A stretch of 64,000 nt of DNA. It comes from Rickettsiella endosymbiont of Dermanyssus gallinae. GTDB taxonomy: Bacteria > Pseudomonadota > Gammaproteobacteria > Diplorickettsiales > Diplorickettsiaceae. The position numbers and the translations under genes were made by a program. Under the pieces are notes generated by a model. That model made no database searches. It was given only the letters and a program-made list of their open reading frames with translations, and was not told the DNA's origin. Location: NCBI RefSeq assembly GCF_019285595.1, contig NZ_CP079094.1:1247001-1311000 (forward strand). The letters run 5' to 3'. Of the stretch, positions 1 to 64,000 are shown piece by piece; the first letter of the stretch is position 1; each line of letters begins with the position of its first letter.

Positions 1-1971
1 AACCATCAAGCCGATAAATTTGCACAGCAACAACAATTACTTAAAACATACGAAGCCTTAGTGGCCGTCACTCAAAAAGTATTACAAACCTTATCGGATT
101 ATCAACCTAAATTATTGGGTGTTTATCAAAACAATGGCATTACATTTTCTGCGCCTTTAACGTTTATCGATCAATTGATCAATGGGGATAAGCTGTCTAT
201 CCCTTTACTCAAACAGGATGCTTGCACGTATTTACCGAGGAAACGATTATTTTTTAATCGACATACTGGCACGATTGAATATCGCACTAGTGATCAGTTG
301 AAGCAATTTGCTGCGGTTATTTCGATTAAAGCGTATCCAGCAATGACTTATCAAGGATTATTAGACGGTCTTAATTCGCTACGGATGGAATATACGCTAA
401 CGCAGTCTTTTAGATTTTATGACCGCTATCTTGCCAAAGCACGTTTACGTGATCAGCAGCATGATATGCAGCAAACCAAAGAAGAATCTGTACGACAAAC
501 CGAACAAATTGATGAGTCTTTTGATGATACCGCCAGTGGTGAAGTGAATTATGGCAAACATCATTTTAGTTTAGTGTGCTATGCAGAAACCTTAGAACAA
601 TTAAACCAACACGTGGGCGAAATCATCGCCTTGTTATCCGATCGCGATATCGTGTGTGTTCGAGAGGATGTAGGTTGTGAGTGTGGCTTCTGGGCGCAGT
701 TACCAGGTAATTTTGGTTACATTGTCAGAGAAGCCGATATCTCTACTAAAAATATCGCCGCCTTTGCGAGCTTGCATGACTCCCCTTCTGGCCAACGTGA
801 ACATAATTTCTGGGGTAATGCGGTCACGGTATTAGAAACCTTATCCGGTAGTCCGTATTATTTTAATTTTCATGATAGAGATGTCGGTAACTTTATGGTG
901 GTCGGTGCCACCGGCAGTGGTAAAACCGTACTGGTTGGATTTCTGATTGCACAGAGTATGAAGTTTGGCGGCAAACGTGTGATCTTTGATAAAGATCGCG
1001 GATTGGAAATCTTAGTCAGGGCTTTGAGTGGGACTTATGAAGTTTTAAAACCTAGCATTGCCACGGGGTTTAATCCCTGCCAATTAGCGGATACTTCAGA
1101 AAATCGTACCTTCCTATTACAACTCTTTAAACAACTTTTAAAATATCCTACGAAGCCATTAGATGAATCCGATATCAAAGTGATAGAAGAAACCATTACT
1201 GGCCTGTATCGTTTGGATCCGAGCGAAAGACAGTTTTGTCATATTGCACCGTTCTTCGGTAAAAATAGTAAAGGATCACTGCGCGCACGCTTTGAGTCAT
1301 GGCACAGTGACCGTGAAAATAGCTGGTTATTTGATAATCAACAGGATTGTTTTGAACAGCAGCGTTACGAATCTGATGTTATTGGTTTAGATTTAAGCCA
1401 TATTCTAAAAGACGAATCCTGCAAAACACCGACCTTGATGTATTTATTACATCGCTTTAGTCAACAACTGGAAGGTCAACGTGGCCTTATCTTTCTTGAT
1501 GAAGCCTGGTTGGCCTTACAAGATGATTATTTTAAAAACATTATCAATGATTTATCTCGAACACCGCGCAAGAAAAATAATTGTTTTGGCCTGGCAACAC
1601 AAGCTGCTTTTGATACTACCTCATCTGCAAATCAGGCCGCTATTAACGAAGCGGCGGCGTGTAAGATCTTTTTTCCCAATCCGATGGCGGATCGAAAAAC
1701 GTATATTGAGCATTTCGGTTTAAGCGACCGCGAATTTGAACTGATTAAAACCTTACCCAATGATAGCCATTATTTTCTACTGAACTATGGCCGAGGTAAA
1801 ACATCGGTCGTCTTAAGAGCCAATCTACAACATATGGATGATGAAATTGCTATCATTTCAGGGCGCACTGAAACCATCGCTCTCCTCGATATCATTCGTG
1901 CTGAAGTCGGCAATGATCCAAACATTTGGCTACCGATTTTCCATCAGCGGAGAAAATCACATGCGGGTTAA
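1..1971 (+). CDS. virB4: VirB4-family T4SS ATPase, 5' end outside window
   Basis: This is the cytoplasmic or inner-membrane ATPase that powers pilus assembly and substrate transfer in a P-type (VirB/Lvh) type IV secretion system. The frame is open from base 1, so the true start lies to the left; about 656 residues of a family that usually has about 800 are visible. The Walker A motif GATGSGKT is at about residue 302 of the visible part, the Walker B-like FLDEAW is near residue 497, and the C-terminal half carries the usual CagE/TrbE/VirB4 layout. It overlaps virB5 by 11 bases, which suggests translational coupling. The order virB4, B5, B7-like, B6, B8, B9, B10, B11 follows. virB2, virB3 and virD4 are not in the window. 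Confidence 0.95.
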   Translation, partial: NHQADKFAQQQQLLKTYEALVAVTQKVLQTLSDYQPKLLGVYQNNGITFSAPLTFIDQLINGDKLSIPLLKQDACTYLPRKRLFFNRHTGTIEYRTSDQLKQFAAVISIKAYPAMTYQGLLDGLNSLRMEYTLTQSFRFYDRYLAKARLRDQQHDMQQTKEESVRQTEQIDESFDDTASGEVNYGKHHFSLVCYAETLEQLNQHVGEIIALLSDRDIVCVREDVGCECGFWAQLPGNFGYIVREADISTKNIAAFASLHDSPSGQREHNFWGNAVTVLETLSGSPYYFNFHDRDVGNFMVVGATGSGKTVLVGFLIAQSMKFGGKRVIFDKDRGLEILVRALSGTYEVLKPSIATGFNPCQLADTSENRTFLLQLFKQLLKYPTKPLDESDIKVIEETITGLYRLDPSERQFCHIAPFFGKNSKGSLRARFESWHSDRENSWLFDNQQDCFEQQRYESDVIGLDLSHILKDESCKTPTLMYLLHRFSQQLEGQRGLIFLDEAWLALQDDYFKNIINDLSRTPRKKNNCFGLATQAAFDTTSSANQAAINEAAACKIFFPNPMADRKTYIEHFGLSDREFELIKTLPNDSHYFLLNYGRGKTSVVLRANLQHMDDEIAIISGRTETIALLDIIRAEVGNDPNIWLPIFHQRRKSHAG

Positions 1972-2638
1972 AATTATACTATTAAGCTGGTTGATATTTT
2001 TTCCATTAACCAGTTACGCCGATCCCTTTATTAGCGGCTTATTACATATTGCAGCACAGATCGAAGGATATCAAATGCAGATGGCGGATATTCAATCGAC
2101 GATTTCACGATTAAATCGCCAGATACAACAAGCGGTATCGGGGCGCTCTGAATGGGGAAATTGGCGCTTTAATGATTTTCAGTCCTGGGGATTGCAAGCT
2201 GATCGTTGGAGTTCACTTTTAAATCTAGTGACGCACGGTGGTAATGATGGACAGTTAGGCGTCGTACTACGTTTATTAGCAAGAGAATTTCCATCTGCCA
2301 TGGCGCTTTACAATCGAGTAAATCCGAATCGATCCGATCAAAGCTTCTACAGCTTAAGAGCAAAAACCGCTTTAGTCACAAGAGCGGCAAGTCAGCTCAG
2401 CTATGATAAAATTCAAGAACAAATTAACTACGCAAACGAATTGCGTTCACAGATTGGCACAACCAGCACCTTAAAAGAAGCGGTTGATTTAGAAAACCGT
2501 CTTACTGTCGAAAATAACTTAATTCAGATTGAAGTGTTGCGTCAATTAGCATTGATGAATCAACAACATGCGATTAATGCGCAAGCCGAGGTTAACCTTG
2601 ACCTTCAAAATGCGCATTTTTTGACATCCCTGAGGTAA
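1961..2638 (+). CDS. virB5: VirB5-like T4SS minor pilin
   Basis: This is a probable VirB5 protein, the periplasmic or extracellular minor pilus subunit. The start at 1961 gives a signal peptide (MRVKIILLSW, hydrophobic stretch, SYA-D cleavage-like site) and about 225 residues. An upstream in-frame start at 1838 would put more than 40 non-signal residues inside virB4, so 1961 is preferred, with GGAGA about 8 bases ahead. The mature part is mostly helical and Gln-rich (AQIEGYQMQMADIQSTISRL), as in VirB5/TraC proteins. It lies between virB4 and a small lipoprotein gene. Assignment rests on position, signal peptide and helical composition more than on a strong motif. Confidence 0.8.
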   Translation: MRVKIILLSWLIFFPLTSYADPFISGLLHIAAQIEGYQMQMADIQSTISRLNRQIQQAVSGRSEWGNWRFNDFQSWGLQADRWSSLLNLVTHGGNDGQLGVVLRLLAREFPSAMALYNRVNPNRSDQSFYSLRAKTALVTRAASQLSYDKIQEQINYANELRSQIGTTSTLKEAVDLENRLTVENNLIQIEVLRQLALMNQQHAINAQAEVNLDLQNAHFLTSLR

Positions 2639-2656
2639 ATACCAAGGAGTATGACC

Positions 2657-2785
2657 ATGCAAAAACTAGCACCGTATGTGGCATTAATGTTATTACTAGG
2701 CGCCTTTCTGGTGAGTTGTTCAACTGAACCTTTACATGCACCGCACGATCCTATCGTTCTAAAGACAAAAATTAATTTTGGGTAA
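2657..2785 (+). CDS. virB7: VirB7-like small lipoprotein
   Basis: This very short gene encodes about 42 residues beginning MQKLAPYVAL. A hydrophobic segment is followed by a lipobox LVSC and a short mature tail. AAGGAG at 2644-2649 is seven bases from the ATG at 2657; the earlier ATG at 2651 is only one base away, so 2657 is the better start. VirB7/TrwH proteins are small outer-membrane lipoproteins that stabilise VirB9 in the core complex, and size, lipobox and location fit. The call is positional because these proteins have little conserved sequence. A second lipoprotein gene follows 11 bases later and could share or replace this role. Confidence 0.65.
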   Translation: MQKLAPYVALMLLLGAFLVSCSTEPLHAPHDPIVLKTKINFG

Positions 2786-2796
2786 GGAGTAACCAC

Positions 2797-3162
2797 ATGA
2801 TCAATGAAAACTATTATACGTTTATTGCAGCCATCGTTATGTTGGCTAGTTTATTTTTAGTCGGATGTCATAAAAAAAATCCGCTGGTGAATGATCAAGA
2901 CATTGCTTTTATGAAAAGAAGTTTTTTTGTCAGGGCACCGAATTTTCCTATTGATAAGTGTGCTGCTTACTATAGTGGCGATCAGAACGGCGGGGAATTA
3001 AAAAAGTTATGTACCGAATGGACGCAAAAATATTATCAACAATTAATGAAGGCGAAATTTATTGCACCCTCCGCGACATTAGCGAATTTTAGAGATCCCG
3101 CCTTTTGGAAAAAAGTCAGCGCAACCAGAGAGGAAGATGCTTGGGCTAAAATGGAATGGTAA
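2797..3162 (+). CDS. T4SS-locus lipoprotein of unknown function
   Basis: The 121-residue protein has an N-terminal hydrophobic segment and a lipobox LVGC (Cys about residue 24), so it should be lipidated. The mature region has no motif I recognise. It contains three further cysteines (DKCAAYY, KKLCTEW) and a basic, aromatic C terminus. GGAG sits eight bases before the ATG. The gene lies between the virB7-like gene and virB6 and overlaps the latter, so it belongs to the secretion operon. It may be an entry-exclusion-like or core-associated lipoprotein, but the sequence does not settle this. Confidence 0.7.
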   Translation: MINENYYTFIAAIVMLASLFLVGCHKKNPLVNDQDIAFMKRSFFVRAPNFPIDKCAAYYSGDQNGGELKKLCTEWTQKYYQQLMKAKFIAPSATLANFRDPAFWKKVSATREEDAWAKMEW

Positions 3163-4157
3163 TGCTTTTTGTACAAAGTTTTATTACCGATACACTCGCA
3201 GCAGTCGATGATGTAATTGGTTACTTTGTACAAACAACGTATGAGCAATGGGTACAACACTATAGCAACACGTTGGTCGCATTAAGTACGCTCTATATTG
3301 TGTTACTGGGTTATCGCTTTGCCACACACACCTTGAGCGCGGATCTGATGACGATTAGTCGACATTTAATCGTTTTATTAGTCGTTTGTAGTTTATGTAC
3401 GAATTGGTCTCTGTACCACTTGCTCATCTACAATATTTTTACCAACGAACCGAATTATATTGCACAAATCATTAGTCAGAAGCCTTATCAAATGCCTGAT
3501 GAAACGATTGCACAAGGATTGAATCAAGTCTTTAGTGCGGGGATGGAAGCAGCAACGGTTATGTTTAGCAAAGGATTCTATCTTTTTTTCTGTGGTATTT
3601 TTGTTATGGCCTTTACTTTTTTATGCTGTATATCTGCATTAGGCTTGTTAATTTACACCAAATTAGCGATGGCGATTGCCTTGGCTTTAGGACCACTGTT
3701 TTTAACCTTTATCCTGTTTGAATCCACACGCGGTTGGTTTGTGAGTTGGTTAAGAAAATTATTTAATTTTTCACTGGTACCCATTGTAACCACCAGCATT
3801 CTGGTCTTGATGTTGTCGATTATCAATTTGGTACTACCAGATTTATCCTATGAAGCCTCGGTCGGCAAACCTAATTTTTTTACAGTGGGACTTTTTGGTG
3901 GATTATCGCTCATCACCGCGTTTCTATTAAAACAAAGTCTATCCATAGCCAGTAGTTTAAGTGGCGGTCTTACTTTAGCGGCATTAAACCAAGTCGGCGG
4001 TATGGTGAAATCCGCTTTAACAAGCAGTGGTATCAATACGGCGGCGCACTTAGCCAGCCAAGGGTTCAAATATGCGAGAAATTCATTCGCAAACCGCGCC
4101 GCTGCGCAAAAACAATCCACAATTAATGAGGCGGTACAACAAGGAAAAAATAATTAA
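3156..4157 (+). CDS. virB6: VirB6/TrbL-family polytopic T4SS inner-membrane protein
   Basis: VirB6 forms part of the inner-membrane platform through which substrates pass. The 333-residue protein has several hydrophobic helices: near residues 45-60, 75-100 and 135-175, and a cluster at 195-275, with a central region facing the periplasm. Size and topology match the family. The start is either ATG at 3156 or ATG at 3162; the second overlaps the TAA of the preceding lipoprotein gene, a usual coupling arrangement. The C terminus (ARNSFANRAAAQK and onward) is hydrophilic. It is followed by virB8 after 35 bases. Confidence 0.88.
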   Translation: MVMLFVQSFITDTLAAVDDVIGYFVQTTYEQWVQHYSNTLVALSTLYIVLLGYRFATHTLSADLMTISRHLIVLLVVCSLCTNWSLYHLLIYNIFTNEPNYIAQIISQKPYQMPDETIAQGLNQVFSAGMEAATVMFSKGFYLFFCGIFVMAFTFLCCISALGLLIYTKLAMAIALALGPLFLTFILFESTRGWFVSWLRKLFNFSLVPIVTTSILVLMLSIINLVLPDLSYEASVGKPNFFTVGLFGGLSLITAFLLKQSLSIASSLSGGLTLAALNQVGGMVKSALTSSGINTAAHLASQGFKYARNSFANRAAAQKQSTINEAVQQGKNN

Positions 4158-4192
4158 TCATTTTTCTAAAACAACAAAAACGGTAAAGAACA

Positions 4193-4900
4193 ATGAGTCA
4201 GGCAAACGACGTTAACAATAATGTGAAAGAAGCGCATTACCAAACGGCAGCAGATTGGCGCTACGATATCTATCAACGTAAAAGTGTTTGGTTGCGTTAT
4301 TCACTGATAGCTAATGTGGGCTTATTACTATCCTTGTTACTGGCACTCCTCACGCTGGTTTGTTTAGTGCCACTTAAACAAAAAATCCCCTATCTCTATG
4401 CATTTAATAACGCGACGGGTGAAATAACTAAACTCGGCGAATTAGAACCCTCACACCTAAGCGCTAATTGGCAAATGACGCGTTATTTCCTGATTCATTA
4501 TGTGATGAATCGTGAAAGCTATGACAGTGACAATTTAGAAGTGCCCTATCAATTAGCCTGGACACAATCAAACCCTACTATCCGTAAACAATATGAGATG
4601 GAAGTAGATAGTCAGGTTACCACATCGCCTTATCACAAATATGGTAAAGATAAAGCCATAAGAGTGCGCGTAGTATCAGTCTCTCGTTTGAATGACAATA
4701 CCGCGGCTATTCGTTTTGAAAAGCAATTACGTGATAAATCCGCTAATACGCAGCAGATTGCCCATGAGGAAGCGATTGTAAAATGGCAATATCAATCGAT
4801 TACCGCCACGCAAACTCAATTAGATAGAAATCCACTCGGATTTACCGTGACGTACTATCAAGTAACGCCGGTTAATTTAAGCCATGAAGAAGGGAAATAA
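4193..4900 (+). CDS. virB8: VirB8-family T4SS inner-membrane assembly factor
   Basis: VirB8 is a bitopic inner-membrane protein that nucleates T4SS assembly. The 235-residue product has a short cytoplasmic N terminus (AADWRYDIYQRKSVW), one transmembrane helix at about residues 42-64 and a periplasmic NTF2-like domain. The domain shows the typical NRESYD segment near residue 102 and a terminal YYQVTPVNLS strand. Length is normal for the family. The stop codon is separated from the virB9 start by a single base, with the GAAGAAGGG ribosome-binding site inside the virB8 coding end. Confidence 0.93.
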   Translation: MSQANDVNNNVKEAHYQTAADWRYDIYQRKSVWLRYSLIANVGLLLSLLLALLTLVCLVPLKQKIPYLYAFNNATGEITKLGELEPSHLSANWQMTRYFLIHYVMNRESYDSDNLEVPYQLAWTQSNPTIRKQYEMEVDSQVTTSPYHKYGKDKAIRVRVVSVSRLNDNTAAIRFEKQLRDKSANTQQIAHEEAIVKWQYQSITATQTQLDRNPLGFTVTYYQVTPVNLSHEEGK

Positions 4901-4901
4901 T

Positions 4902-5865
4902 ATGAATAAAAAAATAAATCTGTTTGTTTTTGTCTCACTCGTGATGGGGCATATGAATTTTGTACAGGCGGCTTTATTGCCTCGGCCTGTTGCCGCAGAC
5001 AGGCATGTAAAAACAGTCAATTATGATCCCAATAATGTAGTGATGATTCATGGCGCGTATGGTTACCAAACACAAATTGTTTTCGCGCCGGATGAGGAAG
5101 TACAAAATATCTCCATTGGCGATAGCTTAGCCTGGCAAGCGGTACCAGTTAAAAACAATTTGTTTATCAAACCGACGGCAGCCTCTAAAACCAACAAGTG
5201 AGTCGCTATGCTCCCGAAGAATTTCGGCCATCGTGTCCCCGAAATTCGTTCGCATGACGCGACTGAAATTAGGCCGCGATACGTCCTGCGTCCGGCACGC
5301 ACTCACTCCTTCGGAGTTCATGCCCGTGCCTCCCACAAATGACTTTACGGCGTTATGCGTTTCCTGCTTCGCCCGTCAACGCACGCCTATCGCGGGCTCT
5401 TCGACTTCGCATTGCTTTCACAATGCTTTCCTGTCTCATCGTATGACCGTATTAACCAGTGCCAATAGCTATAACTTTCAATTAGATGCCAACGATGCAA
5501 AGATCTCACCAACCTATCAATTAAAATTTAATTATCCGACGGCCGGTTATGATAACCGTGGAAAAAGTAATGCGATTGGTACTTGTGATCCTACCCAAAT
5601 CAACTGGAAATATAGTTTTACTGGCGATCAACGTTTAGCACCGATTGAAGCCTTTGATTGCAATGGTCAGTTTACCTATTTTCGTTTCAAAAGTAGTTTA
5701 CCGGCTATTTTTGTAGTGGATAAAAAACGTAAAGAGACGCTCGTTAATTATCACGTGAAAGGAAACTATGTGGTGGTTAATACCACTGCCGAGCAATTTA
5801 CCTTACGCAGTGGGCGTTATGTGACCAGCGTCTATAACGATGCCCTTCTAGGCGATTGGCAATAG
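4902..5865 (+). pseudogene. virB9: virB9, interrupted by a 247-bp structured element
   Basis: VirB9 is the periplasmic/outer-membrane core-complex protein that binds VirB7 and VirB10. Coding segments are 4902-5194 and 5442-5865. Joined, they make 717 bases, exactly 239 codons, and restore KTNMTVLT, the strand expected at this point of VirB9. The N terminus has a signal peptide (MNKKINLFVF, ending VQA-A). As it stands, the frame stops at TGA 5199-5201, four bases into the insertion, and the downstream half stays open to TAG at 5863. ATG 5443 could restart translation but has no ribosome-binding site ahead of it. Neither half shows further decay, and all neighbouring vir genes are intact. The gene is therefore either very recently inactivated or rescued at RNA or ribosome level. 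Confidence 0.9.
5195..5441 (+). mobile_element. 247-bp structured interspersed element, copy A (in virB9)
   Basis: First of four near-identical 247-bp copies. The boundaries (CAAGTGAG ... CTCATCG) come from comparing all four flanks. It sits between CCAA and TATG of virB9 in the gene's sense orientation, with no target duplication. Stems visible in the sense strand: ends GTGAG 5198-5202 with CTCAT 5435-5439 (one G-U); AGTCGC 5201-5206 with GCGACT 5259-5264; GAATTTCGG 5219-5227 with CCGAAATTC 5239-5247; CCGCGATA 5274-5281 with TATCGCGG 5388-5395; GGCACG 5294-5299 with CGTGCC 5325-5330, enclosing ACTCC/GGAGT; GGCGT and GCGTT with AACGCACGCC 5378-5387; GCATTG 5409-5414 with CAATGC 5421-5426. The first two stems share bases 5201-5202, so they cannot form completely together. 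Differs from the other copies at 5354 (a bulge). Confidence 0.93.
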
Positions 5866-5873
5866 GAAGCACA

Positions 5874-6935
5874 ATGGTAAAACCAACATCACAAACACCC
5901 TCCTCTGAGGGGTTACCCGAGATTGCAGAGCCAGCGGGTAAAAAACGGGTACTACTCGTTATTCTCGGTGGGCTATTATTGCTATTAGTAACACACTTCT
6001 ATTTTAACTCTAAAAAAACAACGTCTAAAAGCGAGTTTTCGGTAGAGGAAAGCTATACCACGCCGAGTACCCAACAAAAAAAACCAAGAGAAAAATCAGA
6101 TTCACCCGAAACAAAGCCATTATCAGAACAACAACTCGCTTTATTAGAGGAAAAGCAAAAAGAATTACAACAGCGTTTATCCGCACCGATGATGTTATTG
6201 AGTCAAGCAAACAAGAGTAATGATAATCACACGGTCAACACCGATAAAACAGTGAATACGGGTGAAATGGATGCTAACCGTCAATTTTTACAACAAACTA
6301 GTACCGTTTCTAATCAACGTGTTAAAGTAACGAAGATGGGTGCTTTAAATCAGTTAATTGCTGAAGGTCACATGATCCATGCCATTTTAGAGACTGCAAT
6401 TAATTCTGATCTGCCAGGGAGTTTAAGAGCAACCATTGATCAGCCGGTTTATGCCGAAGATGGATCACAGGTGTTAATACCGCCAGGCAGTCGCTTAGTC
6501 GGTCAATATAAAAGTGGCATATTACAAGGTCAATCACGAGTTTTTGTGGTGTGGACACGTTTAATGACACCAGACGGTATTAGCTTAAATCTAGCTTCGC
6601 CTGGTGTGGATTCGCTCGGGATGGCGGGCATGTCAGCAGACACCATTAATCATCATTTCTGGCAACAGTTTGGTACAACGGCATTGCTTTCTATCTTAGG
6701 TGTAGGCACATCGAATGTCGGTGTAGATAGTAATGCGTCTTATAACGCTTCACAGGCTTATCGTATGGCCATAGCCAATAGTTTTAACCAAACAGCTCAG
6801 CAGACACTACAGGCCGGTATGATTCCACCTACCCTATGGGTTAATCAAGGTAGTCCTATTCAAGTATTTGTGGCACACGATCTCGATTTTAGTGCGGTGA
6901 ATCAAACGGCCACTTCTAAAATGAATATTTTTTAA
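5874..6935 (+). CDS. virB10: VirB10-family T4SS core-complex protein
   Basis: VirB10 spans both membranes and links the ATPases to the outer-membrane pore. The start at 5874 (MVKPTSQ) is chosen because AGGAAG lies just ahead; the frame is open further upstream to 5856 inside virB9. About 353 residues: a cytoplasmic N terminus, one transmembrane helix (VLLVILGGLLLLLVTHFYF, about residues 26-44), a charged low-complexity periplasmic linker, then the TrbI/VirB10 beta domain (about 160-345). That domain has IHAILETAINSDLPG, the PPGSRLVGQY motif and a conserved C-terminal IQVFVAHDLDFS segment. Followed after 12 bases by virB11. Confidence 0.94.
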   Translation: MVKPTSQTPSSEGLPEIAEPAGKKRVLLVILGGLLLLLVTHFYFNSKKTTSKSEFSVEESYTTPSTQQKKPREKSDSPETKPLSEQQLALLEEKQKELQQRLSAPMMLLSQANKSNDNHTVNTDKTVNTGEMDANRQFLQQTSTVSNQRVKVTKMGALNQLIAEGHMIHAILETAINSDLPGSLRATIDQPVYAEDGSQVLIPPGSRLVGQYKSGILQGQSRVFVVWTRLMTPDGISLNLASPGVDSLGMAGMSADTINHHFWQQFGTTALLSILGVGTSNVGVDSNASYNASQAYRMAIANSFNQTAQQTLQAGMIPPTLWVNQGSPIQVFVAHDLDFSAVNQTATSKMNIF

Positions 6936-6947
6936 CAAAAAAAACAT

Positions 6948-7925
6948 ATGTCGATTAAAGCCCTAGAAAAATACTTAGCGCCGTTACAACCCTATTTGCA
7001 AACTAACGGTGTTACTGAAGTGTGCATTAATCAACCAGGTGCGATATTTGTTGAAGAAAAGGGGAAGTTTACTCGGTACACCAGTGAACCACTTGAACTC
7101 GGTTATCTTGAAACCTTAGCAAACCTGATTACAGAATTTAATCATAAGCAGTTTCCCAATCCTTTGCTTTCCGGTTATTTACCCACAGGTCAACGTGTGC
7201 AATGTGTTATGTCACCTGCTTGTGAAAAAAATAAGGTTATCTTTTCCATTCGCTGTCATTCACGGCGTGATATGAGTTTAGAGGATTATCAGAAAAGCGG
7301 GGTTTTTGACCAATATGCCGCTGCAAACGAGAGTACATATGCACAAACAACAAATTTACTAAAATCATTGCATGCCAAGAAAGATATTTTTGGTTTTCTG
7401 GAAGTAGCCATAAAAGCTAAAAAGAATATGATCATTAGTGGTGGAACTGGCACAGGTAAAACAACCTTTCTGAATGCGTGTTTAAAACTGATTCCTGAGA
7501 CAGCGCGGTTGATCACCCTAGAAGATACGCGCGAGGTTAAAGTTAATCAGCCTAATGCTGTACATTTATTGTTTAATGAAGACGATGAAACCATCACGGT
7601 AGAAAAACTATTTAAAGCCTGTTTACGCTTAAGACCTGATCGGATTCTGCTTTCCGAATTACGGGGCACCGAAGCGTGGTCGTTTCTGAGAGCTGCAAAT
7701 AGTGGCCATCCTGGCAGTATCAGCACAGTGCATGCCGATACCCCGAAAGGTTGTTTTGATCAGCTCGTTTTTATGATGCAGCAAGCGCACTCATCTTCAA
7801 CTGAAGAAAACCTACGCACCTATATTCAATCCATTATTCCGATTGTTATCCAGCTAAAACGGAGCACTAACTCAGCAAGATTTGTGGAAATAGCAGATAT
7901 TTATTTTGATAGTAGATCGATATAA
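6948..7925 (+). CDS. virB11: VirB11-family T4SS ATPase
   Basis: This hexameric traffic ATPase works with VirB4 and VirD4 at the cytoplasmic face. The 325-residue protein has the N-terminal domain (VTEVCINQPG near residue 23), Walker A GGTGTGKTT near residue 165, an Asp/Glu box LITLEDTREV, Walker B RILLSELRGTEAW near residue 234 and the His box GSISTVHAD near residue 260. All are standard for the family. It is the last gene of the operon in this window. The next gene, on the opposite strand, begins its convergent 3' end 14 bases later, and I see no clear intrinsic terminator. Confidence 0.95.
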   Translation: MSIKALEKYLAPLQPYLQTNGVTEVCINQPGAIFVEEKGKFTRYTSEPLELGYLETLANLITEFNHKQFPNPLLSGYLPTGQRVQCVMSPACEKNKVIFSIRCHSRRDMSLEDYQKSGVFDQYAAANESTYAQTTNLLKSLHAKKDIFGFLEVAIKAKKNMIISGGTGTGKTTFLNACLKLIPETARLITLEDTREVKVNQPNAVHLLFNEDDETITVEKLFKACLRLRPDRILLSELRGTEAWSFLRAANSGHPGSISTVHADTPKGCFDQLVFMMQQAHSSSTEENLRTYIQSIIPIVIQLKRSTNSARFVEIADIYFDSRSI

Positions 7926-7938
7926 CTGAAATTATCTA

Positions 7939-8562
7939 TCAGGGTAAATTCACTTCTTCTCTTTCTTTTTTTGTTAACAATGCTTTCGATATTATTATTT
8001 TTAATAACTCTATTTCAAACAAAGTAACATTTTCAAAATCAATATTGTCTTTGTTTTCAATAAATAAAGGGTTAATTTCTGCTTCTATTTCTTTAATATA
8101 CCATTTATGAATCTTAGAATATAAGCCCATTATAGTATCTATATTTTCAAATATTATAATAGGTTTTCGATCATCTACAATGATATTAAACAATTCATGC
8201 CCTACATCATTTCTAACAAGAGAAAGTCGTTCAATTTCATTTACTTCCTCACTGGTTATCGCATCAAGATCACTAAAAAAATGTAATGCGCCTCGAAAAG
8301 TACTATCTTTATGTTGAGCTTTATTTTTCCTTTTTCCAAAATTTTTTATTATTTCTTTAAATTCAGCGCCTCGCTTCCGAACAAAGGAACTTGTGTTGTA
8401 TTCAGGATCTGAAAAAAATTCATCCACCGTAGATACAACATATTTCTTAAAGCTCTCAAAAACCATAAGAAATAATCCAGGAATTATAAGCTGTTGCTTA
8501 ATATCTTCATCATCGGATTTTAAAAGATCTGTTATTTTTTTAAATTCGTATTTTGATTCCAT
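7939..8562 (-). CDS. HEPN-like hypothetical protein
   Basis: I do not recognise the 207-residue protein as a named family. It is helical, with charged ends, and contains RNDVGH near residue 118 inside LSLVRNDVGHELF. An R-x4-H motif with Asn after the Arg, in an all-alpha protein, is the signature of HEPN domains, which include metal-independent RNases of toxin and abortive-infection systems. No partner such as a MNT nucleotidyltransferase sits beside it. It is the last gene of a co-directional run, 9 bases after the amino-acid-oxidase-like gene, and converges on virB11. The family call is inference from one motif and helical content; catalytic activity is not shown. Confidence 0.5.
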   Translation of the reverse strand: MESKYEFKKITDLLKSDDEDIKQQLIIPGLFLMVFESFKKYVVSTVDEFFSDPEYNTSSFVRKRGAEFKEIIKNFGKRKNKAQHKDSTFRGALHFFSDLDAITSEEVNEIERLSLVRNDVGHELFNIIVDDRKPIIIFENIDTIMGLYSKIHKWYIKEIEAEINPLFIENKDNIDFENVTLFEIELLKIIISKALLTKKEREEVNLP

Positions 8563-8571
8563 AAAATTAAT

Positions 8572-9591
8572 TTATCGTAAAGTTGGCCTCATACTTGGAG
8601 TAAACGGCTTACAATGCTTCAAAACTTCATCCGCACTACCCCATGAAGCGCTATACCCCGTGCCGCCATGTCCATAGCAATGCACAATAAGTGATTGCTT
8701 ACCATGAGTATTATTTACTTCTTCTCCCTCTATCCGTACTTCAGATCTTCCACAACGAATACCCGTTTTTGAGGTTGCTTCAATACTCTTATCTTTAACG
8801 TAAGGAAAAAAAGCAGAAACTTTTTGAAAAATTGCTTTTTTATCACTCTCTCTTACTGCTCTGTCAGAATCACCTACTTGATAGGTTGTCCCAATGACAC
8901 AATCCTCACTCAAAGGGCGAAAAACAACATAAGCATCCATTGCTTCAACGTTTAGAGAATAACTAGCTCCTAAATCTTGAGGTATTTTTATCGTTTCGGT
9001 CTGGCCTCGAGCTGGATATATCAGAGGATCATGGGTTAGATATTTAGCTTCCCACCCTGCACTATTCACAACAACGTCATATAAATCAGTCAATTCTGTT
9101 AGGGAATCAATTTTTTCTATTTTAAGCTCTCCACCTAATGCTTTAAATTTTTTCAGCATATAGGGTCGATAAATAGTAGGGTCTATAAGAGGATTATGCA
9201 CAAGCACCGAGAAGGGAAATCCTGGTATTTTTGCTTGCTTGGCAGGCGGATCACTAAGATTAACTAATGTTTTAAGGGGTTCTTTTGCCCAAACACTGTT
9301 TATAAAATCTTCTTCCCCTTTAAAATAAAGGATCACTGGAATTTTTTTTACGCCACAAGAAGGTTCAAATTCTATTAATTCATAAAACTTAGTTAAACTT
9401 TCTAAACAATATTTTTGTAACATCGGTTTAGAATTATCAGGTGTATACCATGTAGCAACCGCCGCATCCGAATTTGTTTCCAGTGGGTTATCTTTGGTAA
9501 ACACGGTAACTGAGAAGCCTTCCTGCAGAAGACAAACCGCATTGGTTATTCCAATGATGCCAGCACCCACAACTGCAACTTTATTTTTCAA
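8572..9591 (-). CDS. FAD-dependent D-amino-acid-oxidase-like protein
   Basis: This 339-residue flavoprotein of the DAO superfamily most resembles D-amino-acid or D-aspartate oxidases. The N-terminal Rossmann motif VAVVGAGIIGITNA binds the FAD ADP moiety. GIRCGRSEVRI near residue 275 and the C-terminal GHGGTGYSASWGSA segment near residue 310 are typical of DAAO proteins. Such enzymes oxidatively deaminate D-amino acids to keto acids, ammonia and hydrogen peroxide; the substrate cannot be read from the sequence. It sits between a HAD phosphatase and the HEPN-like gene, downstream of NRPS-linked genes, so action on peptide-derived D-residues is possible but speculative. No signal peptide is visible. 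Confidence 0.82.
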   Translation of the reverse strand: MKNKVAVVGAGIIGITNAVCLLQEGFSVTVFTKDNPLETNSDAAVATWYTPDNSKPMLQKYCLESLTKFYELIEFEPSCGVKKIPVILYFKGEEDFINSVWAKEPLKTLVNLSDPPAKQAKIPGFPFSVLVHNPLIDPTIYRPYMLKKFKALGGELKIEKIDSLTELTDLYDVVVNSAGWEAKYLTHDPLIYPARGQTETIKIPQDLGASYSLNVEAMDAYVVFRPLSEDCVIGTTYQVGDSDRAVRESDKKAIFQKVSAFFPYVKDKSIEATSKTGIRCGRSEVRIEGEEVNNTHGKQSLIVHCYGHGGTGYSASWGSADEVLKHCKPFTPSMRPTLR

Positions 9592-9635
9592 AAAAACTTC
9601 CTATTACATAAAGAATATATGGTACGCATTTTTCA

Positions 9636-10292
9636 CTAAGTGCTCTCGCCTGCACAAGGGAAGTTATTAGCTGTACTATAAACTCTTAATTGTTCAATAC
9701 AATTTTCTGCATCAAAAAAATGTATTCCTAATATCCCCAACTCATTAGCAGCCTGTACATTTTTAAAACTATCATCTAAAAATATAGTTTTGGCAGGATC
9801 AAGAGAATTTTTATTGAGCATATGCTCATAAACAGCTAGATCGGGTTTAATCATTTTGACATGAGAAGAGACTGTAATATGCTTAAATTTTTTCCAAAAT
9901 TCATACTTATTAAATAAATAGCTAAATGTGTAATCTGGCATATTAGTTAAAGCGTACAAGCTAAAACCTACCTCTTCAAAACTATCTAATAATTCCAAGC
10001 TTTTCGGGAAAGGTACTAAAGACTCTTTAGCAACTTCCAATAATCTACGCATCTCTTCAACTGATTTTCCTAACCTAGTAGAAAATATCAAACAAAGTTC
10101 ATCAAGTTGAATTTCCCCCTTATCGAATTTCAGCCACTCAGGTGATCCAAATGTTTTATCTATATAATATTGAAAGTTTGTTGAAACTCCCCAGGCATTT
10201 TTTAGTATCTCCTCAGGCTTCCACTCTAAAACGACATTTCCTATATCAAATACGATATTTTCATAGGGAGATAATGGAAAATCAATCTGCAT
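9636..10292 (-). CDS. HAD-superfamily hydrolase (subfamily IA)
   Basis: This 218-residue cytosolic phosphatase-like protein has motif I as FDIGNVVLEW near residue 15, a variant seen in YihX-like glucose-1-phosphatases and haloacid-dehalogenase-like enzymes. Motif II is LTNMP near residue 115, motif III is the Lys of MIKPDLAVYE near residue 147 and motif IV is IFLDDSFKNV near residue 170. A helical cap of the IA type lies between motifs I and II. The gene is separated by 44 bases from the oxidase gene and belongs to the same leftward run. Substrate unknown. Confidence 0.85.
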   Translation of the reverse strand: MQIDFPLSPYENIVFDIGNVVLEWKPEEILKNAWGVSTNFQYYIDKTFGSPEWLKFDKGEIQLDELCLIFSTRLGKSVEEMRRLLEVAKESLVPFPKSLELLDSFEEVGFSLYALTNMPDYTFSYLFNKYEFWKKFKHITVSSHVKMIKPDLAVYEHMLNKNSLDPAKTIFLDDSFKNVQAANELGILGIHFFDAENCIEQLRVYSTANNFPCAGEST

Positions 10293-10349
10293 ACTATACG
10301 TCCTGTTTCGTATTAAATTTTTTTACTAAATTTATCATCTTCACACATT

Positions 10350-11426
10350 TTATCGAGATATTGACTTTAAATAACCCTGTTCCCGCAACACTTTTTTAAT
10401 AAATGCACCTTTTTTATCCGTATATGCCTCGCGATCAGCCGAATGAGCGCCTGACAATTTCATTTTAAGCGCTTCATATTCAAGCCTAATTTTCTGATCA
10501 CGTCTTAAGATATCTCTAAATAAAATTCTATGTTCCATTTTTCCGCTACTGTTCTCGATAATATGAACATGATGGGTTCTTTTTGATCCAAAGGGCGGCA
10601 TGCCCTTAAAAAATCTCAAATGAGATTTGCTGGGGTTCTCAGCCCAAAAAACATAAGCTAATGTCTCAAGTGGTTTAATCCATTGCTTAGCTTCTTCTAT
10701 CGATTTTACAGCAATAAAAATATCAATCACTGGCTTGCTTGCAAGCCCTGGTACAGCCGTGCTGCCTAAATGCTCTATTGAAACATATGATAATTGACTT
10801 GAAATTCCTTTAATTGCTTTTATCTCAGCTTCAGCTAGTTTAGGCCAATTAGAATGGTACGGTTCAATAATAATATTATCTTTCGCATCCAATTGTTCGG
10901 CTTTTGCTGAGCCGGTCTTATAATCGATCATCTGGATAAAAGAACTTTTTCCATTGACATAATTTTCTATATCTTCAGAAAATACGTCGGCTAATGACTG
11001 TTTTAGCAGCGAATAGGCCTGTGCATAATCTTTATGCGCAATCATGAAATCCCTGAATAATAAATGACGCCTGATTTCAGATGCCCCTTGCTCAAATAAG
11101 TGAATATTATGGGTTCTTTTAGTTTTAGACTTCCAATAAAAACGACGGCCAGGATTACCGTATTCTCCCATACAAACGTAGCCTAGATTTTCAAATTCAT
11201 GGTTTAATGAATCGACCAAACTAATATCTTTGACGACAGGCAGCATATCAATGATTGGTTTAGCATAAATATTAGGTATGGCTGTGCTACCAATATGATG
11301 AATTTGGACACAGTTTTCTTTCAGAATAGATTTAATGTCCTTGGCAGCATCAGAAAATATTCTTGGCCATTCTGGGTTATATTCTGTTAGTTCAACAAAC
11401 CTTATTTTTTCATTCGGATCAATCAT
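10350..11426 (-). CDS. Tandem GrpB-domain (UPF0157) protein, copy 1
   Basis: The 358-residue protein is made of two GrpB/UPF0157 domains, a nucleotidyltransferase-like fold of about 170 residues usually found alone. The first has HHIGSTAIPNIYAKPIIDMLP near residues 43-62. The second has EHLGSTAVPGLASKPVIDIF near residues 214-233. The two halves have diverged from each other, so the internal duplication is old. A second gene of exactly the same length lies at 50645-51721 and is highly similar. The biochemical role of GrpB proteins is poorly defined. Here the gene sits downstream of the APH(6)-like kinase gene in both copies of the module. Confidence 0.88.
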   Translation of the reverse strand: MIDPNEKIRFVELTEYNPEWPRIFSDAAKDIKSILKENCVQIHHIGSTAIPNIYAKPIIDMLPVVKDISLVDSLNHEFENLGYVCMGEYGNPGRRFYWKSKTKRTHNIHLFEQGASEIRRHLLFRDFMIAHKDYAQAYSLLKQSLADVFSEDIENYVNGKSSFIQMIDYKTGSAKAEQLDAKDNIIIEPYHSNWPKLAEAEIKAIKGISSQLSYVSIEHLGSTAVPGLASKPVIDIFIAVKSIEEAKQWIKPLETLAYVFWAENPSKSHLRFFKGMPPFGSKRTHHVHIIENSSGKMEHRILFRDILRRDQKIRLEYEALKMKLSGAHSADREAYTDKKGAFIKKVLREQGYLKSISR

Positions 11427-11462
11427 GTTTTGAACGTCTAGTTTTGCTATTTATATGCATTT

Positions 11463-12345
11463 TCATACTTTTAATATTTCGGCACACCTTAGAAAAGGTT
11501 GCCAAATTTCACCCTGATCTTCAAATGACCACCAGGCCGCTAATACCGCTTTGCAAAAAGCCCAGCCCAACACACGTGATTTATCAAATCCAGATATCTC
11601 TATGAATTGGTCTAATCGGCGCTTAATAAGGCTTTCATTAATTTCACCCTTCAAGCGAGGGAAAGGAATTTCATATTCGCGTTCACCTATCACCCCTTTA
11701 GGATCAATCGCTAACCAACCATATTTATCTGACAATAAAATATTACCGTAGTGCAAATCCCCATGTAGCAATACCGTAGGCCCCATCGAGGTTAATAACC
11801 TCTTGGCTCATAGCGTCTGCTCGTTCAACTAACTGTTTAGGAAAAGGCCCTGTTCCGACCTGAAAATATTGAAAAAGACGCTGAAATCCTTGAAACCAAT
11901 CGGCTAAGCTAGGAAATAAAGCGGTCTCTTGGCAGGGTCTATGTAGTTTCTGTATAAGCTCCACACTGCTTATTACACGTTGTGTTTCATCAGGAATCTC
12001 TTCTAACAAAGTACCTGGTACCAGCCTTTCCAATAACATAATACCTGCACCTGCTTCTGCACCCAATAATTTTACAGACCCTACTCCATTAAAATGCTGA
12101 AGCGCTGCTACTTCATTCATAAACTCTTTACTAGGAACACCACACTTTAAAATAGCTGGATGACCATTCTCTAAAATAACGTTGGCAACTACATTAAAAC
12201 TGGCGTTATTGAAACAATCTTTAACCGTTAACTGCCACTTTTTAGAATAATAAGACAATAAGTGGGGTAAATTATCTAACCACTCTCTGCCCACTTGCCC
12301 ATAGATACTAAGGATATTTTTTTCCAATTCTTTAGGAAGATACAT
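11463..12345 (-). pseudogene. APH(6)/hydroxyurea-type small-molecule kinase, frameshifted
   Basis: This homologue of the aminoglycoside 6-phosphotransferase / hydroxyurea phosphotransferase family (PF04655) has a kinase-like fold with the catalytic segment LLHGDLHYGN, followed by WLAIDPKGVIGEREYE, and the N-terminal AILKCGVPSKEF lobe. The intact paralogue at 53282-54163 has 882 bases; this one has 883, a one-base insertion around 11780-11800 (the AGCCAAGAGG / TTATTAACC area). The insertion shifts the frame just before the catalytic loop and splits the gene into an N-terminal part (12345 to about 11790) and a C-terminal part (about 11786 to 11463). Inactivation of drug or metabolite phosphorylation by this copy is likely unless the shift is corrected. 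Confidence 0.85.
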
Positions 12346-12357
12346 TGCTTTAATTAT

Positions 12358-14754
12358 CTACTTATCAGACGCTATAATTTTTCTAGCTGCTTCGTTAGTT
12401 TCTTCTACAACTTGAAGTAACGCTTGATAAAGTATTTCGAGCTTCTCAGGTGATTTTGCTTTTAATGCAGCTCCTATTTCTTTGCAAATTTCTTTGCAGA
12501 CTTGTTCTAAGCGACTCGCACCACAGTAACTAGCTCCACCTTTCCATTTATGTGCCAACTTTGCTACACCCTGCCAATCCTTGTCCTGATGATATTGTTT
12601 TAGCTCCACTATTTCTTTTATCAACCCGCTTTCTAGTAATCCCAGCAGCTCATGAAATATTTCTTCACTACCCAGTAGTTTTAACGCCTTCTCTTTATCT
12701 AAAAGAGGCAATGACTGTAAATCATTATTATTGGAGGATTCATCACGATTTGCTTTTAAAGCAGAGGCTTGTGAGTGTGATAGAAACACACTGAGTATTT
12801 CTGAGGCTTTCTCAGGGGTTAATGGTTTGCTATAGATCGCATTCATTCCATTTTCAAGACAACGCTTCTTCTTTTCTTCAACGGTGTGTGCTGTTAATCC
12901 AATAATAGGAACCGATGGATTACTCTGCCATTGTTTTAAACGAATACGACGTGTTACATCACAACCATCTCCATCCGGGAGGCCAATGTCCATCAATATC
13001 AGATCATAATAGTTTTTTTCTACCAAAGTTAACGCTGTTTTCCCATCTGGAGCAATATCCGTTTGGCAGTTAAGCTCTAACAGCGCGCCCTGTGCTACTT
13101 TGGCAGCGATTGGATGGTCTTCAACCACTAACACGCGACTTCCTGTCGTCACAGGCATTTCTTGTAACCCAGGTGCCACAGTCGTTTTTTTAGTGAGTAC
13201 GTGAATACCTTTTGCAAACGATAAAGTCTCTTCTGTTTCATTTTTATCGGTAGGTGGTGATAACGATTCTTGCAAAGGAATGTAACACGTAAAGGTTGAA
13301 CCTTGGTTGGGTTGACTATCAAGCTGAATCTCACCTCCCAAGTCATCAATAAATTGTTTAACCACTGAAAGACCCAAGCCTGTTCCTGGATAAATACCCT
13401 GATACGAGGGCGTTAAGCGTGTAAAGCGAGTATAAATCTCTTGATGCTTATCTCGAGGAATACCCATCCCTGTATCGCTGACACGCAATTCAATGATCAC
13501 TTCACGTTTTTTATTCTCTATTAAACGTGCGCTGACTTTAATTTCACCTTTATCCGTATATTTTAACGCATTGGTCACGAGTTCTAGTGCAATACGTTGT
13601 AGTCGTATGGGATCGCCTAGCAAGTACGGAGGAATATTTTTATCATAATAAAAATGTAAATCAAGATTTTTTACATCAGCCTGCGGCTTGTTTAAGTGTA
13701 CGACCTGTTCTAATATTTTATTTAAGTCAAATTTTTTCCTTAAGAGCGGAATTTCTCCCGTTGCTACCTGTATACTTTCTAATATTTTATTCAGGAATTC
13801 CAATAAAGCATTGCTTGAGTCCACAAGGTCTGTCGCATATTCTTCTACTTTTTTTGGATTATTTGATTGCCTTTGAATCAAATGAGCGCAACCCACGATT
13901 CCCGACAAGGGCGTTCGGATGTCATGACGCATGTTTTCCAGAAACTCAGTTTTTGCCTGATTAGCCGCTTCTGCCTTTTCTTTTTCGGCAACTAAATTTT
14001 CTTCCAATCTTTTTCTTTCCGTAATATCTAAAGAAGTAGCCAAAATACCTATAACTTCTTTCTTAACATTATATAAAGGCGTTTTAATAACTAAGAAGGT
14101 AGCTTTTTTTCCATTAGATAACCTACCTGAGATTTCTAACTCTCTAGGGACTTCACTTTCCATAATCTCACGTTCTGCTTGTAAAATAGTAGGAGCCTCG
14201 TCTTTCCAAGAGAAATCAAAATCTGTCTTGCCTATCACTTCTTTTATAGAAGAAACACCTGCTATTTTAGCAACGTAGCCATTGCACCCTAAATATACGC
14301 CTTCCCTATTCTTCCAATACACACTACCTGGCATCCTAGCCATAATATTTTCTAAATAGGTTTGAGCTTCCTTTTTATATTTTTTTAAGGTTAAAATCTC
14401 TTTTTTTAAAGAAGTAATTTCTGTCACTACCCCCATAATTTTTATTTCATTATCCTTGTTATCCTCTAACTGGACTTCATGAATAAGCAAATGTTTTTTA
14501 ATCCCCTTTTTATGAATAATGCTTTTCTCTAGGACCGTTGTTTGCCCGTCTATTGTTTTAGAAGTATCCTTGTAATGAATCTCATTATTCAAAGTTTCAT
14601 CATTTTTTCCAATAATGATATCACTCGAGCCTATACCTAATAATTGGCAAAAATAAAGATTACAGTCAATATAGAGGTTTTTTTTATCTTTCCAATAAAC
14701 CCCTATAGATAAAAGATCCATCGTTTTCTTATAAGTTTTCTCTTCTTTTAACAT
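12358..14754 (-). CDS. Hybrid sensor histidine kinase (PAS-PAS-HisKA-HATPase-REC-Hpt), copy 1
   Basis: A 798-residue cytoplasmic multi-step phosphorelay protein with no transmembrane helix. Two PAS domains (about 5-115 and 135-250) are followed by a HisKA H-box FLENMRHDIRTP (His about 277). The HATPase domain has an N-box near 395, DTGMGIP near 428 and GTGLGLS near 455. The receiver has MDIGLPDGDG (Asp about 590), and an Hpt domain with AHKWKGG (His about 736) closes the protein. All phospho-residues are present. It lies between the NRPS and the APH(6) gene and is paralogous to 54970-57351; fragments of the same family occur at 22304-22888 and 46105-46570. It may regulate the biosynthetic genes; the signal sensed is unknown. 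Confidence 0.93.
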   Translation of the reverse strand: MLKEEKTYKKTMDLLSIGVYWKDKKNLYIDCNLYFCQLLGIGSSDIIIGKNDETLNNEIHYKDTSKTIDGQTTVLEKSIIHKKGIKKHLLIHEVQLEDNKDNEIKIMGVVTEITSLKKEILTLKKYKKEAQTYLENIMARMPGSVYWKNREGVYLGCNGYVAKIAGVSSIKEVIGKTDFDFSWKDEAPTILQAEREIMESEVPRELEISGRLSNGKKATFLVIKTPLYNVKKEVIGILATSLDITERKRLEENLVAEKEKAEAANQAKTEFLENMRHDIRTPLSGIVGCAHLIQRQSNNPKKVEEYATDLVDSSNALLEFLNKILESIQVATGEIPLLRKKFDLNKILEQVVHLNKPQADVKNLDLHFYYDKNIPPYLLGDPIRLQRIALELVTNALKYTDKGEIKVSARLIENKKREVIIELRVSDTGMGIPRDKHQEIYTRFTRLTPSYQGIYPGTGLGLSVVKQFIDDLGGEIQLDSQPNQGSTFTCYIPLQESLSPPTDKNETEETLSFAKGIHVLTKKTTVAPGLQEMPVTTGSRVLVVEDHPIAAKVAQGALLELNCQTDIAPDGKTALTLVEKNYYDLILMDIGLPDGDGCDVTRRIRLKQWQSNPSVPIIGLTAHTVEEKKKRCLENGMNAIYSKPLTPEKASEILSVFLSHSQASALKANRDESSNNNDLQSLPLLDKEKALKLLGSEEIFHELLGLLESGLIKEIVELKQYHQDKDWQGVAKLAHKWKGGASYCGASRLEQVCKEICKEIGAALKAKSPEKLEILYQALLQVVEETNEAARKIIASDK

Positions 14755-14783
14755 AGGTAATTTCCTAGCCTATAAAAAATATA

Positions 14784-17700
14784 TTAATAATTTGCGCCAT
14801 ACCTTTTAGTCATTTGAGCATGCTCCTGCTGTAATTTAGAATCAGCTCTCAAATAAAAATCCAGTAAAAAGGCAGTCTGGCTAACATAAGGATTTTCTAA
14901 CATAGATTCATGATTTCCATAAACACTGTGTATTTTTAGATCAGCACTATATTTGTCCCAGTAATTAGTTAATGATGCTTGCTCGCCTATTGTTTTATCT
15001 GAACTTTCCTCCGCTTTAAACAAAATAATGGGAAAATTTAGGTTTTTTGGAACTTGATAATTTAAAGATAGATTCATACGATCTGCGCCTAGTTTTATCC
15101 AAAAAGACAAATCTATAATAGGCCCTACTCGAAATAGCTTAGCACTATACTCCTTTCGCTTAGTAGCCTCATATTCTTTAACAAGCGATTCTTTTACTTG
15201 ATGATGTAATTTCTCTTTATTACTTGCCCTAGCCCAGGTATCAAATAAAGCAACAAATTGAACTTCCTCTTTCATTTCTATCAACTGTCGGGCTATTTCA
15301 ATAGCAACCGTACCCCCGAAAGAATGCCCTGCTAGCTTATAAGGCCCCTTAGGTTGGAAATGCTTAATACACTCGATATAGCTGGCCGCCATTTCCTTAA
15401 TACTAGAAAAAATTAATTTTTTGACCCCAATACTGGGATCTTGCAAGGCATAGCAAGCACCATTGAAATTTAATTGCTCTATTAAAGCTTTATAGCAAAA
15501 TACCATTCCGCCTACTGGATGTATTAGAAATAACGGCAATTCATCATTAGACCCTTTTTTTAATGTGACCACTGAACTTATTAAAGAAGGAGAGGTTACT
15601 TCTTTTTCACCCAGTTGTTTTTTCTCAATAACAGTGCCTAATGCTTTAATAGTTGGAAAATCCATTATAACTTTTACAGGAAGATCTAGATTAAACGCTT
15701 CATTTATTTTAGAAATTAATTCAACCGCGCGTAATGACTCCCCACCATTTTCAAAAAAATTATCATCAATACCTAAATTATTAATATTTAGGCAAGACTC
15801 CCATAATAAACATAACTGTTTTTCGGTTTCTGTAGTAGGAGGATTAAATGAATAATTAGCCTTTTCTAAACGCAAGCTTCTTAAAAATTTATCATCAATT
15901 TTTCCATGAGATGTCAATGGCATCTCTTCAATAAAATACCAATTAGCGGGGATCATGTAATCTGGAAGTATTGCTTTAATTTTTTCCTTTACATCACTTA
16001 GAATGCCTTGTTGCAGCTTAATAGTTTGTGGCTGATTTGCATAGGTCGACCAATTTTCTACATTTGATAATTGATCAGAAAAGTGATCTTGTTCAACAAT
16101 ATGTACTAATTCTTCCCCCCTATAAAAAACAATATCAAAACAATGTACGGGATCGTGTTTAGACCAGTTAATAACGGCTCGATAGCCTAATTCTTCAGCT
16201 AAACCGGATAATATTTCTGGATTCTCTGCCGAACTATTCGTTATTTCAGATAATTTATCCTTAGAGAGAGGCAATCTAACATTAGGAATACCTTGAATAG
16301 CTAAATAAGAAGGCGACTCATGTAATAAAGTTTTTTGAATCGTTTCTTGTGTTGTAAATTTTTCACCCCATGCCGTCCAAGATACCCGCAACATTGGAAC
16401 AGACTGAGGCCCTTTTTTACATAGAACGGCATCATAACGAAACTGTGTCAACTCATTAATGTGCCTACCGCGACGGATTTGTGTGATAGCACACTCAAGC
16501 AAGGGATGGCTTTGTGCAAATTTTTCAAAAAAACTGTCTTGAATAAGCAACTCTTCTTCATGCTTGATTTTATCCGCGACACTCCTTTCAGATAGCTTTT
16601 TTTCGGCTCCGGTATTAGACAAAAGAGTAGCGCGATGAAAGTCTTCTAAATGCCTTAAGCTACGAATGTCTCCAATAAATAATTTCCCGCCAGGCTTCAT
16701 ACAAACGATTGATCCTTCTATCACCTGAATCAAATGCTCTATATCAGGAAAATATTGAACCACTGAATTAATAATAATGACATCGTAATCAGATTGCTCT
16801 TTATCATCAAAAACGCCTGCCGCTCTTTGTAACAAACTTACTTTTTCCTGTAAATTTAAGTTCAATCGTACCTTCTCTAAATACTGGATCGCCGCCTCAG
16901 AAAAATCAGTTGCTCTATAAAAGTCACAATAAGGCGCTATACGTGTCATCAATAACCCAGCCCCACAACCAATTTCTAAAACGCGTTTGGGCTTAAGAGA
17001 AAGTATTCTTTCGACGGTCGTATCGATCCATTCCTGCATTTCTTCTTCTAAAAAAGGTTCTCGGGTATACGAACTATTCCAGCCTAAACAATTGAAATTA
17101 AGTGGTTGCGTTGCATCCAAGCGCTGATAAAGCTCTTCATACAACTTAAGCCACTGCTGGGTTTGCTCCTCGGCATGAGAAAGATAGACGGCTTTTTCGA
17201 GAGAATGAGTAGGCTTAGTCACTAAGTAAGCAATAAGATGCTGGTCATATGCCCTTACTACTGCATTAGCAATGGCGGGATGTTTAAGTATCTGCCGTTT
17301 TATTTCATCGAGTTCGATACGAAATCCACGCAATTTTATCTGTTCATCATTAACTCTTCCTAAATATTCCAAGCGTCCATCGGATAACCATCGCGCCATA
17401 TCACCCGTTTTATAAAGACGCTTGTTTTGACCATTCAATGAAATGGTCAAAAAGCTACTCTGATTTAATGCTTCACGTTTTAAGTAGCCTCTTGCTACAC
17501 CCATTCCACCTATATACATCTCTCCAGCAGATCCTATGGGGATAGGCTCTAAATTGGCATCTAACAAATAAATCTCTACATTAGCAATAGGTTTTCCAAT
17601 ACCTAATTTACCACTTGATAAATCTACTTTCTCAATGGAAGCACAGACAGTCGTTTCAGTAGGGCCATAGGCATTAATAACTTGGCAATGCCCACTCCAT

Positions 17701-20700
17701 CTTTCAATCGTTGCGACAGATGCCGCTTCACCGGCTAATACTAAACACCGCAACTTGGGTAATACGACTCCCTCTGGAATAATTTCCACTACTGAAGGGG
17801 TCAAGGTAGCGACCGAAATAGATTCGGTTTTCAATGCTTCTATTAACTCATAACCTACTAATTTAATATCTTTAGAAACTAAGCATAATTGAGCACCTGC
17901 CAACCAGGTTCCCAATATCTCCCAAAAAAAAGCGTCAAACGTCGGACGAGCAAACTGTAAAATGCGATCCTTAGAATGAATACCTAATAGTTCAATCTGG
18001 TTGTAAACCATATTGACAACGCCCCGTTGTTCAATCAGTACGCCCTTAGGCTCTCCTGTCGAACCAGACGTATAAATGATATAAAACACATCATCTGGAG
18101 AAGCTATAGTCATTAAGTCCGTTTTAGAAGGATGATCTTGCCAAGGTTCTTGATTTAAATCTATGCTGGGTACAATACTCCCTAATTTATTAGGTTGTCT
18201 CAACGTTATCTCTAGCTTGCTATATAAATCTCCCTGACTTATTAACATCGCGGGTTCACAATCATTGACAATAAACTGAACCCGCTCTTTAGGGTAATTT
18301 GGATCGATACAGACAGGGGTTGCTCCTGCTTTCCAAATAGCCAGCAAACTAACCAATAATTCAACGCTTCTGTCCAAATAAAGCCCAACAGTTTGTTTTC
18401 GATGCAAACCCAAGTCAATTAAATGACGCGCTAATTGATTTGCATGTTCATTCAATTGTTGATAGGTAATGACTTCTTTGCCTAAACTTATTGCAATGTT
18501 ATTAGGTTTTTTTTCAGCTTGCTGTTGAAATAATTCACATAATGACGAATCAACCGGGTAATCTTTACTGTAGGTACTCAGCCCAGCCGATAATTGGATA
18601 CATTCTTCTTTATCCAGCAACGATATTTTTGAAATGGGCAATGCCGGTGTGGCTACGATATTTTCTAATAATCTCTGAAATTGTCCAATAAGCCTTTCGA
18701 TTGTTGAACGCTGAAATAACTGGGTATTATATTCAAAAAGACCTTGCAACTGGTCGCCAACTTCTTGCATATATAAAGATAAATCCACTTTCGCGCTTTC
18801 AAAATCAGCCAACAATAAAGATTCATTATCGGATAATATACGCTTACAACTTAAACCCGCTAACTCTATAGGATCTACAGGATAATTTTGAAAAATAAAC
18901 ATGATATTATCGAGCTGGCTTTCTCCCACCCTTCGCGACTGATTTAAGGCAGAAACCAATTTTTCAAAAGGCAAGTCCTGGTGCTGGAAAGCTTTTAAAA
19001 TCATTTTTTTATTTAACTTTAAAAAATCCTCAAAACTAGGATCAAGACTTGTATCAGTACGTAACATTAAAATATTGATAAAAAATCCAATGACATGCTC
19101 AAGATTTGGAGAATGCCTGCCTGAAATCGGTGTACCAATGACAAGATCTTCTTGTCCCGTGTAACGCCCTATCAATAGTGAAAACGCGGAAAATAAAGAT
19201 GTAAACAGCGTGGTTTGATTAGCTTGTGAAAGATTTTTAATAGCCGCTACAGTTTCCGCTTTGATTGAAAAGGGGATTCGTGCCCCTTCATAGCTGTTTT
19301 GGTTAACATCATCTATTGAATAATCTAGCGGTAATTTTGTAGGAGAAAAGCCAGATAATTCTTCTAACCAATGACTAAGCAGGTTTTCTTGTTTAGCTTC
19401 ATCTAATAAATGCCGCTGCCACTGCGAAAAATCAATGTAATCCCAATATTTTACTGGTAAATTAATCAGTCTTTTTTCAATTAATGCCGAGTAAATTTCT
19501 GATAACTCATTACAAAAAATATGAAATGACCAGCCATCATGAATAATATGATGCATAGATAACATCAAAACATGACGATCCGTCGTATATTCCAACATTC
19601 TAACTCTTAATAAAGGTGCATTATTAAGCTGAAAAACCCGTTGAGCCTCCTCATGCGCTAATTTTTGTAAAAAAAGTTCAGATGAATCGCTGATTTCTTC
19701 CAAAGTAAAATCAAGCAACTCCGGTGTATAAGGCAAAACAGTTTGATAAGCCTGTCCTTCCTGCGTAATAAATGCTGTTCGTAAACTCTCATGTCGCTCT
19801 AATAAAATCAAAAATGACTGCTTTAAAGCTTCTTTGTTTAACTCACCTAAAAGTTCAAACGCAACAAACATATTATAAAGAGGATTATTTGGCTCCAATT
19901 GATCCATAAACCAAAGTCGTTGTTGCGCAAAGGAAAGTGGAAATAACTTATTTTCTCTGTCTCCAATTAAAGCCACCTCTTTAGGATAATCGATTTGTTC
20001 ACTTTGTTTACTTTCAATTAAAGTAGCAAGATCCATTATAGTACTAGTCAGTAGTTCATCTATTTTTATTTCTATCTCATAAATACTATAAATTTTAGCT
20101 ATTAATAGAGTAGCTTTTATTGAATCACCACCTAGTTGAGTAAAATTATCCGTACAACCGAGCCCTGAAATATTTAAAGTTTCTTCCCATAAATTTACCA
20201 ATTTTTTCTCAAGAGAAGTTTCAGGTGCTATAAAATTAGTATTAATGAAGTTTTTACGACGCGCTATTCTTAAACACGATTGAATTTGCTCTATTGTAGA
20301 AAACTCATTTGCGATCTTAAGGTAATCTATCGCATTTTCCTTTTTTTTCTGTTTTTCTACAGTGTGTACGGTTTTTTCTTTTTTATATTTAACAAAGTTT
20401 TGCGTTGTATCATATTTAACCAAGCAAGCTTTTTCTGTAGAGATGCTAAAATGAGTGACTGGATCTCCTTCGTTTAAAACAGGATCACAAACACTTGCTA
20501 AGAAATTTTTAGCGGGTTCATTTCTCTCTGTTGGTATAAAAGGAAACTTAATAGTTGATACATTATTTTTTTTAGCGATAAGGCCCAATTCATTAAGAAT
20601 ACGGTGCTCTGCTCCACGGCCTAACACTTCACAGCTTAATAAGAAATTTGATACTTCGAGAGAATTAGTTTTTATTTCAAAAATAATAACTCCCTTCAAA

Positions 20701-22028
20701 CCATAGTTTCTCTCATTATCTTTAATATGAACGATGACAACCTTCGAACTATTTAAAAGCTGTTGTAATTGCTTATCTGTAAATCTACCTGTCGTACAAT
20801 TGAACTGATTGGTTTTTCGCGTTAACTCAGCCGCTCTCTTTAGTTGGTCTACCTGGGAAGGATCCATTGTGAGTTCTAATAATTGAACTTCTAACTGCAA
20901 ATCATTAATAAATTGACTAAGAGAATTATAGGCTTTTGAAGCGGATAGCTTCACTTTTTGCTGATAGGATTTGGTACGTTGTGTATCTTCTATGCTTACA
21001 TTCAGTTTATCCAAAAACCAAATATGTTGTAATACATGCAAAATATTATCAGTATATTGAATAGTCAGCACTTCGGGCTGTAACTCGTTCATAAACTTAC
21101 ATTCACGACTATTATCGTCAATAAACAGAAAACTATTGAGTGATAAATTAAGTTCTTCTGCTATTTCAGCTATATTGAGCGCTTTTTCTTTCAAATTTAT
21201 TCGATGCGAGGTAATATGCTCACGCTTTAATAGCATATTCGGATGTTTATCAAACACTAACCAAACATCTGATTCTTTATTTTTGCTACACAAACAAATA
21301 AGTTTTCCTATTTGTTGCTGCTGGATAACAAAATGTTGTAACGCTTGTTGGGCGGCTGTTATCTTTAAATTCGTTACATCTTCTTCCTCACCACAGACCC
21401 CATCCCATAAAGTGTAATCACAATCCAACACGATAACTTTATTAGCTGCGTGCTTTATCGCATGAATTTTTCTAGCCAGCATAGCCGCCAGCGCATAAAA
21501 ATAATTTTCCGTATAAGGAATATGTCCTAATTTATCTGCATATGGATTATGGTAATCAGAAATTAGATAATAAGTATTAATCTCATCGTATGTAAGTAAA
21601 TCAACCCCTATTAATTGAGTAATTGCTTGTTGAAACACTACTTCTAATTCTTTAAACGTCTCTTTTAAAATGGGATTTTCATAAACAGTGGGACTAGGTT
21701 GGCATATTCCTATAATCAGATGGCCTTGCAATTCACTCGCCTGTACCTGAAGCGTTGATAAGAAATTATCAGCCATTTTTTTAACATGGCTAACTGCAAA
21801 TAACCCTTTATCTTCTCCAGATTCAGAAGGTAACCAATCTTCAAAACGAATCAAAATAATATTGGTATCTTGGTTCTGTCTAAATAAACTATCTGGATCA
21901 AGTAATTGTTGAAATATTTGTCTATAAGGAGAAATTTTTATTTCAGGAACTTCATTAATCAATTTTAAAAATAATTGTAAAGGTTCTGCAATAGGATCAG
22001 ACGTAAACGTGGATGTAATTGTTATCAT
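14784..22028 (-). CDS. Nonribosomal peptide synthetase FkbH-PCP-C-A-NMT-PCP-TE
   Basis: A 2414-residue single-module NRPS with an unusual start. Residues about 1-560 form an FkbH/HAD-like unit (VLDCDYTLWDG near 200, FLFIDDNSRE near 300) with the GNAT-like tail typical of FkbH proteins, which form glyceryl-S-ACP from 1,3-bisphosphoglycerate. Then come PCP (LGGDSIKA, about 633), condensation (HHIIHDGWS, about 826) and adenylation (TSGSTGEPKG, about 1319). An N-methyltransferase is inserted in the A domain (VLEIGCGAGLL, about 1686). PCP (NGGESLRA, about 2093) and thioesterase (GHSFGGTVA, about 2237) follow. Aligned by eye with GrsA, the pocket reads D-A-W-T-V-A-A-V-C, close to the Phe code. Expected product: an acylated N-methyl-Phe-like unit released by the TE. 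The substrate call is inference. Confidence 0.93.
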   Translation of the reverse strand: MITITSTFTSDPIAEPLQLFLKLINEVPEIKISPYRQIFQQLLDPDSLFRQNQDTNIILIRFEDWLPSESGEDKGLFAVSHVKKMADNFLSTLQVQASELQGHLIIGICQPSPTVYENPILKETFKELEVVFQQAITQLIGVDLLTYDEINTYYLISDYHNPYADKLGHIPYTENYFYALAAMLARKIHAIKHAANKVIVLDCDYTLWDGVCGEEEDVTNLKITAAQQALQHFVIQQQQIGKLICLCSKNKESDVWLVFDKHPNMLLKREHITSHRINLKEKALNIAEIAEELNLSLNSFLFIDDNSRECKFMNELQPEVLTIQYTDNILHVLQHIWFLDKLNVSIEDTQRTKSYQQKVKLSASKAYNSLSQFINDLQLEVQLLELTMDPSQVDQLKRAAELTRKTNQFNCTTGRFTDKQLQQLLNSSKVVIVHIKDNERNYGLKGVIIFEIKTNSLEVSNFLLSCEVLGRGAEHRILNELGLIAKKNNVSTIKFPFIPTERNEPAKNFLASVCDPVLNEGDPVTHFSISTEKACLVKYDTTQNFVKYKKEKTVHTVEKQKKKENAIDYLKIANEFSTIEQIQSCLRIARRKNFINTNFIAPETSLEKKLVNLWEETLNISGLGCTDNFTQLGGDSIKATLLIAKIYSIYEIEIKIDELLTSTIMDLATLIESKQSEQIDYPKEVALIGDRENKLFPLSFAQQRLWFMDQLEPNNPLYNMFVAFELLGELNKEALKQSFLILLERHESLRTAFITQEGQAYQTVLPYTPELLDFTLEEISDSSELFLQKLAHEEAQRVFQLNNAPLLRVRMLEYTTDRHVLMLSMHHIIHDGWSFHIFCNELSEIYSALIEKRLINLPVKYWDYIDFSQWQRHLLDEAKQENLLSHWLEELSGFSPTKLPLDYSIDDVNQNSYEGARIPFSIKAETVAAIKNLSQANQTTLFTSLFSAFSLLIGRYTGQEDLVIGTPISGRHSPNLEHVIGFFINILMLRTDTSLDPSFEDFLKLNKKMILKAFQHQDLPFEKLVSALNQSRRVGESQLDNIMFIFQNYPVDPIELAGLSCKRILSDNESLLLADFESAKVDLSLYMQEVGDQLQGLFEYNTQLFQRSTIERLIGQFQRLLENIVATPALPISKISLLDKEECIQLSAGLSTYSKDYPVDSSLCELFQQQAEKKPNNIAISLGKEVITYQQLNEHANQLARHLIDLGLHRKQTVGLYLDRSVELLVSLLAIWKAGATPVCIDPNYPKERVQFIVNDCEPAMLISQGDLYSKLEITLRQPNKLGSIVPSIDLNQEPWQDHPSKTDLMTIASPDDVFYIIYTSGSTGEPKGVLIEQRGVVNMVYNQIELLGIHSKDRILQFARPTFDAFFWEILGTWLAGAQLCLVSKDIKLVGYELIEALKTESISVATLTPSVVEIIPEGVVLPKLRCLVLAGEAASVATIERWSGHCQVINAYGPTETTVCASIEKVDLSSGKLGIGKPIANVEIYLLDANLEPIPIGSAGEMYIGGMGVARGYLKREALNQSSFLTISLNGQNKRLYKTGDMARWLSDGRLEYLGRVNDEQIKLRGFRIELDEIKRQILKHPAIANAVVRAYDQHLIAYLVTKPTHSLEKAVYLSHAEEQTQQWLKLYEELYQRLDATQPLNFNCLGWNSSYTREPFLEEEMQEWIDTTVERILSLKPKRVLEIGCGAGLLMTRIAPYCDFYRATDFSEAAIQYLEKVRLNLNLQEKVSLLQRAAGVFDDKEQSDYDVIIINSVVQYFPDIEHLIQVIEGSIVCMKPGGKLFIGDIRSLRHLEDFHRATLLSNTGAEKKLSERSVADKIKHEEELLIQDSFFEKFAQSHPLLECAITQIRRGRHINELTQFRYDAVLCKKGPQSVPMLRVSWTAWGEKFTTQETIQKTLLHESPSYLAIQGIPNVRLPLSKDKLSEITNSSAENPEILSGLAEELGYRAVINWSKHDPVHCFDIVFYRGEELVHIVEQDHFSDQLSNVENWSTYANQPQTIKLQQGILSDVKEKIKAILPDYMIPANWYFIEEMPLTSHGKIDDKFLRSLRLEKANYSFNPPTTETEKQLCLLWESCLNINNLGIDDNFFENGGESLRAVELISKINEAFNLDLPVKVIMDFPTIKALGTVIEKKQLGEKEVTSPSLISSVVTLKKGSNDELPLFLIHPVGGMVFCYKALIEQLNFNGACYALQDPSIGVKKLIFSSIKEMAASYIECIKHFQPKGPYKLAGHSFGGTVAIEIARQLIEMKEEVQFVALFDTWARASNKEKLHHQVKESLVKEYEATKRKEYSAKLFRVGPIIDLSFWIKLGADRMNLSLNYQVPKNLNFPIILFKAEESSDKTIGEQASLTNYWDKYSADLKIHSVYGNHESMLENPYVSQTAFLLDFYLRADSKLQQEHAQMTKRYGANY

Positions 22029-22303
22029 GACTAAAGTTTTTCAATTTAAAAGAGAAATGCTGTATTAGCATTTAATTATTATTTTTATCTCTAAAAAATC
22101 CGTAGAATACTATATTGAATTAAACCATTACTTTGGAGAGCATAACAAGTAGGTAGAGACTCACTAGGTTTTTCTTCACTAAATCTCGTCCCTTGATATA
22201 GGGAAAGGAATATAATGAAAAATTAATACAACAGCAACTAACTAATAGATGGCCCCTGTATTTCCTACTAACTCTATATAAAAAATAGCTCTCGAGCTAA
22301 CGG

Positions 22304-22888
22304 CTAAACCTCGCTGTTGACTTTGATCGGAATCAATCCCACAATATCGACCGAGTCTATGATTAACGGATTTTCAAAGGGTATAAAACAACTTAATGTC
22401 GTACCTTGCCCTACTTGGCTACTCGCTAAAATTTCCCCGCCCACATCATCAACAAATTGCTTTATAATACTCAAGCCTAAACCCTCCCCTTTATAAATAC
22501 TCTGGGAAGAAGGCGTTAAGCGTTTAAAGCGAGTAAATATATCTTTTAGCTCTTCCGGCGACATGCCAATACCCGTATCACTCACAGCAATTTCTATAAT
22601 ACTTTCGTGGTAATTGCTTCTGCTGAGCCGAACCGTTAATGTCACTTTTCCTTGTTCAGTAAATGTTAAAGCATTCGTTATTAACTCTAATATAATGCGT
22701 TGTACACGCACAGGGTCACCAATTAAATATAATGGAATAGCTTCGTCATAATTTAAAGTTAATGCGAGTTTTTTTGTATTAGCCAATGGTTTATTTAGTT
22801 CGATAACTAATTCTGTTAGACTTTTTAGCTCAATTAATATACTATCTAAGGAATCTTTTAATTTTGATTTATTGTTATTATTAGGCAT
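22304..22888 (-). CDS. Stand-alone histidine-kinase ATPase domain protein
   Basis: The 194-residue protein is a HATPase_c domain without PAS, HisKA, receiver or Hpt parts. It has LITNALTFTEQGK (N-box, about 88), VSDTGIGMSPEE (about 122) and GEGLGLSIIKQ (about 150). It is clearly related to the ATPase domains of the two hybrid kinases nearby (shared FTRFKRLTPS and YLIGDPVRVQRI segments), so it looks like a fragment of that family that became its own gene. Its ATG overlaps the end of the LuxR-type gene by 8 bases, so the two are translationally coupled. Without a phosphorylatable His it might bind or inhibit its partner, as anti-factors do, or be a relic. Confidence 0.85.
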   Translation of the reverse strand: MPNNNNKSKLKDSLDSILIELKSLTELVIELNKPLANTKKLALTLNYDEAIPLYLIGDPVRVQRIILELITNALTFTEQGKVTLTVRLSRSNYHESIIEIAVSDTGIGMSPEELKDIFTRFKRLTPSSQSIYKGEGLGLSIIKQFVDDVGGEILASSQVGQGTTLSCFIPFENPLIIDSVDIVGLIPIKVNSEV

Positions 22889-23399
22889 TGTCCATTTCCT
22901 CAGTTTTTATATTTTTCTGAATGAGTTGAGTTTTTTTATTCCGGAGCTCGATGATAAAATCAATGCTATCAACCATGAAAATTCCTACCTCGCTTGCTTT
23001 AAATACAGCATTAGGTATATCAATGGCATTTAATTTTTGGCAGGCTCTAGTACGGATTTTATGTACGGTATCTTCTTTTATTTTAAGTATGTTTGCGCAT
23101 TCTTTTATTCCCACACCCCAGGCTGCTAAAAGAAGGCAGCAAACCTCCTGTTCTGAAAGATCTCCTAAAAAAACATAACCTTTTAGGTTTTGGTGTAAAA
23201 GAAACAGTTTTTCTAATCGAAATTGCAATGATGATGGATGATTTATTCCTCTTTTAATAAGGGATAATTTAGTACGTTCGTTATTATAATAATCTTCATG
23301 TAAGAGCGTTCTACTCCAAGCTAATTCTCTTTTTTCACTGTAGGCCATATCAACTCCCATACATTTGGGAATTAGTGCTGAGATACGCATACATTCCAC
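22881..23399 (-). CDS. LuxR/GerE-type helix-turn-helix regulator
   Basis: The 172-residue protein has a central LuxR-type DNA-binding domain: LSEQEVCCLLLAAWGVGIKE at about 92-111, followed by CANILKIKEDTVHKIRTRAC. There is no receiver or autoinducer-binding domain, only about 90 N-terminal residues I cannot assign. The start at 23399 has AGAGG about 7 bases ahead; an internal ATG at 23345 is an alternative. The gene is coupled to a lone histidine-kinase ATPase domain and lies upstream, on the same strand, of the NRPS. Its leader contains a triple 15-bp repeat. A role in controlling the NRPS or the ATPase gene is plausible from position only. Confidence 0.8.
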   Translation of the reverse strand: MECMRISALIPKCMGVDMAYSEKRELAWSRTLLHEDYYNNERTKLSLIKRGINHPSSLQFRLEKLFLLHQNLKGYVFLGDLSEQEVCCLLLAAWGVGIKECANILKIKEDTVHKIRTRACQKLNAIDIPNAVFKASEVGIFMVDSIDFIIELRNKKTQLIQKNIKTEEMDNA

Positions 23400-23450
23400 A
23401 ACCTCTTTTTATTTTGGATGTGCTTATTATGAATAGATAAAAAATTAGAT

Positions 23451-23495
23451 GGAATTCATGAAACTGGAATTCATGAAACTGGAATTCATGAAACT
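23451..23495. repeat. Three perfect 15-bp tandem repeats
   Basis: The unit GGAATTCATGAAACT occurs three times without mismatch and is followed by GG. It lies 52-96 bases upstream of the LuxR-type start codon. Each unit contains the palindrome GAATTC. It may be a multi-site operator or a slippage-prone microsatellite. Confidence 0.9.
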
Positions 23496-23604
23496 GGATA
23501 TTGACATTTTTAAATTTGCTTCGATCGAGCGATCGAGATAAGCTACATGTGGTCATGAGGCTAACTCCTACTAGTATTAGGTTGTTATGCTAAGTGGCCA
23601 GACA

Positions 23605-23640
23605 GCGACAGCGACAGTGTTAGCGCATTGTCGCTGTCGC
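23605..23640. repeat. Perfect 12-bp inverted repeat (hairpin)
   Basis: The arms GCGACAGCGACA (23605-23616) and TGTCGCTGTCGC (23629-23640) are perfectly complementary around a 12-base loop. The stem is GC-rich against an AT-rich background, and each arm is itself built of repeated GCGACA units. No T-run follows in either direction, so a simple intrinsic terminator is unlikely. It could be a transcript-end or attenuation structure, or a protein site, between the LuxR-type gene's upstream region and the 23714 gene's 3' end. Confidence 0.85.
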
Positions 23641-23713
23641 CCCTAACGGGGTTGGTGGTTAGGAAACTCTAGGGATTTAAATAATCCCTCAGTATTTAAT
23701 TATCGGCATATAA

Positions 23714-24082
23714 TTACTTAACCTCCCCTTTTTCTATCTCGTCTATTACGGGGCGGAAGTGTTTTTGATAGCACTTATGTAATCGCTCTTTATAGGGCAT
23801 TAAGTCGGATGCCATTAGTTTTAACTCATCCAATCGTTGGGAATAAAAAAGTTGGTATAAATATTTAATATCGATTAATTTGATTGATCCGAACTCTTCT
23901 TTTTGAATCAGCCTACAAAGCATCTCATAAGATAAAAAGTAAGCATGGCAATCAAATAAAAGTTTAGTTGTAGCATGTTTAAGTCGGTATAAATGCTCAT
24001 TCAAATGTTTGATTTCAAATAGATAATCGCGAGCAGGTTGTTCTAAGCACCAAAATTGATTTACATTGACATTCATAGTCAT
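23714..24082 (-). CDS. Hypothetical protein, 122 residues
   Basis: I do not recognise this protein. It is rich in Leu, Lys, Tyr and His, predicted mostly helical, with no signal peptide or membrane segment (start MTMNVNVNQFWCLEQPARDY). It follows another small leftward gene by 81 bases; GGAG lies about 7 bases before its ATG. Together with the 24164 gene and the divergent ribbon-helix-helix gene it forms a small cassette of plasmid-like appearance. Function not assignable. Confidence 0.6.
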   Translation of the reverse strand: MTMNVNVNQFWCLEQPARDYLFEIKHLNEHLYRLKHATTKLLFDCHAYFLSYEMLCRLIQKEEFGSIKLIDIKYLYQLFYSQRLDELKLMASDLMPYKERLHKCYQKHFRPVIDEIEKGEVK

Positions 24083-24163
24083 GATGACTCCTTAACTCAT
24101 TTAAGGTTGTTTAGTGGTTTAAATGTTCCTAAAGATGTACAACCCTAGGATTGGTAAGGGTTA

Positions 24164-24505
24164 CTAAGCATGAGCCACCTCTGACTTAATGCGATTGATA
24201 ATGGCTTGATGGTTATGCAATTTCTCTTCTAATAACTGTTCTTCCAGGAAAAGCCTATTAAGGAGTTGTTTAACTTTTGATAGATAAAGTTCGTTAAGCT
24301 GTACAAATTTTTCTCGATCATAGAGAGGGATAAATTTTTTGGATTGCTTGCGCTCTTTGTCTAGTTGATGGGTTAACTTGCCGAGCTGTAACGTAATGAG
24401 TTTGGTTAGGATTTGAGTTTGCTTACTCAATTGGCAGGATCGATAGGTAAGTGCTTCTAACGATTGCTGAACACGGACGGATTGATTTAAACTGACGTTA
24501 GCCAT
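24164..24505 (-). CDS. Hypothetical coiled-coil protein, 113 residues
   Basis: This is an all-helical, Gln/Leu/Lys-rich protein with strong heptad character (KLITLQLGKLTHQL and LNELYLSKVKQLLNRLFL), so probably a coiled coil. There is no signal peptide. The start at 24505 is preceded by AGGAG about 6 bases away. It is transcribed divergently from the ribbon-helix-helix gene at 24695, sharing a 189-bp upstream region with a palindrome, and is followed by the unrelated 23714 gene. No known family recognised. Confidence 0.6.
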   Translation of the reverse strand: MANVSLNQSVRVQQSLEALTYRSCQLSKQTQILTKLITLQLGKLTHQLDKERKQSKKFIPLYDREKFVQLNELYLSKVKQLLNRLFLEEQLLEEKLHNHQAIINRIKSEVAHA

Positions 24506-24640
24506 AGTTTACTCCTAGTAAGTAGATTGTGGTTAGCTGGTAGTTGAGAGTGCGAATCTCGGCTACTAGCGCTTCTCTTTTTAATTACCTATATTTATGT
24601 TAGCTCTTAGCTAAATAAGAATACTTTATAAAGTTATGCT

Positions 24641-24678
24641 ATAATGTAAAAATTGTCAAGTGTAAATTTTTACATTAT
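24641..24678. promoter_or_regulatory. Palindromic operator over a -10-like box
   Basis: A perfect 14-bp inverted repeat, ATAATGTAAAAATT (24641-24654) and AATTTTTACATTAT (24665-24678), lies just ahead of the ribbon-helix-helix gene. A TATAAT hexamer (24640-24645) overlaps the left arm; no good -35 box is visible. The layout fits autoregulation by the downstream DNA-binding protein. The 189-bp gap also serves the divergent gene at 24505. Confidence 0.6.
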
Positions 24679-24694
24679 TATATTTAAGTAAGGG

Positions 24695-24874
24695 ATGAAT
24701 GTGACAAAACTTTCTAAAAGCCAAAAAAATCCGCTCACTCGAGTTGGGTTTATGCTATCCCAAGAAAAGCATAGAGAATTAAAAGTGATAGCTGCAGCCA
24801 AAGGATTAACCGTGAAAGAGGTTCTTAATAAGCTTATAGATGATTTCCTAGCTAAAGAAAAAAAGAAACCCTAA
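24695..24874 (+). CDS. Ribbon-helix-helix (CopG/ParG-like) DNA-binding protein
   Basis: A 59-residue protein (57 if the GTG at 24701 is used; AGGG at 24691-24694 is better spaced for that GTG). The region TRVGFMLSQEKHRELKVIAA then AKGLTVKEVLNKLIDDFLAK has the strand-helix-helix pattern of RHH repressors such as ParG, CopG and antitoxins. A basic N terminus and Lys-rich tail fit DNA binding. The 14-bp palindrome just upstream is a likely operator. It is followed after 56 bases by an Rpn-family nuclease gene in the same direction. No toxin partner is evident, so partition, repressor or orphan antitoxin roles remain open. Confidence 0.75.
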   Translation: MNVTKLSKSQKNPLTRVGFMLSQEKHRELKVIAAAKGLTVKEVLNKLIDDFLAKEKKKP

Positions 24875-24930
24875 TTTTCCTTTCTGTAGTAAAAACAATT
24901 GGTTAATTAAAAATAAGGGATAATAAAAAA

Positions 24931-25827
24931 ATGACCATTACGATCCACCAACCTTTTGATAAGCTCTTTAAAATATCTCTCACAGAAAAGAAAGTAGCTA
25001 TTTCCTATCTTAAAGCACGAGTACCAGCCGAAATCTATAAGCGTATTAATATAAATACATTAGAACTAACGGATAAGAGTTTTATTTTACCTAAGTTTCG
25101 TCAAATTCATTCAGATATTGTGTATCGCTGTCAATTTGATAACAAAGAAGGATATATTTTCTTTCTGTTAGAGGCAGAATCAACCGCCAATGAAGAATTA
25201 ATGGCATTTAGGTTATTGCAATATAGTATTGCGGCTATGGATCAACATATTCGCCAAGGCCACAAAAAATTACCGATTGTCTTACCGATTTGCCTTTATC
25301 ATGGTATAGAGTCGCCTTACCCACATCCCCTCGATGTCTATCAGTGCTTCGATACCCCTGATCTTGCTAAACAAGTTGCTTTTATGCCCTTTACGTTACT
25401 TGACCTAACGGTTCTTTCAGATGATGAGCTTGCTAAAGACGGCCTCGCTTTTTTAATGGAAATGCTTCTAAAGCATTCTCGGACAAGGAATTTTTTGACT
25501 ATTCTTAAACAGAGACGCGAAGCTATTAAAGGGATATTAAAGCAGTTAAATAAAGAATCTCGTCGGTTTATGGTAAAATATGTAATAAATGAGACCCAGG
25601 ATGAGAATGAGCCTGATGCCGTTGAGCAGCTTGTTCAAATTCTCACTACTGATCTACCAGAGGATAAAGAAATTATCATGACATTCGCACAACAACTAAA
25701 ACAGGAAGGCTTTGAGAAAGGTGTAAATTCTGTTACAAGAATTATGCAGTCCAAAGGGTTTGATGAAAGTACTATTGAAGAAATTCTGAAGCTTTCTAAA
25801 GAAGAGCTAGAACAAGAAAAGGTGTAA
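24931..25827 (+). CDS. Rpn/YhgA-family recombination-promoting nuclease
   Basis: This 298-residue protein of the PD-(D/E)XK superfamily belongs to the Rpn (formerly Transposase_31) group. It opens with the typical HQPFDKLFK, followed by IHSDIVYRC (the catalytic Asp region, about 70) and FFLLEAESTANEELMAFRLL (about 88-107). PICLYHG near 130 and a C-terminal tail QQLKQEGFEKGVNSVTRIM are also typical of Rpn proteins. The family makes DNA breaks that raise RecA-independent recombination and includes phage-defence members. The usual catalytic Q/K after the Glu appears as E-A-E here, so activity is uncertain. Such genes are often multicopy in Legionellales and Rickettsiales genomes. Confidence 0.88.
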   Translation: MTITIHQPFDKLFKISLTEKKVAISYLKARVPAEIYKRININTLELTDKSFILPKFRQIHSDIVYRCQFDNKEGYIFFLLEAESTANEELMAFRLLQYSIAAMDQHIRQGHKKLPIVLPICLYHGIESPYPHPLDVYQCFDTPDLAKQVAFMPFTLLDLTVLSDDELAKDGLAFLMEMLLKHSRTRNFLTILKQRREAIKGILKQLNKESRRFMVKYVINETQDENEPDAVEQLVQILTTDLPEDKEIIMTFAQQLKQEGFEKGVNSVTRIMQSKGFDESTIEEILKLSKEELEQEKV

Positions 25828-25860
25828 TTCTAACCTTATTAGAGCTTGTAAAAAGCATCT

Positions 25861-26685
25861 TCAACTTGAAAAATAAGCTTGCCCCTTAATCTCTATGCTT
25901 TTCTTTGAGATAGAAACATAGATTTGACTGGGGCTTCCTAAATTAGCACCCTGCTCTATGGTAAAAGTACCCTCTGATTGACCGCGGCTTTTGCATAGCA
26001 TTTGGCATAGTGCCGCCGCGGCCGTGCCTGTTGCAATATCTTCTTGGTGGCTAAATAAGGGATTTAAATTCCGCCCTACGTAATCAAAGTTAGGGTTTTC
26101 TACATCGTTAGAGTAAGCATAAAGACCATTAATGGCGTTATCTTTACACCATTGAGAAACTAAGTCTAAATCGGGCTTCATATCAAATAAAGCTGCCCTA
26201 TTAATAAACGGGACGAATAACTTAGGACTTCCTATAGAAGCGGCGGTACAGGGCAAATCTTTTGCTAGAAATTCTTTTTCGATATTCAACATCGTACTGA
26301 TGACAGAAGGGTCTATAGGGGTATTTAATACTTTTCCCTTATTGGCAATAGACATGGAGACCAAATCGTTCTCATATTTAACATCAATTTTGATATTATC
26401 TTTATAGGTCTTTATAGTTGGACGTTGGTTAACATTGGATTTAAATAGATAAAAGACCGCACCAAGCGTACCGTGGCAGCACAGAGGAAGTTCGCCTTTT
26501 GTTGCAAAAAACCGTAACAAGTACTGATTTTTATCAGGGATGATAAAAACTGTTTCAGGCAGATTTAACTCAGTTGCCTTCTTCTGCATGGCTTCTTCAC
26601 TAAGCGCGATAGCATTATCGACTATGGCACAGGGGTTTCCACCTTGATGATTATAAGAAAATACGTTAATAATCTTAATCTTCAT
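25861..26685 (-). CDS. PhzF-family isomerase
   Basis: The 274-residue protein has the PhzF/DapF-like fold with two similar halves. Visible hallmarks are GGNPCAIV near residue 15, LNLPETVFI with the putative catalytic Glu near 45, GELPLCCHGTLGA near 67 and ATGTAAAALCQ near 218. PhzF of phenazine synthesis isomerises a dihydro-anthranilate; most homologues act on unknown small molecules. There is no phenazine gene set here, so a phenazine role is not supported. It stands alone, convergent with the Rpn gene. Confidence 0.9.
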   Translation of the reverse strand: MKIKIINVFSYNHQGGNPCAIVDNAIALSEEAMQKKATELNLPETVFIIPDKNQYLLRFFATKGELPLCCHGTLGAVFYLFKSNVNQRPTIKTYKDNIKIDVKYENDLVSMSIANKGKVLNTPIDPSVISTMLNIEKEFLAKDLPCTAASIGSPKLFVPFINRAALFDMKPDLDLVSQWCKDNAINGLYAYSNDVENPNFDYVGRNLNPLFSHQEDIATGTAAAALCQMLCKSRGQSEGTFTIEQGANLGSPSQIYVSISKKSIEIKGQAYFSS

Positions 26686-26873
26686 ACATTATTCCGCTAA
26701 TAAGTGGAAAAAGATAACACAGGAGAGAAAAGGAACCAAATCAGAACCCAGAGCCTTATAACTTAGCTATCCTCATACTTTCTATTTGAGCTCTATTCAG
26801 GTAGTTATAACTATATAATAGATATATAATAATCAATGTAATCTAAAATATTCATACAATAAATAACAATACC

Positions 26874-27335
26874 ATGAGAAAAATCGCTCGTCGTCTATTC
26901 TCTTTCAAACAAAAAGAACGCATACAAAAAAAGGATTCTTTTCCAAAATACTCAATCCTGTTAGCTGAAGATAATCTACTGGTTCTACGTGCTATAAAAA
27001 ACTTACTTGAACAGCAAGGTTATCGTGTTAAAGCAGTTGAAGATGGTGTTCAAGCACTCAGTTATTTGAAAAGTTATACGTACAAATGGGCGTTATTAGA
27101 TCTCGTTTTGCCCGAAACAGATGGAATCGATCTTGTACAAAATTATCGTGACTGGGAAAAAGAAACGAACAAATCCTACCTTCCTGTCTTTGCTTTAACA
27201 GGCTACCCCTTTAAGTCGATGGAACGCATTTGTAAAGAAGCCGGAATAGACTTTCTTTTTGAAAAGCCTTTTAAAATTGATGACCTTAAAGTCATTGAAG
27301 ATCTTATAAAAGCTCTAGAAAAAACTAAAAAGTAG
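26874..27335 (+). CDS. Single-domain response regulator (receiver)
   Basis: A 153-residue protein with a basic N-terminal extension of about 25 residues and one CheY-like receiver domain: ILLAEDNLLVLR (acidic pair, about 30), ALLDLVLPETDG (phospho-acceptor Asp about 75), FALTGYP (Thr about 105) and FEKPFK (Lys about 125). There is no output domain, so it probably passes phosphate or binds a partner; the hybrid kinases with Hpt domains in this window are candidate donors. It is single and convergent with the GNAT gene. ATG is the likely start though no strong ribosome-binding site is visible. Confidence 0.88.
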   Translation: MRKIARRLFSFKQKERIQKKDSFPKYSILLAEDNLLVLRAIKNLLEQQGYRVKAVEDGVQALSYLKSYTYKWALLDLVLPETDGIDLVQNYRDWEKETNKSYLPVFALTGYPFKSMERICKEAGIDFLFEKPFKIDDLKVIEDLIKALEKTKK

Positions 27336-27342
27336 ATTAAGA

Positions 27343-27873
27343 TTAAAGCACTAAATTCACAGTACTTAAACGGTGTAATTTATGGGGGATATCCAAATAG
27401 ACAAAATCTTTTTCATAGCCAAATCCTAGTTTCTGCATAACACGCAATGATTGGTAATTTTGAAAGCTCGTAAAACAAATAAGTTCTGGTAAAGAAAGTC
27501 TATTAAATGCTAACTCAATAGCCATTAAAGACATCTCCACAGCTATACTTTTTCCCCAATATTCAGGTCTTATGGCATAACCCAATTCAACTTCATTCTT
27601 ATTATCCAATAGGAAATATTTTAACCCTGCTCGACCAACGAAATCTTTATTTTCTTTATCACGCCATAGCCACATGCCAAAACCATATTGTTGCCAGTGA
27701 TTGATATCTGAAATGACTCGCTTATAAAGTTCTTCTTTATTAAACGCTACACCATAGCAATCAACAAATTGCTTATTTTGCATCATGCAGTAATAGTCAT
27801 CTAAATCGTTAAGACTAGGTATTAAACCAAGTAATCGTTTGGTTTCTACAGCCTGTGGACATTGTTTTTTCAT
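27343..27873 (-). CDS. GNAT-family N-acetyltransferase (RimJ/RimL-like)
   Basis: The 176-residue protein resembles acetyltransf_3-type GNAT enzymes that modify protein N termini or small molecules. It begins ETKRLLGLIP, has FVGRAGLKYFLLDNKNEVELGYAI (about 75-98), then EYWGKSIAVEMSL (acetyl-CoA binding region, about 104-116) and the terminal NYQSLRVMQKLGFGYEKD (about 140-157), all typical. Its 3' end lies 8 bases from that of the receiver gene. Substrate unknown. Confidence 0.88.
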   Translation of the reverse strand: MKKQCPQAVETKRLLGLIPSLNDLDDYYCMMQNKQFVDCYGVAFNKEELYKRVISDINHWQQYGFGMWLWRDKENKDFVGRAGLKYFLLDNKNEVELGYAIRPEYWGKSIAVEMSLMAIELAFNRLSLPELICFTSFQNYQSLRVMQKLGFGYEKDFVYLDIPHKLHRLSTVNLVL

Positions 27874-28065
27874 AGATTATTTTTTAGTCAATTCATTTGA
27901 TGACATTGTAGCAAACAGCAATAACGTATATAAAATCCGTGCCGGACTTTTGCGTGATTGAAACGGGTTTTCATGTGCTTTTCTGTGATAGTTGTAATAG
28001 CCGCCACAGTTAAAATTGTTGTTTTTTCAATAAGTTATATTTTAAGCAAATGACTGTTAATCATT

Positions 28066-28093
28066 GAGCCTGTAAACAATTTTGTGTAAGTGC
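28066..28093. repeat. IS256-type terminal inverted repeat, transposase 3' side
   Basis: The repeat begins GAGCCTGTAAAC and ends GTGTAAGTGC. It pairs with 29375-29402 on the other strand with four mismatches. Confidence 0.85.
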
Positions 28094-28097
28094 CGTG

Positions 28098-29315
28098 TCA
28101 GGAGAACCTACCCTCGAATTCGATAGCGAATCGATTCATAGCGGCTCTCCAATCATGTAAAGCCATCGTCCACTTTTGTGATGCCTTCTGTACCGCTAAA
28201 TATACTACTTTTAATGCCGATTGGTCATTAGGAAAGATTTTACGATTATTAATTGATTTTCTAATCACACTATTGAGTGATTCAATGGCATTGGTGGTAT
28301 AAATAATTTTTCGTATGTCGTCAGGATAATCGAATAAGGTCACCATATTACTCCAGTTTTTATGCCAGGTACGGCTAATGGCGGGATATTTTTTATCCCA
28401 TTTTTCACTGAACATCAGAAGCGCTTCTTCGGCTTGCTCTATAGAAATAGCACGGTAAATAAGCTTAAGATCCGCTACCACGGCTTTCATGTCCTTATGC
28501 GGTACGTAGCGTAAGGAATAACGAATAAGATGCACAATGCAGAGCTGAACCTTCGTTTTTGGGAATACCGCGTTTATTGCCTCTGGAAACCCGCTTAGTC
28601 CATCCACGCAAGCAATAAAAATATCCTTTACCCCACGATGATTTAATTCGGTTAATACAGATAGCCAAAATTTTGCACCCTCGGTTTCAGCTATCCACAA
28701 GCCGAGTAATTCCTTTTGTCCTTCACAATTAATGCCCAAAGCCAAATAGATGGATTTATTGATCACACGTTTATCTTGATGGCATTTAATAACGATACAA
28801 TCTAAATACACGATAGGATATACCGTTTCTAAGGGGCGATTCTGCCACACCGTCACCTCATCCATCACGGCTTCAGTCACTTTAGAAATCAAGCTGTGCG
28901 ATACCTCCGCACCGTACATTTCTTTGAACGTCGCCGCTATATCACGGGTAGTCATCCCTCGGGCATACAGCGCTAAAATCTGTTCATCAAACTCCGTCAA
29001 GCGCGTTTGTCCTTTGCGTATAAGTCGAGGTTCAAACGTACTATTTCGATCCCTAGGCGTGTTAATCTCAACTTCGCCAAAATCACCCTTTAATCGCTTC
29101 GGTGAATAACCATTGCGGCTATTTCCCGTATTCTTGCCTTCTATCGCGTGCTTTTCGTAGCCTAGATGCTCCTCTAGCTCTGCATCCATGGCTCGTTCTA
29201 CCGTGAGCTTTAATAGCTGCTTGCTCAGCGCAGATATATCTTTTTCACTCTTTATGGATTTAGCCAATTCACTGATTAATTCGGGAGCTATATTTATTTC
29301 TTGTTCTTGTTTCAT
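28098..29315 (-). CDS. IS256-family (Mutator-type) transposase
   Basis: A full-length 405-residue DDE transposase of the IS256/MULE group. It has LTVERAMDAELEEHLGY and the following NSRNGYSPKR segment near the N terminus, a helix-turn-helix around LYARGMTTRDIA, and the catalytic region VYLDCIVIKC (first Asp, about 170), ACVDGLSGFPEAI (second Asp, about 236) and the signature CIVHLIRYSLRYV. Family length is about 390-410, so it is probably intact and active. The element inserted just behind the 29388-30296 gene. Confidence 0.96.
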   Translation of the reverse strand: MKQEQEINIAPELISELAKSIKSEKDISALSKQLLKLTVERAMDAELEEHLGYEKHAIEGKNTGNSRNGYSPKRLKGDFGEVEINTPRDRNSTFEPRLIRKGQTRLTEFDEQILALYARGMTTRDIAATFKEMYGAEVSHSLISKVTEAVMDEVTVWQNRPLETVYPIVYLDCIVIKCHQDKRVINKSIYLALGINCEGQKELLGLWIAETEGAKFWLSVLTELNHRGVKDIFIACVDGLSGFPEAINAVFPKTKVQLCIVHLIRYSLRYVPHKDMKAVVADLKLIYRAISIEQAEEALLMFSEKWDKKYPAISRTWHKNWSNMVTLFDYPDDIRKIIYTTNAIESLNSVIRKSINNRKIFPNDQSALKVVYLAVQKASQKWTMALHDWRAAMNRFAIEFEGRFS

Positions 29316-29374
29316 TACTTATTTCTCTTTTATCGCTAGTGCTTTTTTCAGCGCATTAGCTTAGGTAATAATAA

Positions 29375-29402
29375 GCATTTACACAATTTAGTTTACAGGC
29401 TC
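29375..29402. repeat. IS256-type terminal inverted repeat, transposase 5' side
   Basis: On the minus strand it reads GAGCCTGTAAACTAAATTGT and onward; the TAA at its 13th to 15th base ends the neighbouring reading frame. Confidence 0.85.
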
Positions 29403-30296
29403 TGAACTTTTTGAATTTTCAAAATAACCTGTAAAAACATATTTCATAGCAGATTTTAATGTACTTGATCTTTCAAGAACACCCAAATTATAAAGGCGGT
29501 AAAATGTTTCAATGTCTTCACTATCAATAAGAAAATCTTTTTTGACCATTTTAAACAGCAATAAGCATACTAAAATTATTTCATGGTAACATTCCACTGC
29601 ACAAGAAAAAGAAACCGGATGAAAAATTGGACCATTACTTTCCCATAGATGGCCATTTGTATATTCATGATCGGGATGAATATATTTACTTAATCTTCCA
29701 AATAATCGTCTTATCAAACCTCCTTCATAGTTTTTTTCTCTATTTTTAGCCTGGAACAAACTATCTTTTTCTTTTTCTTCTAAGAAAAGTTCTAATTCTT
29801 TTATAGCTGGATAGTTTTTTAAAGAATTACAGGCATTTCCAAACTTTATTTCTTGTTTTTCAAATGCCCATTTACTCTCCAAGGATTTATGATCCATGGT
29901 TTCTATGTAGATACTTACTATCATATGATCTAAGGCGCTTCTCAATACTTGAAATACTTGTCTATAAAAGCCATGTAATAAATTAAAACAAGCAGCCTCA
30001 AGATCTTCATAGACTGATAATATACAAGTTTCTAAATAAAAATCTTTATAGTTTTCAGTATTAATTAACCTTAACCATAGTAATTTAAAACTTAATAATT
30101 CATTTATAATGCTTCCAAAATGATTCGATGTCAGTATGGCCACATGATCAGTCAAATTAGTTAAATGATCCCATGATTCTTTGTCAATAAGATCAGTAGG
30201 CGCAGGATCGGGGTTTTTAGAGCCCAATCCAAAATCTTTTGGTTCTAATATCTTTCTGACTGATCTGAAGTCTTTTAGGGATAATGGTTTGACCAT
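29388..30296 (-). CDS. Hypothetical helical protein, 3' end replaced by IS256 end
   Basis: The 302-residue protein is not one I recognise with certainty. It is helical, with FRQVFQVLRSALDHMIVSIYIET (split: FYRQVFQVLRSAL, DHMIVSIY; about 113-133) and GRLSKYIHPDHEYTNGH near 210, reminiscent of HEPN/DUF5677-like proteins where a His-Pro ends the motif. The last residues SEPVN and the stop are encoded by the IS256 terminal repeat, so the original C terminus has been lost or altered. It is divergent from the monooxygenase cluster and separated from it by a palindromic element. Confidence 0.6.
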   Translation of the reverse strand: MVKPLSLKDFRSVRKILEPKDFGLGSKNPDPAPTDLIDKESWDHLTNLTDHVAILTSNHFGSIINELLSFKLLWLRLINTENYKDFYLETCILSVYEDLEAACFNLLHGFYRQVFQVLRSALDHMIVSIYIETMDHKSLESKWAFEKQEIKFGNACNSLKNYPAIKELELFLEEKEKDSLFQAKNREKNYEGGLIRRLFGRLSKYIHPDHEYTNGHLWESNGPIFHPVSFSCAVECYHEIILVCLLLFKMVKKDFLIDSEDIETFYRLYNLGVLERSSTLKSAMKYVFTGYFENSKSSEPVN

Positions 30297-30634
30297 AGGG
30301 AGAACCTCATTTTTTTATTGGATTAAAGATAATTCTATAAATTTATTTAATAATTTTAAAGATATGAAATTTTTCTCTTCTCTCTCTCTTCTTCTACTAT
30401 CTTTACTTTAATTTATTCTCATGCCCGCCCAAAGCCAAGACCTCAGTTTTCAAGTCTCGTAGAGACGATGCAAAAGTGAGGTCTTGGCTGGTTTTCACAT
30501 CGTGAAATGGGCGGGCAACCTAGATAAATCAAGCTTAGAAGCATTTACAGTCTACTAGACTTCAAATAATTTGCTCAATATAGTGGACAATGGCTTACTT
30601 AGCCTCTGAATCATAAGTATAACAAACAAAAGCT
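30297..30634. other. 338-bp intergenic region with palindromic element
   Basis: No credible gene. A TC-rich run (30376-30405) is followed by the multi-hairpin element at 30423-30516. The rest is AT-rich, without clear promoter boxes. The monooxygenase gene to the right ends here and the 30296 gene starts here, both on the minus strand. Confidence 0.5.
30423..30516. repeat. 94-bp cloverleaf-like palindromic element
   Basis: Nested perfect inverted repeats. Outer arms are GCCCGCCCA (30423-30431) and TGGGCGGGC (30508-30516). Inside is a long arm pair CCAAGACCTCA (30435-30445) and TGAGGTCTTGG (30477-30487), capped by GTCTC-GTA-GAGAC (30454-30466). A side hairpin TTTCAC-ATC-GTGAAA lies at 30493-30507. 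It is markedly GC-richer than its surroundings. It is a single copy in this window. It may be a REP/RPE-like element or a structured transcript end for the PKS cluster. Confidence 0.85.
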
Positions 30635-32152
30635 CTAACCTAATCTTTTATGGACATAGAGATTAAAAAACTCTTCTGATGAAATTAATTTCTTTATATC
30701 AATTTCGGAGTTTAATACATCCATAATATAGCAATCAGGCCGAATTAAGTACGCCAATGCTTTTAAAAAAAACTCGTTTTTTAATTTATTCCATTTTTTT
30801 TCTATTAGAATTAAATTTATTAGCGAATTAGTTTTAGTGTAATTAGAGATATTTTTATTATCGAAGAGGATTAGATTAAATTTAGTAGGACAAAGAACGT
30901 CGTATATTGATCTTTCATCATCTAGCTTAAAATTTGGCATTCTACTCCCAATTATGGGTGACCTGTTTACCTTGTTATAATTAACTCTATATTGCGAAAT
31001 TATTTCCACTTCTTTTAAATTATAAAAATCTATTCCTAATGTGGCCTTGGATAATATAGAAAAAAATCGTTTAATAGGCTTATGCCCAAAAACAACTTTG
31101 CTTATAAAATTATTGTAGTCAAATAACTTATTAGCAACTGCCTTCCTTTCCGCATTATAGCTATTAAGGATAGATTGACTCCATCCATTCTGAAGAACAA
31201 AAGAAAGTTTCCAGCCAAGGTTAAATGCATCCTGTATTCCGGTATTAAGGCCTTGTGATCCAATAGGACTTTGAATATGAGCGGCATCTCCTACATAAAT
31301 TACCTTGTTTCTATAAAAACTATTTACAACGTATTGCTTTGGATTAAAAGTAGATATCCATATGGGATCCCCAAACTCTATATTAGAATAATGTAAATTA
31401 CATAGGTGTTTTTTAAACAGTTCAAGTACAGAATTATTCGTATATTCAGTTTTATTTTTTTCTGTAGTAATGATTCTATAAATAAAATTATTCCCATTAT
31501 ACGTAATAGGCATAATGTAAAGGAAAGAATGCATTAAATAAAATAGATGCCGCTGATCAAAAGCTAAAGGTAAATTTTTTATAGGAATATCCGCCATAAG
31601 AAATGTTTCATCATCTTCTTCGCCATGAAAAATCATCCCATCAGACTTTCTAATAGCACTGTGTCCACCGTCGCAAGCAATTAAATAATTTGTCCTAATA
31701 TTACTGTGAATATCGCTGCGATTATTGTAAATGTAACACGTTATCCATCTATCATTACGTTCAAACGAGGTGAGTTCTAACCCACGTTCTACTGTAGTAT
31801 CTAAATTTTCAAGTTGATCATTAAGTATTTTAGTAGTTATAGATTGTGAAATTTGTAATATAAAATTATACTTACTATCAAGACGACTGAACTTGGCTTG
31901 GCCAAGTTTATATTTATTATAAAAATAATTGAGGTAATAAGACGGTATACCCTCTTTTATTATATTTTCAGCTATACCAATTGTATTTAAAAGCTCTAAT
32001 GTGCGTGACGTGATTGTCATAGCCTTACTTTTGCTTGACCAGGTATACGCTTTATCAATGATTTTATAAGAAATATTAAATTTCTTTAAAATTATTGCTA
32101 GTGTCAGTCCTACAGGACCTGCACCTACGATCAATACATCACACTCAACCAT
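30635..32152 (-). CDS. FAD-dependent aromatic monooxygenase (PHBH family), 1
   Basis: A 505-residue flavoprotein hydroxylase of the FAD_binding_3 group. It has the Rossmann motif VLIVGAGPVGLTLA at residues 5-18, the DG segment LIACDGGHSAIR near 166-177, and the GDAAH motif YVGDAAHIQSPIGSQGLN near 286-303 followed by TGIQDAFNLGWKL. Its start overlaps the preceding monooxygenase gene by 8 bases, so the two are co-translated. Such enzymes hydroxylate aromatic or polyketide rings with NAD(P)H and oxygen. In a trans-AT PKS cluster it is a probable tailoring enzyme. No membrane segment. Confidence 0.9.
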   Translation of the reverse strand: MVECDVLIVGAGPVGLTLAIILKKFNISYKIIDKAYTWSSKSKAMTITSRTLELLNTIGIAENIIKEGIPSYYLNYFYNKYKLGQAKFSRLDSKYNFILQISQSITTKILNDQLENLDTTVERGLELTSFERNDRWITCYIYNNRSDIHSNIRTNYLIACDGGHSAIRKSDGMIFHGEEDDETFLMADIPIKNLPLAFDQRHLFYLMHSFLYIMPITYNGNNFIYRIITTEKNKTEYTNNSVLELFKKHLCNLHYSNIEFGDPIWISTFNPKQYVVNSFYRNKVIYVGDAAHIQSPIGSQGLNTGIQDAFNLGWKLSFVLQNGWSQSILNSYNAERKAVANKLFDYNNFISKVVFGHKPIKRFFSILSKATLGIDFYNLKEVEIISQYRVNYNKVNRSPIIGSRMPNFKLDDERSIYDVLCPTKFNLILFDNKNISNYTKTNSLINLILIEKKWNKLKNEFFLKALAYLIRPDCYIMDVLNSEIDIKKLISSEEFFNLYVHKRLG

Positions 32153-33635
32153 AATAAATATTATTATCTAATGACAACTCATTTTCGTGTTCAATAACTC
32201 TAAAAATAAATAAATCAGGGCGTATAATTAAAGCAAGCCCAGATTTAATTAAACTAACTACATTATGTTCATAAAGGCTTTGATTTACTAAATTTTCTAA
32301 ATTACTAATTGTTGATAAATCAATATCTATTGAGTTTAAATTTATACTAGATTGCAATAAAAACGATTTAAACTTAACAAAGTGATCCTTATTAAATAAG
32401 ATACTCCATTTACCGATTAATAGGTCATCTAATCTATTTATTTCATTGTTTTTTGAAATGAAAATAGAAGGGAGCCAAGAGCCGCTTGAAAATACCCCAC
32501 TATTCATAGAAGCTAAAGCCCTAGGTAGAGGTTTTATTTTTCTATAGTAATGACAATTAATTGGCTCTGAATCTTTTGTTTCTGCTATATCTTTAGTTAA
32601 ATTATGGATAAACTGCATTGTTTCTTTAATAGCTGCAGAACGTTCATCATTATATGTGGCTAGAAGCTTAGGAGAGGATTTCTTTTGAATAACGCTTGCT
32701 AATTTCCAACATAAATTATATGAATCCCTGATTCCAGAACACATTCCTTGCCCGCCATATGGTGGGATCAAATGCGCTGCATCACCAAGCAAGTAAACAT
32801 TATCTACAGAAAGGTTTTCTGCCAAACAAAAATTTCGCTTGTATATTCTTGAACGTATGATATGAGGATTCTCGTCTTTTATAAAATCTTCCAAAAGTAA
32901 CTGTATAAGGTTATCGCTGTTTTTATCCACAAAATTAATTGCAGTAGGTATTTTAACTTCAAAACGACGCATTTTTGGTGGAAAATTAATTGTGACGCAA
33001 GGAAACTTATAAATTCCATTTTTTGCAATGTTTTTTATGTTATCCCTAATTTTTTGGCTATCATAAAGGTCAATGACAACCCAATCTTCACCAGTACCTA
33101 ACTCTTCAAACTGTATTCCGCACAATCTACGTACAGAACTTTTAGCGCCGTCACATCCAAGAATATAATTGGCTTTTATTTGAACGACTTTTCCAAGATA
33201 AAAGACGTTTATTAAATAATAATCGTCTTTTTTTATAAAGTTAAGGATCTCACATGAAGAAATAAATGTTACAAATTTTGAAGCATACAATTTGCCCCGT
33301 AAAATCTTTTCTAATTCTGGTTGATAGAATGTTGATAAAATAGGGTATTCAAAAGGACGATAAGTCTCGTTTGGTATGAACTGCTTATAACCACTTGGCG
33401 TAAAATATTCAATTTTTGGTTTATTACATAAGTTTTTTATCTCTTCATCTTCAAGACATACGTTTCTTAAAATACGTAAAGTTTCATCATCAATACCAAT
33501 AGCTCTAGGATAAGTGTAAGCCGTGTGTTTTTTATCAATTACTAAACTCTTAATATTAAATTTCTCTAATAAGTGAGCAGTAACTAAACCAACTGGTCCG
33601 GCCCCAACGATTAATGCAGTATATTGTTTTTCCAT
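32145..33635 (-). CDS. FAD-dependent aromatic monooxygenase (PHBH family), 2
   Basis: Second flavoprotein hydroxylase, about 496 residues from the ATG at 33635 (MEKQYTALIVGAGPVGL); a GTG at 33647 is also in frame. It resembles MhpA-type 3-hydroxyphenylpropionate hydroxylases: a GAGPVGL FAD motif, ILGCDGAKSSVRRLCG near 163, and LLGDAAHLIPPYGGQGMCSG near 285. It overlaps the next monooxygenase and follows the MDR reductase after 18 bases. The two hydroxylases are diverged, so they probably act at different positions or on different intermediates. Substrate not readable. Confidence 0.9.
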   Translation of the reverse strand: MEKQYTALIVGAGPVGLVTAHLLEKFNIKSLVIDKKHTAYTYPRAIGIDDETLRILRNVCLEDEEIKNLCNKPKIEYFTPSGYKQFIPNETYRPFEYPILSTFYQPELEKILRGKLYASKFVTFISSCEILNFIKKDDYYLINVFYLGKVVQIKANYILGCDGAKSSVRRLCGIQFEELGTGEDWVVIDLYDSQKIRDNIKNIAKNGIYKFPCVTINFPPKMRRFEVKIPTAINFVDKNSDNLIQLLLEDFIKDENPHIIRSRIYKRNFCLAENLSVDNVYLLGDAAHLIPPYGGQGMCSGIRDSYNLCWKLASVIQKKSSPKLLATYNDERSAAIKETMQFIHNLTKDIAETKDSEPINCHYYRKIKPLPRALASMNSGVFSSGSWLPSIFISKNNEINRLDDLLIGKWSILFNKDHFVKFKSFLLQSSINLNSIDIDLSTISNLENLVNQSLYEHNVVSLIKSGLALIIRPDLFIFRVIEHENELSLDNNIYYG

Positions 33636-33653
33636 TGCAATTAGCACACGTTA

Positions 33654-34898
33654 TCAATGTTTCATACAGTGCATACTTTCTATTTCTTCAGTAGAATTAT
33701 CTTTATTTACTAAGCTCATATCAAATACAATTTTTCCTCTGGTATGCCCCGTCTCTATCGCCCTATGTGCTTCAGGTGCTTGAGTAAGAGAAAAAATTTG
33801 AGAAACACATGGATCAATTTTTCCAGATTCTATATGCTCAACCAATAAACGTAATCCTTCAGCGTTAGGTTCAAAAAATGAATAATTGAAATATCTTCCA
33901 AACTCACTCGCCTGGAAAGCTTTATATTTTAATGTGTCAGAAACAAATTGCTGCATACCTGCATGTAATCCTTTTGAATCAGTAAGCGGCATCATCGGTC
34001 CAACAATAGAAATGTATTTTGCTGAATAAGGTAATAGTTTAGCTAATTCAATATCAAAATCCTTAAGTATTTTTTTATAGCTAGGAACGGTCCAAGTTGT
34101 ATCAGCAGATTCAAGTTGCGCTAGCCCATTATCTAATAACACTTTAATACCAGAGATAATCGAAGAATCTGGAGAAGTTTTTTTTAAGCAAGATAACATC
34201 GGTTCTATATTAGACTTTCCAAGTAAATCATAGGCAATATCACAATCATTTATCGTAATCGCACTCTCCTTCTCATAATCTATAACTTCATCAGCACCAA
34301 GCTTGCAAACATATTCAATATTTTTACTGCTGCAACTAGTAACAATGTATGCACCCATTGCCTTTAAAAACTGAATGGCATAACTTCCTATACCTCCAGC
34401 ACCCGCAGAAACAAAAACTTTTTTCCCCTTATAATCGTTATAATGCATACCGGCTTGGCTGATTAAGGCACTATAGGTTGTCAGGGCAACATAAGGCAAA
34501 GAAGCAGCCTGAATATAATCGATGTTATTAGGCTTTTTTATGATTTCAGAAATAGGCACACAGACATATTTCGCATGACTCCCCTGCTTCATTCCTGCCA
34601 CTCTAAAGGGACTCACTACACCAAAAACGCTATCGCCCTCCCTATATTCTTCTACATTAGCTCCAACTTTAATAATAACGCCTGAAAAATCTCTCCCTAA
34701 TATAATAGGTAATGGGGTCTTTTCTGAAAAAATCGCTTTACCATATCCCGATCTTATTCGAGCATCAATTGGATTTATCGATGCCGCATAAATTTCAACA
34801 AGCACTTCTTCTTCGCTCGGTTGAGGCATCGGATAATCTACTAATGCTAATGCTTTAGTTGGATCGATATTATATTGTTTAAGAAGCATTACTTTCAT
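33654..34898 (-). CDS. MDR-family zinc-independent oxidoreductase (quinone reductase-like)
   Basis: A medium-chain dehydrogenase/reductase of 414 residues from ATG 34898, chosen because GGAG lies 7 bases ahead (the ATG at 34910 is within the ribosome-binding region). It has SINPIDARIRSGYG and LGRDFSGVI in the GroES-like part and GAGGIGSYAIQFLKAMGA for NADPH binding near 155. A C-terminal AIETGHTRGKIVFD segment is typical of quinone reductases. No structural zinc cluster is visible. It sits 20 bases after the PKS gene and may act as a trans-enoyl reductase on the polyketide chain; a stand-alone quinone reductase is the alternative. Confidence 0.87.
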   Translation of the reverse strand: MKVMLLKQYNIDPTKALALVDYPMPQPSEEEVLVEIYAASINPIDARIRSGYGKAIFSEKTPLPIILGRDFSGVIIKVGANVEEYREGDSVFGVVSPFRVAGMKQGSHAKYVCVPISEIIKKPNNIDYIQAASLPYVALTTYSALISQAGMHYNDYKGKKVFVSAGAGGIGSYAIQFLKAMGAYIVTSCSSKNIEYVCKLGADEVIDYEKESAITINDCDIAYDLLGKSNIEPMLSCLKKTSPDSSIISGIKVLLDNGLAQLESADTTWTVPSYKKILKDFDIELAKLLPYSAKYISIVGPMMPLTDSKGLHAGMQQFVSDTLKYKAFQASEFGRYFNYSFFEPNAEGLRLLVEHIESGKIDPCVSQIFSLTQAPEAHRAIETGHTRGKIVFDMSLVNKDNSTEEIESMHCMKH

Positions 34899-34917
34899 TT
34901 TTTTCTCCATAAAGTTA

Positions 34918-37900
34918 TTAATTGATAAGTATTTCTATTTCTTTTAAAGCCTGTTGTGCAAAAATAGAAATATCTGAAGCTATAGAATAAGCAATGTCAC
35001 CATTTCTTATGAAAAAATGATCTCCATTATACTCATTTAATTGCATCAATGAGGTTGTTAGATGTGACCAAGCATCTACTTCTAATTTATCCACACGGTC
35101 ATCCTTCAATCCATGTAGCGCAAGGATAGGCTTTGAAATTTTATCTATATGTTTAGGGTAAGAATCAACAACACATAAATCAGCTAGTAATATTTTAAGA
35201 AAGTACTGTGCTTCACCCTCATTTAATTTTAAGTTATCCATTTGAAATATTGATAATAAAACTGAAATCTGTTTTCTATCTAAACACTTTAGGCTCCTTA
35301 TGGTTACTAAATCTAGCCCAATTTTTTCTAAAATTTTCTGCTTTATCTTTTTAAGCCATGGGTTTTCTTGAAGTCCTGGAGCAGAGCAAGCAGCAACGAT
35401 TACCCCTAATGCTTGCTCTATAGTGTTAAAATGGAGCATTAATCTAAAAGCGATTAAAGCTCCAAAGCTATGACCATAAAATAAAAAAGGTAACTCAGTA
35501 TGGTTTTGAATTAACTCAGGTAAACAGCTATTAAATAATTGAATATCTGTATATAGGTTTTCATTTTTACGATCTTCTCTTCCTGGAAGCTGAATTGGAG
35601 AAAGGTGTATCCAGCTAGGTAAATGTTTTATTAAATTGTTAAAAACAGAGGCTCCAGCCCCACCATAAGGAATAGCATATAAAACACATTTTGCTTCAGG
35701 GCTGATTCTAATGTTTTTTATCCATTGATGTATCTCAGTACGGGTACTATGAGAATGAATTTCAGATTTGTTGCCTTCTAAATCAAAGCTACTTTGATCT
35801 ACTCTTTTTAAAATAGATTCAATACTAATATCATTAGTCAGGTCTATTATATCTAGCTTATTAGATAGCCAAGGATCCAGTTTTTCTTTTAAAATCAAAG
35901 CCGAAATTGAATCTAATCCATAATTTGTCATGGGAAGTTTCATATCGATAACGTCTTTGTGTTTTATGCCGAGTAAAGCACAAAATGTATCTATTAAATA
36001 CTTTTCAAATTCAGATGGGTCTTTAAATTTGTGCGATATTGGTATATTTTCCAACGTTATTTTACTTAAATCCAAAGTAACCTTCTTCATAAAACAACCG
36101 GTTATTTTGGCTATAATTAAGTTATCTGAATCAAATAAATTAAGATTGCCGATAAGTTCATCTTCAGTCTTATCTACTATATCTATTAGGCATTTAATAT
36201 CAGTTAAATTGGTTTTTGAATTAAAAAATACAATCTCTTCCATTGAAGCTACCATGTACTTTACTTTTTCATTTACACAGTAGCTATGCATATGGAAAGC
36301 TTGTGCGCAACAATCAAGCACCTCAGAAGAAAATGGCAAGAGATTCTCTGCTATAGATTCTGATTTAATATGCACTAAAAATTGTTTTTCTTCTATAACA
36401 TCTATTTTAATTATTTTTTTAACTTTATCGCCAAGTGATAAGTCTAAAGATTTATTTAAATAATTATAGAAAGAATCACCGGATAAAGTTTTATATTTCC
36501 TCTTTCCAGGACAAGTCAAATCATTTTCAAACGCAACCCTATATTCAATTTTACCTTCTACGTGCTTTGTCCAAATAGTATCTGAATGTAATTTAGATAA
36601 AAAAGCCCATATATACTGGGATCCATAGGAAGTAATTCTAATAATTACTTTTTTATCAATATTTTTCTTAAAAATGATCGGGCAGAAAAAAATCATATTT
36701 GAAATATGAAATTTTCTATCGCCTCCTAATGTTATGAGCAATAAGTCTATATATATTCCTATATGCACAACATTATGTGTGGCTTGAATACTTTCATAAT
36801 TAAATATAGCTTTTGTTATATCATAATACTGAATATCACTAGGCATATCTAACAAAGTCGTGCAGCTAATAGCATCCTGTTTTTGGGTTTTTATTAGTTT
36901 GGGCCAAAAAATATCTTGCTCGAATGCATAGGTAGGCAATGTAGTTTTTATATAATTTTTATTTTTATAATAATACTCCCAATTTATGCTTTCCCCTGCA
37001 TTTAATAGCTTATAAATAATATGACTTATCCAATCAGCACATACTGGATAATTAGAGTCTATTTCTAGAATATTTTTATTATCTACAGGTATCAATTGAA
37101 AATCTATTACACTATAAAATAGATCAGCGCCTATTTTATTCGGCTTATCTAAAACTTGAGCTAATAATTCGGGAGTTAGATTCTCGAAATTTACTATGTT
37201 TATCAATTTTGAAAAATTAATATTCTTACTTCTGTTTAATAAGTAGAATGGTAAAATACAAGACAATCCGCTATAGCACCATGTGCTGTTAATAAAAATA
37301 CTTTGTAAAATCTTAACTAAAGTTAATCCTGCAACCAGATATTTATAAATTAATTTACTCGGAGCTAGAGCTTGGTTTTCTGATAATAAACTAATGACTT
37401 CCTCGTATATAACTGGAAAATCATGTTTTATACCGCTAATATTATTAATAGCATTAATAATCAATTCATCTATAATTCCAAGCTTATTAGGGGACACTTT
37501 TAAAATTAAATTTGGTTTTTCAAGTACTTCATTAAGTTTAGTTAGTAAATCTTTTTTAGAATGTATCTCAAAATTAACGCGGTATTTATCAAAACTTCTA
37601 GAGATATTAGTTGTATGGCATATTTGAACAATATTAAGTCCATTATCATCCTCAATAGCAGCAATATATTTTTTTATATAGTTAATTAAGGAAACTTCCC
37701 TATTTGATGACAATGAGAACAAATACTTGCATTCATTTTTCTCGATAAGGTTTGGATTAATATTATAGTTTGATATTATTACAGCAGCGTTGGTCCCACT
37801 AAATCCAAATGAATTAATAGCTATAGCTTTATTCTTCATATCTACCGCTATAGCCCTATCAGCAATAGCAATTTCTGGAGTCAATCTAATACGAGGATTA

Positions 37901-39099
37901 ATAGCTTGTAAACTTAGCGAGTATGGAACAATACAATTATTTTTTAGCATTAATACAGCTTTAATAACACCTGCAAGACCAGCACATGCCTCCGAGTGCC
38001 CCAAATTAGTCTTTGATGATCCAATATAGAGGGGAATTTCCCTCTCGTGAGGGTTTTCAAATATGCTTTCCTGGATAGCTTTAAATTCAATAGGATCGCC
38101 AAGAGGTGTGCCTGTGCCGTGCATCTCGTAATAAACTATCTGGCTTGGAGTTAAGCCACTGTTTTTCAGTACAGATTGAATCAACTTTTTCTGGGCTAGC
38201 CCATTAGGTACAGTTAAACCACTACTATGTCCGTCATGGTTAGTTTGAATGGATTCTATAACTGCCAAAATATTGTCATTGTCCTTAATAGCTTCATCCA
38301 ATCTCTTGAGGAGAAGCATAGCACACCCTTCAGCACGGCCGTATCCATCAGCTTTTGCGCTTAACGTTTTACAATAACCATCTGAAGCAAGCGCTTTAAT
38401 ATTGTTAAGCTGATTGTATACATATTCCTCTAAAATAAGGTTAGCTGCGCCTACCAATGAAAACTTACATTTGCGATTTAAAAGTGAATTACATGCAAGG
38501 TTTAATGCCACAAGCGAAGAAGAGCAGGCTGTGTCAATCGTAATAGCCTCCCCTTCATATCCCATAGTAAAAGCAATGCGTCCTGAAAGAATACTTGAAA
38601 GCGTTCCAGTAAGCGTGTACGAGTTGCTGTGCTGATGCTTATTTAGGATTTGATTAAAATCAGATCCTATACATCCAATGTAAACCGTCGTATCTTTATC
38701 AAGTTGTTTTGCATTATAACCAGCCTGTTCTGCTGCCTCCCAAACAAGCTCTAATAGAATACGTTGTTGCGGATCCATATCCTCCGCCTCTTTTGGCGAA
38801 ATACCAAAAAATAGTGGATCAAATTTTGCAATACTTTCTAAGTAAGAAGCTGGATAACTCAAACTTAGGCCTGTTTCAAACTCTCTTGTTTCTGGATAAT
38901 TGTTGTTAACAATTACGCCTTCTTTAAGCAGTTGCCAATATTTCTCTATCGTATAACAATCATTCGGAAAACGGCATGACATCCCTACTATGGCTATTTT
39001 TTCTTTTTTCTTTCCATTATCTAAACGTTTGATAATGGAAACGGATTTTTCCAATAAGGTTTTTAATTTTTCATTTTCTTCTTTTAGGGAAATCGTCAT
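34918..39099 (-). CDS. Trans-AT type polyketide synthase KS-DH-ACP-TE
   Basis: A 1393-residue PKS protein. An N-terminal coiled docking helix (EENEKLKTLLEK) is followed by a ketosynthase with DTACSSSLVA (Cys about 190), HGTGTPLGDP (about 328) and NLGHSEACAG (about 366). About 280 residues with no AT active site end in LPTYAFEQDIFW (about 725), the linker that normally follows an AT, so the AT is a remnant. Then come dehydratase (HNVVHIG about 776, VLDCCAQ about 929), ACP (GLDSI about 1065) and thioesterase (GHSFGALIAF about 1207). No ketoreductase is visible. The TE makes this the terminal protein. Its start is adjacent to the end of the upstream PKS gene, and malonyl loading would come from the AT at 44186. 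Confidence 0.93.
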   Translation of the reverse strand: MTISLKEENEKLKTLLEKSVSIIKRLDNGKKKEKIAIVGMSCRFPNDCYTIEKYWQLLKEGVIVNNNYPETREFETGLSLSYPASYLESIAKFDPLFFGISPKEAEDMDPQQRILLELVWEAAEQAGYNAKQLDKDTTVYIGCIGSDFNQILNKHQHSNSYTLTGTLSSILSGRIAFTMGYEGEAITIDTACSSSLVALNLACNSLLNRKCKFSLVGAANLILEEYVYNQLNNIKALASDGYCKTLSAKADGYGRAEGCAMLLLKRLDEAIKDNDNILAVIESIQTNHDGHSSGLTVPNGLAQKKLIQSVLKNSGLTPSQIVYYEMHGTGTPLGDPIEFKAIQESIFENPHEREIPLYIGSSKTNLGHSEACAGLAGVIKAVLMLKNNCIVPYSLSLQAINPRIRLTPEIAIADRAIAVDMKNKAIAINSFGFSGTNAAVIISNYNINPNLIEKNECKYLFSLSSNREVSLINYIKKYIAAIEDDNGLNIVQICHTTNISRSFDKYRVNFEIHSKKDLLTKLNEVLEKPNLILKVSPNKLGIIDELIINAINNISGIKHDFPVIYEEVISLLSENQALAPSKLIYKYLVAGLTLVKILQSIFINSTWCYSGLSCILPFYLLNRSKNINFSKLINIVNFENLTPELLAQVLDKPNKIGADLFYSVIDFQLIPVDNKNILEIDSNYPVCADWISHIIYKLLNAGESINWEYYYKNKNYIKTTLPTYAFEQDIFWPKLIKTQKQDAISCTTLLDMPSDIQYYDITKAIFNYESIQATHNVVHIGIYIDLLLITLGGDRKFHISNMIFFCPIIFKKNIDKKVIIRITSYGSQYIWAFLSKLHSDTIWTKHVEGKIEYRVAFENDLTCPGKRKYKTLSGDSFYNYLNKSLDLSLGDKVKKIIKIDVIEEKQFLVHIKSESIAENLLPFSSEVLDCCAQAFHMHSYCVNEKVKYMVASMEEIVFFNSKTNLTDIKCLIDIVDKTEDELIGNLNLFDSDNLIIAKITGCFMKKVTLDLSKITLENIPISHKFKDPSEFEKYLIDTFCALLGIKHKDVIDMKLPMTNYGLDSISALILKEKLDPWLSNKLDIIDLTNDISIESILKRVDQSSFDLEGNKSEIHSHSTRTEIHQWIKNIRISPEAKCVLYAIPYGGAGASVFNNLIKHLPSWIHLSPIQLPGREDRKNENLYTDIQLFNSCLPELIQNHTELPFLFYGHSFGALIAFRLMLHFNTIEQALGVIVAACSAPGLQENPWLKKIKQKILEKIGLDLVTIRSLKCLDRKQISVLLSIFQMDNLKLNEGEAQYFLKILLADLCVVDSYPKHIDKISKPILALHGLKDDRVDKLEVDAWSHLTTSLMQLNEYNGDHFFIRNGDIAYSIASDISIFAQQALKEIEILIN

Positions 39100-42000
39100 C
39101 TATGCAACTCCTTGAAAAAAACTTTCAATTTCTTTTAAAAATTCATCGGGTTTATCAATTTTTTCAACACTATGTAAATTACACATAGATTCAGTTGAAT
39201 CATTCTTTGTATTAAAAAAATGACATATGTATTGGGCTAGAGTTTCACAGGTATTATAATTAAAAATATCCACATCCTCTAACGATAAGCTTAATAAGCT
39301 ATTTAATTCACTAATAATCTGCAAACACATTAAGGAGTCCATTCCTAGCTCAAAGAACCCTTTATCAACATTAATTTCACTAAGTTCATAACCTAAAACT
39401 TTACTTACAATAGTTTGAACCTGTTTTATTAAAGTTGATTTAGTGACTGTTTTAGAAACAGTTTGAGAAACAGGCTGAGAATCACATTCTTTATTAATAT
39501 TAATAAATGAATCTGAAAAGCTAAATACGTTTTTATATTTAGGAAGATAAGTATCATATGGCCAGTGACGTTTTTTTATAAACCCTCGGGGAGGAATTCC
39601 TAAACTAGGAATAGTTTTTGAATCTATAGCACTATCATTTATATTAAAGCCAAGTACCCATAGTTTTGCTACTTTGTCATACAAATGAATACTAAATAAC
39701 TCGTTAATTACATCACTTTTTGAATTTATATTTTCTTCTATTGCCTCTCCAACATATACAGTTTCACTAACTATCCCATCGTACCAATCAGCAAGTTGCT
39801 TTATTAACCCATCAATATTTTTTGTAACGCAAGCAAAGCGTGTTTTATGAGAATTCAACCTTGAAAGTGTTAATGCTAGTTGATGTAAATTAGGCTTTAC
39901 AAGTTTAATATACCGAGTTAATCGCATTATATTTTCTTTCAAACAGGCAAGGTTTCTTGCCGAAATAACAATTAACTGCTCTTCATCTAACTGACTAGCT
40001 ACATACGGAACTGAAGTAGTTTCTTCAACTAATACATGCACATTTACCCCACCAGCTCCAAATGAGTTGATTCCAGCCTTTCGCATATTTGCTTCATCAT
40101 CTACATTTTGAATTGGTTCCCAAAAATGCGTCGCTCGGTTAACAACAAAGGGCGAATTATTAAAATCAATATATTGGTTATAAGTTGGACTAAAAAGAAG
40201 AGATGGAACAAGTGTTTTATACTGTAACTGTAAAGTAACCTTAATGAGTTGCACAATACCAGCCGCAGCCTCAGCATGACCTATATTGGATTTTACAGAA
40301 CCAATATAACAGCCATAACTTTTAATTTTCCCTGTAAAAACTTTCAAGAGTCCTTCTATTTCAATTGGATCTCCGAGTAATGTTCCTGTTCCATGAGCCT
40401 CCACATAGGTAATATCATCCCCTATCCATTTTGCATCATTTAGCGCATTTTCTATACATTGCGCTTGAGCATTTGGGTCTGGCACAGTATATCCATTCGT
40501 TTTCCCTCCATGACTTACCCCTGAGCCCGCAACTTTTGCTAATTTATTTAAATTAAATTCCGATACGATATCTCCTCTGCATAATATTACAGCCCCTATT
40601 GCTTCAGCTGGAACATAGCCATCACCATCTGAACCAAAAGCATTACAATGCCCTTTGGAAGACAAAAATCCATGTTTAATCAACATTTCATATTTACTTG
40701 GATGAAGCGTTAAATTAACCCCACCAACAATTGCCAAATCACATTCATTTGATCGGATGCTATTTAATGCTAAATGGAAGGCATAGAGCGAAGAGGAACA
40801 TGCGGTATCTATAACCAAACTTGGCCCAGTAAAATCAAAAATATAAGAAACTCTATTTGCAATAGAGTAAGTTTGAGAGTTTATAGACGTGGCATGAGCT
40901 TCAGAACTTTCAGCTAAAATCAACTGATAGTTGTTAAATGTGCTACCAACAAAGACGCCAATCCGCTTTTTTTGTTCTTTAAGTTTTTTTAATAGCTTCT
41001 TGTTGATTCCTGCATGCTCCAAACATTCTTCAGTAACTTCTAAAAACATTCGTTCCTGGGGATCCATAAACAGAGCTTCTTTAGGAGATATACCGAAATT
41101 TTCCGCATCAAACTTATCAATATCTGCTATAAAACCACCGGAAAAAGGTTCTCTATAATCTTTATTATGCATTTTTATATAATGATCTTTTAAGGAACTT
41201 GACCAACGTTCTTCAGGAACTGAAGTTACAGAATCTTTTTCATTTTTTAGATTTTCCCAAAATTCAAAAATATTATTTGCTTCTGGAAATCGCCCTGCCA
41301 TACCAGCAATAAAAACTTGTTTATCGTTTTTTGCATTATGACTTGAGCATCTAAGTGGTTTGTTTTTGACTTGACTATCGGTTTCTTGATTTGAGTTAAG
41401 AATTTTTTCTATTCTGCCAATTAAATCACCTATATTTTTCGATTCAAAAAATATAGAAATAGGAATATTGCCGTATTTTTTGGTTATTTCGGTGTGCGCT
41501 GATAAAATGACGATAGAATCAACTCCAAATTCAAATAAAGAATTACTTTTGATAGTTGATATTTCACCCTTAATACCCAGTAAATTTATTAATTCTTCAA
41601 TAAAGTTAGGCGAAACCTTTTCTTTTTCCTCTATTACCTCTTTATTTACTATTAAATTAGTTTCATTGGTTTTCCAATAAATTTTTTTATCGAAAGGGTA
41701 TAGTATTAATGGTTCATTTTTAAATAAACTTCTTGAATAAATTGTATCCCAATCAATTTTATAGCCCTTTTTCCATAAAAATATCAATATAGATAAGATA
41801 TCTTTTTTATTTTGAACTGGAAAAAAATTTTTAGTCGTATGTTCTAGCTTCTTTATATCATCAACAAAAATTACAGGGATAGAGCCAAACCTATCCTGCA
41901 TATTTATGACAGACTTTGTATCATTTCTGGCATTAAATCGCTTTCGCCATGAGAAAGGTAAATTATTCTCCTCAAATAATGATACCTCTTCAGAATCTAA

Positions 42001-42951
42001 ATCTATTTCGTCATCTGAGTTATTAGTAATAATCTCATAAATATGTGCAATATTTTTTTTATTCAACCCGATAGAAAATTTTAGATAGTTTAAATTAGCA
42101 TCTTTATTAAATACGTCAATTTTAAATCGATCTTCGATAGATTGAATAGCCGCTATAGACGATAAACAATATATAGCATCCTTATGGACTTCACCCTTTT
42201 CATTACTAGATAGTAACCTTTTATGATATTCAAATTCCTCTTTAAAGCTCTTATTTGTGGAATGCAAAAAAGTTGTTTTGTCTTTAAACTTAGTAAAAGC
42301 AATAGTATCTCCTAAAAGAGAAGTATATATGGCTCTTATAGCTTCTGCGCTAATATAAGCAGGAGTTATGATCTCATTTTCAGACCAAATAGCACACCTG
42401 TATAAATAGGAGAACTCTTTTGGATTACATTTATTCATACTAAGAAGGAATTCATCCATCATAGCTTGGCTGCTCGGAATCAGAATATCTATTCTAATAC
42501 CGGCTTTTAATATTTTACTAACTAACGAAATATTTTTTTTATTTAACTCGCCAATGTATAAAGAAATTTTTTTGCTTTTAGAGCACAAAGGTTCATAGTT
42601 TTTTTCAGCTTGAATGAGATTATCTAAAAGATCTTTTTTTCTATGAAATTGTGTTATATAGCGATATTTTAACGGTTGTCGACTAAGAAGTGCATTCAGA
42701 CAAAATTGATTTATATTTTTCTCGTCACAATCTTTTAATCTATCTTTAGATATTCGTATGAGATTTTTTAAAGCACTTATTGATTGAGCCGAAACTGAAA
42801 ATGGAATATTATAGTCGGCTATTTTGTTGAAAGAAGCATGAGAAATATCATCTTCAACAAATTTTTGTAAGATACAATGTCCATTAGCACCTCCAAAGCC
42901 AAAAGAACTTACCCCTGCCTCTTTATAGAGTTGCCTTGATCCGCTTCCCAT
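39100..42951 (-). CDS. Trans-AT type polyketide synthase (end of KS)-ACP-KS-ACP
   Basis: 1283 residues read from an internal ATG. The first 30 residues (EAGVSSFGFGGANGH) are the end of a ketosynthase whose main part is in the overlapping gene at 42909-44153; total length across both is one base short of a multiple of three, so a single-base deletion near 42910-42945 splits one gene. Next come an AT-less linker ending LILYPFDKKIYW, ACP1 (FGVDSIV, about 475), a second ketosynthase (DTACSSSLYA about 714, HGTGTLLGDP about 853, NIGHAEAAAG about 889) and ACP2 (LGMDSLMCLQ, about 1204). No AT, KR or DH is visible. It abuts the terminal PKS gene with no gap. Confidence 0.9.
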   Translation of the reverse strand: MGSGSRQLYKEAGVSSFGFGGANGHCILQKFVEDDISHASFNKIADYNIPFSVSAQSISALKNLIRISKDRLKDCDEKNINQFCLNALLSRQPLKYRYITQFHRKKDLLDNLIQAEKNYEPLCSKSKKISLYIGELNKKNISLVSKILKAGIRIDILIPSSQAMMDEFLLSMNKCNPKEFSYLYRCAIWSENEIITPAYISAEAIRAIYTSLLGDTIAFTKFKDKTTFLHSTNKSFKEEFEYHKRLLSSNEKGEVHKDAIYCLSSIAAIQSIEDRFKIDVFNKDANLNYLKFSIGLNKKNIAHIYEIITNNSDDEIDLDSEEVSLFEENNLPFSWRKRFNARNDTKSVINMQDRFGSIPVIFVDDIKKLEHTTKNFFPVQNKKDILSILIFLWKKGYKIDWDTIYSRSLFKNEPLILYPFDKKIYWKTNETNLIVNKEVIEEKEKVSPNFIEELINLLGIKGEISTIKSNSLFEFGVDSIVILSAHTEITKKYGNIPISIFFESKNIGDLIGRIEKILNSNQETDSQVKNKPLRCSSHNAKNDKQVFIAGMAGRFPEANNIFEFWENLKNEKDSVTSVPEERWSSSLKDHYIKMHNKDYREPFSGGFIADIDKFDAENFGISPKEALFMDPQERMFLEVTEECLEHAGINKKLLKKLKEQKKRIGVFVGSTFNNYQLILAESSEAHATSINSQTYSIANRVSYIFDFTGPSLVIDTACSSSLYAFHLALNSIRSNECDLAIVGGVNLTLHPSKYEMLIKHGFLSSKGHCNAFGSDGDGYVPAEAIGAVILCRGDIVSEFNLNKLAKVAGSGVSHGGKTNGYTVPDPNAQAQCIENALNDAKWIGDDITYVEAHGTGTLLGDPIEIEGLLKVFTGKIKSYGCYIGSVKSNIGHAEAAAGIVQLIKVTLQLQYKTLVPSLLFSPTYNQYIDFNNSPFVVNRATHFWEPIQNVDDEANMRKAGINSFGAGGVNVHVLVEETTSVPYVASQLDEEQLIVISARNLACLKENIMRLTRYIKLVKPNLHQLALTLSRLNSHKTRFACVTKNIDGLIKQLADWYDGIVSETVYVGEAIEENINSKSDVINELFSIHLYDKVAKLWVLGFNINDSAIDSKTIPSLGIPPRGFIKKRHWPYDTYLPKYKNVFSFSDSFININKECDSQPVSQTVSKTVTKSTLIKQVQTIVSKVLGYELSEINVDKGFFELGMDSLMCLQIISELNSLLSLSLEDVDIFNYNTCETLAQYICHFFNTKNDSTESMCNLHSVEKIDKPDEFLKEIESFFQGVA

Positions 42952-44153
42952 GCAATCAACCTATTTGCAACTCTAATGTTAGAACCTGTTAATTCTAATA
43001 GCGGATTTTCAGCATTATAATTAATAGATGCCGGTATTACGTCTTTTTGCATCATTAAAATAACTTTAATAATACCCGCAATACCAGCTGCGCCCTCAAG
43101 ATGACCAATATTAGATTTTACAGAACCAATATAAAGCTGCTGTTTAAAGTTAAATACCTCCTTAATAGCATGTACTTCAATTGGATCTCCCAAAGGGGTA
43201 CCCGTCCCATGAGTTTCAATATAAGATATATCTTGAGGTTTTAGTTCGGCGGAATCTAAAGCTTTACGGAGCAAATCAACTTGTGCTTTTTTAGATGGTG
43301 CAGTTATTGAATTGTTTTTCCCATTATGTGAAAGCTCGATAGCATTAAGCACTGCATAAATATGCGCTTTTATTTTTTTTGCCATTTTATAGGTGGTTAG
43401 TAATAGTACGCCTGCTCCTTCTCCTTGGACATAACCATCCGCAGCTGCATCAAAAGTTTTGCATATACCATTTGCTCCCAGCATATGCGATTTTGAAAAA
43501 TCTATATAACGAAGCGGGTGGCTTAAAATATTTACGGCACCGACGATGCTAAAACAACATTGTTCCTGACGAAGAGCATTAAAAGCTTGTTTTACTGGCA
43601 CAAAGGATGATGCACATGCCGCATCCGAAGAATAGCTTTCTCCAGTAAAATTAAAATGATGAGAGATTCTATTAGATAAAGCACATGCATAATTATTAAT
43701 ACACGTTTTAGCTTTAACTTTTATGTCATCTTTATTTAAAATCCTTAATAAATAGTCAAATGCCATTCCAGCCATGTATACAGAAGTAGTATAATTTTGG
43801 AGGGTAGCCAAATTAATGGCAGAGTCTTCGATACAATGCCAGGTTTCTTCAAGTAAAATCCGCTGTTGCGGATCCATTTGCTCGGCATCCATATCCGAAA
43901 TATTAAAGAAACCGTTATCAAATTTATCAACATCCGCAAGTAACCCAATCCACTTGCTTTTAATTATATTCTTTTCATACAATAAGCCTGCTGAAAAACG
44001 TTCATCTGGTATTTCTTTAATACTAGCTTTTTCTTTAATTAAATTAGATATAAATTTTTCTTTATCCTCGGCATCAGGAAAACGGCATGACATGCCTATA
44101 ATTACTATATCTTCATCTCTATATTTATGATCTTTAGGTAATTTATTATGCAT
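42909..44153 (-). CDS. Ketosynthase N-terminal part, split from the PKS by a frameshift
   Basis: 414 residues of a ketosynthase: IVIIGMSCRFPDAED at the start, MDPQQRILLEETWH near 95, an active-site segment SSDAACASSFVP (Cys about 178), THGTGTPLGDPIEV near 315 and KSNIGHLEGAAG near 347. The motif is DAACAS instead of the usual DTACSS, but the catalytic Cys and both His residues are present. The frame ends at GNSIKRQG and continues, after a one-base shift, in 39100-42951 with LYKEAGVSSFGFGG. The KS is therefore complete in DNA but split in translation. Follows the acyltransferase gene by 32 bases. Confidence 0.88.
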   Translation of the reverse strand: MHNKLPKDHKYRDEDIVIIGMSCRFPDAEDKEKFISNLIKEKASIKEIPDERFSAGLLYEKNIIKSKWIGLLADVDKFDNGFFNISDMDAEQMDPQQRILLEETWHCIEDSAINLATLQNYTTSVYMAGMAFDYLLRILNKDDIKVKAKTCINNYACALSNRISHHFNFTGESYSSDAACASSFVPVKQAFNALRQEQCCFSIVGAVNILSHPLRYIDFSKSHMLGANGICKTFDAAADGYVQGEGAGVLLLTTYKMAKKIKAHIYAVLNAIELSHNGKNNSITAPSKKAQVDLLRKALDSAELKPQDISYIETHGTGTPLGDPIEVHAIKEVFNFKQQLYIGSVKSNIGHLEGAAGIAGIIKVILMMQKDVIPASINYNAENPLLELTGSNIRVANRLIAWEADQGNSIKRQG

Positions 44154-44185
44154 ATGTATTAATTTATAAGTTTATAACTAAATAT

Positions 44186-45052
44186 TTACATGATTTCACT
44201 ATTACTTTTTATATTATTAATCATATTAGTAAGTAGTTTTCTTTCACCAATTTCAATAAATGTTTCGTAACCCTGAGAAATAAGATATTTAATAGATGCA
44301 TGCCATTGCACCGGATAAATTAACTGATTCACAATTTTTTCTTGAACTTTTATATTTTCGTAAGGTTTACCATCCACATTAGATATAACTTCTTTGTTAA
44401 TTTCTTTAAAACTTATATGTTCAATTTTATGTTTGAACTCAAATAATGCTTTATTCATTAGAGGGGAATGAAATGGCCCGCTTGTTCTAAGCCTAATAAT
44501 GGCTTTTGCCCCAGCATTTCTCATTGTAGTTTCGACAAAATCAATAACAGTTTCATGACAAGAAATAATCGTCTGATCAGCTGTATTTATGTTCGCTATA
44601 TAGGCTAAGCGATCAAATTTTGTCTCCAATATTCCTTTTATTTCTTTTAATTTCATTCCAAGGATTGCTAGCATGCCACCAGTTTTAATATGAGACATCG
44701 CTATACCTCTTGCCTTTACGATTTCAAGACCCGTTATTAAATCAAAGGCCCCTGCTATTTGTAAGGCATTTAGCTCACCTAAACTATGACCAATAAAAAT
44801 ATAATCTTTTTCTTTGCTTATATTTTCATTTAAATCAAGGTAAGAAAGTGCATTAACCATGTAAATTGCGGGTTGCAAAAATTGTGTATCATTTAGCTTT
44901 TCTGTAGGACCATCGATACATAATTTTTTAATATCAAATCCGCAAAATTCGCTAGCCGCCGAAATGAGCTTAGGATATTTTTTAAAAAGGACTTCTCCCA
45001 TTCCTAGGTATTGTGAACCTTGGCCGGGAAACATAACGACTATTTTTGACAT
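44186..45052 (-). CDS. Discrete malonyl-CoA:ACP acyltransferase (trans-AT, FabD-like)
   Basis: A 288-residue FabD-type acyltransferase with VVMFPGQGSQYLGMG near residue 5, the nucleophile motif GHSLGE (Ser about 87), a conserved Arg in VKARGIAM near 113 and the His partner in RTSGPFHSPL near 195. The two neighbouring PKS proteins have no functional AT, so this is the likely trans-acting AT that loads malonyl units onto their ACPs. It lies between the PPTase gene and the PKS genes in one leftward run, with a 37-base gap to the PPTase end. Confidence 0.94.
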   Translation of the reverse strand: MSKIVVMFPGQGSQYLGMGEVLFKKYPKLISAASEFCGFDIKKLCIDGPTEKLNDTQFLQPAIYMVNALSYLDLNENISKEKDYIFIGHSLGELNALQIAGAFDLITGLEIVKARGIAMSHIKTGGMLAILGMKLKEIKGILETKFDRLAYIANINTADQTIISCHETVIDFVETTMRNAGAKAIIRLRTSGPFHSPLMNKALFEFKHKIEHISFKEINKEVISNVDGKPYENIKVQEKIVNQLIYPVQWHASIKYLISQGYETFIEIGERKLLTNMINNIKSNSEIM

Positions 45053-45089
45053 TTAACATCCTTGTTATTATTAAATTTTTCTTTAAAGG

Positions 45090-46104
45090 CTAAAGATAAT
45101 TTAAAATTTTTTGATCTAACAAACTATAATATATTACTTCTTCTTTACAGGGCGTACTAACTGCAGTAGCAGTATAGAGTTTATCAATATTCAAAGGAAA
45201 GAGTTTCCAGGTTATACTTTCTTTTCTTAAATTCTTTAGCCAAGCTTTTGTGGGAAACTTTGTCATATCAACTGATAAATTATTGAGGCTGCTTGTTAAG
45301 CCGCACCCCTTTGCTTTTAAATAAGCTTCTTTACGTGTCCAGCAACGAAAAAAAGCTTTAGTTTTTTCCTCTTGGTTTACTAATTTCGAGAAAAAAACCT
45401 TTTCTTTCGATGAGACAGGAAAGCATTGTGAAAGCAATGCGAAGTCGAAGAGCCCGCGATAGGCGTGCGTTGACGGGCGAAGCAGGAAACGCATCACGCC
45501 GTAAAGTCATTTGTGGGAGGCACGGGCATGAACTCCGAAGGAGTGAGTGCGTGCCGGACGCAGGACGTATCGCGGCCTAATTTCAGTCGCGTCATGCGAA
45601 CGAATTTCGGGGACACGATGGCCGAAATTCTTCGGGAGCATAGCGACTCACTTGTAAGGAAAAAATAATGTTGCTTAAATTTTCTATAGGAATACGTTCT
45701 GAATGGTACTCAATATCAATGCCAATAGGATCTTCTATTGTTATCGCAATTAAAATAACGCGATGAGAATGGGTAATATTAAATTCCAATTTAAGCCAAT
45801 TTTGTTGTAAAGCGATAGCCGGTTTACCTTGTTTATTAGATGTAAACATTATCTTTTCTGGTAGCCCACTTAAATAATGCGCAATGATTAATCGTTTCAT
45901 ACCATGGGTAATCGCATAACGAAAACGATCCTTTTCAAATTTGAAAGCATTTAAACGCCTCTTTTCTTCTTCTGAAAAAAAGAAGACTAAGGATTGCCCC
46001 GTTTCATTATCAATCTGATCCAGATCGGCTTTCCAAACATGTATTGCCGAACAAGAAATACGCCATGGGTCTGTAGGCGGTTTTTCCCACAAAAATTTAT
46101 TCAA
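45090..46104 (-). pseudogene. Sfp-type phosphopantetheinyl transferase, interrupted by the 247-bp element
   Basis: PPTases activate the carrier domains of PKS and NRPS proteins. Coding parts are 46104-45655 and 45407-45090 on the minus strand: 450 + 318 = 768 bases, exactly 256 codons. When joined they read IIFSLKEKVFFSKL, matching IFSPLERSYFSKL in the paralogue at 54174-54964. The family motifs lie on opposite sides of the insertion: DPIGIDIEYH in the first part and RCWTRKEAYLKAKG in the second. The start codon is TTG. With the element read through, translation would stop about 20 codons into it. Both parts are free of other damage. Located next to the AT and PKS genes. Confidence 0.9.
45408..45654 (-). 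mobile_element. 247-bp structured interspersed element, copy B (in PPTase gene)
   Basis: Exactly 247 bp and identical to copy A except for one base in a bulge. In the gene's sense it sits between TCCTTA and AAAGAA; joining the flanks restores the reading frame, with no target duplication. Orientation is sense to the PPTase gene. All stems described for copy A are present. Confidence 0.93.
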
Positions 46105-46570
46105 TTTAACTGCCTGTTCTTTCTAAGAAATCTCTGTTATCGCTTTTTTAGCGGCTTCTTTGGCTTCTTCAGAAACTTGAATTAACTACTGACAAATACT
46201 TTGGCCTATTCAAGCGATTCTGCTCGTAATGCAGCTTCTATATTTATAGCAATCCTATTTAAAGCAACTCGCACACAATGCCCACCCTTCGATGAGACAG
46301 GAAAGCATTGTGAAAGCAATGCGAAGTCGAAGAGCCCGCGATAGGCGTGCGTTGACGGGCGAAGCAGGAAACGCATCACGCCGTAAAGTCATTTGTGGGA
46401 GGCACGGGCATGAACTCCGAAGGAGTGAGTGCGTGCCGGACGCAGGACGTATCGCGGCCTAATTTCAGTCGCGTCATGCGAACGAATTTCGGGGGCACGA
46501 TGGCCGAAATTCTTCGGGAGCATAGCGACTCACTTGCCATATAAAGCTTGCTCAGTCCCAATAAATAATT
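46105..46570 (-). pseudogene. Remnant of hybrid kinase Hpt domain, carrying element copy C
   Basis: Degraded 3' end of a third hybrid kinase. The 46105-46289 segment resembles the 3' end of the kinase at 54970 (shared AGCGGCTTCTTT, AGCGATTCTG-type stretches), and the bases on the far side of the element (AAGCTTTATATGG) align with AAGCTGGCTCATAAGTGG, the AHKW codons of the Hpt site. Several indels and stops make it non-functional. Its order (kinase end directly before the PPTase) repeats the arrangement at 54174-57351. Confidence 0.75.
46290..46536 (-). mobile_element. 247-bp structured interspersed element, copy C (in kinase remnant)
   Basis: Exactly 247 bp. It differs from copy B by one base in the apical loop of the GAATTTCGG hairpin. 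It lies between TATATGG and AAGGGTGGGC, joining which restores the alignment to the Hpt HKW-KGG codons of the paralogous kinases. Sense orientation relative to the former kinase gene, as in the other copies. Confidence 0.92.
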
Positions 46571-46738
46571 TGAAACAAAAAAAATATGATGAATACAATT
46601 CTTTTTTGATTTCACTCAATGACATTTTGTTGAAAAAATTATCCATACTAATAACACTAGCTTTAAAATAAATCCTCTATTTTTCCTAATAGAATGTTAA
46701 CTTATTTTTTAAAATTTTTATGTGATAATAATTTTTAT

Positions 46739-47399
46739 TTAGGCAGCTTCCTTTAATAAATTCTCTTCAATAGCTTCTACCAACTGTTCAGTTAGAATAG
46801 GTTTTATTAGTACTTTATCCGCTCCTAATGCTAGGCATGTATCTTCCTTTTCCTTATCAATATGTGTTGAACAAGCAATCAAAGGTGTTGATTGATTTAA
46901 ATTACAGTCACGAGCTGCTTGAATAACCGCTTCACCAGGTTGATCAGGTAACCCTAAGTTAATTAAAATTAAAGCGTAAAGTTTATTACTAACTAGGTTA
47001 ATAGCTTCTTCTGCTGTTTTAACCACATACGATGAGACAGGAAAGCATTGTGAAAGCAATGCGAAGTCGAAGAGCCCGCGATAGGCGTGCGTTGACGGGC
47101 GAAGCAGGAAACGCATCACGCCGTAAAGTCATTTGTGGGAGGCACGGGCATGAACTCCGAAGGAGTGAGTGCGTGCCGGACGCAGGACGTATCGCGGCCT
47201 AATTTCAGTCGCGTCATGCGAACGAATTTCGGGGACACCATGGCCGAAATTCTTCGGGAGCATAGCGACTCACTTGTACCTGGAAGCCTAGGTGAGTTAA
47301 CTGAGAATGAATTGCCATCTGGCAAACAACATTATCTTCAACTAATAGGGCAGGTAAAAAGTGGTAACTTCTCTCTTCTTGATACTCTAATGCTTCCAT
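46739..47399 (-). pseudogene. Receiver-domain response regulator, interrupted by the 247-bp element
   Basis: Coding parts are 47399-47277 and 47029-46739: 123 + 291 = 414 bases, exactly 138 codons. Joined, the sequence reads LGFQV-YVVKTAEEAI, the usual end of helix 1 and start of strand 2 of a CheY-like domain. ALLVEDNVV (acidic residues) and LIKPI (Lys) are present, but the phospho-acceptor position reads LINLGLP, Asn where Asp is expected, so this is probably a pseudo-receiver. There is no output domain. It lies upstream of the kinase remnant and PPTase on the same strand. As it stands, translation would run about 20 codons into the element and stop. Confidence 0.87.
47030..47276 (-). mobile_element. 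247-bp structured interspersed element, copy D (in receiver gene)
   Basis: Exactly 247 bp. One base differs from copy B, again in the apical loop of the GAATTTCGG hairpin. It sits between CAGGTA and TATGTG of the receiver gene, sense orientation, no target duplication; removal restores the frame. Confidence 0.93.
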
Positions 47400-47468
47400 T
47401 TTAATCCCTTGCCGTAAAAATTTTTGGTGACAGTAATTTTTAGCCTTACTTATAAAGTATGAAAAACC

Positions 47469-47482
47469 CCTAAAATTTTAGG
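47469..47482. promoter_or_regulatory. 14-bp perfect palindrome upstream of the receiver gene
   Basis: CCTAAAATTTTAGG is a perfect palindrome about 70 bases upstream of the receiver gene start and about 180 bases upstream of the DUF2520 gene, in their shared divergent region. It could be an operator; AT-rich palindromes of this size also occur by chance. Confidence 0.3.
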
Positions 47483-47660
47483 AGCGTCTATTAAAGTTCA
47501 ACTTCATTATAGACCCCCTTTAATATTATATGGCTTATTAACTATAATAAATTATTATATATGGATTTTAATCCGAATTCAAAATATTTTATTGTTTTGT
47601 TGATTATCGTTTTATTTTTAGTTACTTTAAGCCAATATAAGTGAACACAAGGAGATTATT

Positions 47661-48542
47661 TTGAATCCTACTATAAATATTATTGGCGCAGGTAACTTAG
47701 GTAAAACAATCGCAAAATTAATTTTTTCTCATAACGCTGGCTTGATTCAAGGAGTATGCAACTCTTCTATAGAGAGTAGCGAAAAAGCGGTATACTTTAT
47801 AGGACAAGGTCAAGCAAAGAAAATCAATGAGCTATTACCAGCAGATATTACATTTATTACAACCCCAGATGATCAGATAGAATCCTGTTGTAACAAACTA
47901 GTTGAAAGCTCTAACTTAAAGGAAGATAGCATCGTACTTCATTGTAGTGGTTCATTATCTTCCGAAATATTAAGAATGACTAAAAAAATAGGCTGTTTTA
48001 CTGCTAGCGTGCATCCTATGCGAAGCTTCGCAAAACCTGAAATTAGCGTCACACAATATCCAGGAACTTACTGTGCGATTGAAGGCGATGACAAAGCAGT
48101 AGCAATCTTACATAATATTTTTACTGATATTGGGTCTATTCTTTACACAGTGAATAGAGACAAAAAAGGTTCTTATCATGCAGCAGGGGTTTTTGCTTCA
48201 AATTATTTGGTTACGGTTTGTCAGAACGCATTATTTTGTTTAGAAGATGCTGAAGTAGAAAAAGAAATGGCGTCAAAAATTATTATAAGTCTAATGAAAA
48301 GCACGCTTAATAATCTTGAGGCAACTCTTTCGCCTGAAAAATCTCTTACAGGGCCAATTCAACGAGGCGATATAAATACACTCATAAAACATTTGGATTC
48401 CCTGCCTCAACCAATCTCTCAACTTTATAAGATTCTTGGCTTAGCAACCTTACCCATAGCGAACTTACCAAAAGATAAAAGAGAAAAAATAGAAGACTTA
48501 TTCTTAAAAGTAAGTCTAGACTATTGTTCCCCTATGCTATAA
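47661..48542 (+). CDS. Rossmann-fold DUF2520-family dehydrogenase-like protein
   Basis: A 293-residue protein with an N-terminal NAD(P)-binding motif INIIGAGNLGKTIA and a C-terminal DUF2520 helical domain (NRDKKGSYHAAGVFASNYLV near 175, TGPIQRGD near 232). SVHPMRSFA near 117 is typical of the family, which resembles F420-dependent NADP reductases and 6-phosphogluconate dehydrogenase-like enzymes. The start is a TTG at 47661, decided by GGAG 7 bases upstream. The substrate of DUF2520 proteins is not established. Its stop abuts the stop of the convergent gene at 48543. Confidence 0.88.
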   Translation: MNPTINIIGAGNLGKTIAKLIFSHNAGLIQGVCNSSIESSEKAVYFIGQGQAKKINELLPADITFITTPDDQIESCCNKLVESSNLKEDSIVLHCSGSLSSEILRMTKKIGCFTASVHPMRSFAKPEISVTQYPGTYCAIEGDDKAVAILHNIFTDIGSILYTVNRDKKGSYHAAGVFASNYLVTVCQNALFCLEDAEVEKEMASKIIISLMKSTLNNLEATLSPEKSLTGPIQRGDINTLIKHLDSLPQPISQLYKILGLATLPIANLPKDKREKIEDLFLKVSLDYCSPML

Positions 48543-49055
48543 TTATTTTATATAAGGAATAAATTTTTTTAGTTTATTCCTAAAAAGGTTTTCTGCTTGC
48601 TTCTTAAATTTCTTTATTTCAAAACCATCTCTAAACCCCACTCGATAGCCCAAATCATGCGCATCATCACTTTTCATTGTATTTAATAAGTCCCGATTTG
48701 ATGAAATATATTTTTCTGAATAACGAGCTATTCTGCCGAATGAATCCTTGAGTAATATCGAGCCATTTTTATCTACCTCCAGGACTTGGCATTTTTTCTT
48801 TCTCTCTTTTATTAGATAATCTAATTGAGTAATTCTCACTGCATCTCTAGAGCTTAAACCCACTAAAGCAGATGGGTTTGATAGTATTTCTTCAGCTGTA
48901 AATTTAGGGAATATATTTTTTCCTGATAGCTGCATAACACATATTTCGTGACCATGCTTAGGACTATAAACGATATCAACGAGTCGAAAGGTAAACTCTG
49001 GTTCTATCCTATTGGTTAAATGAGAAAAGAAATTAATTATCTTTGGCTTTAACAT
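48543..49055 (-). CDS. Hypothetical protein, 170 residues
   Basis: I do not recognise this protein. It has an N-terminal basic segment, a mixed alpha/beta middle (FTFRLVDIVYSPKHGHEICV, then KFTAEEILSNPSALVGLS) and a Lys/Arg-rich C terminus (EIKKFKKQAENLF). There is no signal peptide or membrane helix. Its stop codon abuts that of the DUF2520 gene. It follows the broken transporter gene in the same direction. Function unknown. Confidence 0.65.
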   Translation of the reverse strand: MLKPKIINFFSHLTNRIEPEFTFRLVDIVYSPKHGHEICVMQLSGKNIFPKFTAEEILSNPSALVGLSSRDAVRITQLDYLIKERKKKCQVLEVDKNGSILLKDSFGRIARYSEKYISSNRDLLNTMKSDDAHDLGYRVGFRDGFEIKKFKKQAENLFRNKLKKFIPYIK

Positions 49056-49121
49056 AGTTATTTTTCCAAGCTATCCATATATTTCCATTAACCTTCATTA
49101 GACCTATACCATGATTTTTCT

Positions 49122-49872
49122 TTAACTATTATTCTTAATATCAGCTTTTCTTAAATGATATATAAAGGGGTTATAATCGATATGGTAATCATATACGTCT
49201 CTTTGCTCTCTTTTTTTTATGAAGTTTGATAAAATGATAACAAATGGCGCTGCACATAAAGAAAAAAGCAGCTTGTAATACCACACAACGACAATGATAC
49301 CCCAAATTTCACTAATCCCTTTCAATCCTACATATAGTGTTGTATAGGCAACAAAGCATAAAGCAAACTCACTAATAGCACTTGATAGAATCGTTCTTAC
49401 CCAAAACCCGCTTTCCATTCATCCAGATTTTTAACTTAGACATTAAAAACGCATTTGTAAACATGCCGGTTGTTACGGATAAACAGCTTGTGATATTGGT
49501 ACGTATAATATGTTGGAAAGCTAATGTATAGTGGATATTAAATTTATCTCCTGGAGGGGAAGGAAAACAAAGTACCAAAGTTATTAATAGGCCAAAAATG
49601 AATTGGCAAATTAAATTATTCCAGATAAGTATGCGAGAAATGGAATAACCGTATACTTCGGCTATTATATCTCCCAAAGCAAACATGATAGGAATGATAA
49701 GTCCGCTTGTAGGAACAGTTTTTCCAAAACATGTTGTCATCCTAAAGGCCGTCGTATCACAAACAATGAAGATCGTGATAAATAGCATCATGAAAAAGTA
49801 AAGATAATGACAATTATTTATACTTTTCAACTTTTCATCAACCAATTCTTCGCTCGTAGAAATATCAGACAT
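49122..49872 (-). pseudogene. VUT/YhhQ-family queuosine-precursor transporter, frameshifted
   Basis: A polytopic membrane protein of the Vut_1 (YhhQ) family, which imports queuosine precursors. The N-terminal part (49872 to about 49410) has several helices and the conserved FALGDIIAEVYGY. The C-terminal part (about 49410 to 49122) has FWVRTILSSAISEFAL. Total length of 751 bases is one over a multiple of three; removing one base of the CCC run at 49407-49409 restores NGKRFWVRTILSS. So a one-base insertion in a short homopolymer breaks the gene, or the base call is wrong. Convergent or co-directional neighbours are unrelated to queuosine. Confidence 0.82.
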
Positions 49873-49886
49873 TAAATATTTTTAGT

Positions 49887-50519
49887 TTATCGGTATGAAC
49901 CAATCGACTTAATAACAACACCTATAACATCGAATGTTTTATGAAACTTCATTTCGCCAAAACCAGGATTAATGGGTTTAAAAAAGTATTGGCTACCATC
50001 CATAAAAATTTGTCTAAAAACAGGCGTAGGATCTTCATCTAGACAACAGAGAACATAATCGCTTTCTTTAGGTGAAAGTACAGGATCGATGATAACAATG
50101 GAATTATTTTGAAAAGCAGGTGCTAAAGTATTTGTCATGATAGGAACCCCAAATACTTGCTTGTTTGTAATTCCTGCAGCACCGATAAATGTAATAATTT
50201 TAGAAGATTTAACGTCCTTAACGTTCGCCATTTCGATAACTGGAATATAAACCAGATTACCCGTTTGTTTTTTTACTTGATATTCTGGATGCGATACATC
50301 TTTGTAAAGTAAATCATCTATATCAATACGAAAAAAATCCAATAAAGGTTCGATAGTTGATATTGTTGGGTTATTATCCTTTTTCCGCATTCGAACAATA
50401 GTAGCCACAGGAATGCCTGTTTGAATAGCTAAATTTTTAATATCAATATTATGTAGCTTTAGTAGGTATTCAAGGTTTTTTCCAAGATATGAAGGCTTTT
50501 TCTTTCGCTTTAGGAGCAT
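49887..50519 (-). CDS. XRE-type regulator with S24/LexA-like C-terminal domain
   Basis: A 210-residue protein with an N-terminal helix-turn-helix (IKNLAIQTGIPVATIVRM, about 26-43) and an S24-like region at about 85-205. The S24 nucleophile segment, normally G-x-S-M, reads IMTNTLAPAF here, Thr replacing Ser, so self-cleavage is doubtful; VIGVVIKSIGSYR ends the domain as expected. Such proteins are phage-type or stress repressors. It is 14 bases upstream of the broken transporter on the same strand and may regulate it or a nearby mobile element. Confidence 0.82.
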   Translation of the reverse strand: MLLKRKKKPSYLGKNLEYLLKLHNIDIKNLAIQTGIPVATIVRMRKKDNNPTISTIEPLLDFFRIDIDDLLYKDVSHPEYQVKKQTGNLVYIPVIEMANVKDVKSSKIITFIGAAGITNKQVFGVPIMTNTLAPAFQNNSIVIIDPVLSPKESDYVLCCLDEDPTPVFRQIFMDGSQYFFKPINPGFGEMKFHKTFDVIGVVIKSIGSYR

Positions 50520-50644
50520 GTTAAATTTTCTGATAGCAAATAAGAAACAAAAATAACAAAATGAAGACTAAAATTCAAATTAGAAGATAGACATGCAGTA
50601 TGATAAAAAAATGACCACATGTTTACAGCACATGTTTTATTATT

Positions 50645-51721
50645 TTATCGAGATATTGGCTTTAAATAACCTCGTTCCCGCAATACCTTTTTAATAAATT
50701 CGCCTTTTTTATCAGTATATGCCTCGCGATCAGCCGAATTAGATTCTGATAATTTTATTTTGAGCGCTTCGTATTCAAGCCTAATTTTATGATCTCGTCT
50801 TAAGATATCTCTAAATAAAATTCGATGTTCCATTTTTATACTACTGATATCAATAATATGAATATGATGAGTTCTTTTTTCTCCAAAGGGTGGCATGCCT
50901 TTAAAAAATCTCAAATGAGATTTATTTGGGTTCTCATCCCAAAAAACATAAGCCAATGTCTCAAGTGGCTTAATCCATTGATTAGCTTCCTCTATAGATT
51001 TTACAGCAATAAAAATATCAATGATTGGCTTGCTTGAAAGTCCTGGTACAGCAGTGCTGCCTAAATGCTCTATTGAAACATACGATAATGGGCTTGAAAC
51101 TCCTCTAATTGCTTTTATCTCGGCTTCAGCTAATTTAGACCAATTAGAATTGTACGGTTCAATAATAATATTATCTTGGGCATTTAATTGTTCGGTTTTT
51201 GCCGAGCCGGTCTTATAATCGATCATCTGGACAAAAGAACTTTTTCCATTACAATAATTTTCTATATCTTCAGAAAATACTTCGGCTAACGACTGTTTTA
51301 CCAGTGAATAAGCCTGCGCATAATCCTCATACGCAATCATGAAATCCCTAAATAATAAATGGCGCTTAACTTCAGGTGACCCTTGCTCAAATAAGTGAAT
51401 ATTATGTGTTCTTTTAGTTTTAGACTTCCAATAAAAACGACGGCCAGAAATACCGTATTCTCCCATACAAACGTAGCCTCGCTCTTCAAATTCATGGTTT
51501 AATGAATCTACTAAACTTATGTCTTTGACTACGGGAAGTATGTCGATGATTGGTTTGGCATAAATATTGGGGATGGCTGTGCTACCAATATGATGAATTT
51601 GCACACAATTTTCTTTCAGAATAGATTTAATCTCATTTGCGGCATCGGCAAATATTTTTGGCCATTCTGGATTGTATTCCGTTAGCTCAACAAGCTTTAT
51701 TTTTTCGTTAGGATCAATCAT
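50645..51721 (-). CDS. Tandem GrpB-domain (UPF0157) protein, copy 2
   Basis: 358 residues, the same length as and highly similar to 10350-11426. Two UPF0157 domains are marked by HHIGSTAIPNIYAKP near 43 and EHLGSTAVPGLSSKP near 214. Differences from copy 1 are mostly conservative, so both copies appear under coding constraint. In this copy a MATE gene on the opposite strand separates it from the APH(6) gene. Function of the family is not settled. Confidence 0.88.
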   Translation of the reverse strand: MIDPNEKIKLVELTEYNPEWPKIFADAANEIKSILKENCVQIHHIGSTAIPNIYAKPIIDILPVVKDISLVDSLNHEFEERGYVCMGEYGISGRRFYWKSKTKRTHNIHLFEQGSPEVKRHLLFRDFMIAYEDYAQAYSLVKQSLAEVFSEDIENYCNGKSSFVQMIDYKTGSAKTEQLNAQDNIIIEPYNSNWSKLAEAEIKAIRGVSSPLSYVSIEHLGSTAVPGLSSKPIIDIFIAVKSIEEANQWIKPLETLAYVFWDENPNKSHLRFFKGMPPFGEKRTHHIHIIDISSIKMEHRILFRDILRRDHKIRLEYEALKIKLSESNSADREAYTDKKGEFIKKVLRERGYLKPISR

Positions 51722-51848
51722 GTTTTTAACGTTATTTTTTGTAAGTCTATAGGAAGAGATACCAGGCTAAGAAGCACTATTTTAGGCTCAATATTAGCTA
51801 TAGTCACGTCCCTGATGCTATTATTTCTTTCAAATATCAATAATATTC

Positions 51849-53270
51849 ATGAGAACTTGCCCTTTGATGCATAATCAAAATAGATTAAAAAACACCAACA
51901 AACTGATGGCTTTGGCATTGCCCCTCAGTATGAATTTACTGGTTAACATGATCCCCTGCTTTGTAGCCATATTAATGCTCGCAAAGCTCGGAAAAATACA
52001 ACTAGCCGCCGGTGCACTAGCTATTACCACCTATACGCCCATCATGATGGCGGTTTCAACCATTTTTTATGCCGTTGGGATTTTAATTAGTCATTCACGT
52101 GGTCAAAATAAAACATTGTCTGAAATTGGCAGCATCGTACGAAATGGCTTTTGGTTAGCCACCCTATTAGCCATGATAGCGAGCGGTACATTATGGCATA
52201 TGGACAAACTATTAATTCTATTTAAACAAAACCCGCATTTAATAGCGCTCACAAAAGATTATTTTTATTTTGCTGGCTTATCGATTATCCCCACCCTCTT
52301 TTTAGTGGTTATTTCACAGTTTTTTTCAGGTACGGGAAACCCTAAATTTACGCTGTTTACCTCTGTACTCAGCCTTCCCATCAATATACTCCTCACTTAT
52401 GGTTTTGTATTCGGTCAATTTGGTTTACCTCAGCTAGCATTAGGCGGTATAAGCTGTGCTACATTCATCGTACAATCCCTATTTTGCAGCGGTATATTGT
52501 TATACATGCTGTGTAAAAATAAAATCCGCCAATACAAAATATTTTCTGGCAATTTACGACCCAACTGGTCAATATGCCGACGTATCTTTACACTAGGTTA
52601 TCCGATTGGTTTGCAATTTGGTGGCGAACTAGGTGCTATGGCGGTATCTACCTATTTCTTAGGCTATTTCGGAATCATTGCCTTAGCTGCAGGACAAATC
52701 GTTTCTCAATACGCTATGCTGGTCGTGGTTATTAGCTTAGGTTTATCACAAGCATTATCACTGTTAGTTGGTGAAGCGTATGGCAACCATAATGGAAACT
52801 TAATAAAACAATATATTAATTCTGCCATGCTCATTCTGACTGTTTTTTTCACGAGTGTATTAATACTGTTTTTAGCTTTACCTCATTATCTCATCAATCT
52901 TTTTATGACGCCCAACGACATAGGTAATCCAGTTATCATTCATTTAGCCATATGCTTTTTCATTATTACTGCGTTAACCCTATTTGTAGATGGCATTAGA
53001 AACTTACTTTCTGCAGGACTTAGAGGACTACAAGATTCAAAAACACCAATGAATATTGGTATCTATTGTTTATGGTTAATTTCATTACCCATCAGCTATA
53101 TTATCGCTTTTTACGGTAACGGTGGTCCGATTGGATTACGTATCGGATTTATGAGTGGATTTATTATCGCTGCTTTTTTACTTTGGAGAAAAATTCAAGC
53201 CAAGCTCATCGCCACTTTCTCTACTGAAAAAACAGAAATACTACCCACGATGATTAAATCAGCTGATTAA
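51849..53270 (+). CDS. MATE-family multidrug/metabolite efflux transporter
   Basis: A 473-residue polytopic inner-membrane protein with about 12 predicted helices in two similar halves, as in NorM. Characteristic stretches are AGALAITTYTPIMMAVSTIF (about 54-73), FSGTGNPKFTLF near 158, GYPIGLQFGGELGAMAVSTY near 254 and GLRGLQDSKTPMNIG near 393. It exports drugs or metabolites in exchange for sodium or protons. It is placed between the two resistance-like genes of module copy 2, on the opposite strand, and is absent from copy 1. Export of the NRPS/PKS product or self-protection is plausible from position. Confidence 0.92.
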   Translation: MRTCPLMHNQNRLKNTNKLMALALPLSMNLLVNMIPCFVAILMLAKLGKIQLAAGALAITTYTPIMMAVSTIFYAVGILISHSRGQNKTLSEIGSIVRNGFWLATLLAMIASGTLWHMDKLLILFKQNPHLIALTKDYFYFAGLSIIPTLFLVVISQFFSGTGNPKFTLFTSVLSLPINILLTYGFVFGQFGLPQLALGGISCATFIVQSLFCSGILLYMLCKNKIRQYKIFSGNLRPNWSICRRIFTLGYPIGLQFGGELGAMAVSTYFLGYFGIIALAAGQIVSQYAMLVVVISLGLSQALSLLVGEAYGNHNGNLIKQYINSAMLILTVFFTSVLILFLALPHYLINLFMTPNDIGNPVIIHLAICFFIITALTLFVDGIRNLLSAGLRGLQDSKTPMNIGIYCLWLISLPISYIIAFYGNGGPIGLRIGFMSGFIIAAFLLWRKIQAKLIATFSTEKTEILPTMIKSAD

Positions 53271-53281
53271 ACTACGCATTT

Positions 53282-54163
53282 TTATAATTTTAATATTTCA
53301 GCACAATGTAGAAAGGGTTGCCAAACCTCACCCTGATCCTCATATGACCACCAGGCCGCTAATGCAGCTTTGCAAAAGGCCCAGCCCAGCACACGTGACC
53401 TATCAAACCCAGAAATCTCTATGAATTGGTCTAAGCGGCGCTTAATAAGGTTTTTGTTAACTTCGCCCTTCAAGCGAGGGAAAGGAATCTCATATTCCTG
53501 TTCACCTATGACCCCTTTTGGATCAATGGCTAACCAACCATATTTATCCGATAATAAAATATTACCGTAGTGTAAATCCCCATGTAGCAATACCGTAGGC
53601 CCCATCGACATTAATAATTCTTTGCTAATAGCATCTGCACGTTCAATCAACGGCTTAGGGAAAGGCCCTGTTCTCCCCTGAAAATATTGAAAAAGACGCT
53701 GAAACCCTTGAAACCAATCGGCTAGGCTAGGAAACACAGCAGTCTCTTGGCAGGGTCTGTGCAGTTTTTTTATGAGTTCTACACTGCTTATTACACGTTG
53801 TGTTTCGTCAGGAATCTCTTCCAATAAAGTACCAGGTACCAGTCTTTCCAATAACATAATACCTGCGCCCGCTTCTGCACCCAATAATTTTACAGACCCT
53901 ACCCCATTAAAATGCTGAAGTGCGGCTATTTCATTTATAAACTCTTTACTAGGAACACCACATTTTAAAATAGCCGCATGACCGTTATCTAAAATAACTT
54001 CGGCAACAACATTAAAACTAGCATTATTAAAACAATCTTTAACGGTTAACTGCCATTTTTTGGCATAATGCGCCAACAAATCGGGTAAATTACCTAACCA
54101 TTTTTTGCCCACTTGACCATAGATACTAATAATATTTTTTACCAATTCTTTAGGGAGATGCAT
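53282..54163 (-). CDS. APH(6)/hydroxyurea-type small-molecule kinase, intact copy
   Basis: 293 residues from ATG 54163 (MHLPKELVKN), which matches the start of copy 1; an ATG at 54193 would overlap the PPTase frame. Motifs: AILKCGVPSKEF (about 68), LLHGDLHYGN (catalytic loop, about 198), WLAIDPKGVIGEQEYE (about 216). The family phosphorylates streptomycin-like aminoglycosides or hydroxyurea; an endogenous metabolite or the cluster's own product could be the substrate. It follows the PPTase by 10 bases, so probably the same transcript as the kinase and PPTase. Confidence 0.88.
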   Translation of the reverse strand: MHLPKELVKNIISIYGQVGKKWLGNLPDLLAHYAKKWQLTVKDCFNNASFNVVAEVILDNGHAAILKCGVPSKEFINEIAALQHFNGVGSVKLLGAEAGAGIMLLERLVPGTLLEEIPDETQRVISSVELIKKLHRPCQETAVFPSLADWFQGFQRLFQYFQGRTGPFPKPLIERADAISKELLMSMGPTVLLHGDLHYGNILLSDKYGWLAIDPKGVIGEQEYEIPFPRLKGEVNKNLIKRRLDQFIEISGFDRSRVLGWAFCKAALAAWWSYEDQGEVWQPFLHCAEILKL

Positions 54164-54173
54164 TGCTTTATTA

Positions 54174-54964
54174 TTATTTAGATGAGCCAACATTGGATAA
54201 ATTTTTAATATAATTCACAGTATAACCTACTAAACGTTTCGGATAATGAGTACTCACAACAGCAGCAGTATAAAATTTATCGACATGCAAAGGAAATAGC
54301 TTCCAGTGTAAATTCTCTTTTTTGTTAAGTGCCAAAATTTCTACGCAATCGTCAGTAGGAAACTCACTCATATCAACGGATATATTAGAAAGGAAATCGG
54401 TTAGACCCATTCCTTCCGCTTTTAAATAGGCTTCCTTCCTAGTCCAGCAACGAAAAAAAGCCTCTTTTTTTCCTGTTGACTTGCTAATTTTGAAAAATAA
54501 GACCTTTCTAAAGGCGAAAAAATAAATTCACTTAAATTTTCTACAGAAATATTGTTAGAATGATACTCTACATCAATACCAATAGGATCTTCTACGGTTA
54601 CTCCTAATAAAATAAGCTGATTTGAGTGTGAAATATTAAATTGTAGATTAGGCCAATTTTTATGAGGCGAAATCGCTGGTTTTCCATATTTCTCTCGTGT
54701 AAATAATAGATTTTCCGGTCTTTCATTTAAATAACTAGCAAGAACCCAACGTTTCAGGAAATGGGTTACTCCATAGCGGAAACGATCTTTTGCAAATTTA
54801 AATGAACTTAAACGTTTTTGCTCGTCTTCTGAAAGAATGTCTAGTTGGAAGTTTTCTTTATTAACAGCCCTTAAGTCAACTTTCCAAACATGACATTCTT
54901 TACGAGAAATACACAACGGGCTGGGTGATTTTTCCCACAAAAATTTATTCAATTTAACGCCCAT
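54174..54964 (-). pseudogene. Sfp-type phosphopantetheinyl transferase, poly-A frameshift
   Basis: Paralogue of 45090-46104. The first part (54964 to about 54450) holds DPIGIDVEYHS and FIFSPLERSYFSKL. The second (about 54470-54174) holds RCWTRKEAYLKAEGMG in another frame. Total length of 791 bases is one short of 792; the junction is a run of seven A on the sense strand (GGAAAAAAAGAGG), where eight would restore QEKKEAFFRCW. No other damage is visible. RNA polymerase slippage on such runs can restore the frame in AT-rich genomes, so the gene may still give some active enzyme. Directly downstream of the hybrid kinase (5 bases). Confidence 0.87.
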
Positions 54965-54969
54965 TCTGT

Positions 54970-57351
54970 CTAGGAAAACGCTTGTTTAGCGGCTTCTTTA
55001 GTTTCTTCTGCGACTTGAAGTAACGTTTGATAAAGCATTTCGGGCTTTTCAGGCGATTCTGATCGAAGTACCATTTGTATTTCTTTACAAACTTGTTCTA
55101 AGCGACTCGCTCCACAATAACTTGCTCCCCCCTTCCACTTATGAGCCAGCTTTCCTATACTCTGCCAATCTTTGTCCTGATGATGCTGTTTTAGCTCCGC
55201 TATTTCTTTTATTAGGCTACTCTCTAATAATTCCAACAGTTCATGAAGCGTTTTTTCACTACCCAGTAGGTTTAATGCCCTCTTTTTATCTAAAAGAGGC
55301 AGTGACTGTAAATTATTATTATCGGAGGATTCATCACGTTTTTCTTTTAAAATAGCAGGAGCTTGTGAATGCGATAGAAATGCATTCAAGATTCCAGAGG
55401 CTTTCTCGGGAGTTAAGGGTTTGGTGTAGATCGCATTCATTCCATTTGCAAGACAACTTTTCTTCTTTTCTTCATCTATATGCGCAGTTAACCCAATAAT
55501 AGGCACCGATGGATTACTCTGCCATTGTTTTAAGCGAATACGACGCGTCACATCACAACCATCTTCACCTGGCAAGCCAATATCCATTAAAATAAGTCTA
55601 TAATGATTCTTCTCTATAAGAGTCAATGCCGTTTTCCCATTCGAGGCAATATCAATTTGGCAATTAAGTGCTAACAGAACACCCTTCGCGACTCTTGCTG
55701 CAATTGGATTATCTTCTACCACTAACACACGGCTTCCTGTCGTCACAGGTATTTCTTGTAACTCAGACGCTTTCGTTGGTTTTTTAGTGGCTATGTGATG
55801 AATATCGTTTGCAAACGATGGAGACTCGTCTGTTTTACTGCCATCGGCGACTGATAACGATTCTTGCAAAGGAATTAAACATGTAAACGTTGTACCCGTA
55901 CCCTTTCCTACCTCACTCTCAATGCGAATTTCACCGTTTAAATCATCAATATATTGTTTAACCACTGAAAGACCTAGGCCCGTTCCAGGATAAATACCCT
56001 TATATGAAGGAATTAAGCGAGTAAAGCGGGTATAAACCTCTTGGTGTTTATCTCGGGGAATACCCATGCCGGTATCACTGACACGTAATTCAATAATTAC
56101 CTCACGCTTTTCATTTTTTATTAAACGTGCACTGACTTTAATTTCACCTTTATCTGTATACTTTAACGCATTAGTTACCAGCTCCAGAGCAATATTTTGT
56201 ATACGTACAGGATCGCCCAGCAAATACGACGGGATAGTTTTATCATAATCCAAATGTAACTTGAGGTGTTTTACCTCGGCTTGCGGCTTGTTTAAGCGTA
56301 TGATCCGTTCTAATTCTTTATGCAAGTCAAACCTTTGCTTTAAGAGTGGGATTTCACCCGTTGCTACCTTAATACTCTCTAATATTTTATTTAAAAACTC
56401 TAATAAAGCATCACTAGATTGAATCAGATCTACAGCATATTCATTTACTTTTTTTGGATTGTTTGATTGCATCTGAATCAAATGCGCACAACCCACAATA
56501 CCCGATAAAGGCGTTCGGATATCATGACGCATGTTTTCTAGAAATTCGGTTTTGGCCTGATTAGCGGCCTCTGCTTTTTGTTGGGCTTCTTTAAGCTTAG
56601 TAATCTCCGTTGAAATTCCTATAACGCCTACAGTTTCACCTTTTCTATTTTTTAAAGGAACTTTATTAGCTACCCAATATAAACGTTGGCCCTCAGGGCC
56701 TACGAAAGGCGGTTCCTCAATATTTAATTTTGGGATATTTGTCTCAATGACTTGTTTCCCATCTTCGACCATTGAATTGATTACTTTTTTATCTACATTT
56801 TTAATACGCCTCATTAATTCGCTAAAATCTTTACCTACCGTTTCAGAGCGCTCCATTCCTAACGTTCTTGCTGAATTTTCATTACAACCAAGATAGATAA
56901 AATCGTTGCTAAACCAATAAACATTACCTGGCAATTGTGCAATGATACTGTCTAATTCATATATTTTATCTTCTGCTTTTTTTAGCTTGGTAACATCTTC
57001 ACCAACACCAATAATTCCAGCTACTTTTCCCTGTTCGTCGTACCAGGGTCTTTTCTTAACTGAATAAATAATTTCTTTGCCATCATCGTCAACGGCAACC
57101 TCTTGTGATATGCATTCTTTCTGCTCCGTCATGAGCTTTTTATCAAGCTGGATAATGCTTTCTGCGATAGCTTGAGGGTATAACTCCTTGTCTGTTTTAC
57201 CTAAAATTTCTTCTCTTGTGTTAACTCTGACTACCTTAAGGTGCTGGTCATTACAGTCTAAGTAATGCCCTTTTATATCCTTTAAATAGGCATTCCCAGG
57301 AATTGACTCTAACAGTTGTTTAAAATAATTAATTTTTTGATCTTTGCTCAT
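54970..57351 (-). CDS. Hybrid sensor histidine kinase (PAS-PAS-HisKA-HATPase-REC-Hpt), copy 2
   Basis: About 793 residues from ATG 57351 (MSKDQKINYF), preferred to an in-frame ATG at 57438 because AAAAGG lies 7 bases upstream and the length then matches copy 1. Two PAS domains, H-box MRHDIRTPLSG (His about 277), HATPase (DTGMGIP, GTGLGLS), receiver MDIGLPGEDG (Asp about 587) and Hpt AHKWKGGASY (about 737). The kinase core is very similar to copy 1 while the PAS region differs, implying different signals with a shared output. Divergent from the NRPS at 57677 and so a candidate regulator of it. Confidence 0.93.
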   Translation of the reverse strand: MSKDQKINYFKQLLESIPGNAYLKDIKGHYLDCNDQHLKVVRVNTREEILGKTDKELYPQAIAESIIQLDKKLMTEQKECISQEVAVDDDGKEIIYSVKKRPWYDEQGKVAGIIGVGEDVTKLKKAEDKIYELDSIIAQLPGNVYWFSNDFIYLGCNENSARTLGMERSETVGKDFSELMRRIKNVDKKVINSMVEDGKQVIETNIPKLNIEEPPFVGPEGQRLYWVANKVPLKNRKGETVGVIGISTEITKLKEAQQKAEAANQAKTEFLENMRHDIRTPLSGIVGCAHLIQMQSNNPKKVNEYAVDLIQSSDALLEFLNKILESIKVATGEIPLLKQRFDLHKELERIIRLNKPQAEVKHLKLHLDYDKTIPSYLLGDPVRIQNIALELVTNALKYTDKGEIKVSARLIKNEKREVIIELRVSDTGMGIPRDKHQEVYTRFTRLIPSYKGIYPGTGLGLSVVKQYIDDLNGEIRIESEVGKGTGTTFTCLIPLQESLSVADGSKTDESPSFANDIHHIATKKPTKASELQEIPVTTGSRVLVVEDNPIAARVAKGVLLALNCQIDIASNGKTALTLIEKNHYRLILMDIGLPGEDGCDVTRRIRLKQWQSNPSVPIIGLTAHIDEEKKKSCLANGMNAIYTKPLTPEKASGILNAFLSHSQAPAILKEKRDESSDNNNLQSLPLLDKKRALNLLGSEKTLHELLELLESSLIKEIAELKQHHQDKDWQSIGKLAHKWKGGASYCGASRLEQVCKEIQMVLRSESPEKPEMLYQTLLQVAEETKEAAKQAFS

Positions 57352-57676
57352 TTTATTACCTTTTGTAATGAGAGAATCTATTGAGAAAGCTACATTCCTA
57401 TGCTTATCTCTGACTATCCATTCTGCCCTTAGATCCATCTATTAGTAATTTTCTATAATAACTATATTTTATGATTAAAAATAGATCATAAAATATTATA
57501 AATGGTGAATAGTTGTGTGGAAATCAATTTGAGAACTTCTAAATTTTAATTTCTAATAAAAATGCTTAAATGCATTCAAATTTTAGGACTAAATAGAAAA
57601 TTTGTAGCTATTGTTTAAGTTTAAAAGATATAGTAAAAGCATGTTTTTTAATTATAAGAATAAAAACTAAAAGTAT
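57352..57676. other. 325-bp divergent intergenic region
   Basis: Separates the leftward hybrid kinase from the rightward NRPS. Strongly AT-rich, with no gene seen. It must hold both promoters; I could not assign -35/-10 boxes with confidence. The first part (to 57438) is open in the kinase frame. Confidence 0.5.
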
Positions 57677-60600
57677 ATGGCTGCCTTACGTAAAAATAAA
57701 ATTCACACCTTGCTGCTGAACCTATGGAAAAAAGTTCTACAAACAGAAGAAATAAATTTGAAGGATAAATTCATAGCTTTGGGAGGGAATTCACTCTCTG
57801 CCATTCAAATCATACATAAAATAAATGAACTATTAGGAATCCACCTACCTTTAGATACTATTTTCAAACACGATACCATTACTAAGCTGTCCGATTTTAT
57901 TGAAAAAAGTCTAATTAAGCAACCCACTTTAGAAAAAGAAATCGAAAAAAAGACAATCAGTGGGGACGCTGGCACCCTGCTTACCCCATCCCAACAGCAG
58001 ATTTACTTTCTTGCTCAGCAAAGCAATAATGCCTCTATTGCCTATCATGTTCCTCTGGGACTTAACATCAAGGGCAATTTAAACATATCCCTGCTAGAAA
58101 AAGCACTTAATACCATTATCCATAGACACGATATTTTTCGTTCATTTTTTAGGGCATCTGATAACGGGATCAATCATTTTTTTCAAAAAGATATAAATAT
58201 AAAATTATCGGCAGAATATATAGAAAACAAGGATTTACAAAAAGAAATTCTTGTGGAAACAAGAAAAATAATCGACCTGCATGCACCACTTTTAATGAGA
58301 GTTAGATTATTTAAACTATCGGAACAAACTCATTTTTTACTTATAAGAATACACCATATTATTACCGACGCTTGGTCTTTATCCCTATTTAAAAATGAGC
58401 TAGTAAATTGCCTTAACACCCTTTCAAATGGAAAATATCCTAATTTAGTTGCTATAAAAGAAAACTTTTCAGATTTTATATCCCATCAAACATCCTATCT
58501 TAATAATCGGAAAATTCGCGATGATTTAAAGTACTGGTACTCTAAACTAAATACATTTACCGAAATTACGTTTCCAAGCGATTTCAAAAGACCCACTATA
58601 AAGAAATTTCAAGGTAGAAGATATAAATTTACCATAAATAAAGACATTTTTGAGAAACTAAATAGCTTCAATATTAAAAATAATACCACCTCCTTTATGG
58701 TAATGGCCTCCATAGTAAGCGCGCTATTAAGCCGCTATAACCGACAAGAAGATATCGTTATCGGATTTCCTATTTCCGGTCGTGATAATGCTGAATTTAG
58801 CAATACGATGGGATTATTTTTGAACACCTTGGTATTAAGAAGTCATTTATATGAAGAAGATAATTTCGAATCCTTTTTGCTACGTGTAAAACAAGATTTA
58901 CTAGATGCCTTCTCACACCAAAATTTGCCCTTTTCTCGGCTGGTTAAAGAACTAAATATACCCCGATGCCAAAATAGAAATCCAATATTTCAAGTGATGC
59001 TAGTATGGCAAGATAGCGTAAATAACGCAGATATAGTTTTACCAGCAATGACCATTACATCTTGTCATGTAGATAATAGAAGCTCAAAATTCGACATGAC
59101 TTTTGAGTTTATTCCTTCAGAACAGGGTATTGACTGCTGCATTGAATATGATACTGATCTCTATAAAAAAAGCACGATAGAAAAACTATCTTCTCATTTC
59201 ATGAATTTGCTGGTAAGCGCCCTAGAAGATCCTCATAAAAATTTACAGGCCTTAGAATTCATTACCGCACAAGAAAAAAATCAGTTTTTAGATAATCAAT
59301 CCTTACGCGAACTACAGTTAGTAGAACCTACCACGCTACATGCACTATTTGAGGAACAAGCCGCACGTTTTCCCAACCATATTGCCCTACGTTGCGGTGA
59401 ATTAATCCTTACTTATAAAGAATTGAACCAGCATGCTAACCAATTAGCACATTATATACGACAACACTATAGCGAAGTGTTTAGGAAATCGGATACTATT
59501 TTAATAGGTCTTTACTTAGACCGAAGCGCAAATTTAATCATTAGCTTGCTTGCTATCTTAAAGGCCGGCGCTGCTTATGTGCCACTAGACCCCGAATGGC
59601 CTAAACAAAGATTAGATTCTGTTTTAGCCGATGCTAATTGTCCAGTAATACTGACCGATAGCTTGAATAAAACTAAATTCAGTTCTGTCCAAAAGAATTT
59701 ATTCGTTGTTGATGAACCCCTACATGAACTCACTGAATTTCCAACCTTCAACGTAAAACATGAGTCTAATGTTCGGGATTTAATTTATGTACTCTATACA
59801 TCAGGCACAACCGGCATTCCCAAAGGGGTATGCCAAACGCATTACAATGTCATCCGTTTATTAGAACGGGGTAACGAACTATTTAGCTTTAGCTCTAACG
59901 ATGTCTGGGTATTATTTCATTCCTATACCTTTGATTTTTCTGTATGGGAAATGTGGGGAGCTTTGCGATTTGGAGGATGTCTTGTCCTACCCTCTTATCA
60001 GGAAACTCGTGATCCTGCTTTATTCCGTCAACTTGTTTTACAAAATAAGGTAACAGTTTTAAATCAAACCCCTTCAGCCTTTCAGCTTTTTATACAAGCC
60101 GGAAAAGAGAATCCAACACGAATAACTACATTAAAGTACGTTATTTTTGGTGGAGAAGCGCTGGATATTTCCCTATTATCTGATTGGTGGAGACAGTACC
60201 CAGAAAATCATCCTGCCCTCGTTAATATGTATGGTATTACGGAAACAACAGTCCACACCACCTTTAAATTTTTGAAGAAAAAGGATTTAAAAAGACGAGA
60301 ATTTTCTAACATCGGTGTTCCATTAGTTGATATGAAAGCCTATGTGGTTGATACACAAGGCCATCTAGTTCCGATAGGTGTGCCAGGTGAATTATGGCTC
60401 AGTGGTTTTGGCTTATCCCCAGGCTACTTAAATAGGCCAGAATTAAATACTGAAAAATTTATACCGAATAGCTTTAATAAAACATTGACAGAGCTAACCC
60501 ATCATTTAGCAGAATTAGCCTTTTCACGTGTATATAGAACAGGTGACCTAGTCCGATGGCTCTCTGATGGCAGCTTAGAGTATCTAGGAAGAATAGATAA

Positions 60601-63600
60601 GCAACTAAAAATCAAGGGGTTTAGAATCGAAGCCGGCGAAATTGAATCTGCACTAAGAAAGCATACAGCAATCGAGCAATGTTTAATCAATGTATTAAAG
60701 CAAGGCGGTTTAACACTATTAGTCGCCTATTATATTCCTGCAAAACAAGATACTCAGAATCTAAATGATGAAGTCTTAAGTATTGAGCTAAGACGTTATT
60801 TATCTAATTTACTTCCCCATTACGCCATTCCAAAGTTCTTTATCAAACTAGATTCTATCCCTTTGACGCGTAATATGAAGGTCGACTATCTAGCACTGCC
60901 TATACCGTCGTCCTCCGTAGTAGATAACACAGCATTAACGCTAGCTATGGACAAATCAGAACAAACTGAAGCTGAAGCAATTTTAACGGGGATATGGACA
61001 CATATTTTACAAATAACCGATATTGACAAAGATGATAATTTTTTTCACTTAGGCGGTGACTCTATAACCAGTATCCGAATTGTTACTGAAGCAAGAAAAA
61101 AAGGATTCGACTTCTCAGTCAGTGACTTATTTAAATCACCTACCATAAGGAATTTGGCAAATTATTATAAGGGTCTAATTCGAGAAGAAAAAATTAAATT
61201 AAAAAGATTCAATAATATTAAGAAAAAACAAATTATTTGTAAAAAACTCCTTATAGCGCCAGAGAATATTGATGATGTCTATCCACTGGCTGCTTTGCAA
61301 GCAGGGATGTTATATCACTCAAGTTATGCTACTAACTCGGCTGTTTATTTAGATGTATTTTCCTATACTATCTCAGGAATTTATTCTAAAAATAATCTAA
61401 TTCATGCCATTCAAAAACTTATAGCCATTCATCCAGTCCTCAGAACCTCGTATTTACTGGATGAATTTGACGAGCCCATACAAATCGTCCATAAAACAGT
61501 AGGAATACCTTTCTATGACAAAGATATAAGCGATCTATCCAGCACTGAACAGGCCGATCAACTAGAAGCCTGGATACAACTTGAAAAATCAACTCCTTTC
61601 CAATATGAACAGGCTCCTTTATTTAGAATCACTGCTCATGTGATAAGTAAAACCCAATTTGTATTAGGTATCGCTTTTCATCATTCAATATTAGATGGTT
61701 GGAGCCTCGCTACGTTTATAACCAAACTACTGGAACAATATTCGCTTCTTCACCTCAAGAAATCGAAAACAATAGCCAATCAAATAAACACTAATGAAAC
61801 AGATTGGAATTTCAAGTGGTTTGTACAGCTAGAAAAATCAGCAATAATTTCTCAGACAGATCAAACATTCTGGAAAAATGAACTTTCTGGGTTTGAACTA
61901 ACCGACATACCTCGTATTCCCTACATTACTTCATCAGATGATAAAGATTTTCAAACCTATCGTGTTCAAATCGATAGCTCAGTTACATCAAAATTAATGG
62001 TGTTAGCAAAATCTATCAATGTTTCTCTTGATGAAATTATTCTTGCCGCGCATTTGAAACTTCTATCCATTTACTCTGGCCGAGAAGATGTGTTATCGGG
62101 CGTCGTATTCAATGGCAGGCCTGCCATTGAAAATATAGATACCACGTTAGGGCTATTTTTAAATACCCTACCCTTTAGAATCAAAATAGAAGATTTCTCA
62201 TGGAAAAAGTTAATCCTTTCTGTTTCTGAAAAAAAGAAAACTATCTATCCGCATAGACGTTATCCATTGATGAAAATTATGCAAGATGTTAAGGAAGACC
62301 CTTTATTTAATGTCATTTTTTATTTCACTCACTTTCATGTCTATAAGCAATTATCAGAAAATGAACAGTTTAAAATCATTGACCAAATGCATTATGAACG
62401 TACAAATTTTCCTCTTGCCATTAATTGTGTCTTGAGTCCTGTTACTAAAAAACTAGAAATTCTGTTTAATTATGAAACAAAAAACTACAATTCAGACCAA
62501 ATAAGCAGTTTATCTAATTGCTATTCTCGGCTATTAACCACGATAGCAGCAGATATAGACGCGACACATAATACTTTTTCATTTCTCACCACCGAACAAA
62601 AACAATGCTTGTTAATAGATTGGAATCAAACAAAAAGTCTTTTCCTAAAAGATAAACCTGCTCATGAACTCATAGAAATTAATGCTAAAAAATTCCCACA
62701 AAAAACTGCGCTTATTTTTAATGATGATTCGATTACTTACTCTGAACTTAATATTCGAGCTAATCAACTGGCAAACTATCTAAATCAAAGCCATACAAGC
62801 CACTTAGTTGGCTTATATATTGACCGTAGCCTAGAGGCTATCATCGCTATGCTAGCACTATGGAAAGCTGGAAAAGCTTATATCCCTATTGATCCGCAGT
62901 ATCCAAAAGAAAGGATTAAATATATTCTAAACGATGCGCAATGTGATTGCTTACTGACTCAAAAAAGCCTTACGCAAAATTTAGGGCTATCTGGCGATAT
63001 TAAGCTAGTCTACCTGGATGATTTAAAATCTATCGCTTCAATCTCAGTAAAAAAACCTTCTAATCCTATTAAAAAAGAGAAATTAGCCTACGTTATTTAC
63101 ACATCGGGTTCCACAGGCATGCCTAAAGGCGTCATGATAGAACATCCATCGCTTATTAATCTTTTAGGAGATATGCAGAAAAAAATTACTTTTACCAAAA
63201 ATGACAGCTTTTTGGCAATGACCTCTTTTTCGTTTGATATTTCAATTTTAGAAGTATTCCTTCCACTGATTACGGGTGGTTGTTGTGTACTTGCTGATCA
63301 ATCTGGTAGTAAAGATCCGCGATGGATTAAAGAAGCATTAAACAGGTACCCTATCACGGTCGTTCAAGCTACTGCCTCTAAATGGGCTCTACTCTTTGAA
63401 TATGGTTTAGTAGAATCAAAATGCAAAATAAAAGCATTATGCGGAGGTGAGGCACTACCAGCCCACGTTGCATCACAGCTTATTGCATTTGCTGAATCCG
63501 CTTGGAATGTTTACGGCCCTACAGAAACCACTATTTGGTCAACCCTCTATAAACTATCTAAAGAGGACAAATTTATTAAGCCGCCTATTGGGGCTCCACT

Positions 63601-64000
63601 ATCGAATACAAAAATTTATGTCTTGGATCAAAAATTACAACCTGTGCCAATAGGTGTAGTAGGAAACTTGTATATTTCAGGCGTAGGTCTAGCAAGAGGT
63701 TACTTAAACCGCTTTGATTTAACACAAGAAAAATTCATCGAGAATCCATTTCGCGGAAAAGATGATAACTACGCTAGATTGTATTGCACAGGCGATTTAG
63801 CCAGATGGTTACCTAATGGCAACCTAGATTTTGTTAATAGAAGTGATCATCAAATTAAAATCCGGGGCTTTAGAGTAGAAGCAGGGGAAATTGAATATGC
63901 TTTATTAAAGCATAAAGCGATAAAAGACAGTGTTGTTTTACTCAAAAATAGTGATTCAACGCAATTATTAGTCGCATTTTTAGTTAAAAACAATAACACC
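57677..64000 (+). CDS. Nonribosomal peptide synthetase PCP-C-A-PCP-C-A, 3' end outside window
   Basis: The frame is open for 2108 codons to the window edge from ATG 57677 (MAALRKNKIH). It starts with a carrier domain (LGGNSLSA, about 38) and no adenylation domain, so the first residue must arrive in trans. Then condensation (HHIITDAWS, about 226), adenylation 1 (TSGTTGIPKG, about 709), PCP (LGGDSITS, about 1126), condensation (VYPLAALQAGMLYHS then HHSILDGWS, about 1338) and adenylation 2 (TSGSTGMPKG, about 1811). By eye against GrsA the first pocket reads D-F-W-N-I-G-M-V-H, the textbook Thr code, and the second D-I-L-Q-L-G-V-I-W, close to Gly. More modules or a TE should lie to the right. Substrate calls are inference. 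Confidence 0.93.
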   Translation, partial: MAALRKNKIHTLLLNLWKKVLQTEEINLKDKFIALGGNSLSAIQIIHKINELLGIHLPLDTIFKHDTITKLSDFIEKSLIKQPTLEKEIEKKTISGDAGTLLTPSQQQIYFLAQQSNNASIAYHVPLGLNIKGNLNISLLEKALNTIIHRHDIFRSFFRASDNGINHFFQKDINIKLSAEYIENKDLQKEILVETRKIIDLHAPLLMRVRLFKLSEQTHFLLIRIHHIITDAWSLSLFKNELVNCLNTLSNGKYPNLVAIKENFSDFISHQTSYLNNRKIRDDLKYWYSKLNTFTEITFPSDFKRPTIKKFQGRRYKFTINKDIFEKLNSFNIKNNTTSFMVMASIVSALLSRYNRQEDIVIGFPISGRDNAEFSNTMGLFLNTLVLRSHLYEEDNFESFLLRVKQDLLDAFSHQNLPFSRLVKELNIPRCQNRNPIFQVMLVWQDSVNNADIVLPAMTITSCHVDNRSSKFDMTFEFIPSEQGIDCCIEYDTDLYKKSTIEKLSSHFMNLLVSALEDPHKNLQALEFITAQEKNQFLDNQSLRELQLVEPTTLHALFEEQAARFPNHIALRCGELILTYKELNQHANQLAHYIRQHYSEVFRKSDTILIGLYLDRSANLIISLLAILKAGAAYVPLDPEWPKQRLDSVLADANCPVILTDSLNKTKFSSVQKNLFVVDEPLHELTEFPTFNVKHESNVRDLIYVLYTSGTTGIPKGVCQTHYNVIRLLERGNELFSFSSNDVWVLFHSYTFDFSVWEMWGALRFGGCLVLPSYQETRDPALFRQLVLQNKVTVLNQTPSAFQLFIQAGKENPTRITTLKYVIFGGEALDISLLSDWWRQYPENHPALVNMYGITETTVHTTFKFLKKKDLKRREFSNIGVPLVDMKAYVVDTQGHLVPIGVPGELWLSGFGLSPGYLNRPELNTEKFIPNSFNKTLTELTHHLAELAFSRVYRTGDLVRWLSDGSLEYLGRIDKQLKIKGFRIEAGEIESALRKHTAIEQCLINVLKQGGLTLLVAYYIPAKQDTQNLNDEVLSIELRRYLSNLLPHYAIPKFFIKLDSIPLTRNMKVDYLALPIPSSSVVDNTALTLAMDKSEQTEAEAILTGIWTHILQITDIDKDDNFFHLGGDSITSIRIVTEARKKGFDFSVSDLFKSPTIRNLANYYKGLIREEKIKLKRFNNIKKKQIICKKLLIAPENIDDVYPLAALQAGMLYHSSYATNSAVYLDVFSYTISGIYSKNNLIHAIQKLIAIHPVLRTSYLLDEFDEPIQIVHKTVGIPFYDKDISDLSSTEQADQLEAWIQLEKSTPFQYEQAPLFRITAHVISKTQFVLGIAFHHSILDGWSLATFITKLLEQYSLLHLKKSKTIANQINTNETDWNFKWFVQLEKSAIISQTDQTFWKNELSGFELTDIPRIPYITSSDDKDFQTYRVQIDSSVTSKLMVLAKSINVSLDEIILAAHLKLLSIYSGREDVLSGVVFNGRPAIENIDTTLGLFLNTLPFRIKIEDFSWKKLILSVSEKKKTIYPHRRYPLMKIMQDVKEDPLFNVIFYFTHFHVYKQLSENEQFKIIDQMHYERTNFPLAINCVLSPVTKKLEILFNYETKNYNSDQISSLSNCYSRLLTTIAADIDATHNTFSFLTTEQKQCLLIDWNQTKSLFLKDKPAHELIEINAKKFPQKTALIFNDDSITYSELNIRANQLANYLNQSHTSHLVGLYIDRSLEAIIAMLALWKAGKAYIPIDPQYPKERIKYILNDAQCDCLLTQKSLTQNLGLSGDIKLVYLDDLKSIASISVKKPSNPIKKEKLAYVIYTSGSTGMPKGVMIEHPSLINLLGDMQKKITFTKNDSFLAMTSFSFDISILEVFLPLITGGCCVLADQSGSKDPRWIKEALNRYPITVVQATASKWALLFEYGLVESKCKIKALCGGEALPAHVASQLIAFAESAWNVYGPTETTIWSTLYKLSKEDKFIKPPIGAPLSNTKIYVLDQKLQPVPIGVVGNLYISGVGLARGYLNRFDLTQEKFIENPFRGKDDNYARLYCTGDLARWLPNGNLDFVNRSDHQIKIRGFRVEAGEIEYALLKHKAIKDSVVLLKNSDSTQLLVAFLVKNNNT

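Follow-up and report, generated by a model that had tools for sequence, protein, structure and literature searches.

Does the short run of polyketide synthase (PKS) genes in the Rickettsiella endosymbiont of the poultry red mite (Dermanyssus gallinae; genome 1,888,715 bp) form a trans-AT line with an aromatic product, and does that line still work? The genome paper of this symbiont is silent on any polyketide synthase (PMC8446615). An original prediction, made from a 64,000-nucleotide stretch of the chromosome (the window), listed an AT, three ketosynthases (KSs), three ACPs, a DH, a TE, an MDR reductase, and two flavin hydroxylases reading leftward, and proposed that the lack of ketoreductase (KR) domains favored an aromatic or pyrone-like product. 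Our reading, which we hold with a probability of about 0.6, is that the run encodes a compact modular PKS, non-reducing and of trans-AT type, whose product is a short aromatic or pyrone acid oxidized by the two hydroxylases, and that this line is intact in a sister Rickettsiella MAG and decaying in the mite symbiont.

Gene content of the cluster

The predicted gene list was confirmed for positions 30635-45052, where all genes lie on the minus strand and include one DH-like domain and two FAD hydroxylases (Table 1). The ketosynthases match PF00109 at E-values of 2e-74, 2e-67, and 7e-68, the ACP family (PF00550, 2.3e-23) covers two stretches of PKS1c with the third carrier in PKS2, and the TE matches PF00975 at 9e-18. 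No ORF of the run matched a KR family at E<=0.01, in agreement with the original expectation. The paired hydroxylases are likewise of the PHBH-like group A as proposed, being two FAD_binding_3 proteins with both GxGxxG and GDAAH. The best solved relatives of FMO_A are 2-hydroxybiphenyl and 3-hydroxybenzoate hydroxylases, and those of FMO_B are rifampin monooxygenase and PgaE. The MDR protein scores 149 bits with TIGR02824, below the cutoff of that model. A starter-loading enzyme was not found in the cluster, and the AMP-binding domain of a legioliulin-type AMP-ligase starter is absent from the PKS ORFs according to Pfam.

The cluster extends past this run, taking in a broken PPTase next to the AT, and a histidine kinase and an NRPS that together occupy 54970 to about 65180. 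The first carrier of the NRPS has no A domain before it, and the two A domain codes read DFWNIGMVH and DILQLGVIW, which we take to be Thr-type and Gly-like, respectively.

Table 1. Features in and around the PKS cluster of the mite symbiont (window coordinates; identities are to the sister homologue)
Feature	Coordinates	Strand	Remarks
IS256-family transposase	28098..29315	-	NF033543 1.4e-128; flanks cluster
FMO_B, group A flavin hydroxylase	30635..32152	-	PF01494 6.5e-71; 57% identity
FMO_A, group A flavin hydroxylase	32145..33647	-	PF01494 2.7e-53; 54% identity
MDR oxidoreductase, quinone-oxidoreductase-like	33654..34910	-	PF13602/PF08240/PF00107; 63% identity
PKS2	34918..39099	-	KS3 (33-445), degenerate AT relic (~530-760), DH-like (~755-1015), ACP3 (1029-1105), TE (1140-1377)
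PKS1c	39100..42951	-	Out-of-frame KS1 tail, ~330-aa linker, ACP1 (~470-530), KS2 (544-982), ACP2 (1177-1242); 52% identity along full length
KS1, truncated	42909..44153	-	Frameshift before C-terminal FGFGG core; ORF end 42909; 74% identity as far as break
AT, FabD-like malonyltransferase, 288 aa	44186..45052	-	PF00698 4e-23; TIGR00128 (FabD) 259.8 bits, just under cutoff of 260.9
Sfp-type PPTase, interrupted	45090..46104	-	246-bp repeat inside, stop within insert
GC-rich high-copy element in PPTase, 246 bp	45410..45655	-	
Receiver-domain (response-regulator-like) gene, interrupted	46739..47400	-	Second element copy 47032-47277; domain assigned from sequence
Second Sfp-type PPTase	54201..54964	-	Frameshifted; N- and C-terminal portions read in separate frames
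Hybrid histidine kinase (PAS, HisKA, REC, Hpt)	54970..57438	-	Adjoins NRPS, as in sister; 59% identity
NRPS (CP-C-A-CP-C-A-CP-TE, 2504 aa)	57671..64000, continues past window end	+	67% identity, full length

An intact cluster in a sister genome

The same parts are found intact in the sister MAG, where AT-KS1-ACP-KS2-ACP forms a single ORF of 1986 aa. This MAG was found by a profile search of contigs with the DH-ACP-TE alignment; a scan of genome contigs with the PKS1c protein as the query returned zero relatives. The histidine kinase and NRPS genes lie adjacent to the PKS in the sister, the NRPS and the PKS operon being arranged tail to tail. Among 16 genomes of the family, a PKS2 homologue and a full-length NRPS orthologue each occur in the mite symbiont and the sister only. 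The sister neighborhood also holds genes that, by eye, resemble those for an NIS siderophore synthetase and an MFS exporter.

Acyltransferase and ketosynthase types

The AT retains the GQGSQ, GHSLGE, R, and FHS motifs. It is a separate ORF in the mite symbiont, so that the description of a discrete AT holds for this genome, but in the closest relative its counterpart forms the N terminus of the 1986-aa PKS1, residues 1 to 288 of which are 60% identical to it and are fused to KS1. Even when fused, the predicted activity would have to be supplied in trans to serve ACP3.

Comparison with solved structures places KS2 clearly among trans-AT ketosynthases: its best relatives are 7zmc (435 bits) and 5erb (434 bits), while the best cis-AT modular KSs, from CurL and DEBS, reach about 267 to 276 bits. 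KS2 also groups in one supported clade (100/98) with the KSs that stand last but one in four other clusters. The best solved match of the PKS1c ketosynthases is the trans-AT PKS of PDB entries 7zma/7zmd/7zsk (803 bits over two stretches), which we take to be a Brevibacillus brevis bimodule and which differs from the Rickettsiella line in module makeup. For KS1 and KS3, the cis-AT ketosynthase of CurL, a protein that carries an active cis-AT, is the closest solved relative after 7zma and scores above the other trans-AT KSs; the line therefore reads as a mosaic rather than as a textbook trans-AT system. KS linker domains of the RhiE/CurL type are present: PF22621 matches both PKS1c and PKS2, and PF22336 matches PKS1c weakly (E, 2.9e-4). 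Pfam detected no AT domain after KS1, KS2, or KS3; all that the KS3 module family retains is a degenerate relic of one. The trans-AT character is clear for KS2, and a short, non-reducing, trans-AT-type line is supported; the original picture needs correction in that the relative has AT and KS1 natively joined and that the KS3 module keeps an AT relic.

Hidden KR or cis-AT domains in the linkers had been named as evidence against the prediction; there is no KR, but there is the dead AT. Pfam gave nothing on the linkers of the mite symbiont and the MAG even at E=10, and AlphaFold predictions of two KS-to-ACP linkers from two-sequence alignments were too poor (pLDDT, 39 and 43).

The terminal module

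The AT relic is recognizable only by way of two related lines, G046 and G210 (Pfam 8e-5 in G046; hhalign E, 2.5e-6), and by this comparison the ancestor of the KS3 module was a module whose AT was dead. The DH-like domain (DH*) has no Pfam match in the mite symbiont genome and was also recognized only through relatives. Its profile matches the DH of CurJ at 7e-35, and the curacin DHs (CurJ, CurK, and CurF) are its closest solved relatives; a DH of the 7zma type is weakly related. CurJ retains the catalytic His, whereas the His of HxxxGxxxxP is a Thr in all six DH* members, which carry instead a new, shifted HxG that is invariant across the lineages compared; DxxxQ is retained in five of the six. 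The domain originally called a DH is accordingly a non-canonical one, lacking the HxxxGxxxxP motif. Identity with the product template (PT) domain of fungal NR-PKSs was rejected, as 32 profile matches to E=10 included zero PT-bearing chains.

The terminal KS-DH*-ACP-TE arrangement is common to four other gammaproteobacterial lines (G046, G195, G210, and G019). The G019 line starts with an AMP-ligase, continues with three KSs, and ends in KS-DH*-ACP-TE, with no KR among its listed families. Because the dehydratase His is missing and a line of this kind would offer no beta-hydroxyl substrate, DH* most likely shapes cyclization, making it a candidate cyclase. We suggest, quite tentatively, that KS-(AT relic)-DH*-ACP-TE, in which a conserved DT...HxGxYxE-like motif replaces the dehydratase His, represents a separate type of terminal module that forms rings, in which several gammaproteobacterial trans-AT lines have reused the DH fold as a cyclase, and that the Rickettsiella cluster is its smallest version, with the AT built in.

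Proposed pathway and product

We infer from gene content and sequence the substrate, the product, the order of tailoring, and that the mite symbiont line has lost its activity. The ancestral order would be AT-KS1-ACP1-KS2-ACP2, followed by KS3-(dead AT)-DH*-ACP3-TE. The FabD-like AT would charge each of the three ACPs with malonyl, KS1 would receive an acyl starter, and three condensations without ketoreduction would yield a poly-beta-keto chain, the cyclization of which DH* would shape. The TE would free an aromatic acid (orsellinate-like with an acetyl starter) or a pyrone. FMO_A and FMO_B would then hydroxylate the phenol, MDR may reduce a quinone, and the acid may cap the Thr/Gly-type NRPS, the first carrier of which lacks its own A domain. 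Chain length is a guess, since no starter-loading enzyme was found. The originally proposed aromatic or pyrone-like product is compatible with a non-reducing line, with phenol-type hydroxylases, and with a terminal bimodule that closes other lines, including G019 with no listed KR. The originally suggested host-active or defensive role is speculative.

One possible alternative, less probable than our reading, is that the product is an alpha-pyrone formed when the TE lactonizes a tri- or tetraketide, in which case no aromatic carbocycle would arise and DH* would be purely structural. The missing product template match of DH* would fit such a route, as would the precedent of venemycin, a short line in which the TE catalyzes cyclization (PMC6941969), but an HxG invariant across lineages exceeds the needs of a structural remnant, and two phenol-type hydroxylases fit a phenol better than a pyrone. 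It is also conceivable, at similarly modest odds, that the PKS and NRPS are one pathway to an aryl-capped Thr-Gly peptide, perhaps metal binding. The tail-to-tail arrangement in the sister, the shared restriction of PKS2 and the NRPS to the same 2 of 16 family genomes, the opening NRPS carrier, and the siderophore synthetase-like and exporter-like neighbors speak for a joint route. Against it, a TE is already built into the PKS, a ligase for loading an aryl acid was not seen, the NRPS of the mite symbiont lies 12 kb away on the opposite strand, and the co-occurrence amounts to two genomes only.

Probable decay in the mite symbiont

The preferred reading of a short aromatic or pyrone acid applies to a line that is intact in the sister and is most likely being lost in the mite symbiont. 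KS1 retains its Cys (SDAACASS), HGTGT, and NIGH; its end (AGVSSFGFGGANGH...) is encoded in a different frame and opens PKS1c, the ORF of which begins at an overlapping ATG 42 nt before KS1 ends. A sequencing error is unlikely, judging from the genome paper rather than from the reads: five Pilon rounds of short-read polishing went into the assembly, and the reported coverage is 3,712x (PMC8446615). A programmed frameshift was rejected for want of a slippery sequence at the site. Because KS1 is frameshifted, the line is very probably non-functional here.

The PPTase beside the AT is interrupted and the second is frameshifted; these genes and KS1 are all intact in the sister, where the PPTase homologue has 254 aa and a 129-aa receiver-type gene similar to the interrupted one adjoins PKS1. 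Rfam assigned no family to the 246-bp repeat in a search of 44000-48500. An Sfp-type PPTase elsewhere in the genome (C1:1466928) is intact and could take over ACP activation; loss of the two nearby PPTases is therefore not enough by itself to silence the line. Coding constraint was detected on both flanks of the KS1 break, which suggests that the loss is recent. That the cluster still works, with AT and KS1 as separate proteins and the frameshift bypassed by reinitiation at the overlapping ATG, by slippage, or by a dispensable KS1 with the starter entering at KS2, is unlikely: the other ORFs are open with catalytic motifs kept, PKS1c could be translationally coupled, a PPTase is left, and most genes show constraint like that of the intact NRPS, but the C-terminal FGFGG core is missing from KS1, the shift site lacks a slippery run, both nearby PPTases are broken, and pseudogenization is reported to be ongoing in this genome (PMC8446615).

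Known systems and implications

The Rickettsiella cluster is a known kind of system in a previously undescribed variant. The legioliulin cluster of Legionella is also a trans-AT PKS of an intracellular gammaproteobacterium and yields an aromatic isocoumarin fluorophore (PMC5126622, PMC11828895). It differs from the Rickettsiella line, which runs on three KSs, lacks a starter AMP-ligase, joins the AT to KS1 in its intact copy, and includes an MDR and two FAD hydroxylases. The architecture of G019 would suit a legioliulin-type isocoumarin, a comparison by architecture alone that does not identify it as the legioliulin cluster. A literature search on non-reducing trans-AT isocoumarin lines returned nothing specific. 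The venemycin PKS is likewise a short line to an aromatic compound cyclized by the TE, but it has active cis-ATs, an A-domain starter, and an inactive KR, and neither DH* nor hydroxylases are described for it (PMC6941969).

Within the genus, Rickettsiella isopodorum carries a PKS island with a protein of 1862 aa (A1D18_02135; PMC5181103). One genome compared here, G008, has a PKS ORF of the same length and is on that account probably R. isopodorum; its line, a PKS/NRPS hybrid of another kind with KR and MT domains, is non-orthologous to the mite symbiont cluster. A question of aphid pigment was earlier answered with the absence of a polyketide synthase in Rickettsiella viridis (PMC6016236); related species clearly can carry one. 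The conserved terminal module with its non-canonical DH offers a small test system for how trans-AT lines close rings. Some Rickettsiella hold a compact, probably aromatic polyketide pathway that appears intact in one lineage and is probably being lost in another, making the mite symbiont a likely example of symbiont chemistry in the course of loss.

Domain content and an intact relative

Seven minus-strand ORFs make up the run at window 30635-45052, and Pfam and NCBIfam together recognized in them three ketosynthases (KSs), three carrier domains, one thioesterase (TE), a FabD-like acyltransferase (AT), a quinone-oxidoreductase-like enzyme (MDR), and two group A flavin hydroxylases, with no ketoreductase anywhere in the run. 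These searches bear out the gene list of the original prediction, and domain E values of 1e-18 to 1e-74 place the run beyond doubt outside the reach of chance. Besides these three KSs, the mite symbiont genome holds one full, FabF-like KS and one weak match.

Features of the mite symbiont cluster and its surroundings, in window coordinates.
Feature	Position	Length	Strand	Description
AT	within 30635-45052	288 aa	-	FabD-like (Pfam, NCBIfam)
KS1	within 30635-45052	414 aa	-	ketosynthase
PKS1c	within 30635-45052	1283 aa	-	ACP1-KS2-ACP2
PKS2	within 30635-45052	1393 aa	-	KS3-DH*-ACP3-TE
MDR	within 30635-45052	418 aa	-	Pfam, NCBIfam
FMO_A	within 30635-45052	500 aa	-	FAD_binding_3 hydroxylase (Pfam, NCBIfam)
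FMO_B	within 30635-45052	505 aa	-	FAD_binding_3 hydroxylase (Pfam, NCBIfam)
IS256 transposase	28098-29315			adjoins cluster
PPTase	45090-46104			interrupted by 246-bp element with stop
Second PPTase	54201-54964			halves in different frames
246-bp element	45410-45655, 46292-46537, 47032-47277	246 bp	-	repeat copies
246-bp element	5194-5439	246 bp	+	repeat copy
MatE exporter	51849-53270		+	between halves of split cluster
Kinase	53282-54193		-	between halves of split cluster; aminoglycoside/hydroxyurea phosphotransferase-like (PF04655)
NRPS	from 57671			matches PKS-linked NRPS of G003
Second NRPS	14784-22028	2414 aa	-	C-A-methyltransferase-CP-TE
Hybrid histidine kinase	12358-14754			adjoins second NRPS

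Among the 16 family genomes searched, PKS2 was carried only by the mite symbiont and by G003, an uncultured Rickettsiella MAG (CAMSHF010000001) in which the cluster is intact. Gene order is the same in both, but in G003 AT, KS1, ACP1, KS2, and ACP2 form one 1986-aa ORF, followed by PKS2 (1399 aa), MDR, and both hydroxylases. Identity between the two is 60% for AT, 74% for KS1, 52% for PKS1c, 48% across the linker-DH-ACP-TE portion of PKS2, 63% for MDR, and 54% and 57% for the hydroxylases. An NRPS lies tail to tail with the hydroxylase genes of G003; its mite symbiont counterpart is 67% identical over the full length, the adjoining hybrid histidine kinases share 59% identity, and, unlike in G003, the NRPS and PKS units are separated. 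The window's second NRPS, which has its own kinase, begins with ~690 aa that have almost no Pfam match. In G003, candidate MFS exporter-like and IucA/IucC-like NIS synthetase genes, assigned by reading translations, lie 5-8 kb past PKS1 (L015:16849-19931, minus strand), a pair that recalls legiobactin lbtA/lbtB.

Origin of the assembly line

Among KSs of solved structure, KS2 is closest to those of trans-AT lines, with scores of 435 and 434 bits as against ~267-276 with CurL and with the best of the DEBS type; KS1 and KS3 were ambiguous or nearer CurL. In a KS tree, KS2 grouped with the penultimate KS of lines from four other gammaproteobacterial genomes, G046, G195, G210, and G019 (support 100/98), and KS3 with the terminal KS of G210. 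These larger lines (loci L063, L067, L018, and L065) have the same terminal bimodule, and their KS-x-DH*-ACP-TE terminus is common to Rickettsiella. In G046 and G210, a dead AT fills the ~300 aa that separate KS from DH*; Pfam still recognizes it in G046 (E=8e-5), with GHSxG lost, and the region aligned to FabD-like ATs in hhalign (E=2.5e-6). In the two Rickettsiella the relic is more eroded, and Pfam no longer recognizes it. The terminal module therefore descends from a cis-AT module that has come to depend on a different AT, and on these sequence relationships the Rickettsiella line is a mosaic. Elsewhere in the larger lines are NRPS modules, an FMN-dependent dehydrogenase, and an aminotransferase (G046), an HMG-CoA-synthase cassette and tandem AT (G210), and an AMP-ligase start (G019).

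A profile of six DH* members, DH-like domains with Thr at the catalytic His position in all six, matched the CurJ dehydratase (E 7e-35) and no fungal product-template chain. All six lack HxxxGxxxxP and have an invariant shifted HxG, and five keep DxxxQ. Because a line without a ketoreductase provides no beta-hydroxyl to dehydrate, the role of DH* may be related to cyclization or structural.

Proposed product

From these enzymes we infer a route in which a starter unit would receive three malonyl extensions without ketoreduction. Ring closure and TE-mediated release would follow, giving either an aromatic acid, which with an acetyl starter would be orsellinate, or a pyrone. Both FAD hydroxylases are of the phenol type, their closest relatives of solved structure being rifampin monooxygenase, PgaE, and hydroxybiphenyl and 3-hydroxybenzoate hydroxylases; they would then hydroxylate the released product, and MDR could possibly reduce a quinone. 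Since the NRPS begins with an unpaired carrier, a possible joint product is an aryl-capped Thr-Gly peptide, given A-domain specificity codes that we take to denote Thr and Gly.

Probable decay in the mite symbiont

In the mite symbiont, a stop and a difference in frame separate AT from KS1. KS1 ends at 42909, keeping Cys and both His before the break and losing the C-terminal FGFGG core, and the beginning of PKS1c carries the last KS segment in a different frame. Both window PPTases are broken, and an intact third, Sfp-type PPTase at C1:1466928 could still activate the carriers. The Legionella genomes analyzed in one study lack AcpS and encode just one Sfp-type PPTase (PMC5126622).

The 246-bp element that interrupts a PPTase also interrupts a receiver-domain gene in the window. 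It is 56% GC and strongly structured (fold z -3.6), is flanked mostly by ..AC and AANGA, and has at least 40 near-identical copies genome-wide (148 first-look candidates, at most 40 scored). Several further genera within the family carry 69-86% relatives; the element matches no Rfam family, and the genome paper does not name it among its IS elements (PMC8446615).

The genome is a single contig of 1,888,715 bases, GenBank CP079094, assembled from PacBio reads with five subsequent short-read polishing rounds and a reported coverage of 3,712x; the genome paper counts 312 candidate pseudogenes, describes IS256 elements with recent activity, and makes no mention of polyketides in its main text (PMC8446615). 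Codon-position divergence shows that most genes are under normal coding constraint, as are the stretches flanking the KS1 break, with weaker constraint in the KS1-ACP1 linker, so the damage is probably recent. The observation behind the original prediction stands, its interpretation was half right, and in the mite symbiont the pathway is probably dying.
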